64,000 nt of DNA from Lunularia cruciata (taxonomy: Eukaryota > Streptophyta > Marchantiopsida > Lunulariales > Lunulariaceae), in contig OX419756.1 in NCBI GenBank assembly GCA_948567375.1, positions 63,316,333-63,380,332 of the forward strand. The letters are read 5' to 3'. The notes beneath the pieces are model-generated. The model was given only the letters and a program-made list of their open reading frames with translations, did no database searches and was not told where the DNA came from. Position numbers and translations under genes: made by a program. This document shows, one piece after another, positions 1 through 64,000 of this stretch. How positions within the stretch are numbered: the stretch's first letter is position 1; each line of letters opens with the position of its first letter.

Positions 1-1075
1 CCGTAAAAGGCTGTGCAACCTTGGAGAAGTCCTTGACAAATCTATGATAGAATCCCGTCAACCCCAAGAAGCACTTAAGTTGAGTTTGATCTTCTGGAGC
101 ACTCTATTTTTGAATGACCTCTATTTTATCTGTCAATACTTGAATGCCTTTTGCACTTACTCTATGCCCTAAGTAGTCTACTTCAGACTTGCCAAACTCA
201 CACTTTGAGATTTTGGCGTACAATTGATTCTATCTTAGAATCTGGAGGACCTCTCGTAGATGTTGTTTGTGTTCTGTCATTGTGCTACTATATACTAAGA
301 TATCATCCAAGAAGACAATAACAGACTTATCCAAGTATGGACAAAATATGTCATTCATTAGGCTCATGAAAGTGGTAGGCGCATTGGTGAGGCCAAAAGG
401 CATCACAAGATACTCAAAGTGGCCATACTTGGTTCGAAAGGCAGTTTTGTACACATCCTCCTCTGCAATTCGGATTTGATTATAACCGCTACTCAAGTCC
501 AGTTTGGTGAAGTATCTTGCTCCATGGAGTTGATCAAACAGGTCATCCATGCGAGGTAAGGGGTATTTGTTCTTCACTGTTTGCTGATTGAGACCCCGAT
601 AGTCAATGCACATGCGCATTTTACCATCCTTCTTCTTCACAAACAAGACAGGGGCCCCATATGGTGATACGCTAGGTTGGATGAACCCTTTCTGTAGCAT
701 CTCCTCAATTTGAGTCTTACACTCCTCCAACTCATGAGGTGATAGGCGATATGGGGCCTTACAAGGAGGTGTCTTCCTTGGGAGTGTCTCTATTTTGTGA
801 TATACTCGGCTTTTAGGTGGTAATCCAGAAGGTAGATCATCGGGAAAGACATCTTGAAACTCATCCACCACATCCTTCAATTTTTCAGGAATTTGTCTAG
901 CGAGTTGTGCACTCTAGACTTCTCTTATTAGACCCATAAAACATCTATTGGTCTTACAGACAATTGTTGTCCCTACGACATATAGAGGCAGTTTCTGCCT
1001 ATGTGATTTTTCTTTAACCCCAATGATTGACCATTGGTGGGTTCTCACTACTTTCTTCCTCCAATGCACCATTGG
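1..1075 (-). pseudogene. Element D: chromovirus-like reverse transcriptase fragment
   Basis: This is the RT part of a Ty3/gypsy pol, reading right to left and leaving the window at base 1. An open stretch at 230-880 holds the RT fingers and palm: a [14 protein letters not shown] block, [12 protein letters not shown], the MPFGLTNAP block and the catalytic FLDDILVYS box. Past the stop near 230, RT-like sequence continues toward base 1 with several in-frame stops. RT copies element RNA to cDNA in the virus-like particle. The [15 protein letters not shown] signature is that of chromovirus-type elements and differs from the FIDDF type in elements A and F. The missing part of pol and the 3' LTR would lie left of the window. 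A solo giant LTR separates this piece from its protease and gag at 4668-5776. Confidence 0.85.
1071..1075. repeat. Target-site duplication ATTGG, left copy
   Basis: ATTGG directly precedes the solo LTR and is repeated directly after it at 4663-4667. Five bases is the usual duplication length for Ty3/gypsy integrases. Confidence 0.9.
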
Positions 1076-4000
1076 TGTGACAACCCGGCAAATATCAATT
1101 TTGTGGAAATCAGGTAAGTAAAGTTCGTTCCCGCAGAGATATGAGTCAGAATTGGTCAAATACAAAGCAAAGTAACAATTGTAGTGCTTCTTGGTTGCGT
1201 CTTTAATCTCTCAGGTAGAAACCACACCCAAAAGAGAGTAACAAGCACTGATTCGCAGTCTTGTCACAAATTAACACTCCTTAATCACAACTCCATCAAA
1301 TCTTTCCAAACAATCTTGATTGTGATGATTCAAGCTCTCCCAAAAATGGCACTTCACTACAAAATGACTTTGCCTCAGAATTTTGTTCCACCCCTCCACT
1401 GAAGGCACAACTTCTTTGATTGAAATTGCTTCACATCAACTTTGCACTGCACTCACAAATGCATAATACTACCAACACTACAATTCCTCTCAGATCTGTC
1501 AAGGCATTGCTTCGATTGCACTTCACTCAAGATCAAACACACAAAATGAAGATCAAGGCTGTGGAATCCAACATCTAACAACTATACCGTTCAACAACAA
1601 CTGGTCTAACCTACTGATCCAAAATGACATGCACCTCTTCATATCTGCCTCTTCAAATCTCAAAACTGTTGCTAATCCTATCCGATGTCTACTTCGTCAT
1701 CGGCTTTCAAACCCAAACCCGAAGTAACTGTACTTCCTACTACTCTGTCCTTGGGTTTCATATCTTCTACTTCTTCTACCAATTCCAGCAATTCTCTTTC
1801 CTGATTTAAAATTCCACTAGTGAGTAATCTATCTAACTCCTTATCTCCCGACCCACTCTTCTCTAATGTCTCCATTGGTAACTCCGAAGACATTTGTACT
1901 CCTATGTTATTTACTTCGGGTTTTGCTTGAACATATTTCTGAAGCTTTTCCAGCTCTATTTTCACCAAGTCTAATCTAATTGAAATGTTATCCTCTACTT
2001 CTAAAATCTTCCTGTCTACCCGAGTTCTGAGACTAATCAACAAGGTGTTCATATCTGTGTCTTTCGCTTGTCTTTGCCTTGTCTCTTGCACCAACAACTT
2101 CAACTCGTGCAGCCTCGTCTCCTCAATCCAAATACTGGCTTCTGTACTTAGCATCACATTCATTCTAAGGACAATCTCCTTCACTGGCTCCAATCTGGTC
2201 TTCCTCTCATGCTCTCAATCTGCAAGCCAGTCCTCTCTGTACATCGCCAACTCCTCCTCAAACTCAGCTTTCACCGTCTCCTTCTCCTTCTCCTTCTGTA
2301 CAACCTTCTCCTCCTGATTACGAAGTAATTTGTGTAGTCTTTCTTCTTCTCTATATCGTGCCGCCAACTCTCTTTGCCAGAGTTGCTTCTTCTCCTCGAC
2401 ACTCTCCATCACCTTTTCGAGCTCCTGATCCTTTGCTGCTACCCTCGCCATAGCATGGATTACCTCTACTCTTGAATCAGCAAACTGCTGCTTCAAGATC
2501 TCATACTCCGCTACTTGTCTCTCCCTTGCTACATCACTCTTCTTCACAAGATCCTCTCGATAATTTACTTCTCTCTTCAGGTCTTTGATTACCTGACTTC
2601 TTACTACTGCCTCCGCTCTTAGTACTTCTCTTTCCTCCTCACCTCAGGTTATACTCTTCTTCAACTCCGAGTTTTCTTCTTCTAATCTAGCCAACACCTG
2701 CAATACAATCTTTACATCTGGACATGTCGACTGCATTTCCTTCTTCTTATGTTCTAACTTTACCAACAAAGGACACACCACTTCCCATAGGTACTCCACT
2801 CCATCACTCGGGATTACTTCTTCTCTTGTGACCACTTCTCTTTGTACTTCGTGTTCATCCAATACTCGCCTTCTTCTCTGCAGTCTTCATATCGGAAGTG
2901 ACGCTTCACTTCCCGAGCTTTCTCCTACCTCTTCCTTCACTTTACTTGGCCCCGCTTCACACTTCACCTTACGTCTCAAGCAAACTCCTCGCTGTACTAT
3001 GATCTTCTTCTCTTCGGGCACAGTTACTTTGTCTTCTTACTGTGTGTTGCTTTTAGCTTCTATCTTTGCTCGCACTTCTTCTTTGTATTCTTCAGCCACT
3101 GGCGCCGAGGTCATTTCTCCATCTTCATCACTATCACTGCTTGTATCTCTGCTCTGCAGCGTTAGCTCAGGCTCTTCCTTGTGTTCCGAGTCTTCAGTTT
3201 TGAGCTTGGCATCTCCTTCTGAGTCTTCATCCTCCGACTCAATTACCATCATACTTTGCCTCGGGTTGCCTCTTTGCATCTTCCGAGGTTTCTTGATATC
3301 TTCGGCTTCACCTTGCCAACCTCTCTTCTTTGTCGCCGGAGTACTCGCTTCTATCTCCACGCTCTTACCCGTCTTTGTGTAGTAATCATCCGTGCTTCGG
3401 ATTTGGAGAACGTACTGCTGTTCCTCCACGTCAACTTCTCTTCTTAAGTCGGGATGGAAGTGAGACACCATTCTGTTTTGCTCCGCCGAGTTGAGCAAAT
3501 TCAACCTGAGGTAAAAATGTGTTGCAAACGGTATGATGTAGTGTGGTGGCGACTTATCTAGTAAATTCCAGACCATCTGTCTCGTCCTCCCATGGAAGCA
3601 CCTCGCCCAATTAATAGGTTCTCCTGCAAACAACTTATGGAAGAACACCGCTTGGTGCTTCATCACATAAGTTGTTCTCTCTGGCTTCAAGATTGCCATG
3701 AGAGCACTCACAATCCCTCTCTTCACTAGATCCTTGTAACTCTCAACCTTATACCCATTCTTTGTTCTCTTTGACAAGAAAGCGTCTCTCACCTCCTGAG
3801 TCTCCTGAGCTATCTCTCCCTTCCCCAAGAACGTGGCTCCCTTCTCCAAGCCTGCCTCCCTCCTGAGTACAAGTCTCCAATCCGACTCTGTCCAGCGAGC
3901 CGGATTTCCTCTCTTCCCTTCTTCCTCGGGTCCATCAAGACACTTACTCTTGATAATTTTTGTCATGAATCCTGGAAAGCTTACATTCCAGTTCCATGCC

Positions 4001-4662
4001 AGAAATGTAATCCAAAGTCGGCTCAAGACTTTGATCCTCGCTATTATGTCTAACCTCTGAATCACATGATTTCTCACTGTGAATTCGGAGTTCTTCTTTC
4101 CTCCTCCCATCTCTTCTACTTTCTCACTCTCTCTTGATTTCACTCTCACAACTTCTCCCTTGGGCACTAACACAATTCCAACTCTATTTCCCTTCCCCCG
4201 ATCACCTGCAAGACGACTTCTCAATGGCAAAGGAAAATTACTCGATATTTTGTCTTTGCAAGTTCAACTTTTATAGAGTTGCGCTTCTTTGTCTTCCGTC
4301 ACTTTGAGTTTCTACCAAGAAATCACACCTCCAGCATGCACCTGTCACTATCAATAAACCTTTGCGTGCATGGGCCGCCAGTTTTTAAACGGCTCCTTCT
4401 TGAATTTCTCGCTCCGACAAAAGGTTGTTAGACTGCCTTTGCCTCGGGTTGAGCTCCTCCCAATATGAAGACAATTTACTTTGGGTTGTATGCTGATAGG
4501 GCATTTCTGAGTACTTAGCCTTATGACCCGAAGTCACTTTACTTTGGGTTTCACCCCAAAGACTCTTTTCTTTGCCTTCTTTGGCCATACATGCGCAATT
4601 TGACTTCTCTATACACTTCTTTTCCTTTATTTTGAAAAAAAACTAAAAATGTGGGCACCACA
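1076..4662 (-). mobile_element. Solo giant LTR (GL1 subfamily), 3.59 kb
   Basis: A complete long terminal repeat standing alone. On the minus strand it begins TGTGGTGCCCACA (4662) and ends GGGTTGTCACA (1076). It is flanked by the 5-bp duplication ATTGG at 1071-1075 and 4663-4667, which shows an LTR-element insertion into element D later reduced to one LTR by recombination. It carries the LTR-encoded ORF described separately and a TATA box (CTCTATAAAAG on the minus strand, near 4270). Base changes and stops mark it as older than the LTRs of element A. Confidence 0.93.
1678..4250 (-). pseudogene. LTR-encoded coiled-coil protein (GL1), broken copy
   Basis: Sense-strand ORF inside the solo LTR, in four open pieces: 3037-4230 (N-terminal domain plus acidic region), 2644-2862, 2215-2547 and 1678-2193 (coiled coil). 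The N-terminal domain has the family blocks ITFLAWNWN, GKRGNPARWTESDWRLVL, NGYKVESYKD, FFHKLFAGEPINWARCFHGR and SHFHPDLRREVD. A Glu/Asp/Ser-rich linker follows, then heptad-rich Glu/Lys/Arg/Leu sequence with EELAMYREDWLAD and KILEVEDNISIRLDLVKIELEKL. The start ATG present in other copies (protein MSSNFP...) reads ATA here. Function unknown: no signal peptide, membrane segment, RT or nuclease motif is visible. Confidence 0.75.
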
Positions 4663-4667
4663 ATTGG
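4663..4667. repeat. Target-site duplication ATTGG, right copy
   Basis: Right-hand copy of the 5-bp duplication that brackets the solo LTR 1076-4662. Confidence 0.9.
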
Positions 4668-5776
4668 GTTGTATTGCTCCATCCATGGCATACCTAAAAT
4701 TGCATCATAACAGGCTAACTATATCACTTGCCATTCAATTGCTTCTTGATATTCTCTTACAGAGAGGGTTACCCGTCTAGGTAATGATTCAATCCTCTCT
4801 GTTTGCCCATTTAGTAACTCTACTTCTTCACTTCTATCTCTCTCTAGATCCATTCCCAATCTTATTGCAACAAAGCGAGACAAGAAATTCTCTATTGCTC
4901 CCGGATCTATTAATACTCTCACTTGATTACCTTCTAGGATTCCATTCATGACAATCAATTGTGAGGTTGCCTTTCAGGATCTTTGTGCATTATTCTTCTT
5001 CCTTCCCTTGCTTCTCTGCTTCCTTATTAAGCCAGTAAGGCCGCAAGGTACATTTACTGGTGATCTTTGTTTTCTGAAGTGGTTTCGACATCCTCCTCTT
5101 CAATGAGCCTCTCCATGTTGTTCAAAGATTGCCTATACAAAGGTTGAGGGCCTCTAAGGAAACGAGTGCAACAATTGGTAGATATGTGCCCAATACGGCC
5201 ACAATTGTAACAACGGCATTGTTCTCCTTGAGTCCCTTCTCCTTGTGGGACTCCATCTCTTTGTTCTTCTACCCGTCCCCGCTCTCCTTGAAGCGGCCGT
5301 GCTCCTCGATCCCGGAAGCAAAGGTTGCCCAATTCTATCGGTACTAGTCCACCCATGTGTGGCATTTCTGCCCAATAATGTTGAGGTGGAACTACTCCTT
5401 CACCTCCACCTAATGCTCCTGCTATTCTTTGTGCACAAGCAATGGCTTCAAATACCATGCGAGGGTTTTGCACCATGACTTCTTGGCAAATCCGCTCTTT
5501 CAACCCTCATTTGAAATTGTCGAGAGCCTCTGCTTGACTCATGTCGGTAATTGCAACTTGTAGATCCAGAAATGCCTCCACATACTCTTGTACGCTATTC
5601 TTCTGTCTCAATCCCCATAGTTGAGAAGGGCTACTGCAAGCTATTCTCCTTGCATGGCTTGATTGTTCCTGAGGATCTGCACTTGACTTTGTAATGTCTC
5701 CATGGTCATCTTAATCTCTCAAAATTCATTCAACATCCCTTGCATTCCTTGCACTAGCTCTTGCAATTGCGGATCC
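4668..5776 (-). pseudogene. Element D: gag C-terminus, zinc knuckle and protease
   Basis: Continuation of element D beyond the solo LTR. The piece 5054-5503 carries gag C-terminal sequence with one CCHC zinc knuckle (CYNCGRIGHISTNC), which binds element RNA. The piece 4719-4958 is the aspartic protease; its active site reads LIDPGAIENFLS where LIDSGA would be expected, so the catalytic Ser/Thr is replaced by Pro. Upstream gag can be followed to an ATG at about 5776 but is broken by stops and frame changes. Clearly inactive. The protease is followed (leftwards) by the solo LTR and then by the RT of the same element. Confidence 0.8.
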
Positions 5777-5811
5777 ATGGTTCCTGCAACACCCAATTGC
5801 TAACATCTACT

Positions 5812-6241
5812 TCAATACAGAGTCAATATAATCACTCTGGAAGGCGCACAAACTATCGGAACTACCATTGGGACCTCAGAAGCTATCACTTGTTGATAAT
5901 ACTCCTCACCAAAATTCCTAACCACAAATTCTCTAAACATCACTTTTGGCCTCACTACATAATAGATTTCTACTTGAGTGTTGAAAGGGAGAGGATTTGG
6001 GACATTCATATCCATATTATCATAATAGAATGTAGATCGTCAAATCTTACTCTCTGTCATATATCACCACAGGTAGAATCACCGGGTTTGGTGAGTTCAT
6101 CACTCTGTCCATGAATTCCGCACCTAAGTGATAAACTAGCGATACCCTCATCTGCTCACGCTGGATGTACATAACCTTGATGTGGAATGGGTTTGAAAAT
6201 GGAAAGCTAGGTGCGGGAAATCGTCCCCCCGGCAAATCCAT
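5812..6241 (-). pseudogene. Element D leader: two tandem copies of a ~45-residue domain
   Basis: Between the primer-binding site and gag lie two short ORFs, 6047-6241 and 5812-6015, in different frames. They align with each other: a P-x-P-x-P-F lead-in, a hydrophobic strand (HIKVMYIQ / VEIYYVVR), a basic helix with MR or FRE, L-G-x-E or F-G-E-E, then a Pro-Val ending (PVILPVVIYD / PMVVPIVCAP). A single related copy occurs in the leader of element F at 46355-46525. It may be the N-terminal domain of an upstream gag ORF later frameshifted. I do not recognise the family. Confidence 0.55.
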
Positions 6242-6368
6242 CCCATCCGCTCTATAAAGCCCTTCCTAAGTCTAGCAATTACTTTATGTTCTCCACCTCA
6301 AATTACTCAGTTTCAGTAGTTCGTGCTATTCCAAGAGGGGTGATCCACTCTCTTGGACTAGAACACTT

Positions 6369-6380
6369 GCTCTGATACCA
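6369..6380 (-). other. Primer-binding site of element D (tRNA-iMet type)
   Basis: The minus strand reads TGGTATCAGAGC, the standard plant retrotransposon site complementary to the 3' end of initiator tRNA-Met. It lies one base inside the LTR end at 6382. Confidence 0.93.
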
Positions 6381-6381
6381 T

Positions 6382-7124
6382 TGTAATACTCCGAGGATAA
6401 GAGAAGAGAGAAAACACCGATTGCACACTCAAACATTCGATGCCCCAAGGGAGCACCTTCTCTTTATTATATAGACAAACAGGATCTCCTCCAAGGAAGC
6501 TCCACCATAGGATTAGGGACACAAATAGGTGACATGTCAGCAAGCTCCACCCTTGGATTACTTACTTGGATGGGTGACCTGTCTGGTCTAGGTTCTATCT
6601 AGTTGGTCAAACAAGTTTTGATTGGAGGGAATCTTTTAGGGAATCTTCCTGTAGGAATCTCAGAATCACATGAGTAAGGTACCATTGGAAAGCTCTCCAT
6701 GAGACAAAGCAGGAGGGAGGGAAGGCCAGCCATTCCTCTACTGGGGGGGAGGGGAATTTACACATTTTTGAGGCCTAATTCATCCGTTTAGGCCTCCAAA
6801 ATTGCCTTCAAAGATTTTAGGCATATTTCGATTCCTACTCTATTAGTAGAAATCCCCTTTTGGTGATACCTCTTTCTGATCTTTTTAGTCCATCATGTGT
6901 AACATCCTTCCAGATGTTACCAAACCAATTCTCACCTTTAAATCATATGTCTAGCTATTGGTTCTAAGGTTCTCAAGTCTATTTCGGTTTTTGCCCTATT
7001 AGTAGAAGTACTCTTTTGGTGATACTTCTACCTGATCTATTTTGACCATCATGTATAACACCATTCTAGAAGTTACCAAACCAAATTTCACATCTAGATC
7101 ATATGGCTAACCCTTGGTATTACA
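6382..7124 (-). repeat. 5' LTR of element D (743 bp)
   Basis: Bounded by perfect inverted termini: TGTAATAC at 6382 and GTATTACA ending at 7124. It directly abuts the iMet primer-binding site. The matching 3' LTR would be left of the window. To the right the sequence continues inside an older giant-LTR copy (7125-8073), so element D inserted into that copy. No gene was seen within the LTR. Confidence 0.85.
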
Positions 7125-8073
7125 CTCTATTTAGCTCTTGCTCTTTCTCTACTACTCTTGCTATAGCATGGATAATTTCTAATCTCGAATCAACAAACTG
7201 TTGCTTCAAGATTTTTTACTCAGCTACTTGCCTTTCCCTTGCTATATCACTTTGCTCTATGAGTCCCTCTCTACTCCTTGCTTCTCCCTTCAAGTTCTTG
7301 ATCACTTGATTCTGCACTACAACATCTACTTGTAGTACTTCCCTTTCCTCCTCACCTCGGGTTATATTTTTCTTCAACTCCGAGTTCTCTTCTTCCAAGC
7401 AAGCTAACACCTACAATATAGTCTTCACCTCTAGACACTTTGACTGCATCTCCTTCTTGTGCTCTAACTTCACCAAAAATGGGCACACAACCTCCCATAG
7501 ATACTCTACTCCTTCACTTGAAATTACCTCAGCTTGTGGACTTATCTCCTTCTGTGTCTCTTCCTCTCTCAATACTTGCCTTCTTAGCCACAATCTCCTT
7601 ATAGGAATGGATTCATTGCTCCCCAAACTCCCACTCTCCACTTCTCTCACATTACTCGGCCCCGCTTCATACCTCGTCCTTCGTTTGGAACGGACTTCCC
7701 TCTAAATTGTAACTCTCTTTTCCTCCTGCTCTAGAACTTCGTCTTCCAATTTTGAGTTATCTTTCTCCACCGTCTCCACCTTAGCTTCCTCCTCTTTGAG
7801 TACCGACTGCATCTCTCCATCTTCCTCTCTATCACTGCTCATGTCCCCACTCTGCAACATGAACTTGGGTTCTTCCTCCTTCTCCAAGTCTTTGGACTTG
7901 CACTTAGCCTCTCCTTCCAACTCTTCATCCAACGGGGCGATCACCACCAATTCTTTCCTCGGGTTCACTCTTCTGGCTTTCTGAGGTCACGCTTTCTCTA
8001 CTTCTTCTTCTTCTCCTTGTCAACTCCTCTTCTTTGACTTTGGAGTACTCACCTTCACTTGCACATTCTACCT
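7125..8073 (-). repeat. Truncated giant-LTR copy (GL1) with broken coiled-coil ORF
   Basis: Minus-strand remnant of the LTR-encoded protein gene. Pieces 7216-7410, 7411-7650 and 7702-7968 encode LEEENSELKKNITRGEEERE, the VEYLWEVVCPFLVKLEHKK block and the acidic linker. It is cut on the left by element D's LTR and on the right by the GL2-B LTR that starts at 8074. Several stops; inactive. Confidence 0.75.
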
Positions 8074-11000
8074 TGTGACAACCCGGCAAATTTCACTTTT
8101 GCGGTAATCAGGTAAGTAAAGTTTGTCCCTGCAGAGATGCAATTCAAAAATTTCCAAATACAAAGCAAAGTAACAATTTCAGTTTTCTTGGTTGCATCCT
8201 TAATCTCTCAGGTAGAAACCACACCCAGAGGAGAGTAACAAGCTCACAATCTTGACAACTTGTCACAAATGCACACTCCTTAATCACAACATAGCAAATT
8301 CCGGCCAAACAAATCTTGATTGTGATGATTCAGATTCTCCAAAAGATGACACTTCATTGTGAAAATGACTTGCCTCAGAATTGTGTTCCACTCCTCCACT
8401 GAAGGCAGAACTTCCTCAATCAAAATTGCTTCACATCAACTTTGCACTACACTCACAAATGCAGAATATTACTAACACTACAATTTGTCTTAGATCTGTC
8501 AAGGCATTGCTCTGATTGCACTTCACTTAGGATCAAACACACAAAATGAAGATCAAGGCTATGGAATCTAACATCCACAAACACACTGAATTGCACTTTA
8601 AAATTCTCCCAACACTCACAAAGATAGACACAATGTTGATACTCAAAATTGAGCTCAAGTGATGAGCACTGAAAACAACACTTCACTTTATCTATCTTCA
8701 GAAATATGAATATTGAACAACATAATACTGCAAATGCCACTCTTAAATAGTGCAAATGATAGTTCTAACAAAGTTATGTTATATAATTTGCAGATCTAAA
8801 TTGACAATGCAACCCTTCATATCTACCTCTTCAAATCTCAAATCTATTTCTTCCCCGATCTGATGTCAACCTTCTCATCGGCTTTCAAACCTAATGATCT
8901 TCCTATTACTTCTCCTTCTTTGAGTATATCTAATTCTTCTTATTCCTTCACTACTTCTACTACTTCTACACTAGGAACTACAATTGAGCTCATGGGTAAT
9001 CCATCTACTTCCTTATCTCCTAACCCACTCTTCTCTAATGTCTCAAATAACAAGTCCAAAGACACCTAAATTCCTACTTCTACAACATCGGACTTCCTCT
9101 CCTCTATCACACTACTCCCGATACTCTCTAACTCTAACTTGACTAAATCTAATCTGAGACTGATATTGTCTCCTACTTCTAACATCTTCTGCTCTACTCG
9201 CTCTCTTAATCGGATCATTAAAGTGTTCATATCCACATCTCTGGCTTTCCTCTTCCGAGTTTCTTGCACAAGCAACTTTAACTCGTGTAGACATACTTCT
9301 TCCAACCTTCCTTCAGCCTCTGTGCTCAAGATTGCTCACAACTTTCCTACAACTTCTCCTAGTGATTCCGACTCATAACCTCAAGATCGCTCTGCCTTTA
9401 ACTCTTTGCAGTACATCTTCAACTTATCTTTGTACTCAGCAATGAGCATCTTCTTCTCCTCCGCATACTAGGAACTCTATAACTCAGCACTTTGTACCAG
9501 CTTGCACAATCTTTCTTCTTCTTGATGCCGAACTGCCAACTCTCTCTGCCATGCTTGATCCTTCTCGGCTGCACTCTTCCTCAAGCTTTCTAACTCTTGC
9601 TCCATTATTGCGGCCATCACCTTCACATAAATACTCTCAATGTGCACATCACTGACCTCCTCTTTCATCTTGGTCAGCAACATTGCCTGCTCTTTCAATT
9701 CTTTGGCTTGCTTTTGCATTTCCTTAACTCTTGAATCAAAACTCTCTTGCAACTTTTCAAAAGTCTTCTTCTTCAAGACTACATCCACCCAAAGTTCTTC
9801 AACTTCCTCGTCTCTTTGGATTACACGCTCCTGCAAACCCTTCACTTCAACCAATAGATACTTCACCACCTGCAACTCACTCATCACCTTCATATGATCT
9901 TGGGGAATTACCTTTTGGTGCTCCTTCAACAGTTCCAACAATGGAGTGACAACCTTTGAGAGATACTGTTTTCTGCCAAAGTTCTCTTTGTCTTCTGCCC
10001 CATCTTCATACTTTGCCTCTTCCATTGGCTCCTTCTGCAGAAGTCACAATCTTCAGATCTTCAAAGACATTGCTTCCGAGCTTCCTTCTTCCTTACCTAC
10101 TGAACTTGGCCCCACAGGGTACTTCTTCTATCTTTCAGCCTCCTTCTCTTCTACAACCAGGGCTACACAATGATGCGTCTTTCCGAGTACACTGTCAATC
10201 ACTGCATGACAAGCTTCACCCACTCCAACTGATTGCTGAACCTTGTGTTCACACTCACTCTTGCTTCTGGATTCCTCACTTTGTAAAGTGAGTTCATCTT
10301 CTTTTGAGTCCTCTCCTCAAGACTCTGTCTTCCCTTCAGACTAGCGACGGTGCTTCTTTCACCATCTTCTTCCTCTGCAAAACCAGTCTTTGGGTCTTCC
10401 TTTGTGATGGAGGCAACTTTGCTTGTTCAGATTTATTATGCTTTGTCTTCTTTGGGCTTGTGACTTCTTTGATCTTCCATTGTCCTGTCCTCAAGAAGTG
10501 ATCATCACTGGCTCACAGGTGTGCCATATATTATTGCTCTTCTTCATCCGCTTCTTGTCTCAAATCAGGATGGAAATGTGACACCATGCAACACTTCTCC
10601 TCTGATGTCAGCAAGTTCAACCCAAAGTAGAAGTGTGCTGCAAACGGTGTGAAATAATGTGGAGGCAAACCTATCCTCCAAGTGACCACCATTTGCCTTG
10701 TTTGTTGGTGAAAACACTTTGCCTAGTTCACCTTCACTCCTACAAACATCAGGTCAAAAAAGACCGCCTGTTGCATGTTCACGTAGGTCATTTGTTCTGG
10801 TTTGAACATGGCCATTATTGTCCCCATGATACTTTGTTTAACCGGGTCTCGATAGGACTCCACCTTGTAACCATTTGTTGTAAGCGGAGCAAAGAACAAA
10901 TTTTGTATCTCCGCCATCTCCTCTACAGCATCACACTTCCGATGGACTGTGATCCTTGTTGGTTCTCCTGCTTCCTTCCCCAACACTAACCTCCAATCCG

Positions 11001-11793
11001 ACTCAGTCCATCAAGCCGGGTTTCCTCTCTTCCCCTTGACTTTGGGGCCTTCCTCACATATAATGATAGTTATCTCTGCCATGACTCCTAGGAAACTAAA
11101 ATTCCAATTCCATGCTTAGGAAGTAATACAAAGTCTATTCAAGACTTTGATTCTTGCTATGATGTCCAACCTTCAAATTGCAAAACTTCACATTGCCAGA
11201 GCATTTGTGACCTTCTTTGCCATGATCTGCTCTCTTGTTCTTTGGCACTAGAAAACTATTCTTGCTCTTGGACGAGACACTCTAACCTCTTCTAGATATT
11301 GGAAATTTTCACTCTCAATTGGCTTCCTGACATGCATTACTGCAGGATGACTACTTAGAGGGATTGGAAATCTACTTGACATATTCAACTTGTCCTTGCA
11401 CAAGTGCAATTTTATATTACCCCAAATTGCAGTCACTCTTCAATCAATTTCAAAATTGACTTTCCTTTGTTCTGCATGTTGCTTTCTTGTCATTGCCAAG
11501 ACATGCTTCTTTTGCCTCTGCTGTTTCTTGAAGTGTACTTTCTTGCCACATGCCAAGGTTGTTAGATGATCTTTGTATTGGCCTTTGCTTCCCGATCCAA
11601 AGATGATGCTCTTTGGACTTCTTTCTTTGTACTCCTCTCCTGAGTACCTCCATCATTGGATCCAAAGTCAACTTTTTTGGATTTCCTCCAAAGACACTCC
11701 CATCCATTCCTTCTTTCACAATTCAGCTTTCTTTGCTTACTTCTTCTCCCAAATGCTAATAAAGAAAATAAAAATAAAAAATGTGGGCACCAC
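8074..11793 (-). repeat. 3' LTR of element GL2-B (3.72 kb, GL2 subfamily)
   Basis: On the minus strand it runs from TGTGGTGCCCACA (11793) to GGTTGTCACA (8074), the same ends as the GL1 LTRs. The polypurine tract of the element lies directly outside it at 11794-11809, which identifies it as the 3' LTR of the minus-strand element. The inner part differs from GL1: the N-terminal domain of the encoded ORF is related but the coiled coil is largely different. A TATA-like motif (TAATATAAAATTG, minus strand) is near 11410. Heavily decayed. Confidence 0.85.
9066..11382 (-). pseudogene. LTR-encoded coiled-coil protein (GL2), broken copy
   Basis: Sense ORF inside the GL2-B 3' LTR. The start at 11382 gives MSSRFPIPLSS, matching the GL1 start MSSNFPSPLRS. 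Surviving pieces: 10723-10986 (NGYKVESYRD and MAMFKPEQMTYV of the conserved N-terminal domain), 9477-10025 (a 182-codon coiled coil with SKVVTPLLELLKEHQK and VMAAIMEQELESLRKSAAEK) and 9066-9329 (RERVEQKMLEVGDNISLRLD). The C-terminal piece is clearly homologous to GL1, the central coil much less so. Many stops. Function unknown; perhaps an oligomerising structural protein of the element. Confidence 0.7.
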
Positions 11794-11809
11794 ATACCCT
11801 GTCACTCAA
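11794..11809 (-). other. Polypurine tract of GL2-B
   Basis: The minus strand reads TTTGAGTGACAGGGTA just before the LTR start TGTGG. It matches the cleaner tract of element A (41605-41620) and primes plus-strand DNA synthesis. Confidence 0.7.
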
Positions 11810-11829
11810 ATTGTGAGCGTCCCTACGAA

Positions 11830-14800
11830 CACCGACAACTGATTCTTTATGCAAAGTTGGGTCTGGGTCCAATATTTTCTAACCCTCCACTTGTTTACTC
11901 AAGTGGCAAAAGGATTGCCATCCATGTCTGCAAGTGAATAGAGCCATTGGCATATATGTGCATGACATGGTATGGTCCCATCCACCTCAAATATAGTTTC
12001 CCTGGTAAAAATATGCGGCGATTGTCATATAACAACACCAAGTCCTCTTCTTGAACAGCCTCTAGCTTGATTCTTTTATTGTGCCTGACCTATTGCTGTT
12101 CTTGGACTTCCTTTGTGGTTTGCATTGCATCATCCCTTTTCTCTTCTAACCACATCAATTGATGGATCCAAAGATCATGGCTTTCTTCCTCTGACAATTG
12201 TTCTTCACAAAGAATCCAATATGTTGGTACTTCAAATTCAACTGGTAGTATAGGATGCAATCCGTATGTCAAGACATAAGGAGTTTTCTTGGTAGTAATC
12301 TTTTCATTTGTTCTATATGCCCACAAAGCTGTAGGTAACTTTGTGTCCTAGTTGTAGGCATAATTGTCACCTTATTCAAAATTTTGCACAACAATCCATT
12401 GGCCTTCTCCGTGAGTCCATTTGCTTTCAGGTTGTAAGGCATGGTCTTCCGATGTTTTATTTGGAATTACTTGGTTGACACTTCCACCATCAAGTTCAAA
12501 AAAATGAGTTCCCCGATCACTGACCAATTCCAAAGGACACCCGTAACGGGAAATGATGTTTCAGAATAAAAATTCTGCAACTATTTCCGCATCATCTCTT
12601 TGTGTTGCCTCCACTTCTACCATCTTGGTCGCATAACCAGTGCATACCAAGATGTATCTCTTCCTTGTAACTCTAGTCACTGGTTGAATGGGACCCACAA
12701 AATCAATACCCCATTTCTCAAATAGAGCCAATGGCAAAATTGGTTTCAAAGGCCATTGAGAAGTTGCCGTTGGTTTCCCTATCCTTTGACAAGCATCACA
12801 ACTTTGAATATGGGCGTAAGTATCTTTATACATCATAGGCCACCAATACCCTACTGAAAGGATTTTCTTCACCATATTTTTCAGGGCATAGTGTCCTCCT
12901 GATACTTCAAAGTGTAAGGATTCAATGACTCCTCCAACTTTGTATGCCTCCAAACATCTCCAAAGTACTTCATCTTTGCCCATCTTAAACAAAATGTTGT
13001 GTTGTAATTGGTATGGTCTCATATTCCAGAGGAAGACTGCCCTCTACTCCGGGTCTAGCCTCTCAAGACAATGCCATGTATGCAGATAGTGATATTTGGC
13101 CACATACCTCATACTTTGAACAACCATTAGATGATAAAGATCTTCATCAAGAAACCAATCATCAACTTCTAAGTCTTGGTCTTGAGTTTCTAACCTGGAT
13201 AAGAAGTCTGCATTTGAATGCAAAGCTCTCTTCCTTACTTGTATAGTGTTTGTGAGTTCTTGTAACAACAAGATCCATCTTGCAATTTGCCAAGACAAAT
13301 CTGCCTTCTTGACCAAATGTTGCAATGCGTAATGGTCAACATAGGAGACAAACTCGTATCCTAGCAGGTAGTGGTGAAATTTCTTGCAAGCATACACCAT
13401 TCCAAGTGCTTCTCATTCAATTGTTAAATAGTTCTTTTTTGAGACTAATAATTGTCGGCTGGCATAATAAACCAGATAGTCCTTCTTCTTTTTGTCCTTT
13501 TGACTTAAGACAACTCCTATTGCCATGGACTAAGTGTCCACATACACATGAAAAGGGACGTCCCAATTTGGGGCTCTTATAACTGGTGCTTCAACCAATT
13601 TCCGCTTCAGTACTTGGAAAGCAGCTTCTTGTGCGCCTTCCCACAAGTAGTCTTCAAAATTCTTCAGCAGCTTTGTAAGGGGTGCATCAAGCACCGCATA
13701 GTTTGAAACAAAGAGTCTGTAGTATCTGACATGTCCTAAGAAGGCTCTCAGCTCCCAGATATTCTTTGGGGATTCCAAAGTTGAGATTACTTTAACCATC
13801 ACAACATTGACTTCAATACCTCGGCTTGACATCCAATGCCCCAAGAGAATTCCCTCCTTCATTGCAAAGAAGTATTTCTTTGGGTGTAATGACAAACCGG
13901 CAAAACAACACCTTTCAAAAGTTTGGCGAAGGTAATCCAAATGTACATCTCTTCATCCAAACACACAAAAATCATCAATGAAGACTTCTACAAATTTGTG
14001 CAGAAAATCCTTGAAGATTGCATTCATCATCAGTTGGAAAGTAGTGGGAGCATTACACAACCCAAAGGGCATTTGATTGTAAGCAAAAGTGCCCCAATCT
14101 GTGGTGAATGTAGTTTTATCCTTATCTTTTTCTAGGATGGATACTTGATTGTACCCTGAAAATCCATTGAGAAAATTGTAACAAGGGTGACCAACTACTT
14201 GGTCCAAAATTGTATAAGTAAATGGCAAAGGATGATGATCCTTCCTCATCACTGCTTTCAACTTGCAAAAATCCTAGCACACTCAAATCTTTCTCGTCTT
14301 CCTCTTCGGAATGATGACAATGGGGGAAACCCACTCATTGCTCAAGATAGGAAAGATTATTCCGGCTCTTAAGTACTTGTCAAGTTTTTCTCTCACCAAG
14401 AGGGAGTACTTCAGAGTCAGGCAATTTTGTCTTTGCTAAACCGGAACTGCACCTTCAACCAGATCAATCTGGGGTTCTCCAAATTTTTGTGGAATGCCCG
14501 GCATTTGATCAATAGACCAGGCCAATATATCTTGGAATTCTATAAACAAGGCAGTGTATTCTGCCAACTCCTCAAGAGTGATTGTCTTTGAAATCTTCAA
14601 AAATTTTCCTTCAGTCAAGACAACATCTTGACAACCATTGGGGTTGATGACGCCTTTGACATGGCTTACTTGGCTCAATCCGAGACATATTGCAGTCAAA
14701 CCCCCTTCCTTCAAGTCGTGTTCACCCAAGGCGATGTTGTATGGGTCTTTGTCTTTGACCTCTACCTCGTAGCATTCCAGATAATTAACTTGGACTTTGT

Positions 14801-15031
14801 CTTTGGAGTCTTTGGAAGACAAAGACAATGAATCTTTGGATTCATCTTTGTCTTCCGAAAAAGTGGTTTCCCCAAGGTGAGGAACCTTTTTCCAACTCAT
14901 GATCACTAGCTTCTGATCTTTGGACAAAATGTCCTTAAAACTAACTTTTGTTGGTGCCAATCCACAATAACCAGGGCACTGTACAACCTGGGTCTTCCGA
15001 TCAAGAGAGGATAACGAGTTTTAGTTATTGG
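11830..15031 (-). pseudogene. GL2-B pol: protease linker, RT, RNase H, integrase (decayed)
   Basis: Reading leftwards: 14436-14960 is the protease-RT linker (LEELAEYTALFIEFQDILAW); 13953-14261 is RT with MPFGLCNAPTTFQ and FIDDFCVFG; 13530-13940 is RT thumb and start of RNase H (LRAFLGHVRYY); 13044-13400 is RNase H (VDHYALQHLVKK, SNADFLSRL); 12561-13022 is integrase zinc and core (SCDACQR, WGIDFVGP); 12090-12326 is a further integrase part. Each piece is interrupted by stops or frameshifts. It is the old homologue of the pol of element A at 41640-45630. The gene continues at 23822, on the far side of inserted element H. Confidence 0.9.
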
Positions 15032-15032
15032 T

Positions 15033-15139
15033 CATATGTCGTGCGTATATACATTGCTACACAACATACATCGCTGTCAACATCATACACTATAGAAACA
15101 CAACTCACACATAAGTCATACATAGACTCTAAAGTGGCA
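15033..15139. repeat. ~105-bp direct repeat R1 next to the H LTR fragment
   Basis: TGTCGTGCGTATATACATTG and the following ~85 bases are repeated at 15594-15700 with only a few differences. The two copies bracket a 449-bp piece of the H LTR. R2 is part of H's own 3' region, so R1 is a duplicate placed outside the LTR piece. Confidence 0.8.
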
Positions 15140-15588
15140 CAATAATCAGATTGCTTAACACTCTCAACTCAACTCAACTCAGATCAGTACTTGATCTATC
15201 ACTCTATAAACTGCCAACAATTGGGCACTGATTACAGTCAAGCCACACCCACTCAAGCATAGAGAATCCAGGTGACGCTCACCGGCCTCTGTCCACCATA
15301 GCCAAGAACTTGAAGGCTCAACATCAGAGAAGTGAGCTCTCTGGAGCTCTTCAAAACTATCCCCCCTGGACTCGAGCTAGCATTGCAACCCTAACGGTCC
15401 TGCTGACGGCACACTCGACGGTGTGAATTGTGCAAAGTGACAATGGGCCCCACCGTGAAGTCAGTACCCCGAACACCAAATCAGACTGTCGGAAAGTAGT
15501 CCTTGAGAAACTACTAGAATAACTCTAACTACTATCACTGGAACTCTAGTGTCTGAGCAGCTAGATGTAGAACTACAAATGGCGTGAC
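15140..15588 (-). repeat. Truncated 3' LTR of element H
   Basis: Matches the right part of the 5' LTR (about 23373-23821) nearly base for base, including the ending ATGGCRTGACA. On the minus strand the LTR start TGTCACGCC is at 15588. Only about 450 of about 1,460 bp remain; the rest is replaced by repeat R1. Confidence 0.75.
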
Positions 15589-15593
15589 AGCTG

Positions 15594-15700
15594 TCGTGCA
15601 TATATACATTGCTACACAACATACATTGCTGTCAACATCATACACTATAGAAACACAACTCACACATAAGTCATACATAGACTCTAAAGTGCCACAATTG
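15594..15700. repeat. ~105-bp direct repeat R2 (3' untranslated part of element H)
   Basis: Second copy of the repeat at 15033-15139, lying between the LTR fragment and the integrase gene. The stretch 15701-15864 holds no visible gene and is probably the 3' leader of H. No clear polypurine tract is seen. Confidence 0.75.
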
Positions 15701-15864
15701 CTCCCTAGCTGGCGGTTAGGTCCCTCTAACTCTAGATAGCCATCTACTCTAAGTATATGGTATACCCTCTAATGGGCAAAGACCAGGAGGCCGGGTGCTA
15801 TGGAGCCCCATCGTTAGTCGCATGTCTGCAATCTATGCCATATAAAGAATGAACTAGCTATAGG

Positions 15865-17360
15865 TCAAGTACATCTAGAACATAACCACTGTCCCTGAGG
15901 AACCACCGTGAGGGGAGGAGTCATACATGCCATATGCCATCCTCTCGAACAACTATCACACACTAACATAGTAGCAGCTCCACCAGAAGAGCCACATAAC
16001 ATACACCTCAAGCCTGCACATACAAGTGCCAAGCTTGGGTCCATAGTACCATCAATGTTTGGGAGGTGGCATGGCGCACAATTGCGCACATGATCCTTCC
16101 AAACAACGCCATCACGTCCTTCTAACACAAGGACTCCAGATGGCAAAACCTCGTGCACTCTCAAGATAGTGCGGCCTGTAGAAACATCAAGTGTCATCAG
16201 TGCTGTCTGCTGTAGATATACATAGTCGTCTGGATGAAATTGACGGATCGAGGGTCTATAACCTCCTCCTTGAATGGTAGCATAGCATAAAGTATCTCTA
16301 TGCTGAGCAATTGCCAAGTTCTCAAAGGCCATCGGCATCACTCTCTGAAAGATCTTTGCCCGCTGAGAACATACGCTCATCCATACATCGGGGTCATCCA
16401 AGTCCAAAACTACAATAGCATCTTGACGAATGGCTACAGGTAAATCTGGATCTTGTCCATAGAGTAGAAAGTATGGAGAGAGGGATGCTAAGGAGGCTTG
16501 TCGGCTGAACTGATAGCCCATGGCCAACCAAGGTAACTGGAGATTCCAATCTCCCAAGTGGCCTCTCTGCAAACCATACTTTTGCAATCTTCTCTTCACT
16601 GTCTGAACCACTCTCTTTGCTAAGCCATCTGCCTTAGGGTGATCTCGGGAAGTAGTACGATGATCAATCAAAGCCTTGTCACACAAGACCTGAAACTCTC
16701 CCAAGAACTTTGTACCATGATCAGTCAAAACCTCAGCTGGTGCACCAAAATGACTAAGAACTCGATCCAAGAATGAGTAAGTTGTCCCTTCACTAGACTT
16801 GTCAGGAAGTGCCACCAACTCAATCCACTTGGAGAAGTGCTCCACCATCACCAAAACATACCGATGATGTCTCACAGTCAGCGGTAAAGGTCCGGCGAAG
16901 TCCAAACTCCAACGGTAACCCAATCTCATGATAGGTAATGGGTGTAACTATGGCGTAGGAGCATTGAATGATGCTCTAACTTGGTCACAAACCACGCATC
17001 TGGCAACAAACTGATGCACCTCGGTCTGCATACCGCGCCACCAATAATGACTCTGAAGTAAGCTATATGTACGCTTTACTCCAAAATGTCCTAGCTCCTC
17101 ATGAGCATGATGGACCAACTATGGTCTCTGTGATAGAAGTGGTACTACTCGCACTCTACCATCCTCCCATACACTTAAAAGGTGTCTACCCTCCAATCTG
17201 AACCGCTTGGCTTGCTGAAGAACACGGTCTCTCTCCTTGGCCCCAATTGTGCCACCCACAACACGAGTGCAAAGATAGTCCATCACTAAGACATCATCAT
17301 GAATGTCTTGCTGAACTGTACCAATATCTTCACTCTCTGGATCTATGACCTCAATAACTC
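15865..17360 (-). pseudogene. Element H integrase with C-terminal PHD finger
   Basis: Integrase inserts the element cDNA into the host chromosome. The open piece 15865-16929 (354 codons) carries the core: SLDFAGPLP (first Asp), TDHGTKF (second Asp), then HPKADGLAKR, where the expected catalytic Glu of GLAER is Lys. Further right, to about 17360, a broken zinc-binding N-terminal region is visible. After an integrase C-terminal region (FHPDDYVYLQQ, RVHEVLPSGVLVLEGRDG) the protein ends in a PHD finger at about 15868-16005: CMLC, then CDSC, GWHMAC and WLCSRC, i.e. the full Cys4-His-Cys3 zinc pattern. PHD fingers usually read histone tails, so this is probably a targeting module in place of a chromodomain. 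Confidence 0.85.
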
Positions 17361-17361
17361 C

Positions 17362-18900
17362 TCATGTATGCGCTGAGAGAGATACCACCAAAGTCTCTGC
17401 AAATATACACAGAAAGGCCGATGCATGCCAACCTGGCACCATCTCCTCATATGTCTCACCATGCCAACGTGCTCCGGTCTGATTCTGCTGGTTGGGACAT
17501 GGGTTTCTACTCAACCCATCTGCATCACGGTTCACCACTCCAGGTCTATGAACAACCGTGAAATCATACTCTTGTAAAATCAGAGCCCATCGTGCAAGCT
17601 TCCCTGAAAGCTTGTCGGACTCCATCAACCACTTCAGCGGCTGATGATCAGTGATGAGAGTGAAGGGGTTACCAAATAGGTAACATCGGAAATGTGCTAC
17701 TGCCCAAACTGCTGCTAAACACTCTCCCTCATATGAACTATACTTCACCTCCGCTAAATTGTTGGAGCGACTAGCATAGGCCACCACAAACTCCTTCTCC
17801 TCATCATCATGCTGGGTGAGCACCGCTCCAAGCCCCAACATACTCCAATCAGTATGAACCTGAAATGGTCGTCCCCTAATCGGTCTCCTCAAAATAGGAG
17901 CGGATGTCAACCTCTCCTTGAGCTCTACAAAAGCTCTCTCCTGCTCATCTCCCCAACACCACTCTTGTGTAAGCTTGGTCAACTTCGTCAAGGCCTTGGC
18001 AATGGCACTAAATCCTCTAACATAGCGGTGATAGAAGTTCGCCAACCCAAGGAATGCTCGCACTCTGCTCACATCGTAGGCCGAGGAATACGTGCAATAG
18101 CCTCCACCTTGGTCTGCTAGACACCAAGTCCTCCGGGGTAGATAGTGTGACCCAAATACTCAACCTGCTCCTGGAAGAACCTACACTTCCCAGGATGTAA
18201 TTTGAGTCCATGAGATCTCAACCTCTCAAACACCTCCAACAACTATCTCTCATGCTCTTCCACAGTAGTGCTATAAACCAAAATGTCATCAATATAGCAC
18301 CGAGCAAAATCCAATCCAGCTAGGATCCTATCCATGACCCTCTGGAACTCAGCGGGAGCGTTCTTCAACCCAAATGGTAAGAACCTCCATTGATATAACA
18401 CATCCTTGTCGTGAGGATCAATAGCCCAAAATGCTATCTTGGACTTATCCTCCTCCCTGATCGGCAACTAATGATATCCCGCTCAAAGATCCAAAGTACT
18501 GAAGACCTTTGCATGCCCAATCACATCAAAAATCTCCTCTCGTGTAGGCATGGCATACTGATCAGCCTTGGTCTATCGGTTGATAGGACGGTAATCTCCA
18601 CACATCCACCTATCTGTATAGTTGCCATGCATATCCTTCTTGGCTGGCATCACTGTCGCTGATGCATACTCTCCATGTGAAATCTCCACCAAACCAGCCT
18701 CAAAAAGGTCACTACTCCGGCTCTGAATCAATGTCCTCTTCATATCACTATATCGATAAGGACGTCGGAAAATTGGTGTGTCGCTAGTCAACTCAATCCG
18801 TATACCAGGTCCCTTCAGAGCACCCAAATCCTTCATATTGAAGGCAAAACAACTTGTGTGACACCTCAAGAACCTCCAAACCCTCCGTCTTTCCTCTCCT
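17362..18900 (-). pseudogene. Element H reverse transcriptase and RNase H
   Basis: RT starts near 18870 (FRRPYRYSDMKRTLI, KKDMHGNYTDRWMCGDYRPI in 18573-18869) and continues through 18243-18467 with LPFGLKNAPAEFQRVM and the catalytic YIDDILVYS (about 18281-18298). The thumb follows (LHPGKCRFF, EQVEYLGH). RNase H is in 17362-18072: FQVHTDWSMLGLGAVLTQ, YASRSNNLAEVKYSSYEGEC, LITDHQPLKWLM and RDADGLSRNP. The YIDDILVYS signature separates H from the FIDDF-type elements A, B and F. Several stops and frameshifts make it inactive. It is preceded in the same polyprotein by a DNA methyltransferase. Confidence 0.88.
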
Positions 18901-19289
18901 GTAAGCTTGGGTCCAAGATCTGGCTCCCAAGTATCCTCTATAACTGTAGTAGGAGTGGAAGACGTACTGACTGGCTGCTACACTGGGCCCTTGGGAGCAA
19001 TAGTGTCATGCTCCCGACCACTAGAGGTCCCAACCCCTGTGCAAAAAACTCCCTCCACTTTGGCTGCAAGCTCCACACGTCCTCTGGCTGCATCCCATGT
19101 GGACCAAGGTTGTAATCCAAGTACCCCACGCTCACCTAGATGGACTCCAAGTAGACCACTCTCCCTAGTAGCTACTGGATGTGTCCCAAGAATACCATGT
19201 TCACTCGGTCCATCGCCCCCAGCATGTGCCTGAATTGTCTCAATAGGCACAGGGCTCACAAGTGTCCGAGTGGTGATGCCTATCAAGCG

Positions 19290-20265
19290 CATCCTACGCT
19301 GCTCTGCCAAGCCAAGGCTCACAATCCAGGTCAAACAGTTTAGGTCCATAGTCAGAGCTAACACCTGATGCCTAGATGCCTCTGACACTGCTAGAACAGC
19401 GGTAATACCGGTGCAAAACCCATCGCCCGCTCTCTCTCATCAGCATTGGGCTCCACCAACTGCTATAATTGTGAGTCCCAAACAAGTCCAGGTCCTCCCT
19501 CTCAAAAAGCATGAGAGCCTGGGAAACTCATGAGTGTGGGAAATGCAGCTCTAGGCTGTCCAACTAGGTTCACCACTGCCATAGGTGACCTATCAGCCAC
19601 TACCACTATCTGAGACTGACGCCCAACATCCAAGATATCATCAACAAGAATGTGGTCTAGTCGCTGAATCCCATAATAACTATGCTGTAGAACCTCTCTG
19701 GGTAAGAGGTTCATCCACCAAAGACGATGAGCCCGTGATCCCACTCTGGCTGCATCTAACAAAACAGCAGGTCCCATCCAAGAATGGACCTGATGTGTAC
19801 TCGCCACCACTCTAGTGCAAGAATCACCCATCAAAGGAACGTTCTCCAAAAGGTAAGTTGGAGAAACAGACTGATGAACCTGGAGATGTCGTAGTATCCA
19901 TAACATCTCCCAAAACACACCAGAACAAGGATCTCGAAGACCCAAACCGCGGCCCGCACGTGTATGTCCCTGACATGGCCATCCAGAAATCACCAAGTGA
20001 ATAGGCCTATGTCTCTCTAGGTCATGCGCCCCAGTAAGGAAATGTGTCCTGGTAAGGCCTTCTGGTAACCTCTTACTGCTGACATCGGTAATAACTCCGG
20101 ATACCGATAAGCCAAGTGTGCCACATGATGTAGAGAGACTCACCTAGCAGTCTCATCTCTCTCTACATACAAGTACCTCTGTACTCGTATACCCACCTGT
20201 GACACCGCAGCTAGTCCGGTGCTGATCCCACCAAACAACTCCAATAGACATATCCCCTCTAGTGG
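19290..20265 (-). pseudogene. Cytosine-5 DNA methyltransferase domain in element H pol
   Basis: Transfers a methyl group from S-adenosylmethionine to cytosine C5 in DNA. Motifs in order on the minus strand: motif I, LLELFGGISTGLAAV then YVERDETA (about 20145-20260, AdoMet binding); motif IV, LVISGWPCQGHTRAG with the catalytic Cys codon at 19973-19975; motif VI, LLENVP (about 19837-19850); motif VIII-like, DAARVGSRAHRLWW; then FPTLMSFPGSHAF, EPNADERERAMGF and a terminal ASRHQVLALTMDLNCLTW (19300-19390). Damage: a TGA just after motif I, a frameshift near 20040 and another near 19425. It sits after the protease and before RT, and reads as a polyprotein domain rather than an inserted host gene. 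The short motif I-IV spacing and the AHR box suggest a DNMT3/DRM-like rather than MET1-like enzyme (inference). Confidence 0.85.
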
Positions 20266-20299
20266 ATACTGCCAAGCAATGAGTGTGGTATCCAGAGGT

Positions 20300-21183
20300 G
20301 TCAAAGCAATCGCCTCTGGAGGCTCATCCTCACACTCATCCCCTGATGGTACGAAGGCTCCACTCCAAGCCTACTGCACCAACTGATCTGCATGTTGCTG
20401 CAATGCCTCCTCTGAACTCCACAATGGAACATCCAAGGTGGATGGAACAATCCCACTCGTACTCCAAAGCCGAGTGATCTCCTCTGGTACTGGAGTATCC
20501 TTTGCATGGGCGTTCCCCTCCAACAAGTCACCAGGCCAAGTAACTGCACCGCTGAAAGCCAAAAGTGATGTTGCCATGGTCCCGGACTGTAGTGAGCCAA
20601 GACTGCCACTACTGAAGAGTATTGGTAGGTGATATACCCATCCCTCACCTGACTGCCAACCAGGTCTATAGGAGGTTGTCTCCTCCCGATAGTCAATGCT
20701 GAAACCCATAGGGTATAACATTGCTCCCCCAACTAGCACATCATATGACTCAGCTATTGTTGCAATAGCATGAGCTCTCACCACCGAGCTATCAGTCGGA
20801 TGACCAGGCTGAACCTGGACAACAAGCTCTCCACGTGTGATGTACTATGTCGAACCACCACCAAGAGATGTCTAGATCTGAAATGGACACCTCTCCACAT
20901 CGGTCTTCCGTAACTCCAGACCAACAACTGCAGCCTTCCCCAACATAAGGGGTTGCGCACCAGAGTCTAACAAGACTCTCTGTGGTGTATAGACCTTCCC
21001 TGAAAGTCCCACCAAACAAAAGATCCCCCTCTGGTGATCCAATAGGACAACACCAGGTGTAAACCGCGCTCTCAAAGGCCGGTCTAGCTGGCAACTCCTC
21101 CAGTCTAGCCGCTGCTGCCTGCCATAAACCACTGGTCGCTGAACGGTTCCCATGCTCCTCAACCAAGTCAGCTCCACTACCAA
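20300..21183 (-). pseudogene. Element H aspartic protease and linker to the methyltransferase
   Basis: The piece 20872-21183 contains the retroviral-type protease core GLSGKVYTPQRVLLDSGAQP, with the Asp-Ser-Gly-Ala active site at about 20959-20970 and a following LMLGKAAVVGLEL. It would cut the polyprotein. The same frame continues, with stops near 20870, through a linker 20371-20784 (GGAMLYPMGFSIDYREETTS, then an Asp/Glu/Ser-rich part) toward motif I of the methyltransferase. The linker resembles no family I know. Confidence 0.75.
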
Positions 21184-21189
21184 CCACCT

Positions 21190-22057
21190 CTGCTCTAGTA
21201 GTAGGAACTACACCATCCCTACTCTCACACAATGTGGCAGCCAACCGGAATACTAGAGCTGGGTCAACTCCCAATGTAAACATGTCACTGGCTGAAAATA
21301 AAGGATGCCACATAATCAGCTGAGCCGCCCTCAACATCATGCTAGACTCACTCTGTGTAGTAGCAGGTGGCTGACTAGTAGGTACTCCATCAGGTACTCC
21401 ATCACTACCCACCACACCTGCACTGGGATGTCTAGGAACCATGGATGTCGTCTGTAATGCCTCAGATAGCGTGAAAGACTGGGGAAGTCTGACCTGTCTC
21501 CTAACCTCTCCTCTCTGTGGGTCCAACTCCATTGATGCTCCTCTAGGCTCTGGAGCACGTATTGCACTCCTAGTCACTGCTGCAGATGCATCCACCTGTG
21601 CTACTCCGCACATGAAGTCCAAAGCATCTCTATCACCAGCATATGAGGTGGAAGCCTCAGCACCTAAATCTGATCTCCTTCGAGCAATAGCTATACTAGC
21701 CAATATTTGCTCCAACTGCTCAATCCGAGTAGCCATAGCTGTGTCAGAAGTAAGGGCAGGTACTACACCCCTACTATGTGTAGATCCTCTACCACCACCT
21801 CTACCACCTCATCCTCCATGAACTGGAGCTCCTCTACTACCTGCCATAGCAGCCCTACCACTCCGTAACTCCGGATGTAGGTCAAAACACTGGTCACTAG
21901 TGTGACCAAATCTATGGCAGTGCTCACACTGCCTCTGTGCTGGCTGTGATGCACCAGAGGTATCAGGTCCGCTGCCTTGAGTACACTCTCTCAAATGGTG
22001 AGGTCCACCACAAGTCCAACAAGCAACACCACCACTCACTAATGTAACTCTAACCAA
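21190..22057 (-). pseudogene. Element H gag C-terminus with two zinc knuckles; capsid not seen
   Basis: The piece 21809-22057 has two CCHC zinc knuckles, CWTCGGPHHLREC and CEHCHRFGHTSDQC, then a Gly/Arg-rich tail. The piece 20792-21736 begins MATRIEQLEQILASIA, a short coil followed by an Ala/Ser/Pro-rich linker, before the protease starts in another frame. Between the zinc knuckles and the primer-binding site only about 275 bases remain and they encode no recognisable capsid domain. The capsid part of gag is therefore deleted in this copy or supplied otherwise. Confidence 0.7.
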
Positions 22058-22331
22058 GATAACTACACTAGGGGAAAGGCAACCTGTAACCTGCCATCAT
22101 AACATGCACTCTCACGGTCTGCAGGTCATCACTTCCTACCTCACCGGAGAGAAACAAAGGTAGTCTGACTGGTCATCACCCCAGCCTCACCATCGAGAGC
22201 ACACCAGAGCACCAACGCTCAAAAGTCAGGGCACCTCACACAAACGTGGTGCACAAACGGGAAGCAGAGAATGGAGGGGATCCAATCACAAGAAATCTAA
22301 ACGAAAACCCTCCATCTCATAACACAACACA

Positions 22332-22349
22332 GGACTGACTCTGCCACCA
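22332..22349 (-). other. Probable primer-binding site of element H
   Basis: The minus strand reads TGGTGGCAGAGTCAGTCC, which looks like a diverged form of the iMet-type TGGTATCAGAGC site. It lies 9 bases inside the proposed LTR end at 22359. The spacing is longer than usual and the match is imperfect. Confidence 0.5.
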
Positions 22350-22358
22350 TTTGGCATT

Positions 22359-23821
22359 TGACATAAGAGCCGTTCGTATCTAAGTCCTAAGCTACCAAGA
22401 TCACCAAGAATGGGATCAAACTGTCTCTCCTAGCCAAAGCTACATGTGTATAGATAACAATGGCGCAGTCACTAGGACAACAAGTGAGAGTGGACCAGTT
22501 GGCTAGGGCACCAGTCTAGGAACAAGAGATCTAGGGGTCAACCCCTGTTGTGCACAATCTAGCAAGAAAGGCAGATTTTGCCAACCAATGACCAAGATCT
22601 ACTCTAAACTAGCTAGCCTCACGCCAGCAAGCTGGCTTGCTGGCCCTTATAGGCCTTCGTAGCCTCTCATAGCCCACAGCCCTATGCCTCAAAGTCTCTA
22701 AATGCCAAATGAGGCCTTTCTTGTTGCCACTTCGAAACCTCCTCCAAAATTAGTGAAACTTCTCCAAATCTGTGAAAGTCCTCCAAACTAGCAAAACTCC
22801 TCCAAATCTAGCCAAATAGCAAATGAGGCCTTTCTTGTTGCCACTTTGAAACCTCCTCCAAAATTGGCAAAACTTCCCAAATCTGCGAAAGTCCTCCAAA
22901 CTAGCAAAACTCCTCCAAATCTAGCCAAACAGCAAAAACTCCTCCAAATCTGGTCCAAAATCTGACGTAAACCCTAAAGATGGTTGTTTGCCAAATCCCC
23001 CGCTAACTTTCTACTCAAGCCAAATTGACAAAACGGGTTTTTCCAAATCACAATTTCATGAGAAGAGCTTCCCAATTCCACCTTCAATTTCACTTTCTGA
23101 GCCCAACTCGCAGCAAATTGGTCCTGCCTTCACCTCCTGAGCTCAAAATCACAACACTGCTCAAAAACTGCGCCTTCTTTGCTCAAAATTTTGGCCAGCG
23201 CTTCTGCACACCGTCCGCCTAACTGCCAAATCTGAATCACTTGAACGAGCTTCTGCACACTAGGGAAGCACAGAACTTGAATAGAGCTACCACGATCCAC
23301 CGAGCTTGGAGATACCCCCAACACACAGCGTTCCTGCACCCGATTTCCCCCTGACTTCACTTCTCTGATGTAATCAGATTGCTTAACACTCTCAACTCAA
23401 CTCAACTAAGATCAGTACTTGATCTATCACTCTATAAACTACCAACAACTGGGCACTGATTACAATCAAGCCACACCCGCTCAAGCATAGAGAATCCAGG
23501 TGACGCTCGCCGGCCTCTGTCCACCATAGCCAAGAACTCGAAGGCTCAACATCAGAGAAGTGAGCTCTCTGGAGCTCACTTCGAAACTATACCTCCCTTG
23601 ACTCGAGCTAGCACTAGAACCCTAACGGTCCTGCTGACAGCACACTCGACGGTGCAAACGGTGCAAAGTGACGGTGGGCTCCACCGTGAAGTCAGTACCC
23701 CGAACACCAAATCAGACTGTCGGAAAGTAGTCCTTGAGAAACTACTAGAATAACTCTAACTACTATCACTGGAACTCCAGTGTCCGAGCAGCTAGATGCG
23801 GAACTACAAATGGCATGACAC
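22359..23821 (-). repeat. 5' LTR of element H (~1.46 kb) with internal duplication
   Basis: The minus-strand start TGTCATGCC is at 23821 and the proposed end TTATGTCA at 22359. The right 450 bp match the 3' LTR fragment at 15140-15588, and the part from about 23190 matches a third copy at 60460-61082. A ~115-bp tandem duplication lies at about 22705-22933 (unit containing GAGGCCTTTCTTGTTGCCAC). The left boundary rests on the primer-binding site and is less certain than the right. Confidence 0.65.
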
Positions 23822-25817
23822 ACAACACAATGTAATTTAAATTGAAGGGCACCTCTCTTATGATTGTAGTTATATTTGACCGCATGCCCAAGGGCAGTCT
23901 CATGGTTTGATCTGCAAAGTTCAGAATTTGGGGTGTTGGTTCAAAAATTTTGTACCCTAGTTAATGTGCAATGTCTTCTATCATGACATTAACACCCAAC
24001 CCCAAATCAATGGGTATGGATAAGATCATGCAGCCTGTAATCTCTACACCACTTTGGGAAATCCCAAATTGTCCTGTTCAATATGATAAATTGTGGGCAA
24101 GGCTTTCTTGGTCATTGCCCTTACTTTCTTGAAGGCTAAACTCAGCTGCTTTTTGTTCAGCTTGTTGTACTCCCACAATTGCTTAATGTGACATTAGCAC
24201 TCATAGATGTCATATCAGCCACAATATTGTACTATGGGACTCCTCCCAATTTCACCTTCTTTGCCTTCGTTTTTGGGTCCGAAGTCTGTCCTTGTTCAGA
24301 TTGGACTTCGGGGTGCTTCAAGATGGTAATCAGAGTACGGATGGCCTTGATCCATTGATCTTTGGGTTGACCAACTTTGGCTTGGATCAAGTCTTTTACT
24401 TTGGACCTCATATCCACCGGAAAAACTAGAGGCTATGTCTTTGTGTTCTCTTCTAAACTCATCTCTTGTGTACGGAGTACTACTTCCTTGATTTCTTTCC
24501 ACAAGGCTTTTGCTTTAGCTTTGCTAGAATCTTTTCCTCCTAAGTAGAAAGGATAGGTTTTGGGCGTAGCCTCTTTGCCTTTTGTGAAGACAAAGAAGTA
24601 GTACTCACTTCTTGGAGATTGCACTTCTTCTTACTTGCGTGTGTCTCTACCTTCAAAATTTCAAGATCCGTCCATTCTCCTTCTGAAGCGGGACTCCCTT
24701 CTTGAAGCCTCTCTTCCTCAAGTGTTATACAATTTACATTTGTATCCTCTTTTGCTTGGAGTGCAGCACGCTCAGTGGGGGTCTATACATAATTTACAAG
24801 CGGCTTTAGGTTGGGTGGTTGCGGGCATTGATTTCTTGTATGCCCCAATCCTTTACAATTTCCACAAAGAGGAACGTACCTAATTTTCCGTCTTGGCTCT
24901 GGACAATTTGGAGACCAATGTCCCATCAAACCACAATTGTAGCAAGCACCCGGTGCAACCTTTTGAGGTCTATTTTGGTCCCCCATTGGTGGTCTTTGTG
25001 GGGGAGCGTTATTGTTGTATTCCCTTGGTCCATACCTCAGACCTTGATACAATGTGCTTGCCCGAGGCTATACCTCTTGGGTTTGGTACACAACCTCTTC
25101 TTCCTCACTTTAGTCCCAACCGAGTGCAATCAAACACTCCATATTAGCATGGCCAGATTTACCACACAAAGTGCACCATACATTTGGTCAACCAAATGGC
25201 GGAGGCTTTCTTTGGTCCTTAGCCCCAATCATCTAGATCTTGAAATCTGTAAACTCTTTAATAAGAGTCTCTAGCTTCTGATCCGCCTTAGGTACATTCT
25301 TTGGTGGCGGTGTTACTGGTTTCTTTCCTCTACATCTTTGTATTCTTTGTGGCTTTGATTCTTCTTTGGATTCCAAAGAAGAACTCAAAGATGTGGAGGA
25401 TTCCTCCAAAGAAGGGGATGTATTGCAAGAAGCTCTCCTTCTAGGCTTCTTGCCTTTCTTCTCCCAATTTCTTTGGTTGATGGATGAGTGTGAGTGAGCC
25501 ACCTCATATCGGGCTACATGTTTGAGGACTTTGTCTAGGGAAGTTACATTCCTCTCCCTGGCAAATATATAAATCTCCGGTGAAAGTCTGCCAAGGAACT
25601 AGGTAATGGCTTGGGCATTGGAGTAACCCACCACACCGAATTGTTTCGGAACTTGGTTCAATAGGGCCATGAACCGCTTAGAGTAATCTCTCAACTTTTC
25701 CTTCTTCCCTTGGTCCAAATCATTAAGTTCCACAAAGACACTCATATCATAATCCACTTCCTGGAATTGTTTCGGGAAGCCATTTTGTAAGTCTGCCCAA
25801 TCTACTAGTAGGAGCAA
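23822..25817 (-). pseudogene. GL2-B gag and protease region (right of inserted element H)
   Basis: Continuation of GL2-B beyond H. Pieces: 24232-24624 (Lys-rich gag-protease junction, KAKALWKEI), 24783-25052 (zinc knuckles CYNCGLMGHWSPNC and CGNCKGLGHTRNQC), 25233-25502 (basic/Ser-rich linker) and 25599-25817 (capsid part, LNDLDQGKKEKLRDYSKRF). The protease active-site region at 23822-24230 is decayed. All parts align with the gag-pol of element A (44301-53410), where an extra knuckle is also present. The gene ends abruptly at 25817, where a plus-strand giant-LTR piece begins; the 5' part of gag, the PBS and the 5' LTR are missing. Confidence 0.85.
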
Positions 25818-27436
25818 TGATGGCTATCTTCAAGCAGTAATAAACCACTTATGTGATGAAACATCAAGCGGTGTTTGTCTATAAGATGTTTGCAAGAGAA
25901 CCAAACAATTGGGCAAAGGGCTTTTATCAACGCATGAGATAGATGGTGTAGAAATTGTAGGATAAGTCACCTCCACACTACATTGTGTTGTTTGCAGTCC
26001 ACTTTTATTTGTTATTGAATTTGCTGAATGCGGTGGAACAACACAAGATGGTGTCACATTTCCATCTTGACTTAAGGAGAGATGTTGATGCAAATGAGAA
26101 ACAATACATTCTTCAGATTAGGAGTAGTGACAAGTACTATGCGCAAACAGGGCAGAGCATGAGATTGGCAGTGAATGCTCCAAAGTTGAAGAAGAGGAAT
26201 CAACAAGAAGAAGAAGTAGTGGTGATGAGACCTCGAAAGACCAGGAAATTGAACCCAAAGAAAAATCTAGTGGTAATCATGTCATCTGGAGAAAAATCAA
26301 AAGGGGAAGCTGAGTACAAGTCAGAAGACTCGGAGAGAGAAGAAGAACTTGAACTCACGTTATAGAGTGGTGAAGCAAGCAGCAAAAGTGAGGATGGAGT
26401 GGAAATGTTGCCAATACCAGAGGAAGGAGAGAAAGCTGGAAATGGTAGAAGAAGATAACCGGAATACAAAAGAAGAAGTTCCAAAGAAAGAGGAGAAGAA
26501 GGTTATCATTCAAAGAGGTATCCAGAAGAAATACGATGCATGAGGCAGGGCCGAGTCAAAGAAGAGAAATGGAAAGTGAAAGTTTGGGGAGCAAGAAATC
26601 TATTCCAATCAAGCAACTTCAGCTAAGGAGAAGAGTGTTTGGAGAAGAAGAAGCAAAGAAGGGGGAGAACCCGCAAGCAAAAGAGAACCAAAGCAAAGGA
26701 GTGGAGTATCTATTGGAGGTTGTCTACCTGTTGCTGATGAAGTTGGAGGAGAAGAAGAAAGAAATGTAGTCAAAGTATCCTAAGGTAAAGATTGTGTTGC
26801 AGGTGTGTTGAAGGAGAGTATAACCCAAGGAGAGGAGCAAAAGGAGGTACTACAAGTAGATGCAGTAGTACAGAATCAAGTGATTGAGAATCTTAAGAGA
26901 GAAGTGGGGAGTAGAGAGAGAATAATAGAGCAAAATTTCATAGCTAGGGAAAGATAGATAGCTGAGTGTGAAATCTTCAAACAACAATTTGCTGATTCAC
27001 TATTAGAAATCCATGCTATGGCACGGATAGCAGAGAAGGAGCAAGAGCTCAATAGAGTGTTGTAGAGTGTAGAAGAGAAGAAGCAATTCTAGCAAGGAGA
27101 GTTAACAGTGAGGTATAGAGAAGAAGAAAGATTGAGGGAGTTACTTTGTAATTTGGAAAAGAAGGTAGTGCAGAAAGAGAAGGAGGAGACTGTGAAGGCC
27201 AAATTTGAGGTAGAGTTAGCAATGTACCAAGAAGATTGGCAGGCCGATTGGGAACATGAGAGAAGAATGAGGCTTGAGCCGTTGATAGAGATAGTAGTGA
27301 AGATGAATGTGATATTGAGTAGAGAAGCCAATGTAAGGATTGAAGAAATGAGATTGTACAAGTTATGATTGTTGGTGCAAGGGACAAGGAGAAGAAATAC
27401 AAAAGAATAAGATTTGAATGCTTTGCTGATTAGTCT
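25818..27436 (+). pseudogene. Plus-strand giant-LTR copy (GL1), part 1: LTR-encoded protein
   Basis: Starts inside the conserved N-terminal domain. The piece 25985-26365 carries the HFYLLLNLLNAVEQHKMVSH block and acidic linker; 26536-26769 has VEYLLEVVYLLLMKLEEKKK; 27108-27368 has coiled coil EVELAMYQEDWQADWEHERR. It is the mirror-strand equivalent of the minus-strand copies and has many stops. A solo LTR inserted at 27437-31220 splits it; the coding sequence resumes at 31221. Confidence 0.8.
27432..27436. repeat. Target-site duplication AGTCT, left copy
   Basis: AGTCT precedes the solo LTR and recurs directly after it at 31221-31225. Confidence 0.9.
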
Positions 27437-30400
27437 TGTGACAACCCGGCAAATATCACTTTTGTAGTAATTAGGTACGTAAAGTTTGTTCCCGTAGAGA
27501 TACTATCCAGAATTGGTCAAATATGAAGTCAAAATAACAATTATAGTTCTTCTTGGTTGCATCTTTAATCTCTTAGGTAGAAACCACATCCAAAAGAGAG
27601 TAACAAGCACTGACTCGCAGTCTTGTCACAAATTTCACACTCATTAATCATAACTCCATCAAATCTTTCCAAACAATCTTGATTGTGATGATTCAGGCTC
27701 TCTCAAAAATGGCACTTCACTGCAAAATGACTTCACCACAGAATTGTGTTCCACCCCTCCACTGAAGGTACAACTTCCTCAATCAAAATTGCTTCACATC
27801 AACCTCACACTACACTCACCAATGCAGAATACTGCCAACACTACAATTCCTCTCAGATCTGTCAAGGCATTGCTTTGGTTGCACTTCACTCAGGATCAAA
27901 CACACAGAATGAAGATCAAGACTGTGGAATCCAACATCCAACAAGCACTCTGACTTGCACTTCAAATTTCTTCACACACTCACAACCACAAGTACAACGT
28001 TGATACTCAGAATCAAGCTCAAGCAACAAGCACTGCTTCACAGCACTTTGCTTTATCTATTCTCAGAAATTATCAGCACTAAACAACATGATACTATGAA
28101 TGCCACTCTTAAATAGTGAAGCAATCGACAATTCTAACAACTATACCGTTCTACAACAACTTTTCTAACCTGCGGATCCAAAATAACAATGCACCTCTTC
28201 ATATCTGCCTCTTCATATCTCAAAATTGTTACTTATCCAATCCAATGTCTACTTTGTCATCGGCTTTCAAACCTGAACCCGAAGTAAATTTACTTCCTAC
28301 CACTCTGTCCTTGGGTTTCATATCTTCTACTTCTTCTACCAAATCCAGCAATTCTCTTTCCTGATCTAAAATTGCACTAGTGGGTAGCCCTTCTAAACCT
28401 TCATCACTCAACCCACTCTTCTCTAATGTCTCCGATGGTAACTCCGAAGACATCTGCACTCCTATGTTATCTACTTTGGGTTTGGCTCTAACATCTTTCC
28501 AAAGTTTTTCTATCTCTAATTTTACTAAGTCTAATCTAATCAAAATATTGTCTTCTACTTCTAAGATTTTCCTATCTACACAAGTCGGGAAACTTATCAG
28601 CAGCGCATTCAAATCTGTATCTTTTGCATGTCTTCACCTCGTCTCCTGCACCAACAATTTCAACTCGTGAAGCTGCGTTTCTTCAATTCAAACACTGGCC
28701 TCTGTACTCAGCATTGCATTCATTCCGAGGACTATCTCCTTCAACGGCTCCAATCGCATCTTCCTTTCTTGCTCTTGATCTGCAAGCCAATCCTCCCTGT
28801 ACATTGCCAACTCTGCTTTGAACTCGGCTTTCACCGTTTCCTTCTCCTTCTCCTTCTGTACAACCTTCTCCTCTTGATTATGAAGTAACTCTCGTAATCT
28901 CTCTTCTTCCCTTTATCATGCTGCTAACTCTCTTTGCTAGAGTTGCTTCTTCTCCTCTATACTCTCCATCACCCTATTGAGCTCTTGACCCTTTGCTGCT
29001 ACTCTTGCCATAGCATGGATAAGTTCTACTCTTGAATAAGCAAACTGCTGCTGCTGCAAGATCTCATATTCTGCTACTTGCCTTTCCCTTGCTATGTCGC
29101 TCTTCTTAACAAGCTCTTCTTGATATCTCACTTCTCTCTTCAGGTCTTCAAATACCTAAGTCCTCATTACTACCTCTTCTTGCAGTACTTCACTTTCCTC
29201 CTCTCCTCGCGTTATGACTTTCTTCAACTCTGAGTTCTCTTCTTCTAACCGCGCTAAGACCTGCAACATAGTCTTCACCTCTGGACACTTTGATTGCATC
29301 TCCTTCTTCTTGTGTTCTAACTTCACCAACAGAGGACACACCACCTCCCAGATACTCGACTCCATTGCTCGCTACTACCTCCTCTTGTGTAGCAACTTCC
29401 CTTTGTACTTTGTGTTCATCCGATACTCGCCTTCTTCTCTGCAGTCTTTGTATCGGAACAGATGCCTTGCTTCTTGAGCTTTCATTTGCTTCTTCTTTCA
29501 CGTTACTTGGACTTGCATCACACTTTGCCTTATGTCTTGAGCGGACTCCCCTCTGAACTGCAATCTTCTTCTCTTTGGCCTCGAGTACCTCATCTTCCAA
29601 CTTCGTGTTGTCCTCGGCCTCGGTCTTTGCCTGCACTTCTTCCTCCTCTGCAGCAGCTGGCCCCGATGTCATTTCTCCTCCTTCATTGCTGTCGCTACTC
29701 ATATCTCCACTCTATAGCGTTAGCTCGGGCTCCACCTCGTGTTTAGAGTCTTCGGTCTTGCGCTCGGCTTCACCTTCCGAGTCTTCATCTTCCAACTTGA
29801 TCACCACCATGCCTCACCTCGAGTTTCCTCTTCTTGTCTTCCGAGGTTTTGTCTTGTCTTCGGCTTTGCCCTGCCGACTTCACTTCTTTGATTTTGGAGT
29901 ACTTACTTCTATCTCCACATTCTTCCCCATCTTCTTGTAGTACTTGTCGGTGCTTCTGATTTGTAAGATGTACTGCTGCTCCTCTACATCAACTTCCCTT
30001 CTCAAATCAGGATGGAAATGCAACACCATCCTACTGCGCTCCGCCACGTTTAGCAAATTCAACCCGAGGTAGAAATGAGCTGCAAATGGCACGATGTAAT
30101 GAGGAGGCGATTTATCTTGCAGATTTCACACCATTTGTCGCATTCTCCCATGGAAACACCTTGCCCAATTAATTGGTTCTCTTGCAAACAACTTGTGAAA
30201 GAACACCGCTTGGTGTTTCATCACATAGGTTGTTCTCTCTGGCTTCAAGATTGCCATCAGAGCACTCACAATTCCTCTCTTGATAGGATCTTTATAACTC
30301 TCCACTTTGTACCCATTCTTCGTCCGCTTTGACGAGAATGCATCCCTCACTTCTTGGGTTTCCTTGGCTATCTCTCCCTTCCCCAAGAACGTGGCATCCT

Positions 30401-31220
30401 ACTCCGTGCTTGCTTCCTTCCCGAGTACTAACTTCCAATCCGACTTTGTCTAGCAAGCCGGATTTCCTCTCTTCCCTTCTTCCTCGGGTCCATCGAGACA
30501 CTTGCTCTCGATGATCTCAGTCATGAAACCTGGAAAACTAACATTCCAGTTCCATGCCAAGAATGTAATCCGAAGTCGGCTCAAAGACTTCTATTCTTGC
30601 GATTACATCTAACCTCCAAATTGCATGATTCCTCATTGTGAATTTGGAGTTCTTCTTTCCTCCTCCCATCTCTCCTGCTTTCTCACTGTCACTCGGTTTC
30701 ACTCTTCAGACTTCTCCCTTACACACTAGCGCGTCTCCAACTTTATTTCCCTTCCCATGATCACCTGCAGGACGACTTCTCAACGGCAAAGGAAAATTAC
30801 TTGACATTCCTTCATCGCGAGCTCAATTTTTATAGAGTTGCGCTTTCTTTGTCTCTCTTCACTTTGAGTTTCTACCAAGAAATCTCACCTCCTTCATGCA
30901 CCTGTCACTGTCAATCATACTTTGCGCATATGGGCCATCGGTTTTTGAATGGTCACTTCTTGAATTTCTTGCCCTGATGAAAGGTTGTTAGACAGACTTT
31001 GCCTCGAGTTGAGCTCCCCTCGATACGAAGACTCCTTACTTCGGGTTGTATGCTGGCAGGGCATTTCCGAGTACTTTGCCTTATGACCCAAAGTCACTTT
31101 ACTTTGGGTTTCATCCCAAAGACTCTTTTCTTTGCCTTCTTCGGCCATACAGGCACAATCTGACTTCTCTATACACTTATTCTTCTTCTTTATTTTGAAA
31201 AAAAAAATGTGGGTACCACA
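27437..31220 (-). mobile_element. Solo giant LTR (GL1 subfamily), 3.78 kb
   Basis: Complete LTR, TGTGGTACCCACA at 31220 to GGGTTGTCACA at 27437 on the minus strand, bracketed by AGTCT. Sequence on both sides belongs to one older plus-strand giant-LTR copy, and the reading resumes in phase with the family sequence. It carries the same TATA motif (near 30826-30836) and LTR-encoded ORF as element A's 5' LTR and has nearly the same length (3,784 against 3,780 bp). Confidence 0.93.
28229..30807 (-). pseudogene. LTR-encoded coiled-coil protein (GL1) in solo LTR, broken
   Basis: The start ATG at 30807 gives MSSNFPLPLRSR, as in element A. Recognisable pieces: 30292-30501 and 30126-30386 (GKGEIAKETQEVRDAFSSKR, FFHKLFAREPINWARCFHGR), 29880-30092 (PFAAHFYLGLNLLN), 29190-29702 (acidic linker, then a stretch in which a frame change alters the VEYL block), 28937-29131 (coil, VELIHAMARVAAKGQELNRV) and 28229-28612 (C-terminal KILEVEDNILIRLDLVKLEI). 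Stops and frameshifts throughout. Confidence 0.75.
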
Positions 31221-31225
31221 AGTCT
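31221..31225. repeat. Target-site duplication AGTCT, right copy
   Basis: Right copy of the duplication bracketing the solo LTR 27437-31220. Confidence 0.9.
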
Positions 31226-32050
31226 CAAAACTCATGTAGATAGGAAGATATTAGAAGTGGAAGACAATATCATGATTAGATTAGATTTAGTTAAGTTAGA
31301 AATAGATAAAATTTGGAAGGATGTAAGAGCAAAACCCAAAGTAGAAGAGATAGGAGTACAAATATCTTTGGAGCTACCATTGGAGGTATTTGAGAAAGAT
31401 GAGTTGCGAAGAGAAGATGAATGTAGATTGCCCATGACAGGAATTGTAGATCAACATGAAGAGGTGTTAGAATTGGTAGAAGAGTTAGTAGTTGTAAATC
31501 CGAATGATAGAGTAGTATATGACGTTACTTTGGGTTTGGAAGCCGAGGAAGAAGTAGACATTGGGTCAGAGGTGTAACAATTTTGTGATTTGAAGAGGCA
31601 GATATGAAGGTGCATTGTCATTTTGGATCTGCAAGTTGTTAGAGTTTTTAGGAAGTAGTTTAGGAAGTTAGTTAATTGCTGAAGTGCTCTACTATTTAAA
31701 GGAGGCATTTGCAGTGTTATGTTGTTCAATGCTCATTATTTCTGAGAATAAATAAAGCAAAGTGCTGATTTTAGTGCTCATTGCTTGAGCTTGATTTTGA
31801 GTTTCAGCATTGCATATGTGTTTGTGAGTGTTTGGAGAATTTTGAAGTGCAAGACAATGTGTTTGTTGGATGTTTGATCCCACAGCCTTGATCTTCATTT
31901 GTGTGTTTGATCCTGAGTGAAGTGCAATTGGAGCAATGCCTTGACAGATCTGAGAAGATTGTAGTGTTGGTAGTATTTTCCATTTGCAAGTGCAATGTAG
32001 TGTTGATGTGAAACAATTATGATTGAGGAAGTTTTGCCTTCAGTAGACGG
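31221..32050 (+). pseudogene. Plus-strand giant-LTR copy (GL1), part 2: C-terminus and U5-side
   Basis: The open stretch 31209-31577 encodes the C-terminal coil KILEVEDNIMIRLDLVKLEI and ends in EEEVDIGSEV, the family C-terminus (EEEVDIGSD in element A). After the stop at 31577 the non-coding LTR tail continues to about 32045, where it is cut short by the LTR of element G. About 330 bp of LTR tail are missing compared with a full copy. Confidence 0.8.
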
Positions 32051-32459
32051 TGTCGTGGAGAACGTTCGGTCTTGAGAGTGCGCCGAGCACATGGCTGCTT
32101 GTGCTTAGTTTTCTTGAGGTTGACTCACCCTGAAGGTTTTGTTTTATCCTTGACTTTTGTAAAACCAATCTTGTCATGCGAGGCTGGTGTTATGGTTTTT
32201 ACTTCTGCTTGGTCTCATATCCTATTTTCTCGTCAGGTTCAAGCTATGGTTCGGGATCTGGCAGTTCATAGACCTAGGTCCGGTGGCCCTTTGATAAAAC
32301 AAAATAAACAACAACTGAGCGATCTAACTGAACATAAATCCGGCACTCAGATCATTTAATTATGCTTTTCACCTGGACCAGACTGAGAGATCCTAGAATG
32401 GAGTTTCCTCAACTCTAGTCACAATTCATAACACAAATCTGCTTCCAAGACTCATTTCA

Positions 32460-32800
32460 CATTTTGAAGATTCCTATCCTGGTCCAAAACACAGTCCTAA
32501 GGCATCTCCAAAAGCCTTCAGCCCTTCAAGACTCCTTTCACATTTCAAAAATTCCTATCCTGGTCCAAAACACAGTCCTAAGGCATCTCCAAAAGCTTTC
32601 AGCCCTTCAAAACTCCCTTCACATTTTGAAATTTCTGTCCTAGTCCAAAACACAGCCCTCATGCATCTCCAAAACCTTCAGCCTTCAAGACTCCTTTCAC
32701 ATTTCGAAAATTCCTATCCTGGTCCAAAACACAGTCCTAAGGCATCTCCAAAAGCCTTCAGCCCTTCAAGACTCCCTTCACATTTCAAAATTTCTGTCTT
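32460..32800. repeat. Tandem repeat block 1 in G LTR (~80-bp unit, ~4 copies)
   Basis: Unit of about 79-84 bp containing ATCCTGGTCCAAAACACAG, GGCATCTCCAAAAGC and CTTTCACATTT. Copies start near 32465, 32547, 32630 and 32712. The same block is present at 38430-38760 in the 5' LTR. Confidence 0.85.
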
Positions 32801-33465
32801 GGTCCAAAACAGCCCTGCACTCTCACATTTCAAAATTTCTCTCCTGGTCCAAGCACAGCCCTGCACTCTCACATTTTGAAATTCCTCTCCTGGTCCAAGC
32901 ACAGCCTGCACTCTCACATTTCAGAATTCCTCCCCTGGTCCACACACAGCCTGCACTCTCACATTTTGAAATTCCTCTCCTGGTCCAAGCACAGCCCTGC
33001 ACTCTCACATTTCGAAATTGCTCTCTTGGTCCAAACACAGCCATGCACTCTCACATTTTGAAATTCCTCTCCTGGTCCAAACACAGCCTGCACTCTCACA
33101 TTTCGAACTTGCTCTCCTGGTCCAAGCACAGCCCTGCACTCTCACATTTCGAAATTGCTCTCCTAGTCCAAGCACAGTCTGCACTCTCACATTTCGAAAT
33201 TCCTCTCCTGGTCCAAGCACAGCCCTGCACTCTCACATTTTGAAAATTCCTCTCCTGGTCCAAGCACAGCCCTGCACTCTCACATTTCAGAATTCCTCTC
33301 CTGGTCCAAGCACAGCCCTGCACTCTCACATTTCAGAATTCCTCTCCTGGTCCAAACACAACCCTGCACTCTCACATTTCAAAATTTCTCTCCTGGTCCA
33401 AGCACAGCCCTGCACTCTCACATTTCAAAATTCCTCTCCTGGTCCAAGCACAGCCTTGCACTCTC
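32801..33465. repeat. Tandem repeat block 2 in G LTR (~45-bp unit, ~15 copies)
   Basis: Unit of about 44-47 bp containing CTCCTGGTCCAAGCACAGCC and TGCACTCTCACATTT. About fifteen copies with small changes. The core TCCTGGTCCAA is shared with block 1, so the short unit probably arose from the long one. Fewer copies remain in the truncated 5' LTR (38770-39046). Confidence 0.88.
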
Positions 33466-33750
33466 ACCCCTCCTGTCCAACTCGAAAATCCTGGCCCTGA
33501 TTGTTCCTCTCTTCCACCCTTCAGTTCTCGAGAAATTTTCTCCCTTGCACTCTCAAGCCCTCCTGTCCAACTCCAAAATCCTGGCCCTGATTGTTCCTCT
33601 CCTCCACCCTTCAGTTCTCGAGAAATTTTCTCCCCTGCACTCTCAAGCCCTCCTGTCCAACTCCAAAATCCTGGCCCTGATTGTTCCTCTCTTCCACCCT
33701 TCAGTTCTCGAGAAATTTTCTCCCCTGCACTCTCAAGCCCTCCTGTCCAA
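33466..33750. repeat. Tandem repeat block 3 in G LTR (~90-bp unit, ~3 copies)
   Basis: Unit of about 89-90 bp with CTCCTGTCCAACTC, CCTGGCCCTGATTGTTCC and TTCTCGAGAAATTTTCTCCC. Three full copies and the start of a fourth. Confidence 0.85.
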
Positions 33751-34293
33751 CTCGAAAATTTCTCTCCTGTGTGTCTTCCTCTGTCCAAACCCTCCAGCTT
33801 CTCGAGAATTTCTCCTCCTGCCAAACCCTCTCTTGTCCAACTCGAAATTTCCTCTCCTGATTTTTCCTCTGTCCCTAAAAAGCCTTCCTGACTACTCCTT
33901 CATGATCATTCCAATCCCTTTCGATTCACTTCCTTCCTGCCCACCTTCTGTCCTCTGCCCCCAAACTCCTCCTGTCATTCCCGAAAAAAAAAACCCCTTG
34001 CTCTCTCAAAACTCCTCTGTCCCTTTTCAAAAAAGAACCCTACTCCTTTCTTCTCCGAAAAATTTTTGCCACTCCTCTTGAAATCCTCTGCCAAACCCTC
34101 TCAAAATCTTTTGGCATTTTGTGAAAACCCTCAGCCCTTCTCTGTCTCCTCACTTTCTCCCAAAACTAGGTAGCAAAACCACACCCAAGACATATTATCA
34201 TAAATCCCTGCTCCTTACAACAAATAAAAGAGAAAAGAAAATTTATCACACCAAAAGCCTCAAGGGTACACGTGGGCTATTTTCTCGACGACA

Positions 34294-34309
34294 TTCACCC
34301 CCACCAATC
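34294..34309 (-). other. Polypurine tract of element G
   Basis: The minus strand reads GATTGGTGGGGGTGAA, directly before the LTR start TGTCGTCG. Confidence 0.8.
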
Positions 34310-34333
34310 GTGTGCAGCCTCCGGTCTGCACCA

Positions 34334-37300
34334 TCAAGCCTCTAGAAATCTAGTGCAAACCTTCCTCCAAAACATGATCAGGTACTTCTTCCAAGTTGCT
34401 TCTTTTCTGTTACCTCCTTCTGCAACTCCAATATTGTGTTGGAACGTATCTCTCTTGTTCTCTTTCAAATCTTGCACTTTGTTGTAGAGCTTATGGTTTC
34501 TCACAAGTAACTTCTGATATCCTCCTGTTGCTGCTTTGGTAGGCTCTTGGATTCTAATACAAATATCTGCAACAGAGTCATGCCATGCATTATGGAACCC
34601 CACAACCAGAAGTCTACTATTTCGTGATGCAACTTGGAGATTCTTTAGCTTCTTGAGAAAACTTTGCAGGCAGTTCTTGAAGGACCCCTGCTTCTCTTGC
34701 AAAATCTTGGCAGCTGCCTTTGAACTGGTCCCCAAAGCACAATATTTGTTCTTGGACTCCTGGAGCTGAAGTTCAATGCTCACCATTCTTTGTTCCATTT
34801 CTAGCCCCAACTCTTCTTTCTGCAATTTGTACAACTGTGCGTGCCCTTCACTCAATCGCTTCAGTGCACCGATATCGGTCAAAGCAGTGGTTTTATCCAA
34901 AAGCTGCATCTTCTCTTCAGCAAGTATTACTAGCTCCTGATCTGACCCTTTGAGAGTGTTGATATCCTTCATGAGTAGACTAATTGTTGACAAAAACTCC
35001 TTCCTTTCATTGGCAAGCTGTACTCTCTTCTGATCCAATAGCTTGAATGTACTTGTCCCTTCAGCCAACATTTCCTTTTCCCCCAAAACATCTTCTTGTA
35101 CATCAACCAATTTGCCTTTTCTTCTGTTCTTCCTTCTTTGACAAGTCCTTTTGTGGCTTTGATTCGGTCTGGCCATTTTGCACCATATCTGCATCCATGA
35201 GCAGCAACTCAAGCTCTGCCTTCCTTTTCTTCTCTTCCTTCTTTTGGAAGGCTGCCTCTTCCTCCTTCTTCTTCTTCTTCTCTTGCGCAGGTAGGCTTCC
35301 AATACCATTTCACCACTCTTGGTCTTCCTCATCTTCTCCATAAGTTCCTCACTAAGCTCACCTAGTCCTGTGTGAAACTTTATCTCAATGTTTCCTTTCT
35401 CTGATTTCTTGCCCACCACCTTTTCCTCGTCCAATCCTCCTGTCTTAGACAACAAGAACAGATACTTTGCTTGCAACTTATCTTTCTCCTTACCAATAAC
35501 CTTCTCAATATTGCTATTCCCATCCTCTTTGACTCTACCACCTTCTTGCTCAAAGTCAGAACTTGATGCCACATAGCCTTTGAAGTCTTGTTCATTCAGT
35601 TGGTCAAGATTGAACTTTTGCCTCAAAGCTTTCTCATACTCCTGCAGCTTCTTAGGATCAACTTCATCATCAATTTTGTTGTCGTTGTGGCTGTAAGTAC
35701 CTTGAGGTCCCTGCATTGCTTCCTTTGCTATCTGCTCCACCCCAAATTCAGATGAATATATTGTCAAAGACTTGACTTCCCCTCCTTTCAGTTGGAAAGA
35801 GCACAGCCCTAGAGGCAAGTCTAATGTTGTGGTGTGGCCCCAATCCATGTTTGTGAGTGCAAGCCTTTTAGTTCCCTGATTTGTGGTAGGAACCTTCTCC
35901 TCTTCATTTCGCACCTTTTTGGCATCACTCTCACTATCTGAAGATGATGACAACGAGTATGACTCTTCTTCCTCCTCTGCATCTTCATAAAGTCCTGATC
36001 CTTCTTCTTCTTCACCCAAAGGGAAAAACAAAGCCCTCATTTGATGCATTTTAAGTGGATCTTGTCTCAATTCAGAAGGTAACAAGTGAAGCAATGCTGC
36101 TTGAGAAGCAACACTATGAATCTGGTCATACCTTTCCTCATCTTTGTCAACTTCCATAGCTTCCTTACCAATGTCAGGACCTTTTGGTGAGAGATCTTCA
36201 GAATTCTCCTCCACACCTTCCATCACATCTTTTCCTAAAAGAACTAGCTCCTTGCTAGACCCTTGTTGAGGAGTTTCTTCCTTGTCAGAGTCATCCAACC
36301 TGTTTCTGCTGAAGTGATTCCCTTGAAACCTCCATTCTCCCCTTAGACCGTCGTGCAAGATAAAATCAGCACCATGTTCTTCAGTTTTCTTCTTCAATCT
36401 CTTCTCAAATTTATCTGCCTCTATTCCTTTAATAAAATGTTGCACACTCTTCTTGTCAATGGTAAGAGCTTTCCCTACCTTTGCTTTTGGAGGCCATTCC
36501 ACCCCCGACTCCTTTACAGCAAACCCTGTATCATGAAACTTATGAGCGTACCAAGAATTTATACCAACCTTGCTTTCGTTCTTGGGCAATCTTTGAAATT
36601 GCAGGTCATGGTGAACTTGAGAAACTTGAGCATCTCCCACTAGAGGTCCATCTTGTCCTTGCCTCTTTGTTTCTCCTCCTTGATATTTCTTCTTCTTCTT
36701 TTCCATCTCATCTAAATCTGTACTTTGTTTCATCTCACCCACTGCACTATACATACTAGGCCCAAAAGTAGCAATTGCCATACCTACTTCACGTGTGCCC
36801 AAGTGTCTCTCCAGCAGTGCCTTCATGCCTCCTCTGTTCCAGTTCAGCGGTATTGGCTCCCCAGTGTCAAAGAAGGCAACCTTCTTCATTCCGGGCTCTC
36901 CCATAAATTTCACCAGCTGCTTATGCAACACTTCTGATAGCTCATGGCAATCTCTCTTGGCATGACTTTTACTATCACACCACATGCACCCATAGAGCTG
37001 TCTCTTCTCTCCGATTGTTCTCGCAGTACTACTCCCACTCTGCAGCTGGTCGACCTTGGTAGTCAGAGCTTTCAGCCCCTCCATTAGTCGTGATATCTTG
37101 TCAATAGCTCCTTCCTTAGCCACCTCGCTCACTCGCTGTTCCATCTTCTCTCTCCCGGACCCAACCATGCTACTCCAAATAGGCGCTTCGGCTATTGCTT
37201 CTTCATCTAGCTCTCTCTGCCTCCGCCTACGGCTTACCCAGACAACCGCCTCCTCAATCTTTCCCCACTCTACCGTTCCCAACTGATCAGGTTGGAGCAA

Positions 37301-37957
37301 ATCAAGTGCATACTCCAACTCATCCCGCAAACGACTATCTGCAGCTAGCAGAAAGTAGTTAGACCTCTGTAGTCTAATGGCCTTAGCTTCACAAGCTGAC
37401 AGATGCCCCAGTCTCTTGTTAAACTCTCTTAGGAGATCTTGAGGCCCCAAGTTTTTACTCCTATCATTCACCCAATCCAAGAACATGGCCTGGGTGACCC
37501 GATCTGCATCCTGCAGCAAGAATTCCTCCTTCATCATCTGGGAGAACTCCTCCCATGTCTCTGCCCCTCTCACCAAGCCCTCGACCACCTTCTTGATTTC
37601 AAGCTCCACCAGCTTAGGGAACCTTGCAATGGCAACCTTCTCATCAAGACCATGAAGCTTAACCTCTCTCCAGTAGACCTTCAGGTACTTAGTCACGTCC
37701 TTACCATCAAATTCCCCCCGCTGGTCCACCACAGCACGCAAACATTTTGTGACTTGCAAAGACTGCACCTTCACCCTGTCTCTTTCCTCATCCTGATCCT
37801 TCATGGCTCTCATGGTTGCCATGACAATCAGTGAGATCTCCTTTTCCCTTGTCATAGCTGCAGATGAAGCCTCTGGGCCCATCTCTACCTCAGCATAGCT
37901 CACCTCCTCTCCACTTAGATCAGTCCAATCTGTCCTTGTTCCCTTCCCCAACTCCAA
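34334..37957 (-). CDS. Element G: large gag-like protein, no pol
   Basis: One open frame of 1,207 codons fills almost the whole interior of element G. Residues ~75-240 have a retrotransposon gag/capsid pattern (GEFDGKDVTKYLKVYWREVK, TWEEFSQMMKEEFLLQDADR). One CCHC zinc knuckle, CMWCDSKSHAKRDC, lies at about residues 322-336. Long acidic Ser/Glu-rich sequence and then Glu/Lys-rich coiled coil (LQKEELGLEMEQRMVSIELQ) follow to the end. No protease, RT, RNase H or integrase is present, so G would need another element's enzymes. A Lys/Arg-rich stretch at about 35115-35310 looks read in a shifted frame: the neighbouring frame gives a better coil. The type resembles gag-only (TR-GAG-like) plant elements. 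The start was taken as the first ATG after the primer-binding site. Confidence 0.72.
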   Translation of the reverse strand: MELGKGTRTDWTDLSGEEVSYAEVEMGPEASSAAMTREKEISLIVMATMRAMKDQDEERDRVKVQSLQVTKCLRAVVDQRGEFDGKDVTKYLKVYWREVKLHGLDEKVAIARFPKLVELEIKKVVEGLVRGAETWEEFSQMMKEEFLLQDADRVTQAMFLDWVNDRSKNLGPQDLLREFNKRLGHLSACEAKAIRLQRSNYFLLAADSRLRDELEYALDLLQPDQLGTVEWGKIEEAVVWVSRRRRQRELDEEAIAEAPIWSSMVGSGREKMEQRVSEVAKEGAIDKISRLMEGLKALTTKVDQLQSGSSTARTIGEKRQLYGCMWCDSKSHAKRDCHELSEVLHKQLVKFMGEPGMKKVAFFDTGEPIPLNWNRGGMKALLERHLGTREVGMAIATFGPSMYSAVGEMKQSTDLDEMEKKKKKYQGGETKRQGQDGPLVGDAQVSQVHHDLQFQRLPKNESKVGINSWYAHKFHDTGFAVKESGVEWPPKAKVGKALTIDKKSVQHFIKGIEADKFEKRLKKKTEEHGADFILHDGLRGEWRFQGNHFSRNRLDDSDKEETPQQGSSKELVLLGKDVMEGVEENSEDLSPKGPDIGKEAMEVDKDEERYDQIHSVASQAALLHLLPSELRQDPLKMHQMRALFFPLGEEEEGSGLYEDAEEEEESYSLSSSSDSESDAKKVRNEEEKVPTTNQGTKRLALTNMDWGHTTTLDLPLGLCSFQLKGGEVKSLTIYSSEFGVEQIAKEAMQGPQGTYSHNDNKIDDEVDPKKLQEYEKALRQKFNLDQLNEQDFKGYVASSSDFEQEGGRVKEDGNSNIEKVIGKEKDKLQAKYLFLLSKTGGLDEEKVVGKKSEKGNIEIKFHTGLGELSEELMEKMRKTKSGEMVLEAYLRKRRRRRRRKRQPSKRRKRRKGRQSLSCCSWMQIWCKMARPNQSHKRTCQRRKNRRKGKLVDVQEDVLGEKEMLAEGTSTFKLLDQKRVQLANERKEFLSTISLLMKDINTLKGSDQELVILAEEKMQLLDKTTALTDIGALKRLSEGHAQLYKLQKEELGLEMEQRMVSIELQLQESKNKYCALGTSSKAAAKILQEKQGSFKNCLQSFLKKLKNLQVASRNSRLLVVGFHNAWHDSVADICIRIQEPTKAATGGYQKLLVRNHKLYNKVQDLKENKRDTFQHNIGVAEGGNRKEATWKKYLIMFWRKVCTRFLEA

Positions 37958-37990
37958 CTAGTCGTAACGTCTAAGCACAAGCCTCGAGAT

Positions 37991-38008
37991 TCCCCAGCAT
38001 GGTCGCCA
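37991..38008 (-). other. Primer-binding site of element G
   Basis: The minus strand reads TGGCGACCATGCTGGGGA, four bases inside the LTR end. It resembles the TGGCGACTCTGCTGGGGA type known from plant Tat/Ogre-like elements and attributed to tRNA-Arg. Confidence 0.75.
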
Positions 38009-38012
38009 CTTA

Positions 38013-39046
38013 TGTCGTGGGGAACGTTCGGTCTTGAGAGTGCGCCGAGCACATGGCTGCTTGTGCTTAGTTTTCTTGAGGTTGATTCACCCTGAAGGTT
38101 TTGTTTTATCCTTGACTTTCATAAAACCAATCTTGTCATGCGAGGCTGGTGTTATGGTTTTTACTTCTGCTTGGTCTCATATCCTATTTTCTTGTCAGGT
38201 TCAAGCTATTGTTTGGGACTGGCAGTTCATAGACCTAGGTCCGGTGGTGTTTATTTTATTTGATAAAATAAAATAAACAACAACTGAGTGATCTAACTGA
38301 ACATAAATCAGGCACTCAGATCATTTAATTATGCTTTTCACTTGGACCAGACTGAGAGATCCTAGAATGGAGTTTCCTCAACTCTAGTCACAATTCATAA
38401 CACAAATCTGCTTCCAAGACTCATTTCACATTTTGAAGATTCCTATCCTGGTCCAAAACACAGTCCTAAGGCATCTCCAAAAGCCTTCAGCCCTTCAAGA
38501 CTCCTTTCACATTTCAAAAATTCCTATCCTGGTCCAAAACACAGTCCTAAGGCATCTCCAAAAGCTTTCAGCCCTTCAAAACTCCCTTCACATTTCGAAA
38601 TTTCTGTCCTGGTCCAAAACACAGCCCTCATGCATCTCCAAAACCTTCAGCCTTCAAGACTCCTTTCACATTTCAAAAATTCCTATCCTGGTCCAAAACA
38701 CAATCCTAAGGCATCTCCAAAAGCCTTCAGCCCTTCAAGACTCCCTTCACATTTCAAAATTTCTGCCCTGGTCCAAAACAGCCCTGCACTCTCACATTTT
38801 GAAATTTCTCTCCTGGTCCAAGCACAGCCCTGCACTCTCACATTTTGAAATTCCTCTCCTGGTCCAAGCACAGCCCTGCACTCTCACATTTTGAAATTCC
38901 TCTCCTGGTCCAAGCACAGCCTGCACTCTCACATTTCAGAATTCCTCCCCTGGTCCAAACACACCCTGCACTCTCACCTTTCTAAATTGCTCTCTTGGTC
39001 CAAGCACAGCCCTGCACTCCCACATTTCGAAATTGCTCTCCTGGTC
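38013..39046 (-). repeat. 5' LTR of element G, truncated by element GL1-A
   Basis: Starts TGTCGTGGGGAACG on the plus strand, matching 32051 onward, and contains repeat blocks 1 and part of 2. It breaks off at 39046 in the middle of a 45-bp unit (CTCCTGGTC), where the LTR of GL1-A begins. The other ~1.2 kb of this LTR is not found on the far side of GL1-A. Confidence 0.85.
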
Positions 39047-41604
39047 TGTGACAACCCGGCAAATATCACTTTTGCGGTAATCGGGTAAGTAAAGTTTGTT
39101 CCCGCACAGATACGAGTCAGAAATGTCCAAATACGAAGCAAAGTAACAATTTCAGTTCATCTTGAGTTCTTCTTTAGTCTCTCAGGTAGAAACCACACCC
39201 AGAAGAGAGTAACAAGCACTGACTCGCAGTCTTGTCACAAATTAACACTCCATAATCACAACTTCATCAAATCTTTCCAAGCAATCTTGATTGTGATGAT
39301 TCAGGCTCTCCCGAAAACGGCACTTCACTGCAAAACGACTTCGCCTCAGAATTGTGTTCCACCCTTCCACTGAAGGCACAACTTCCTCGATTGAAATTGC
39401 TTCACATCAACTTCGCACTGCACTCACAAATGCAGAATACTACCAACACTACAATTCCTCTCAGATCTGTCAAGGCATTGCTTCGATTGCACTTCACTCA
39501 GGTTCAAACACACAGAACAAAGATCAAGGCTGTGGAATCCAACATCCAACAAGCACACTGACTTGCACTTTGAATTTCTCCAAACACTCACAAACACAAT
39601 TACAAAGTTGATACTCGGAAATCAAGCTCAAGCGACGAGCACTGCTTCACAGCACTTCGCTTTATCTATTCTCAGAAATAATGAGCACTGAACAACAATT
39701 TCCTGCGAATGCCACTCTTAAATAGTGAAGCAATCGGCAGTTCTAACAACTATACCGTTTCTACATCAACTGTTCTAACCTGTAGATCTGAAATGACAAT
39801 GCACCTCTTCATATGTGCCCCTTCAAATCTCAAATTGGTTACTAATCCGATCCGATGTCTACTTCTTCCTCGGCTTTCAACCCTGAACCCGAAGTAATCT
39901 TACTTCCTACTATTCTGTCTTCGGGTTTCACAACTCTTACATCTTCTACCAGATCCAGCAATTCTCTTTCCTGATCTGAAATTGTACTAGTAGGTAATCT
40001 ATCTAACTCTTCATCTTTCGACCCACTCTTCTCTACTGTTCCTGAGGCCAACTCCAAAGACATTTGGATCCCGATGTCATCTACGTCGGGTTTTGCTTTA
40101 ACATCCTGCCGAAGCTTTTCTAACTCTATTCTTACTAAGTCCAATCTAATCGCGATATTGTCTTCTACTTCTAAGATCTTCCTATCTACACGAGTTCTCA
40201 ATTTAATCAACAAGGCATTCAGATCTGTATCTTTCGCTTGCCTTCGCCTCGTCTCCTGCACTAACAGCTTCAACTCGTGCAGACGCGTTTCTTCAATTCG
40301 AACACTGGCCTCTGTACTTAGCATCGCGTTTACCCTGAGGACTATCTCCTGCAATGGCTCTAATCTTGTCTTCCTTTCTCGTTCCCGATCTGCAAGCCAT
40401 TCCTCTCTGTACATCGCCAACTCTTCTTCGAATTCGGCCTTCACCGCGTCCTTCTCTTTCTCCTTCTGTGCAACCTTTTCTTCCTGATTACGAAGTAAGT
40501 CTCGTAATCTCTCTTCTTCTCCATATCTTGCAGCCAACTCTTGCTGCCAGAGTTGCTTCTTCTCCTCCATACTCTCCATCACTCGATCGAGCTCTTGATC
40601 CTTCGATGCTACTCTCGCCATAGCATGGATGAGCTCTACTCTTGAATCAGCAAACTGCTGCTTCAAGATTTCAAATTCAGCTACTTGTCGCTCCCTTACG
40701 ACATCACTCTTCCTCGCAAGATCCTCTCGATAGCTCAATTCTCTCCTCAAGTCTTCGATTACCTGACTTCTCTCCATTGCTCCCACTTGCAGTACTTCTC
40801 TCTCCTTCTCACCTCGGGTTATACTCTTCTTCAACTCCGAGTTTTCTTCTTCTAATCTCGATACCACCTGCAATATAGTCTTTACCTCTGGACAAGTCGA
40901 CTGCATCTCCTTTTTCTTCTTCTCCAACTTCACCAACAGCGGGCATACTACCATCTGCAGGTAATCTACTCCATTAATGATACCTTCGTCCCTCCTCGGA
41001 GTAGTCTCTCTTCTTTCTTTGTGTTCTCTCGATTCTCGTCTTCTTCTCTGGAGCCTTCGTATCGGAATTGATGCTTCACTGCCCGAGCTTCCTTCTACTT
41101 CTTCTGTCACTCTACTCGGTCCCGCTTCCCCCTTCACCTGCAAGATGACTCCTCAACGGCGAAGGAAAATTGCTCGACATTTCGTCGTTGCAGTTTCGTT
41201 TTTTATAGAGTTGCACTTCTTTGTCTTCAGTCACTTCGAGTTTCTACCGAGAAATCACACCTCCTGCATGCACCCGTTACTGTCGCCTCACCTTCACGCG
41301 TATGAGCCGCCAATTTTGAAACCGCCTCTTCTTGAATTTCTCGCCCCGACGAAAGGTTGTTAGACTGTCTTTGCCTCGGGTTGAGCTCCCCCCCCCCCCC
41401 CCCCGATCCGAAGACAATTTACTTCGTATCGTTTGCTGACACGGCATTTCAGAGTACTTTGCCTTATGACCCAAGTTCACTTTACTTTGGGTTTCACCCC
41501 GAAGACAGTTTTTGTCGTCTTCTTCGGCCAACCAGGCGCAATCCGACTTCTCTATACACTTCTTCTGCTTTATTTTGAAAAAAACAAAAAATGTGGGCAC
41601 CACA
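39047..41604 (-). repeat. 3' LTR of element GL1-A (2.56 kb, internal deletion)
   Basis: Ends as in the other giant LTRs: TGTGGTGCCCACA (41604, minus strand) to GGTTGTCACA (39047). The polypurine tract is directly outside at 41605. It is closely similar to the 5' LTR at 53684-57463 but 1.22 kb shorter: sequence corresponding to about 55775-57010 is missing, removing the N-terminal domain of the encoded ORF. The junction near 41130 has TCACCT, a string also found near both break sites in related copies, suggesting a short-homology deletion. A run of 17 C lies at 41388-41404. Confidence 0.92.
39842..41143 (-). pseudogene. LTR-encoded coiled-coil protein, C-terminal half open (GL1-A 3' LTR)
   Basis: An uninterrupted frame of 433 codons with the best preserved coiled-coil half of the family: basic RLQRRRRESREHKERR, VEKs and heptads through LVKLEKKKKEMQSTCPEVKT, LEEENSELKKSITRGEKERE, FADSRVELIHAMARVASKDQ and KILEVEDNIAIRLDLVRIEL, ending EEEVDIGSD. 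The deletion that removed the N-terminal domain leaves the LTR's own start codon (about 41179, MSSNFPSPLRSHLAG) in another frame that soon stops, and the open part has no ATG at its start. It is probably untranslated now, but it shows that the ancestral frame was intact until recently. Confidence 0.75.
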
Positions 41605-41620
41605 TACCCCCTCCCTCAAA
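41605..41620 (-). other. Polypurine tract of GL1-A
   Basis: The minus strand reads TTTGAGGGAGGGGGTA directly before the LTR start TGTGG. Confidence 0.9.
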
Positions 41621-41639
41621 TGTGAGCGTCCCCGCGAAC

Positions 41640-44600
41640 ATAGACCTCGGGTGTCTTAGAAACTTCCGAGTCTATGGTCCAATATCTCCGAACTCTCCAC
41701 CCGTTTACTCGAGTGGCAAAAGGATTACCTTCCAAATCGATGAGTTGCAGGGATCCATTTTCGTAAAGATGACGAACTCAATAGGGACCCATCCATCGCA
41801 AATGCAACTTGCCTGGAAAAAATATTCGGTGATTATCATATAACAAAACCAAATCCCCTTCTCGTACAGTCACAGGCTTGATTCTCTAATCATGCCTGAC
41901 TTTCTGCTGTGCTTGTACTTCTTTCGTGGTTTGCATTGCATCGTCTCTTTTCTCTTGTAACCCCATCAGTTGTTGAATCCGAAGATCCTGACTTTCCTCT
42001 TCCGACATTTGTTCTTCGCACAGGACTCGATAAGTTGGAACTTCAAATTCAACTGGCAGTATGGGGTGCAAGCCATATGTCAAGAAGTATGGAGTTTGTT
42101 TGGTTGTAATCTTCTCTGTTGTCCGATAGGCCCATAACACGGCTGGTAATTTTGTATCCCAATCATATGCATAATTGACAGTCACCTTATTCAAAATTTT
42201 ACAAAGTAACCCATTCGCTTTTTCCGTTAAGCCATTCGCTTTTGGGTTATAAGGAGTCGTCTTCCGATGTTTAATCTGAAAATACTTGGTTAACTCCTCC
42301 ATTACAGAGTTCAAAAAATGTGTTCCTCGGTCACTGACCAATTCCAGAGGACACCCATATCGGGAGATGATGTTTCGAAAGAAAAATTCCACTACAGTTT
42401 CAGCATCATCTCTACGAGTTGCTTCCGCTTCAACCATCTTGGTAGCGTAATCAGTGCAAACCAAAATATATCGCTTTCTTGTGACTCGGGTTACTGGTTG
42501 AATGGGACCCACAAAATCAATACCCCATTTCTCAAAGGGAGCCAAAGGCAAAATTGGTTTCAAAGGCCATTGAGAAGTGGCCGTCGGCTTCCCCGTTCTC
42601 TGACACGCATCACAGCTTCGAATATGAGCATGTACATCTTTGTACATTGTAGGCCACCAATACCCTGCCGAAAGAATTTTCTTTACAGTATTCTTCAGAG
42701 CATAGTGTCCTCCCGATGCCTCGGAGTGTAAAGATTCAATTACTCCTCCTACTTCGTATGACTCCAAGCATCGCCGAAGTACGTCATCTTTGCCCATCTT
42801 AAATAAAATGTTGTGTTTAAGCTGGTACGGCCCCATTTTCCGGAGAAAGACTGCCCGCTGTTCCGGATCCATCCCCTCAGGACAATGGAGAGTATTCAGA
42901 TAATTATATTCATCTGCATACCTCGTACTTCTCATTGCTGATAAGTGATACAACTCTTCGTCAGGGAACCGATCGTCAATTTCCCACTCCTGGTCTTGAG
43001 TGCCTAACCTGGACAGGAAATCCGCATTCGAATGCAGAGCTCCCTTCCTTACTTGTACAGTATACGTGAACTCTTGTAATAACAAGATCCATCTTGCAAT
43101 TCGTCCTGATAAATCTGCCTTCTTGACCAGATGTTGCAATGCATAATGGTCAACATAGAAGACAAACTCATACCCCAACAAATAATGCCAAAATTTCTTG
43201 CAGGCATACACCATTCCGAGTGCTTCTCTTTCCGTCGTTGAATAATTCTTTTTAGAAACTGAAAGTTGTTGGCTGGCGTAATACACCGGGTAATCTTTCT
43301 TCTTCTCGTCCTTTTGACTTAAGACAACCCCGATGGCCATGGACGAAGTATCCACATACACATGAAAAAGGACGTCACAATTCGGGGCCCTCATGACTGG
43401 TGCTTCAACCAGTTTCTTCTTCAACACCTGGAAGGCTTCTTCTTGATGTGCTTCCCACAGATAGTCTTTGGATTTCTTCAGAAGCTTTGTAAGTGGTGCA
43501 GCAAGCACTGCATAGTTTGACACGAAGTGTCTGTAATATCCGACATGTCCCAAGAAGGCTCTCAGCTCCCGGATGTTCTTCGGGGATTCCAAAGCTGCGA
43601 TTATTTTAACCTTCTCAACATCGACTTCAATACCTCGGCTTGACACCCGATGCCCCAGAAGAATTCCCTCCTTCATTGCGAAGAAGCATTTCTCCGGGTG
43701 TAATGACAAGCCGGCAAAACGACACCTTTCAAACGTTTGGCGAAGGTAATCTCTATGTACATCCCGTCGTCCAAACACACAAAAGTCATCAATAAAAACT
43801 TCGACAAATTTGCGCAGGAAATCTTTAAAGATCGAATTCATCATCTGCTAGAAAGTAGCGGGAGCATTACACAACCCAAAGGGCATTTGATTGTAAGCAA
43901 AAGTGCCCCAATTGGTCGTGAATGTAGTTTTATCCTTGTCTTCTTCCCAAATGGATACTTGATTGTACCCTAAAAATCCATCGAGAAAACTATAACAATG
44001 ATGCCCAGCCACCTGGTCTAAGATTGTATCGGTAAAAGGCAAGGGATGATGATCTTTCCTTGTGACTGCGTTCAATTTTCGAAAGTCTTGGCACACTCGG
44101 ATCTTCCCTGTTTTCTTCTTCGGGACAATGTCAATGGGGGAGACCCATTCACTGCTTAAGACAGGGAAGATGATTCCGGCCCCTAAGTACTTATCGATTT
44201 CATCTTTTACCAAGAGCCAGTACTTTGGGTTCAAGCGGTATTGTCGCTGCCGAACCGGAACTGCACCTTCAATCAAATCAATCCGGTGTTCTCCAAATTC
44301 TCATGGAATACCCAGCATTTGATCAATCGACCAGGCGAATACATCCTGGAATTCTATAAACAGGGCAGTGTATCCTGCCAACTCCTCCGAAGTAACTGTC
44401 TTTGAGATTTTTAAAATTTTTCCTTCAGTGAGTAACACCTCTTGACAGTCATCGGGGTTGATGACTACTTCAACGTGGCTTACTCGGCTTATCCCGAGGC
44501 GAGCGGCCATCAAACCCCCTCCCTCCAAGTCAGGTTCACCCGAGGCGAGGTCATATGGATCTTCGTCGTCAGCCTCTACCTCGTAGCATTCCAAGTAATT

Positions 44601-45630
44601 AACTTGGACTTCTTCTTCAGATTTGTCTGAAGACGAAGACAATGAATCTTCGGACTCGTCCTCCTCTTCTGACGAACTTGTTTCCCCAAGATGGGGAACC
44701 TTCGTCCAACTCACAGTCACCAGCTTCTGATCCTTGGACAAAATGTCCTTGAATCTTAACTTCTGCTGATGCCAATCCACTACAACTTGGGCACTATACA
44801 ACCAGGGTCTGCCGATCAACAGAGGGTAACCAGTTTTTGTCACTGGCTGCAACACGATGTAATTCAACTTGAAGGGTACCCCTCCAATGATTGTGGTAAT
44901 GTTCGACAGCATGCCCAAGGGCCGTCTCCTAGTTTGGTCTGCAAACTTCAAAACTCGGGGTGTTGGTTCAAACGTATGATACCCGAGTCGATTCGCAGTA
45001 TCTTCAGTCATGACATTCACACCGGACCCACAGTCAATGGGTATCGATGTGATCATGCAACCTGCAATCTCCGCGTCTACCTCGGGAGATCCCAAATCTT
45101 CTTGTTCAATACGATAGATAGCAGGCAGGTCCTTCTTTGACATCAACCTCACCTTCTTGAGGGCCGAGTTAAGCTGTCTCTTGTATAGCTTGTTATCTTC
45201 CCACAATTGCTTAAATGTAACATTGGCATTTGTGGTGGCCAAGTTGGCTATAATATCATATTGGGGAACTCCTCCCAATTTGACCGTCTTCGTCTTCGGC
45301 TTTGAGTCCGAGGACTCTCCATGCTCCCTTTTGATGTCGGGACGCTTCAAAATGGTGACAGGCTTGCTGATGGCCTTAACCCGAGCTTCCTCGGGTTGGC
45401 CTACCTCGGCTTGAATCAGACCCTTTACTTCGGATCGGATGTCCACCGGAAAAATTGGAGACTTTGTCTTTGTCTCTTCTTCCAAACTTAGTTCCCGAGT
45501 CCTGAGTAATGCCTCTGTTAATTCTTTCTGCAAGGCTTTAGCTTTAGCTTTTGCAAGGATCTTTTCCTCCTTGGCCGAAAGAATTGCTTTTGGGCGCTGT
45601 CTCTTCGCCTTTCGGGAAGACGACGAGGTC
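41640..45630 (-). pseudogene. GL1-A pol: protease, RT, RNase H, integrase
   Basis: Three long frames with few breaks. 44301-45533 (410 codons): protease with PIDCGSGVNVM near residue 164 and GYPLLIGRPWLYSA, then an acidic linker. 43848-44276: RT fingers and palm (KKKTGKIRVCQDFRKLNA, MPFGLCNAPATF), ended by a TAG at 43848-43850. 41886-43844 (652 codons): FIDDFCVFG, RNase H (YVDTSSMAIGVVLSQ, VDHYALQHLVKK, SNADFLSRL), integrase zinc pairs and core WGIDFVGP, SDRGTHF, KANGLTEK with 35 residues between second Asp and Glu. Integrase continues to about 41640 past further stops. There is no chromodomain. The FIDDF/GLCNAPATFQ signature suggests the non-chromoviral Tat/Athila-like branch. It is split from gag by element F. 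Confidence 0.92.
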
Positions 45631-45634
45631 GTAC

Positions 45635-46313
45635 TGTAACACCCATTTGTGCATGGGTGTGGTATTGTGATATTTAGCTTGGTATTACAAGTACTTAAGA
45701 GATATTATTTATATAAAGATAAAGGATGGTTCTATATTAGTCATGGTTAGCTAAAGTTAGTCATAGCTAAGATAGATGGGACCTTACTTTAGAGGAAGTA
45801 GAAAAGATGAACACCACTATTTTGGATTTTAGTGTGTTGACTTGGTATTATTCCTAGGTGTTTGGCTTTGGGGAAAGAGTTGAGAACTCTTGGGCCCGCA
45901 AGCCTTTTTGTTTTGGATTCTTCTTTAGTCCAAGGATAGCCCATGTGAAGGAATCCTTGCTTTAGTGGTTGGGTCAAGATAAGGGGAATATGCCCATGTG
46001 AATGGATATTCCTTTCTACTTTTTGACTTTACTTGACTTTTAGTCTAGTAACTTGAGTTACTACGGTAATTAGTAACTTTGGTACGTAACTATTTCACAA
46101 GTATATAAACAAGGAGTGAGGAGGTACTCATCATCCTTTCATTTGCAACTATCTCTCTCTCATTGAGTTCTCTAGTGAGCAATGTCTTGAGTCTTGGAGT
46201 GTTAGCCTTGGAGGAGTATGATGGAGTTGGGGTTCCTTGCCTTCTTAGTCCATGGTGCGCTACCATAATAGCCATCAGAGGTTCATCCTGAGTGAGAGAC
46301 AGGCCGGCTCACA
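45635..46313 (+). repeat. 5' LTR of element F (679 bp)
   Basis: Begins TGTAACACCCATTTGTGCAT and ends GGCCGGCTCACA. A TATA-like ACAAGTATATAAACAAGG lies near 46096-46113, placing the transcription start about 30 bp downstream. A 232-bp piece of the same LTR family occurs at 59830-60061. Confidence 0.95.
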
Positions 46314-46317
46314 TTTT

Positions 46318-46336
46318 TGGTTCCGTTGCCGGGACC
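46318..46336 (+). other. Primer-binding site of element F (tRNA-Glu type)
   Basis: TGGTTCCGTTGCCGGGACC, four bases inside the LTR. From memory it is close to the complement of the 3' end of a plant tRNA-Glu (ends ...CCCGGCAACGGAACCA). Confidence 0.75.
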
Positions 46337-46354
46337 TCTCTAGAAGGCAAGATA

Positions 46355-46525
46355 ATGTTCCGCGTCCAATTCTACATTAGGCAGAAGGAGGCTATGAGAG
46401 CTCACTTGGAGAGAACATTAGGAGAGGAGAGGGCTGAACTTATGTTAGAGAACCAAGATCCATTTGTATACCCTGTAGTTCATTATGATGTCTTTGAGGT
46501 GATTTTGTACATCTTGTACACATGA
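46355..46525 (+). CDS. Element F leader ORF: single ~45-residue domain
   Basis: A short ORF just after the primer-binding site, with MFRVQFYIRQKEAMRAHLER, a Leu-Gly-Glu-Glu turn and FVYPVVHYDVFE. It aligns with both tandem copies in the leader of element D (5812-6241). It may be the surviving N-terminus of gag, or a separate leader peptide. From 46526 to 47149 I see no coding sequence I can support; the capsid part of gag would be expected there. Confidence 0.5.
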   Translation: MFRVQFYIRQKEAMRAHLERTLGEERAELMLENQDPFVYPVVHYDVFEVILYILYT

Positions 46526-47149
46526 GAGGAATTGGAGAGATTGTGTGAGGTGGATTGCAGATTTTGGGGATTAAGGTGATTTTGGGCAAAATCTCAAGTT
46601 TGAGATCTGGACTTGAGATTTCTACACATGATAGCTTGGGTTATCTTTCAGTTAGCACACTTGAAATTATTGAGAGAGCTTCTATGCGCACTGGGCTAGA
46701 ATTTTTGAAAGTTGATAGGGTAAAGTGCTCCCGCAACTGCATGCTCTCTGGAAAATTGTACAGAGTCTGCCATTTCTTCAATTTTTAGTGAATTGTCCTG
46801 AAAATTTCCAAGAAAATTCAGTGCATTGTATCCTACCTGGTGCCACAAAAATTAGAGAGAGATCATTTTTGCGCAGTGCGTTATGAGTTTTTGAAGTGAG
46901 GGGGGTGGTTTTCAGACCAAATCTGAAATATGGGTGCTGAATAGAAAGGTGTCTAGGCCAAATGGCTCGATGAAAAGATCTAAAATTTTGCAGGGAGGGA
47001 CGCCCTAGAGTTGTGATCAAGTGTGGAAAATTTCAGAGGACTGTGACATATTCGTTGGGAGATTTGAGTGACATTGTGAGGAAGGGTCAATTCTGCAGAG
47101 TGGAGATCTCATGCATGAGAAGTTTGAGATCAACAAAAAGCATGTTTGA

Positions 47150-50100
47150 GTGTTTAGATTCATCTTTGGAAACATGGAGGGTCATCAAGAGTGGAAATTG
47201 AGATTATGCAAGGTTCCCCAAGGGTTTGAGGTGATTGTAGGGGTGGATTTGAGGAAAAGAGAGTTTACAATAGAATTTGAAGAGAGTGTTGAGAGGATCC
47301 AAAACCCTACACCACTTGGAGGAAAGAGTGAGTCTAAGTGCTTTCTATGTGGAGAGAAGGGACATAAGGCAAAAGTTCCAGTATCAATGGGGGTGGTGGA
47401 TGCCAAGCCAGCACCATGGGAGGCTTGTGAATATGCCTCCAAGATTGATGTGAGAGTGAATGGTCACAACATCAAGGATGCATTGGTTGATGGAGGATCA
47501 GCAGTGAATGCCATGTCAGAAAGGTTGATGAAGAAGTTGGGTATGATACCCTCAAGACCTTCAACATTTGTGGTGAGCATGGCAAACAAGCAACAAGTTC
47601 GACCAGTAGGGGTGATGGATAAGGTGGTAGTTTCAGTTATGGGAGTTCAAAATCTCATGACTTTCCAAGTCTTGAAGGATTCAAGCTATGACTTACTTCT
47701 TGGGAGGCCATGGTTGAGAGCAGCACGCACAACTGATCGATGGCACAAAGGGTACTTGAGGATTGGGCCATCAAACCATAGAGTCACTGTTCCTGTGACT
47801 AACACCACCAACACTTCACATTCAGATACCCCATCTTCTAATTATTGGGAATCAGATTCTGAAGAAGGAGCTTCAGGTGTGGACACAAGCATGGAAGAGG
47901 AGACTTCCACGGAGGAAGATGAATCTGAATCTGATTCAGATGTGTATCCCTTGTGTGCTATGGATTTTGCACCTAAGCCAGAGGTTTTGAAGGACCCAGA
48001 TAAATCACCATTGACACTTGAGGAGGTAGAGAGAAGGTTATCTACCCTCAAGTATGGCCCAAATGTTACCAAGGAGGAGAAGGTGAGATTTGAGGAGATT
48101 TTCCGCAAGTTCATCCATGTGTTTGCTTTTAGTTACAAGGATTTGAAGGAAGTCACCTTGGAGGAGCACAAGATAGAGGTGGAGTCACATGCAAGACCAA
48201 TCCGCCAAAAGCAACGTCGCATTAGCCCACCAATATCTTTGGTTGTGAAGGAGGAGATTGATAAGCTCAAGGAGGCTGGATTTATCTTTGAGGTGGAGAA
48301 TTCAGAATGGGTGTCTCCAATTGTCATTGTGAAGAAAAAGAATGGCAAGCTTCGGGTATGTGTGGATTACAAGAAGCTTAATGCTGTTACCAAGAAGGAC
48401 TACTACCCATTGCCATTCATTGATGAGATCTTGGAGGAGGTTGCAGGTCATGAGAGGTACAGTTTTGGAGATGGTTATAGTGGATATAACCAAATCAAGA
48501 TTGCACCAGAGCATCAACAACTCACCACATTCACCACACCTTGGGGAACTTACGCTTTCAAGGTCATGCCTTTTGGGCTTTGCAATGCTCCAGCCACATT
48601 CCAACGGTTCATGAACAAGGTATTTGAACCTTTCATTGGGAAATTTGTGAGAGATTTCATTGATGACTTTTGTGTCTATGGGAGCAAGGAGGAGCACTTT
48701 GAGCACCTAATCAAAGTCTTGCAATGCTTGGATGAGGCAAATGCATCACTCAACCCAGAGAAGTGCATTTTTGGATGTGAAGAAGGTCTACTTTTGGGGC
48801 ACATCATCTCCAAGGATGGAATAGCAGTTGATCCTGAGAAGGTGAGGAAAATCTCAGACCTTCCATTCCCTTCAAGCTTGACAAAGTTACGCCAATTCTT
48901 GGGAATGGTTGGGTACTATAGGAGGTTCATCTTCTCATTTTCCAACAAGGCTTATGCATTGACCATCTACATGAAGAAGGGTGTAGATTACATGGTGATT
49001 TTGGAAGACAAGGAGGCTCTCAAAGCTTTTGAGGAGCTCAAGCAATCCCTTGTTGTAGCTCCAATTCTTGCTAAACCTGATTGGAGTAAGCCTTTCATCC
49101 TCTACACTGATGCTTCTAATGTAGCTATAGGATGCACTCTTAGTCAATTAGACCAAGATGGGCATGATCATCCAATAGCTTATGCTAGTAGGCAGATGGT
49201 TTCAGCAGAGAAGAACTACTCTGTCACAGAGAGAGAAGGGTTGGCAGTGATCTTTGGTCTCAAGAAGTTTAGACACTACTTGATTGGAGGGAAAGCCACA
49301 ATTGTCACGGATCACAAGGCTTTGAAGTACATCTTCAACAAGCCTAATGTTGAAGGGAGACTAGCAAGGTGGATGATACTCTTGTCTGAGTATGACTACA
49401 CAATTGAGGATAGGCCAGGAAAGAAACATGCAAATGCTGATTTGTTATCTAGAGCCTATGATCATGATGGAGATGAGCCAGTAGATGATTCCTTCCCGGA
49501 TGAGGAGCTCATGACAATCTTAGTCACTCAAGAGATTCCAATGGAGTACAAGGAGATTGTGGATTTTGTGACAAGAGGTAACTATCCAGAAGGGATGCAT
49601 GCTAGGGAGAGGAAGGCCCTTGCAGCAAGATCTAGACCTTACACAATGGTGGAGGATATTCTTTTTCACCAAGGAGCAGATGGTCTACTTCGAAGAGCAG
49701 TGGGTAAGGAAGAGTCTATCCTACTCATAAAGGAGTTTCATGAAGGTTTAGTATGTGGAGGACACTTTGCAGGAAAGGTGACTGCTTTCAAGATTCTAGA
49801 TGCACTTTACCATTGGAGAGGGATTTTCAAGGATTGTCTTGATTATTGCAAAACTTGTCATGTTTGTCAAGCTTTTGCTAGAAAGTCTACATCCACTCCA
49901 CCACTTAGATCAATTCCATTGCTAGGACCTTTTGAGAAGTGGGGAATTGATTTTGTAGGACCTCTCAATAGAACCCCAAGGAACACTCGGTACATTGTGG
50001 TAGTTACTGATTACCTTACCAAGTGGGTTGAGGCTAGACCATTGAGGGACAAGAATGAAGATGAAGTGGGTAGATTTCTTTATGAACGCATTATCACTAG

Positions 50101-50812
50101 GTTTGGATGCCCTTTGGAGTTGGTTTCTGATAGAGGAGGAGAGTTTACAGGAAGCATTACTATAGCCATGCTACGACATTTCTCTATCACACATAGAGTA
50201 ACTACATCCTATAAGCCAAATTCCAATGGCTTGGCAGAGAGAACCAATCAGACCTTGTGCATGATGTTGGCCAAAGATGCAGAAATGGAGGGGGCTAAAC
50301 ATCATTGGGACAAGAGGATTCATGCAGTTTTGTGGGAGTATAGGACAACCATGAAGACTTCCACTGGATATTCTCCATTCCAATTGGTGTATGGTATTGA
50401 GTCTACCTTACCTATTCACTTTGATCTTCCTACCTTCCAAAGCATTCATAGAAGATTGAAGAAAGCACAAGGAAGTGATGCAGGGAAGTCAAGGAAGGAT
50501 CAACTCATGGAGTTGGAAGAGGCAAGAGCAGTTGCTATGGTTCGAGTGGAGCAAGCCCAAAGGAAACAAAAGGAGAGCTATGACAAGAGGCAAGGCAAGA
50601 AGAAGGTGGAGCCTTTCAAAGAAGGTGATTGGGTAATGTTGTTTGATTCCATTCGATTCAAGAGAGTGCAAAAGAAGTTTTTGCCTAAGTACTTTGGACC
50701 TTTCATAGTAGAGAAGGTGTGGGGCAATTACACCTATGATCTCAAGGAGTTGGGAGGAAGACACTTTGATAGGATTAACCATGATAAGTTGAAGATGTAC
50801 CATAGAAGGTAG
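47150..50812 (+). CDS. Element F polyprotein: protease, RT, RNase H, integrase
   Basis: Uninterrupted frame of 1,220 codons. Residues 64-77 look like a zinc knuckle, CFLCGEKGHKAKVP, but the last Cys is absent. Protease: ALVDGGSAVN (active site near 114-117) and LLLGRPWLRA. RT: KKKNGKLRVCVDYKKLNAVT, MPFGLCNAPATFQRFM and the catalytic FIDDFCVYG (Asp 505 and 506). RNase H: ILYTDASNVAIGCTLSQ, VTDHKALKYIF and ANADLLSRA. Integrase: zinc pairs (CKTCHVC), then Asp 934 (WGIDFVGP), Asp 994 (SDRGGEF) and Glu 1030 (GLAERTN), with 35 residues between the last two. The C-terminus KYFGPFIVEKVWGNYTYDLK has no chromodomain. All catalytic residues are present, so the enzymes could be active. The start chosen is the first ATG of the open frame and is uncertain. 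Confidence 0.93.
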   Translation: MFRFIFGNMEGHQEWKLRLCKVPQGFEVIVGVDLRKREFTIEFEESVERIQNPTPLGGKSESKCFLCGEKGHKAKVPVSMGVVDAKPAPWEACEYASKIDVRVNGHNIKDALVDGGSAVNAMSERLMKKLGMIPSRPSTFVVSMANKQQVRPVGVMDKVVVSVMGVQNLMTFQVLKDSSYDLLLGRPWLRAARTTDRWHKGYLRIGPSNHRVTVPVTNTTNTSHSDTPSSNYWESDSEEGASGVDTSMEEETSTEEDESESDSDVYPLCAMDFAPKPEVLKDPDKSPLTLEEVERRLSTLKYGPNVTKEEKVRFEEIFRKFIHVFAFSYKDLKEVTLEEHKIEVESHARPIRQKQRRISPPISLVVKEEIDKLKEAGFIFEVENSEWVSPIVIVKKKNGKLRVCVDYKKLNAVTKKDYYPLPFIDEILEEVAGHERYSFGDGYSGYNQIKIAPEHQQLTTFTTPWGTYAFKVMPFGLCNAPATFQRFMNKVFEPFIGKFVRDFIDDFCVYGSKEEHFEHLIKVLQCLDEANASLNPEKCIFGCEEGLLLGHIISKDGIAVDPEKVRKISDLPFPSSLTKLRQFLGMVGYYRRFIFSFSNKAYALTIYMKKGVDYMVILEDKEALKAFEELKQSLVVAPILAKPDWSKPFILYTDASNVAIGCTLSQLDQDGHDHPIAYASRQMVSAEKNYSVTEREGLAVIFGLKKFRHYLIGGKATIVTDHKALKYIFNKPNVEGRLARWMILLSEYDYTIEDRPGKKHANADLLSRAYDHDGDEPVDDSFPDEELMTILVTQEIPMEYKEIVDFVTRGNYPEGMHARERKALAARSRPYTMVEDILFHQGADGLLRRAVGKEESILLIKEFHEGLVCGGHFAGKVTAFKILDALYHWRGIFKDCLDYCKTCHVCQAFARKSTSTPPLRSIPLLGPFEKWGIDFVGPLNRTPRNTRYIVVVTDYLTKWVEARPLRDKNEDEVGRFLYERIITRFGCPLELVSDRGGEFTGSITIAMLRHFSITHRVTTSYKPNSNGLAERTNQTLCMMLAKDAEMEGAKHHWDKRIHAVLWEYRTTMKTSTGYSPFQLVYGIESTLPIHFDLPTFQSIHRRLKKAQGSDAGKSRKDQLMELEEARAVAMVRVEQAQRKQKESYDKRQGKKKVEPFKEGDWVMLFDSIRFKRVQKKFLPKYFGPFIVEKVWGNYTYDLKELGGRHFDRINHDKLKMYHRR

Positions 50813-50844
50813 AGAGACCTTCACTTTGAGGACAAAGTGAAAAC

Positions 50845-50860
50845 TTAGTCCGGGGGTAAA
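50845..50860 (+). other. Polypurine tract of element F
   Basis: TTAGTCCGGGGGTAAA directly before the 3' LTR start TGTAAC. Confidence 0.8.
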
Positions 50861-51539
50861 TGTAACACCCATTTGTGCATGGGTGTGGTATTGTGATATT
50901 TAGCTTGGTATTACAAGTACTTAAGAGATATTATTTATATAGAGATAAAGGATGGTTCTATATTAGTCATGGTTAGCTAAAGTTAGTCATAGCTAAGATA
51001 GATGGGACCTTACTTTAGAGGAAGTAGAAAAGATGAGCACCACTATTTTGGATTTTAGTGTGTTGACTTGGTATTATTCCTAGGTGTTTGGCTTTGGGGA
51101 AAGAGTTGAGAACTCTTGGGCCCGCAAGCCTTTTTGTTTTGGATTCTTCTTTAGTCCAAGGATAGCCCATGTGAAGGAATCCTTGCTTTAGTGGTTGGGT
51201 CAAGATAAGGGGAATATGCCCATGTGAATGGATATTCCTTTCTACTTTTTGACTTTACTTGACTTTTAGTCTAGTAACTTGAGTTACTACGGTAATTAGT
51301 AACTTTGGTACGTAACTATTTCACAAGTATATAAACAAGGAGTGAGGAGGTACTCATCATCCTTTCATTTGCAACTATCTCTCTCTCATTGAGTTCTCTA
51401 GTGAGCAATGTCTTGAGTCTTGGAGTGTTAGCCTTGGAGGAGTATGATGGAGTTGGGGTTCCTTGCCTTCTTAGTCCATGGTGCGCTACCATAATAGCCA
51501 TCAGAGGTTCATCCTGAGTGAGAGACAGGCCGGCTCACA
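50861..51539 (+). repeat. 3' LTR of element F (679 bp)
   Basis: Same length and ends as the 5' LTR. The two differences I can see are A/G changes: ATATAAAGAT against ATATAGAGAT near the start, and GATGAACACC against GATGAGCACC about 170 bp in. Confidence 0.95.
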
Positions 51540-53595
51540 GTACTCAGTTCTTTGGGATCACGCTTCTTCTTGGTGGAGCGTGTCTCAACTTTCAAAATTT
51601 CAAGGTCTTGCCATTCTCCTTCTGAGGCCGGACTCCCTTTGTGAGGTCTTTCTTCCTCAAGAGTTATACAATTCACATTTGTATCCCCCTTCGGCTGAAG
51701 TGCTGCACGCTCAGCGGGGGTCTGTACATATTTTACAAGAGGCTTCGGGTTCGGCGGGTGAGGGCATTGGTTGCCCGTATGCCCCGATCCTTTACAATTT
51801 CCACACAGGGGAACGTACCCAATTTGCCTTCTTGGCTCGGGACAATTTGGAGACCAATGTCCCATCAAGCCACAATTATAACAGGCTCCGGGCGCAACAT
51901 TCTGAGGGCAATTTTGGTTGCTCATCGGTGGTCTTCGTGCAGGAGCATTGGGGTTATACTCCCTGGGTCCCAACCTCGGACCTTGATATGATGTGCTCGG
52001 TTGAGGTTGTACCTCCTGAGTTTGATACACCGCCTCTTCGTCATCGTCTTGGTCCCATCTCGGAACCCAATCAATTTGCTGCACCGGGAATGCATTACGA
52101 GTATTGCATTCTGTGTTGGCGTGGCCGGATTTTCCACAGGCGGTGCACCACACATTAGATCGTCCAAATGCGGGGGCCTTTCTTCGGTCCTTAGCCCCAA
52201 TCATCTGGATCTTGAAATCCGAAAAATCCTTGATGAGGGCATCCAGCTTCGTATCCGCCTTATGTACACTCTTGGCTGGCGACGTCACTGGTTTCTTGGC
52301 TCCACGTCTTCTGACTCGTCTTAGCTTTGATTCTTCTTCGGATTCCAAAGAAGAGCTTGAAGACGTAGAGGATTTGTCCGAAGAAGGGGAGGTACTGCGC
52401 GAAGCTCTCCTTCTGGGCTTCTTGCCCTTCTTCTCCCGATTTCTCCGTTTACCGGCAGAGTGAGAGTGTGCCGCTTCATAACGAGCGACATGTTTGAGTA
52501 CTTTATCGAGGGAAGTTACGTTCCTCTCCCTGGCAAAGATTTGTATCTCTGGTGACAGGCCCCCGAGGAACCAGGTAATGGCTTGGGCATCGGAGTATCC
52601 CACCACCCCCGATTGCTTGGGAACTTGGTTCAGTAATGCCATGAATTGCTCAGAGTAGTCTCTCAACTTCTCCTTCTTGCCTTGGTCCAAATCGTTTAGT
52701 GCCGCAAAGACACTTGTATCATAGTCAACCTCCCGGAATCGTTCCAGGAAGTTGTTTCTCAAGTCTGCCCAGTCCGATGGTACAAACCCCTTCTGAGTCA
52801 CATGCGTGTACCAGCTCCGAGCTTTCTTGCGAAGCAGACTTGGAAAAATTCTTAGTCGATCCGCCGAGTCATGCTCCTTGTTAGCAAAGGAGATGACTTC
52901 AAATTCTTTGATGAATTCATTGGGGTCTTTGTCTTGTTCCGTCCCCTTATACTTCTGATAGGCGTGTCGGGTGACAAGAAGCAAAGTCATCGTTTGATGC
53001 ACTGGGATCGGCTGAGGGAATGTAGAACTTGACAGAACGGAAGAATTGGCTGGAATTGACGCCGTGTTGTCAGCCCAGGGATTCCAATTCGTCAAATTCA
53101 ACACAGGGTCTTCTTCAACAATTTCTACTCTGAGAGGGTCGACTTCAACCCGAGTGGAAGATTCAGGATCAACACCTTCAATAAGTTCTTCCAAATTCCT
53201 TCGGGACAACCAAGGAATCATTCGTAGAAGATGTTGACACTCGTCTTCAGTAAGTGTGCGTGCTGTCTTTTCTCGAACAAAGGTCTTCAAGGAAACAACT
53301 TCCTTTATAGCTCTAGGGAAGTTGGGGTACTGGGCCGCAATGCATATGTTTGCCCACTCGATTCTTTCTTCTTCTTGGAAGAAGAGGGAGATGCGAAGTA
53401 GCCTTGCCAACCGCCTTCGCGTTTCTTGTGATCAAGTTCTCGCAGGGCTTCTTGCACTTTGTGAAGGAGTTGAAACTCCAACTCCTCTTGCTCAGTTTCG
53501 TCAACGATGGATGGGACGTTCAGACGTTCGTCTTCTTCACACTGAAGTGCTCGTCTTCGGGCTCTCTCTTCCTGTTGTTCTTTCAATCCAGACAT
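51540..53595 (-). pseudogene. GL1-A gag with three zinc knuckles, split by element F
   Basis: The main frame runs from 53410 to the F insertion at 51540. It holds a capsid region (about residues 198-226, VPSDWADLRNNFLERF) and the block LNDLDQGKKEKLRDYSEQF. A basic Ser-rich linker follows, then three CCHC knuckles: CTACGKSGHANTEC, CYNCGLMGHWSPNC and CGNCKGSGHTGNQC. Upstream, 53305-53595 is a short frame starting MSGLKEQQEERARR just inside the primer-binding site; it overlaps the main frame in another phase, so a frameshift near 53300-53410 probably separated the true N-terminus. Beyond F the same frame continues into protease at 45630, so gag and pol were one continuous frame in the ancestor. 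Confidence 0.9.
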
Positions 53596-53658
53596 TCATA
53601 TTGCCTTGATACCCAGTGTTCAATTTGGCTTCGTATTCTTCCACTTCCGAGATTTGTA

Positions 53659-53676
53659 TCCCCGGCAGCGGCGCCA
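53659..53676 (-). other. Primer-binding site of GL1-A (tRNA-Asp type)
   Basis: The minus strand reads TGGCGCCGCTGCCGGGGA, seven bases inside the LTR end at 53684. It is close to the complement of the plant tRNA-Asp 3' end, common in Tat/Athila-type elements. Confidence 0.88.
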
Positions 53677-54477
53677 AAAATCATGTGACAACCCGGCAAA
53701 TATCACTTTTGCGGTAATCGGGTAAGTAAAGTTCGTTCTTGCAGAGATACGAGTCAGAAATGTCCAAATACAAAGCAAAGTAACAATTTCAGTTCTTCTT
53801 GAGTTCTTCTTTAGTCTCTCAGGTAGAAACCACACCCAGAAGAGAGTAACAAGCACTGACTCGCAGTCTTGTCACAAATTAACACTCCATAATCACAACT
53901 TCATCAAATCTTTCCAAACAATCTTGATTGTGATGATTCAGGCTCTCCCGAAAATGGCACTTCACTGCAAAACAACTTCGCCTCAGAATTGTGTTCCACC
54001 CTTCCACTGAAGGCACAACTTCCTCAATTGAAATTGCTTCACATCAACTTCGCACTGCACTCACAAATGCAGAATACTACCAACACTACAATTCCTCTCA
54101 GATCTGTCAAGGCATTGCTTTGATTGCACTTCACTCAGGTTCAAACACACAGAACGAAGATCAAGGCTGTGGAATCCAACATCCAACAAGCACACTGACT
54201 TGCACTTCAAATTTCTCCAAACACTCACAAACACAATTACAAAGTTGATACTCGGAATCAAGCTCAAGCGACGAGCACTGCTTCACAGCACTTCACTTTA
54301 TCTATTCTCAAAAATAATGAGCACTGAACAACAATTTCCTGCGAATGCCACTCTTAAATAGTGAAGCAATCGGCAGTTCTAACAACTATACCGTTTCTAC
54401 ATCAACTATTCTAACCTGCAGATCTGAAATGACAATGCACCTCTTCATATGTGCCCCTTCAAATCTCAAATCAGTTA

Positions 54478-57048
54478 CTAATCCGATCCGATGTCTACTT
54501 CTTCCTTGGCTTTCAACCCTGAACCCGAAGTAATCTTACTTCCTACTATTCTGTCCTCGGGTTTCACAACTCTTACATCTTCTACCAGATCCAGCAATTC
54601 TCTTTCCTGATCTGAAATTGTACTAGCAGGTAATCTATCTAACTCTTCATCTTTCGACCCACTCTTCTCTACTGTTCCTAAGGCCAACTCCAAAGACATT
54701 TGGATCCCGATGTTATCTACGTCGGGTTTTGCTTTAACATCCTGCCGAAGCTTTTCTAACTCTATTCTTACTAAGTCTAATCTAATTGCAATATTGTCTT
54801 CTACTTCTAAGATCTTCCTATCTACACGAGTTCTCAATTTAATCAACAAGGCATTCAGATCTGTATCTGTCGCTTGCCTTCACCTCGTCTCCTGCACTAA
54901 CAACTTCAACTCGTGCAGACGTGTTTCTTCAATTCGAACGCTGGCCTCTGTACTTAGCATCACGTTTACTCTGAGGACTATCTCCTGCAATGGCTCTAAT
55001 CTTGTCTTCCTTTCTCGTTCCTGATCTGCAAGCCATTCCTCTCTGTACATCGCCAACTCTTCTTCGAATTCGGCCTTCACCGCGTCCTTCTCTTTCTCCT
55101 TCTGTGCAACCTTTTCTTCTTGATTACGAAGTAAGTCTCGTAATCTCTCTTCTTCTCCATATCTCGCAGCCAACTCTCATTGCCAGAGTTGCTTCTTCTC
55201 CTCCATACTCTCCATCACTCGATCGAGCTCTTGATCCTTCGATGCTACTCTCGCCATAGCATGGATGAGCTCTACTCTTGAATCAGCAAACTACTACTTC
55301 AAGATTTCAAATTCAGCTACTTGTCGCTCCCTTACGACATCACTCTTCCTCGCAAGATCCTCTCGATAGCTCAATTCTCTCCTCAGGTCTTTGATTACCT
55401 GACTTCTCTCCACTGCTTCCAATTGCAATACTTCTCTCTCCTTCTCACCTCAGGTCATACTCTTCTTCAACTCCGAGTTTTCTTCTTCTAATCTTGATAC
55501 CACCTGCAATACAGTCTTTACCTCTAGACAAGTCGACTGCATCTCCTTTTTCTTATGTTCTAACTTTACTAACAATGGACACACCACTTCCCGCAGGTAC
55601 TCCACTCCATCACTCGGGATTACTTCTTCTCGTGTGGCTACTTCTCTTTGTACTTCGTGTTCATCCGATACTTGCCTTCTTCTCTGCAGTCTTCGTATCG
55701 GAATTGATGCTTCACTGCCCGAGCTTCCTTCTACTTCTTTTGTCACTCTACTTGGTCTCGCTTCCCCCTTCGCCTTACGTCTTGAGCGAATTCCTCGCTG
55801 TACTGCGATCTTCTTCTCCTTGAGCACTGGTACTTCATCTTCTAGTGCTGCATTGTCTTTGGCTTTTACCTCGGCTTGAATTTCTTCTTCGTATTCTTCA
55901 GGCGTTGGTGCCGAGGTCATTTCTCCACCAACTTCACTATCACTGCTTGTATCTCCACTCTGCAGTGTCAGCTCAGGTTCCTCCTCACGTTCCGAGTCCT
56001 CCGTCTTGAGCTCGGCTTCGCCTTCTGAGTCTTCATCTTCCGACTCAATCACCACCATTCCTCGCCTCGGGTTATTTTTCTGCATCTTCCGAGGTTTCTT
56101 GTTTTCTTCGGCGTCTGCTTGCCGAGTTCTCTTCTTCGTCGGGGTACTTTCAACGACCTCCACGTTCTTCCCTGTCTTCAAGTAGTAATCGTCTGCGCTC
56201 CGGATTTGGAGAATGTATTGCTGCTCCTCCGCATCGACTTCCTTTCGCACATCCGGATGGAAGTGCGACACCATCCGATTCCGCTCCGCCGAGTTCAGCA
56301 AATTGAGCCCGAGATAGAAATGCGCTGCAAACGGCACAATATAATGTGGAGGGGACTTATCCCGCAGATTCCACACCATCTGCCTCGTTCTCCCATGAAA
56401 ACACCTCGCCCAATTAATTGGTTCTCCTGCAAACAATTTGTGAAAGAACACCGCTTGGTGTTTCATCACATAGGTAGTTCTCTCCGGCTTCAGGATTGCC
56501 ATCAAAGCACTCACAATTCCTCTCTTGATAGGGTCTTTGTAACTTTCTACCTTGTACCCATTCTTCGTTCTCTTCGACGAGAAGGCATCTCTCACCTCCT
56601 GAGTTTCTTGGGCTATCTCCCCTTTCCCCAAGAACATGGCCCCCTGCTCCGAGCCTGCCTCCTTCCCGAGTACAAGTCTCCAATCCGACTCTGTCCAGCG
56701 AGCCGGATTTCCTCTCTTCCCTTCTTCCTCGGGACCATCGAGACATTTACTCTCGATGATTTCTGTTATGAATCCTGGAAAACTTATGTTCCAATTCCAT
56801 GCCAGAAAGGTGATCCGAAGTCGGCTCAAGACTTCGATCCTCGCTACTACATCTAATCTCCGAAATGCATGATTTCTCACTGCAAATTCGGAGTTCTTCT
56901 TTCCTCCTCCCATCTCTGCTTTCTTTTGGTCTCTTGATTTCTCTCTCTCGACTTCTCCCTTACGCACTAACCCGAGGCCAATGCTATGTCCCTTTCTCCA
57001 ATCACCTACAAGACGACTCCTCAACGGCGAAGGAAAATTGCTCGACAT
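54478..57048 (-). pseudogene. LTR-encoded protein, most complete copy (GL1-A 5' LTR)
   Basis: About 857 codons from ATG 57048 (MSSNFPSPLRSR) to the stop at 54478. Residues ~45-300 form a conserved globular-looking domain: GGGKKNSEF, ITFLAWNWNISFPGF, GKRGNPARWTESDWRLVLGK, NGYKVESYKDPIKRGIVSAL, KPERTTYVMKHQAVFFHKLF, INWARCFHGRTRQMVWNL, PHYIVPFAAHFYLGLNLL and SHFHPDVRKEVDAEEQQY. An acidic Ser/Glu/Asp linker follows to about residue 440, then a basic patch (RGIRSRRKAKG) and a coiled coil to the end. Open to 55450, then broken by stops at 55450, 55291-55296, near 55173 and 54880; most are intact Arg or Gln codons in the 3' LTR. No signal peptide, membrane segment or enzyme motif. Function unknown. 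The pattern weakly recalls the 'putative plant transposon protein' domain of Tat/Athila-related genes. Confidence 0.8.
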
Positions 57049-57066
57049 TTTGTCGTTGCAGTTTCG

Positions 57067-57074
57067 ATTTTTAT
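57067..57074 (-). promoter_or_regulatory. TATA box of the giant LTR
   Basis: The minus strand reads CTCTATAAAAATC. The same box occurs in the other GL1 LTRs (near 4270, 30830 and 41205), and a TAATATAAAATTG version in GL2. The ORF ATG follows only about 19 bases later, so transcription would start at or just beyond the ATG if the usual 25-35 bp spacing holds. Confidence 0.7.
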
Positions 57075-57463
57075 AGAGTTGCAATTCTTCGTCTTCCGTC
57101 ACTTTGAGTTTCTACCGAGAAATCACACCTCCTGCATGCACCCGTTACTGTCGCTCACCTTCACGCGTATGAGCCGCCAATTTTGAAACTGCTCCTTCTT
57201 GAATTTCTCGCCCCGACGAAAGGTTGTTAGACTGTCTTTGCCTCGGGTTGAGCTCCCCTCCCCGATCCGAAGACAATTTACTTTGTATCGTTTGCTGACA
57301 CGGCATTTCAGAGTACTTCGCCTTATGACCCGAGGTCACTTTACTTCGGGTTTCACCCCGAAGACAGTTTTTGTCGTCTTCTTCTGCCAACCAGGCGCAA
57401 TCCGACTTCTCTATACACTTCTTCGGCTTTATTTTGAAAAAAACAAAAAATGTGGGCACCACA

Positions 57464-59829
57464 ACGCTCCACCTTCAACTCCTCCCAGTACATCTGCAAC
57501 TCGTCTTTGTATTCTGCAGCAAGCATCTTCTTCTCCTCTGCATTCTCCATTTTTTGCTGCTACGCACTCTTGACAAGTTCTCGTAAACGCTCTTCTTCTT
57601 CTTGCCTGGACGCCAATTCTCTCTGCCATGCTTGATCTTTTGTTCCGGCACTCTTCTTCAAGCTGTCCAACTCTTGCTCCATCACAATGGTCATCGCCTT
57701 CAGATGAACATTCTTGACGCGCACATTACTCACTTCCTCCTACATCTTGCTGAGCCACATCACCTGCTCCTTCAACTCTCCGGCTTGCTTTTGCAGTTCT
57801 TTCTCTTTCTCTGTGCAACTCCCTTGTAGCACGCTCAGCATTTTCTTCCTCAAGTCTTCCTCCCTTCAAAGATCTTCAATTTCCACACTTCTTTGGATTT
57901 GATGCTCCTGCAGCTCCTACACTTCCTTCAACAGATGCTTCACCACCTGCAGCTCATTCATCCCTTTCCTTTGATCTTGGGCATTCCCATACGATGTTCT
58001 TTCAACAACTTGAGCAACGGTGTGACCACCCTCGTCAAATATGCTATCCCGCCAAAGTTGTCTTCTTCATCATTGCCACCTTTGTCAGGAGTCTTCTCTT
58101 GCATCATCGGCTCCTTCATCCGAAGTCGCGATCTTTGTATCTTCATTGTGTCGACACCATCTTCGTCTGGGCCTCTTGAACTCGGCCCCGCGGGATACTC
58201 CTTCTTTGCTTCGAGTTTTGGCTTGTTCTCTGTCATTGCCTTGCCAGCCTCACTTACCACCACCAATTGCTGGACTTCGGGCTCTCCCTCACTTTTGCTA
58301 CCCGACTCCTCGATTTTCAAGGTGAGCTCTTCTTCTTCTGAGTCCTCTTCTTGCGACTCAGTTTCTTCATCCGACTCTGATCCCGATGATGCCCTTCTCA
58401 CAACATTAGTAGTCTTCAACATCAGCCTCCAAGTCTTGCGTTGGATGGGCAATGATTTGGCTTCTTTGGCTTTACTTCGCTTCTTCATCTTTGGACTGGC
58501 AACATCTTTGATCTTCCATTGTTCTGTTCTTGCAAAGTACTCGTCATTCGCCCGCAGATGAAGCATATACTGTCACTCTTCTTTGTCGGCTTCTCGTCTC
58601 AAATCGGGGTGCATGTGGGAGACCATATGATGACGCTCATCTTCAGAGAGCAAGTTCAGCCCAAAGTAGAAATGTACTGCAAACGGTGTGAAATAATGCG
58701 GTGGCAAGCCCGTTCTCCAATTCACCACCATCTGCCTTGTTTGGTGATGGAAGCACTTTGCCCAATTCACGGGTACACCTGCAAACATCTGATGGAAGAA
58801 GACTACCTGCTGCATGGTTACGTACGTTGTTCGCTCCGGCTTGAACATGGCCATCATCGCCCCCACAATACTTCTTCGGATCAGGTCCCGATAGGATTCC
58901 ACCTTGTAACCATTCGCAGTTTGTGGAGCAAAAAACGAATTGCGAATCTCCGCCGTCTCCTCTGCAGCATCACACTTCCGATAGAAGGTGATCCCTATTG
59001 ACTCTCTTGCTTCTCTCCCCAGGACTAACTTCCAATCCGACTCAGCCCATCGAGCCAGATTCCCTCTCTTCCCCTCTACTTCGGGACCCTCCTCACAATT
59101 ACTGGCAATGATCTCTGCCATCACTCCCGGGAAACTGAAATTCAAGTTCCATGCTAAAAAGGTAATACAAAGTCTAACCAAGACTTCGATCGTAGCTACT
59201 ACGTCTACTCTTCAAATTGCAAAACCTCTCACTGCCAGCGCGTTGGCTACCTTCTTCACCATGATTTGTTCTCTCGTTCTACGCTGTTGGAAGATCAACC
59301 CCTCTCCTAGATGAGACACTCTAACTCCCTCAAGGGTTCGGAAAATTTCACTCTCGACGGGCTTCCAGACACGCATTACTGCAGGACAGCTACTCAAAGG
59401 AATTGGAAATTTACTCAGTGAATTCAACTTCCCCCTGCGCAGTCACAATTTTATATTGCCTCGCATCGCAGTCATTCTTTAGTCAATTTTGTTTGTGAAT
59501 TTTCTCTCTTCTGCGTGCCCTCCCGGTCACTGTCAAGACATGCTTCTTCTGCCCCCGCCGTTTCTTGAAATGTCCTTTCTTGCCACGTACAAATGTTGTT
59601 AAACGGTCTTCATCATTCTTGCGTTTTCCAACCCAAAGACGATGATCTTCGGCCTGTTTATGGCATACTACTCTTCCGAGTACCTCCATCATCGGATCCG
59701 ATGTCAGCTTCTTTGGCTTTCCTCCAAAGTTACTTTCGGCTCTTCTTTGTCCGCAATTCAACTTTTCCGTGCTTACTTTGTCTTTTAAACACTACTAACC
59801 ATAAAAAAACAAAAAATGTGGGTACCACA
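57464..59829 (-). repeat. Truncated giant LTR (GL2 subfamily) with broken ORF
   Basis: The LTR start TGTGGTACCCACA is at 59829 on the minus strand; the left part is cut by GL1-A at 57464. The encoded protein is in pieces: 59212-59427 (SKFPIPLSSCP, ATG lost), 58573-59181 (202 codons of the N-terminal domain: ITFLAWNLNFSFPGVMAEII, GKRGNLARWAESDWKLVLGR, NGYKVESYRD, FFHQMFAGVPVNWAKCFHHQ, HMHPDLRREADKEE), 57958-58566 (acidic linker and start of coil, TRVVTPLLKLLKEHRM) and a further coil toward 57470 (KMLAAEYKDELQMYWEEL). This is the best GL2 N-terminal copy and shows strong conservation with GL1. Confidence 0.85.
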
Positions 59830-60061
59830 GAGGAAGTAGAAAAGATAAGCACCACTATTTTGGATTTTAGTGTGTTGACTTGGTATTATTCCTAGGTGTT
59901 TGGCTTTGAGGAAAGAGTTGAGAACTCTTGGGCCTGCAAGCTTTTTTGTTTTGGATTCTTCTTTAGTCCAAGAATAGCCAATGTGAAGGAATCCTTGACT
60001 TAGTGGTTGGGTCAAGATAAGACCACATGCTTAGGGGAATATGCCAATGTGAATGGATATT
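59830..60061 (+). repeat. Fragment of an F-type LTR (232 bp)
   Basis: Matches element F LTR from GAGGAAGTAGAAAAGAT to GAATGGATAT with a few changes and one insertion (ACCACATGCTTAGG). It lies exactly between two giant-LTR starts that face away from each other. Confidence 0.88.
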
Positions 60062-60459
60062 TGTGGTGCCCACATTTTTGGTTTTTCTCTATTTATTAGT
60101 GTTTAAGAGAAGAAGTAAGCATTGGAAGCCAAATTGCGGACAAAGAATGGACGGAAGTAACTTTGGAGGACATCCAAAGAAGACGATATTGGATTTGATG
60201 ATGGATGTACTCAAAACAAAGGTACAACTGAAAAAGTCCAAAGAGCACCATCTTTGGGTCGGAAGGCGCAAGAGATACAAAGACCGTTTAACAACCTTGG
60301 TATGTGGCAAGAAAGTACACTTCAAGAAACGGCGGAGGCAGAAGAAGCATGTCTTGACAGTGACCGGACATCAACACGCAAAAGAGAGGAGGTCAAATTT
60401 GAAATTGACTAAAGAATGACTGCAATTCGGGGTAATATAAGATTGCGATTGCGCAGGGC
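60062..60459 (+). repeat. Start of a plus-strand GL2 giant LTR (U3 only)
   Basis: Begins TGTGGTGCCCACATTTTTGG and runs through U3 to a TAATATAAGATTG TATA-like motif near 60433, where it is cut off. The open frame here (60027-60419) is the same non-coding U3 that appears open in other copies, for example 11450-11719 on the minus strand; no function is claimed. Confidence 0.8.
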
Positions 60460-61082
60460 CAGCGCTTCCGCACACCGTCTGCCTTACTACCAAATCTGGA
60501 TCAATTGAATGAGGTTCTACACACTAGAGAAAAGCTAAACTTGAATTGAGTTACCAACAATCTACCGAGCTTGGAGATACCACCAACACTCAAAGTTTTT
60601 GCACCCGATTCCCCCTGACTCAATTCTCTGATGTAATCAAATTGTTTACCACTCTCAACTCAACTCAACTCAGATCAGAACTTTATTTTTCACTCTATGA
60701 ACTGCCAACAACTATGCATTGATTAAAGTCAAGCCACACCCACTCCAGCATAGAGAATCTAGGTGACGCTTGCCGGCCTCTGTCCACCATAGCCAAGAAC
60801 TCAAAGGCTCAACATTAGAGAAGTGAGCTCTCTGGAGCTACACTTCAAAAGTATACCCCCTGGACTTGAGCTAGGTCTGAACCCTGATGGTCCCGCTGAT
60901 GGCACACTCGACTGTGCAAACGGTGCAAAGTGACGGTGGGCCCTACCATGAAGTCAATACCTTGAACATGAAATCTGACCATCAAAAAGTAGTCTCTGAG
61001 AAACTACTGAAATAACTCTAACTACTATCACTAGAACTCTAGTGTCCAAGCAATCTAGATGCGACACTACAAATGGCATGAC
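60460..61082 (-). repeat. Fragment of an H-type LTR
   Basis: Matches 23192-23821 of the 5' LTR of element H (CCAGCGCTTC...CACACCGTCTGCC at the left, ATGGCATGACA at the right). It is about 620 bp and lacks the left 830 bp of the LTR. No ORF seen. Confidence 0.82.
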
Positions 61083-62637
61083 ATTGAAGAAGAAGTGTAC
61101 ATATAAAGTTGTATTGCGCCTATATGCCATCAAAGGGCAAAGAATGGTGTCTTTGGGTTGTAACCTATGGTAAAGTGACTTAGGTCTAGAAGACAATGTA
61201 CTTGGATTGGTCTTGTTAGCATTCAGCCCAAAGTAAGGAGACTTTGGCTTGGGGTTGCTCAACCCCAGGTAAGGATAGTGTAACAACTTTCCTTTGGGGT
61301 GGGACATTCAAGAAGGTACCGCACATAAAAATGGCTGGCCTATGAGGAAGGGGAAATTTGAAAATGACAAGAGCATGCAAGAGGTGTGATTTCTTGGTAG
61401 AAACTCGAAGTGAAGAAAGATGGAGGAGGCGCACCACTATAATATTTGGGATAGGAATGAAGAGATGACAAGTAATTTCCCATTGCCATTAAGAAGTCAT
61501 CTTGAGGGAGATTGTGGAAAAGGGAGTGTAGTACGAGATGTGCTTGTGCATTGAGAGGAAGTTAGTAGAGTTAGTCCAGGAGTTGGTTGGAAGAGTAGTC
61601 ACCAACCCAGAGTGGAGGAGAGTAAGATGGGCAATGGAAAGAAGAACTTGGAATTTGTAGTGAGAAATCATGCAATTCAAAGATTAGATGTGATTGCAAG
61701 AATCAAAGTCTTGATCAAGCTTTGGATCACATTTTTGGCATGGAACTGGAACCTTAGTTTTCTAGGTTTCATGACTGAGATCATTGAGAGTAAATGTCTC
61801 GATGGACCCAAGGCAGAGTGCAAGAGAGGAAGTCTGGCTTGATGGATAGAGTTGGATTGGAAGTTAGTACTTAAAAGAGAGGTGGATGACAAGAAGGAAG
61901 ACACATTCTTGGAGACAAGAGAAGTAGTTGAAGAAGCCCAAGAAGTGCAAGACGCCTTTTCTTCAAAATGCACAAAGAGTGGTTATAAAGTCAAGAGTTT
62001 CAAGGACCATGTGAGGAAAGGCATTGTAGGAGCAATGATGGCTATCTTCAAGCCAGAGCAAACCACATACATTGTGAAACATCAAGTGGTGTTCTTCCAT
62101 AAGATGTTTGCAAGAGAACCAATCAATTGGGTGAAGTGCTTCCATCAGCACACAAACAAATGGTGTGGAATTTGCAAGACAAGTCGCCTCCACACTACAT
62201 TATGCCATTTGTAGCTCACTTCTATTTGGGATTAAATTTGTTGAACGTGGCAAAAAGACACAGGATGGTGTTGCACTTCCATCTTGACTTAAGAAGAGAT
62301 GTTGACACAAAGGAGAAACAATAAATTTTGCAGATCAGAAGTAGTGACAAGTACTACACGCAGATGGGGCAAAGTGTGCATTTGGAGGTGAATGCTCCAA
62401 AGTCAAAGAAGAGGAGTTGATGAGAAGAAGAATAAGAGGAAGTAGTGGCAATGAGACCTCGGAAGACCAGAAAAGTAAACCCAAGGAAGGACCTGGTAGT
62501 AATCGCATTGTCAGGCAAAGAATCAAAAGGGGAAGTTGAGTACAAGTCAAAAGACTCGGGGAGAGAGGAAGAACGTGAACTCACATTGCAGAGTGGTGAA
62601 ATGAGTAGTGATAGTGAAGATGGAGTGGAGATGCACT
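61083..62637 (+). pseudogene. Plus-strand giant-LTR copy (GL1): U3 and N-terminal domain
   Basis: U3 remnant to about 61435, a TATA-like ACTATAATATTTGGG, then the ORF start at 61465 (MTSNFPLPLRSHLEG). Pieces: 61612-61842 (NGKKNLEFVVRNHAIQRLDV, ITFLAWNWNLSFLGFMTEII), 61852-62214 (SGYKVKSFKDHVRKGIVGAM, FFHKMFAREPINWVKCFHQH), 62127-62324 (PFVAHFYLGLNLLNVAKRHR) and 62445-62660 (acidic linker). Broken by stops. At 62637 it joins head-on to a minus-strand copy. Confidence 0.82.
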
Positions 62638-64000
62638 TAAAAATTCTCCCAACACTCACAAACACATGCACAACATTGATACTCAAAATTAAGCTCAAAC
62701 AACAAGCACTACTTCACAACACTTTGCTTTATCTATTCTCAGAAATAATGAGCATTGAACAACGTATGACTGTAAATGCCACTCTTAAATAGTGAAACAC
62801 TTCAGTAGTTATCTAACAACTATACCATTCTACAACAACTTTCCTAACCTGCAAATCCAAAATGACAATGCACCTCTTCATATTTGCCTCTTCAAATCCC
62901 AAAATTGTTACTACTCCGATCCGATGTCTACTTCTTCCTCGGCTTCCAAACCCGAAGTAACTTCACTTACCACTCTATCCTCGGGTTTCCCAACTCCTAC
63001 TTCCTCTACCAATTCTAACACTTCTCCTTCTTGATCTATAATTCTTGTGGGTAATCTATCTAACTCTTTATCTCCCGACCCACTCTTCTCTTACATTTTT
63101 AATGGTAACTTTAAAGATATTTGTACTCCTATGTCATCTACTTTGGGTTTTTCTCTCACATCTTTCCGAAGTTTGTCTATCTCAAGCTTCACTAAATCTA
63201 ATCTAATCATGATATTATCTTCTACTTCTAATATCTTCCTATCAACACAAGTTCTGAGACTTATAAGCAAGGCATTCAAATCTTTATCCTTCACATTTCT
63301 CCTCCTCATCTCCTACACCAGCAACTTCAACTCATGCAGTCTCATTTCTTCAATTTTCACGTTGACTTTTGTACTCAACATTGTGTTCATCTTTGTCACA
63401 ATCTCCTTCAATGGCTCAAGTCTCATTCTTCTCTCATGTTCTTGATCTGCAAGCCAGTCTTCTTTGTACATTGCCAGTTCTACCTCAAACTTGGCTTTCA
63501 CCGTTTCCTTCTCTTCTCCTTTTGCACTATCTTCTCCTCCAGATTGCAAAGTATCTCTCTCAGTCTTTCTTCTTCTCTATATCTCACCATTAACTCCCTT
63601 TGCCAGAGTTGCTTCTTCTCTTCCAAACTCTCCATCATCCTATTGAACTCTTGCTCCTTCTTTGCTACCCTTGCCATGGCATGAATAATCTCCAGTCTTG
63701 AATCAACAAAGTGTTGTTTCAAGATCTCATTCTCCGCTACTTGTCTTTCTCTTGCTATGTCATTCTACTCTATTATCCTGTCTTTACTCCCCACTTCCTT
63801 CTTCAAGTTCTCAATTACTTGATTTTGTACTACTACATCTACTTGTAGTACTTTCCTCTCTTCCTCACCTCAGATTACACTCTTATTCAATTCCAAGTTC
63901 TCTTCTTCTAGTCTCCCTAACACCTGCAACATAGTCTTCACCTCCTTACATTCCAACTACATTTCCTTCTTCTTGTGCTCCAACTTTACTAACAATGGGC
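62638..64000 (-). pseudogene. Minus-strand giant-LTR copy (GL1): tail and coiled coil
   Basis: The non-coding LTR tail runs to about 62915, then the C-terminal coil in pieces: 63091-63309 (KILEVEDNIMIRLDLVKLEI), 63313-63549 (KFEVELAMYKEDWLADQEHE) and 63498-63722 (LEIIHAMARVAKKEQEFNRM). It continues to the window end with LEEENSELKK-type sequence. Stops throughout. It forms an inverted junction with the plus-strand copy to its left. Confidence 0.8.

Follow-up and report, generated by a model that had tools for sequence, protein, structure and literature searches.

A broken Ty3/Gypsy element of Lunularia cruciata with a DNA methyltransferase of probable DNMT3 type, an integrase PHD finger and split terminal repeats

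The Element and Its Parts

The DNA analysed here, referred to as the window, is a stretch of 64,000 nucleotides of the Lunularia cruciata contig OX419756.1 (assembly GCA_948567375.1, positions 63,316,333 to 63,380,332 of the forward strand). At 15037-23820 on its minus strand lies a broken copy of an element of the Ty3/Gypsy type, which has split terminal repeats and the ends TGTC...GACA, and which sits within another Gypsy element. All parts of the element described below are on the minus strand and are taken in the direction in which it is read. Relatives are designated P0002 to P0139.

The first repeat is followed by a leader stretch (22687-22959) in which a unit of 113 bp is present twice in tandem (22706-22936). 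The gag part (21071-22096) has a CCHC knuckle, located in 22096-21812, and is 45% identical to the Marchantia protein P0006 over 22030-21071 by tblastn; no Pfam family matched it at the curated cut-off. The next region (20300-21070) aligns to P0006 with 56% identity over 21072-20029. It matched no Pfam family and is designated a putative protease from the motif DSGA, the stretch ESYDVLVGG..LYPMGF and its position upstream of the methyltransferase; the relative P0020 gives a weak match to Asp_protease_2 (E 0.0023, under the cut-off). Downstream of the methyltransferase the reverse transcriptase (18130-18680) has the YIDD motif and several stops; it matches PF00078 in 18467-18246 (E 1.6e-12) and is 65% identical to P0023 over 18944-18078 by tblastn. 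An open stretch with an RNase H domain follows (17365-18159; PF17917, E 1.4e-36, and PF17919, E 7.2e-33), and then the integrase core with a PHD finger at its C-terminus (15868-16947; PF00665, E 1.8e-12, and PF00628, E 5.9e-11), the finger itself at 16005-15868. This is the Ty3/Gypsy order of protease, reverse transcriptase, RNase H and integrase with an rve core, the protease being recognized from its motif. A Pfam scan of ten pieces of the element detected no tyrosine recombinase, the integrase being of the DDE (rve) type, and no chromodomain, the place of which is taken by the PHD finger. In the whole window neither Rfam, at its gathering scores, nor a scan for tRNAs found anything.

Terminal Repeats and Insertion Site

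Along the minus strand the order is A1 - coding - B1 - A2 - B2. Repeat A1 forms the 5' end (23371-23820, 450 bp) and A2 (15143-15589, 447 bp) aligns to it with 421 of 450 columns identical; with 26 mismatches and 3 gap columns between the two A repeats the insertion is not a recent one. B1 (15592-15698) and B2 (15037-15143), both of 107 bp, are identical at 104 of 107 positions, and B2 forms the 3' end. The extent of the element is given by an empty site: its flanks at 14903-15031 and 23823-23996 align to 44717-44846 and 44850-45023, which adjoin each other with three bases between the two alignments. The flanks adjoin in this related sequence, and therefore nearly everything between them, B2 included, is insertion. 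The copy that holds the empty site belongs to a related Gypsy element at 41889-45704 on the minus strand.

Another copy has left a remnant at 60457-61083 on the minus strand, which comprises repeat A and the leader (85.9% over 631 columns). It has the same 5' start, TGTCATG, and an unrelated flank, and no B repeat was detected in it. Ordinary direct LTRs are ruled out by the empty site and this remnant, because the repeat of 107 bp is found at the 3' end and is absent from the 5' end. The element is thus Gypsy by its proteins and not by its ends. The junction of B1 and A2 reads GACA-GC-TGTC, which looks like the two ends of the element joined with two bases between them. A candidate target duplication of 4 bp, cata / caca, was read from the flanks by eye and matches at three of four bases; a match of five bases, CACAA, was dropped as a target duplication since it sits in repeat B.

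Two other open frames of the window should be mentioned. The minus-strand frame 34334-37957 (1207 residues) has an ESF1 RRM domain (E 1.4e-16), preceded by a stretch which looks gag-like and has no Pfam gag match; possibly this is another host gene that has become fused to a retroelement. On the plus strand 47150-50812 encodes an intact Gypsy pol of 1220 residues, protease to integrase.

The Methyltransferase

The first-pass annotation of the window described a cytosine-5 DNA methyltransferase inside a Ty3/gypsy pol from a series of motifs, and all of these motifs are found on the minus strand, spread over three frames. Motif I, LLELFGGISTGLAAV, is in the open stretch 20370-20144; GWPCQGHTRAG (motif IV), LLENVP (motif VI) and the box DAARVGSRAHR share the open stretch 20143-19505; the end MDLNCLTW is in a separate third frame, 19436-18984. 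The DSGA stretch and the YIDDILVYS of the reverse transcriptase are, as described, on the same strand. Of the proposed match to Pfam DNA_methylase a part stood: the piece 20143-19505 matches with E 3.3e-4 and 20.6 bits, which is under the curated cut-off of 22, while the pieces with motif I and the C-terminal end gave zero matches in the Pfam scan. A profile was made from seven relatives, of which two have internal gaps, and the three minus-strand frames of 18984-20370 scored 339, 137 and 47 bits against it. Since 200 shuffled stretches, each in six frames, scored at most 4.1 bits, a chance match is rejected. Motifs I, IV (PCQ/PCN), VI (ENV), VIII, IX and X stand in un-rearranged order, in the relatives as well as in the window, where they run over three frames. 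We conclude that the minus strand of 19290-20265 encodes a C5-cytosine methyltransferase within a Ty3/Gypsy element, with the protease and the reverse transcriptase on either side. From the motifs, Pfam, tblastn and the profile its extent is taken as 19320-20290, three frames with stops.

These stops and frame changes, like the PHD finger at the C-terminus of the integrase and the split terminal repeats, come in addition to what had been annotated. At least four frame changes are needed to align the relatives (gag/protease, two in the methyltransferase, and reverse transcriptase/RNase H). The four stretches matched by P0006 contain 4, 1, 2 and 0 stops and the two matched by P0023 contain 5 and 4. 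The copy is a broken pseudogene, and because of this decay it is unlikely to make the enzyme now.

The family of the enzyme was judged from its relatives. A profile of nine methyltransferases from such elements matched 56 chains of solved structure, with DNMT3A first (E 8e-21) and DNMT3B second, followed by 4onj (1e-12), which we take to be the tobacco DRM, DRM2 (1e-9) and HhaI (4e-7); the tRNA enzymes of the DNMT2 type came at 0.003-0.03, and no chain named DNMT1, MET1 or CMT was among the 56. The domain of the Calypogeia relative alone gave DNMT3A at 1.6e-12, 4onj at 2e-8 and DRM2 at 2.6e-5. A domain from the second layout (see below) gave DNMT3A at 4e-6 and 4onj at 0.016. The 172-residue piece of the window, used alone, matched no DNMT3 structure, its best E being 0.75. 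These comparisons, made with the relatives and not with the window piece alone, indicate an enzyme of the DNMT3 type. NCBIfam gave for four relatives only dcm and IS481 transposase matches under the cut-off.

The PHD Finger

At the end of the integrase frame all eight zinc ligands of the PHD finger are present; of the 115 proteins in which a PHD region occurs, 109 match the C4HC3 pattern of ligands. The closest counterparts of known structure include the fingers of CHD4, KAT6A, PHF12, DPF2/3, KDM5, PHF21A, AIRE, BAZ2A and UHRF1. Most PHD fingers of these solved relatives read the unmodified N-terminus of histone H3.

A search with integrase plus PHD finger was passed by 311 proteins. In the 120 of them that were listed the PHD label is present in 116, the exceptions being P0039, P0041, P0061 and P0094; the union of integrase and finger is seen from green algae to liverworts. 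The named sources among the same 120 are Klebsormidium nitens, Marchantia, Calypogeia, Haematococcus lacustris and Volvox reticuliferus, to which come Chromochloris, from a label, and P0024, which carries the name of a EukProt transcript assembly. The element belongs to a lineage which spans green algae, Klebsormidium and bryophytes. Searches of the viral contigs of IMG/VR for relatives of the methyltransferase or of the integrase with PHD finger found none, apart from 12 loci with partial matches (26-42%), which do not enter the analysis.

Relatives with the Methyltransferase

A search of proteins of 495 to 1575 residues with the methyltransferase piece, in which shared words were required and the threshold was E 0.001, gave 19 proteins. 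Eleven are from Marchantia polymorpha, one from Calypogeia fissa and one from Sphagnum troendelagicum; neither a named vascular plant nor a K. nitens methyltransferase is among the 19. A protease-type sequence stands directly ahead of the methyltransferase in proteins of Marchantia, Calypogeia and Sphagnum (the Calypogeia protein is without DSGA), and the methyltransferase is followed by reverse transcriptase in the Marchantia gene models P0003, P0008, P0013 and P0016. P0042 has methyltransferase, reverse transcriptase, RNase H, integrase and PHD finger in one protein. The order protease, methyltransferase, reverse transcriptase proposed for the window thus holds up, and because both halves of it recur in relatives the assignment of the methyltransferase to the element is supported.

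Altogether 138 relatives were kept for a survey of layouts, and 38 of them have a methyltransferase stretch. In the second layout the methyltransferase stands after RNase H and ahead of the integrase: 18 proteins read methyltransferase-integrase-PHD, some of them with the end of the methyltransferase only, and P0020 reads reverse transcriptase-RNase H-methyltransferase. In 19 rows the methyltransferase is not directly before the integrase; P0003, P0008, P0013, P0016 and P0042 have it ahead of the reverse transcriptase, and the other rows were assigned to the first layout by default. Where a protein has neither reverse transcriptase nor RNase H and extends 250 residues or more upstream of the integrase zinc domain, the methyltransferase is present in 17 of 18 cases; the exception is P0101 from Haematococcus. 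Another Haematococcus protein, P0125, reads reverse transcriptase-RNase H-integrase-PHD with no methyltransferase in that place. In P0019 a G-patch domain (PF01585 label) is found at about residue 404, between methyltransferase and integrase. The second layout would be algal, an assignment which rests on one named row, P0119 from Volvox.

One Capture or Several

The methyltransferase tree has 36 rows, those under 150 residues having been dropped, and contains DNMT3A as sole outgroup and no host plant DNMT3, DRM, CMT or MET1. It should be noted that the window is represented by a piece of 213 residues, the first part of which is out of the enzyme frame and makes its branch too long, and that the root hangs on the very long branch of DNMT3A. 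All 15 rows of the second layout group in a single clade (99/99), and the layout labels need two changes, the smallest number possible. The integrase tree (119 rows, quick method) places the window beside P0021 and P0039 from Calypogeia inside a clade of 55 rows (SH-aLRT 99), which includes both K. nitens rows, the PHD integrases P0028 and P0057. The label changes three times on this tree, and the second layout may accordingly have arisen or disappeared repeatedly.

The two layouts could be independent captures of a host DNMT3, so that a single ancient lineage with methyltransferase and PHD finger would not exist. The two places in the polyprotein and the three changes on the integrase tree would fit such a history, as would a methyltransferase tree without host plant DNMT3, and de Mendoza et al. 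(2018; PMC5890265) infer that the lineage of K. nitens made its acquisition independently. Against it, methyltransferase identity between the layouts is 38-42% (one Marchantia row compared with five rows of the second layout), the methyltransferases of the second layout stay together in their tree with as few as two label changes, and the PHD finger is common to the integrases of both layouts. We regard independent captures as a possible history, though a somewhat doubtful one; a single capture of the methyltransferase is favoured and not proved.

Catalysis or Binding

Rows of the first layout have PCQ in 15 of the 16 cases which reach motif IV and ENV in 16 of the 17 which reach motif VI. In the second layout PC is replaced by EC in 10 of the 12 rows reaching motif IV (P0020 has PCQ), while EN of motif VI is kept in 13 of 14. 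The change of PCQ to ECQ is conserved across divergent elements of this layout, e.g., P0076, P0099, P0116 and P0120, and we know of no C5-methyltransferase family with E at this position. In P0119, the only methyltransferase row of the second layout with an organism name, the match is down to 46 bits and motifs IV and VI are lost. For both reasons the role of the domain in second-layout members may be different or lost.

One could go further and suppose that the domain is kept for binding DNA or RNA in the replication complex, with catalysis secondary or lost, at least in the second layout. The exchange of PC for EC and the Volvox sequence point in this direction, as do the differing positions of the domain in the polyprotein. 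Copies of the bryophyte type, on the other hand, retain PCQ and ENV with very few exceptions, and EN persists in the second layout itself, which makes us consider this hypothesis rather unlikely.

A Model for the Active Element

The window holds a degenerate copy of a Gypsy element with a methyltransferase of the DNMT3 type and a PHD finger. The explanation we find probable, at moderate confidence, is that the active ancestor of this copy would have methylated its own cDNA and steered its insertion with the finger. The model postulates that the methyltransferase was made within a gag-protease-methyltransferase product and that it would methylate the cDNA or a circular intermediate of the element before or at integration; it could act on this cDNA because methyltransferase and integrase-PHD come from one element. 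The PHD finger of the integrase would anchor the integration complex to the tail of a histone, probably to that of H3 without methylation at K4. A new copy would then land in silent chromatin with the mark already on, to be kept up by the maintenance enzymes of the host, and the outcome would be a self-silencing insertion strategy of low harm. The copy in the window very likely no longer follows this strategy.

The products gag-protease-methyltransferase and reverse transcriptase-integrase-PHD may be separate, because annotated products end 66-88 residues past the methyltransferase (Calypogeia P0004, Marchantia P0005 and P0006, P0007 and P0009) and because the window has, in one frame, a stop between methyltransferase and reverse transcriptase. 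For the branch of P0042, with both parts in one protein, the arrangement argues against separate products. As to activity, the methyltransferase of the K. nitens element gave none in yeast, which counts against the model, though its authors call the result inconclusive; in favour of the model, methylation of CG in yeast is reported for the SymbioDIRS-Dnmt3 enzymes of Symbiodinium (PMC5890265).

The enzyme could instead work in trans on host DNA, shifting the methylation and silencing of the host, and a host-wide effect has been discussed for Symbiodinium (PMC5890265). The methylome of K. nitens, which bears the nearest known element, resembles nevertheless that of land plants (PMC5890265), and the methyltransferase shares its product with gag and protease in P0006, and may for this reason be packaged into the particle. 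Action in trans is in our judgement unlikely, and methylation of the element's own cDNA is preferred. That a host methyltransferase gene fell by chance into a single Gypsy copy, an objection foreseen in the first-pass annotation, would agree with the lack of a second copy in the window which reaches the methyltransferase (the remnant has repeat A and leader), and is dismissed as extremely improbable since the methyltransferase stands behind a protease-type stretch in three named bryophyte genera.

Comparison with Known Elements

Retrotransposons bearing methyltransferases were described by de Mendoza et al. (2018; PMC5890265) in dinoflagellates and charophytes, a precedent correctly named in the first-pass annotation. 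By its published description KnitGypsy-Dnmt3 of Klebsormidium nitens is the closest known element and is of the same kind. Like the element in the window it has an un-rearranged methyltransferase domain of the DNMT3 type in a Gypsy pol and DIRS-like split repeats, and it is free of introns (PMC5890265); the stretches matched in the window directly adjoin one another. A figure legend gives the K. nitens elements Gypsy domains and repeats as in DIRS elements, whose order is A-coding-B-A-B (PMC5890265). The two differ in that the nearest named relatives of the window element are liverworts and a moss, and in the PHD finger on its integrase, the term PHD having no occurrence in the main text of that paper (PMC5890265). 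The dinoflagellate elements SymbioDIRS-Dnmt3 and SymbioLINE-Dnmt are also retrotransposons with a C5-methyltransferase, of the DNMT3 type and active in yeast in the DIRS ones, and were judged unrelated to the Gypsy case (PMC5890265). These are tyrosine-recombinase or LINE elements, whereas the window element has a DDE integrase. Integrases with a PHD finger do exist in K. nitens, i.e., P0028 and P0057, seen as integrases apart from the K. nitens methyltransferase.

The chromodomain of chromoviruses sits at the end of the integrase, and the ADD domain is a reader of the H3 tail. Like chromoviruses the window element has a chromatin-reading module in its pol product, but the module is a PHD finger and not a chromodomain; PHD has no occurrence in the main text of Neumann 2019 (PMC6317226). 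Among solved structures host DNMT3A comes closest to the catalytic domain, and animal DNMT3 couples this domain with an ADD domain (PMC12344493), whereas reader and writer of the element lie in different parts of the retrotransposon products.

According to Morozov (2019) land plants, with tracheophytes as example, have no methylase transposons (PMC6338049). A paper from 2025 cites de Mendoza et al. for DNMT3s borne by elements in streptophytes and dinoflagellates, and uses the name ChloroDNMT for a chlorophyte-charophyte group (PMC12344493). In the literature covered, which includes Yaari 2019 (PMC6453930), PMC6317226 and a review from 2021 (PMC8616336) and has most subscription papers and the preprints outside it, we found no methyltransferase-bearing elements in bryophytes, and earlier reports are possible; within the same scope there was no report of PHD fingers on Gypsy integrases. 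As far as these sources go, the kind of element is known from algae, and what is new beyond de Mendoza et al. (2018) is the occurrence in bryophytes, the integrase PHD finger and the second layout.

What the Element May Mean

As a wider hypothesis, which we put forward tentatively and at less than even confidence, the relatives would form an old Gypsy lineage present throughout the Viridiplantae (chlorophytes, charophytes and land plants) and combining a writer of the DNMT3 type, a PHD reader of the H3 tail, DIRS-like split repeats and a DDE integrase. It would be a mobile read-and-write module which marks and places its own copies. Its methyltransferase would go back to a single capture and would have changed position within pol afterwards.

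The statement on land plants (Morozov, 2019; PMC6338049) would need correction for bryophytes. Methylation is a main weapon of plants against transposons, and an element which carries this weapon itself is a testable puzzle; the PHD finger suggests that the reading and writing of chromatin are combined in it. What a transposon gains from a methyltransferase of its own is hard to test in dinoflagellates and Klebsormidium. Marchantia is a genetic model, and if it harbours such elements this gain would be directly testable.
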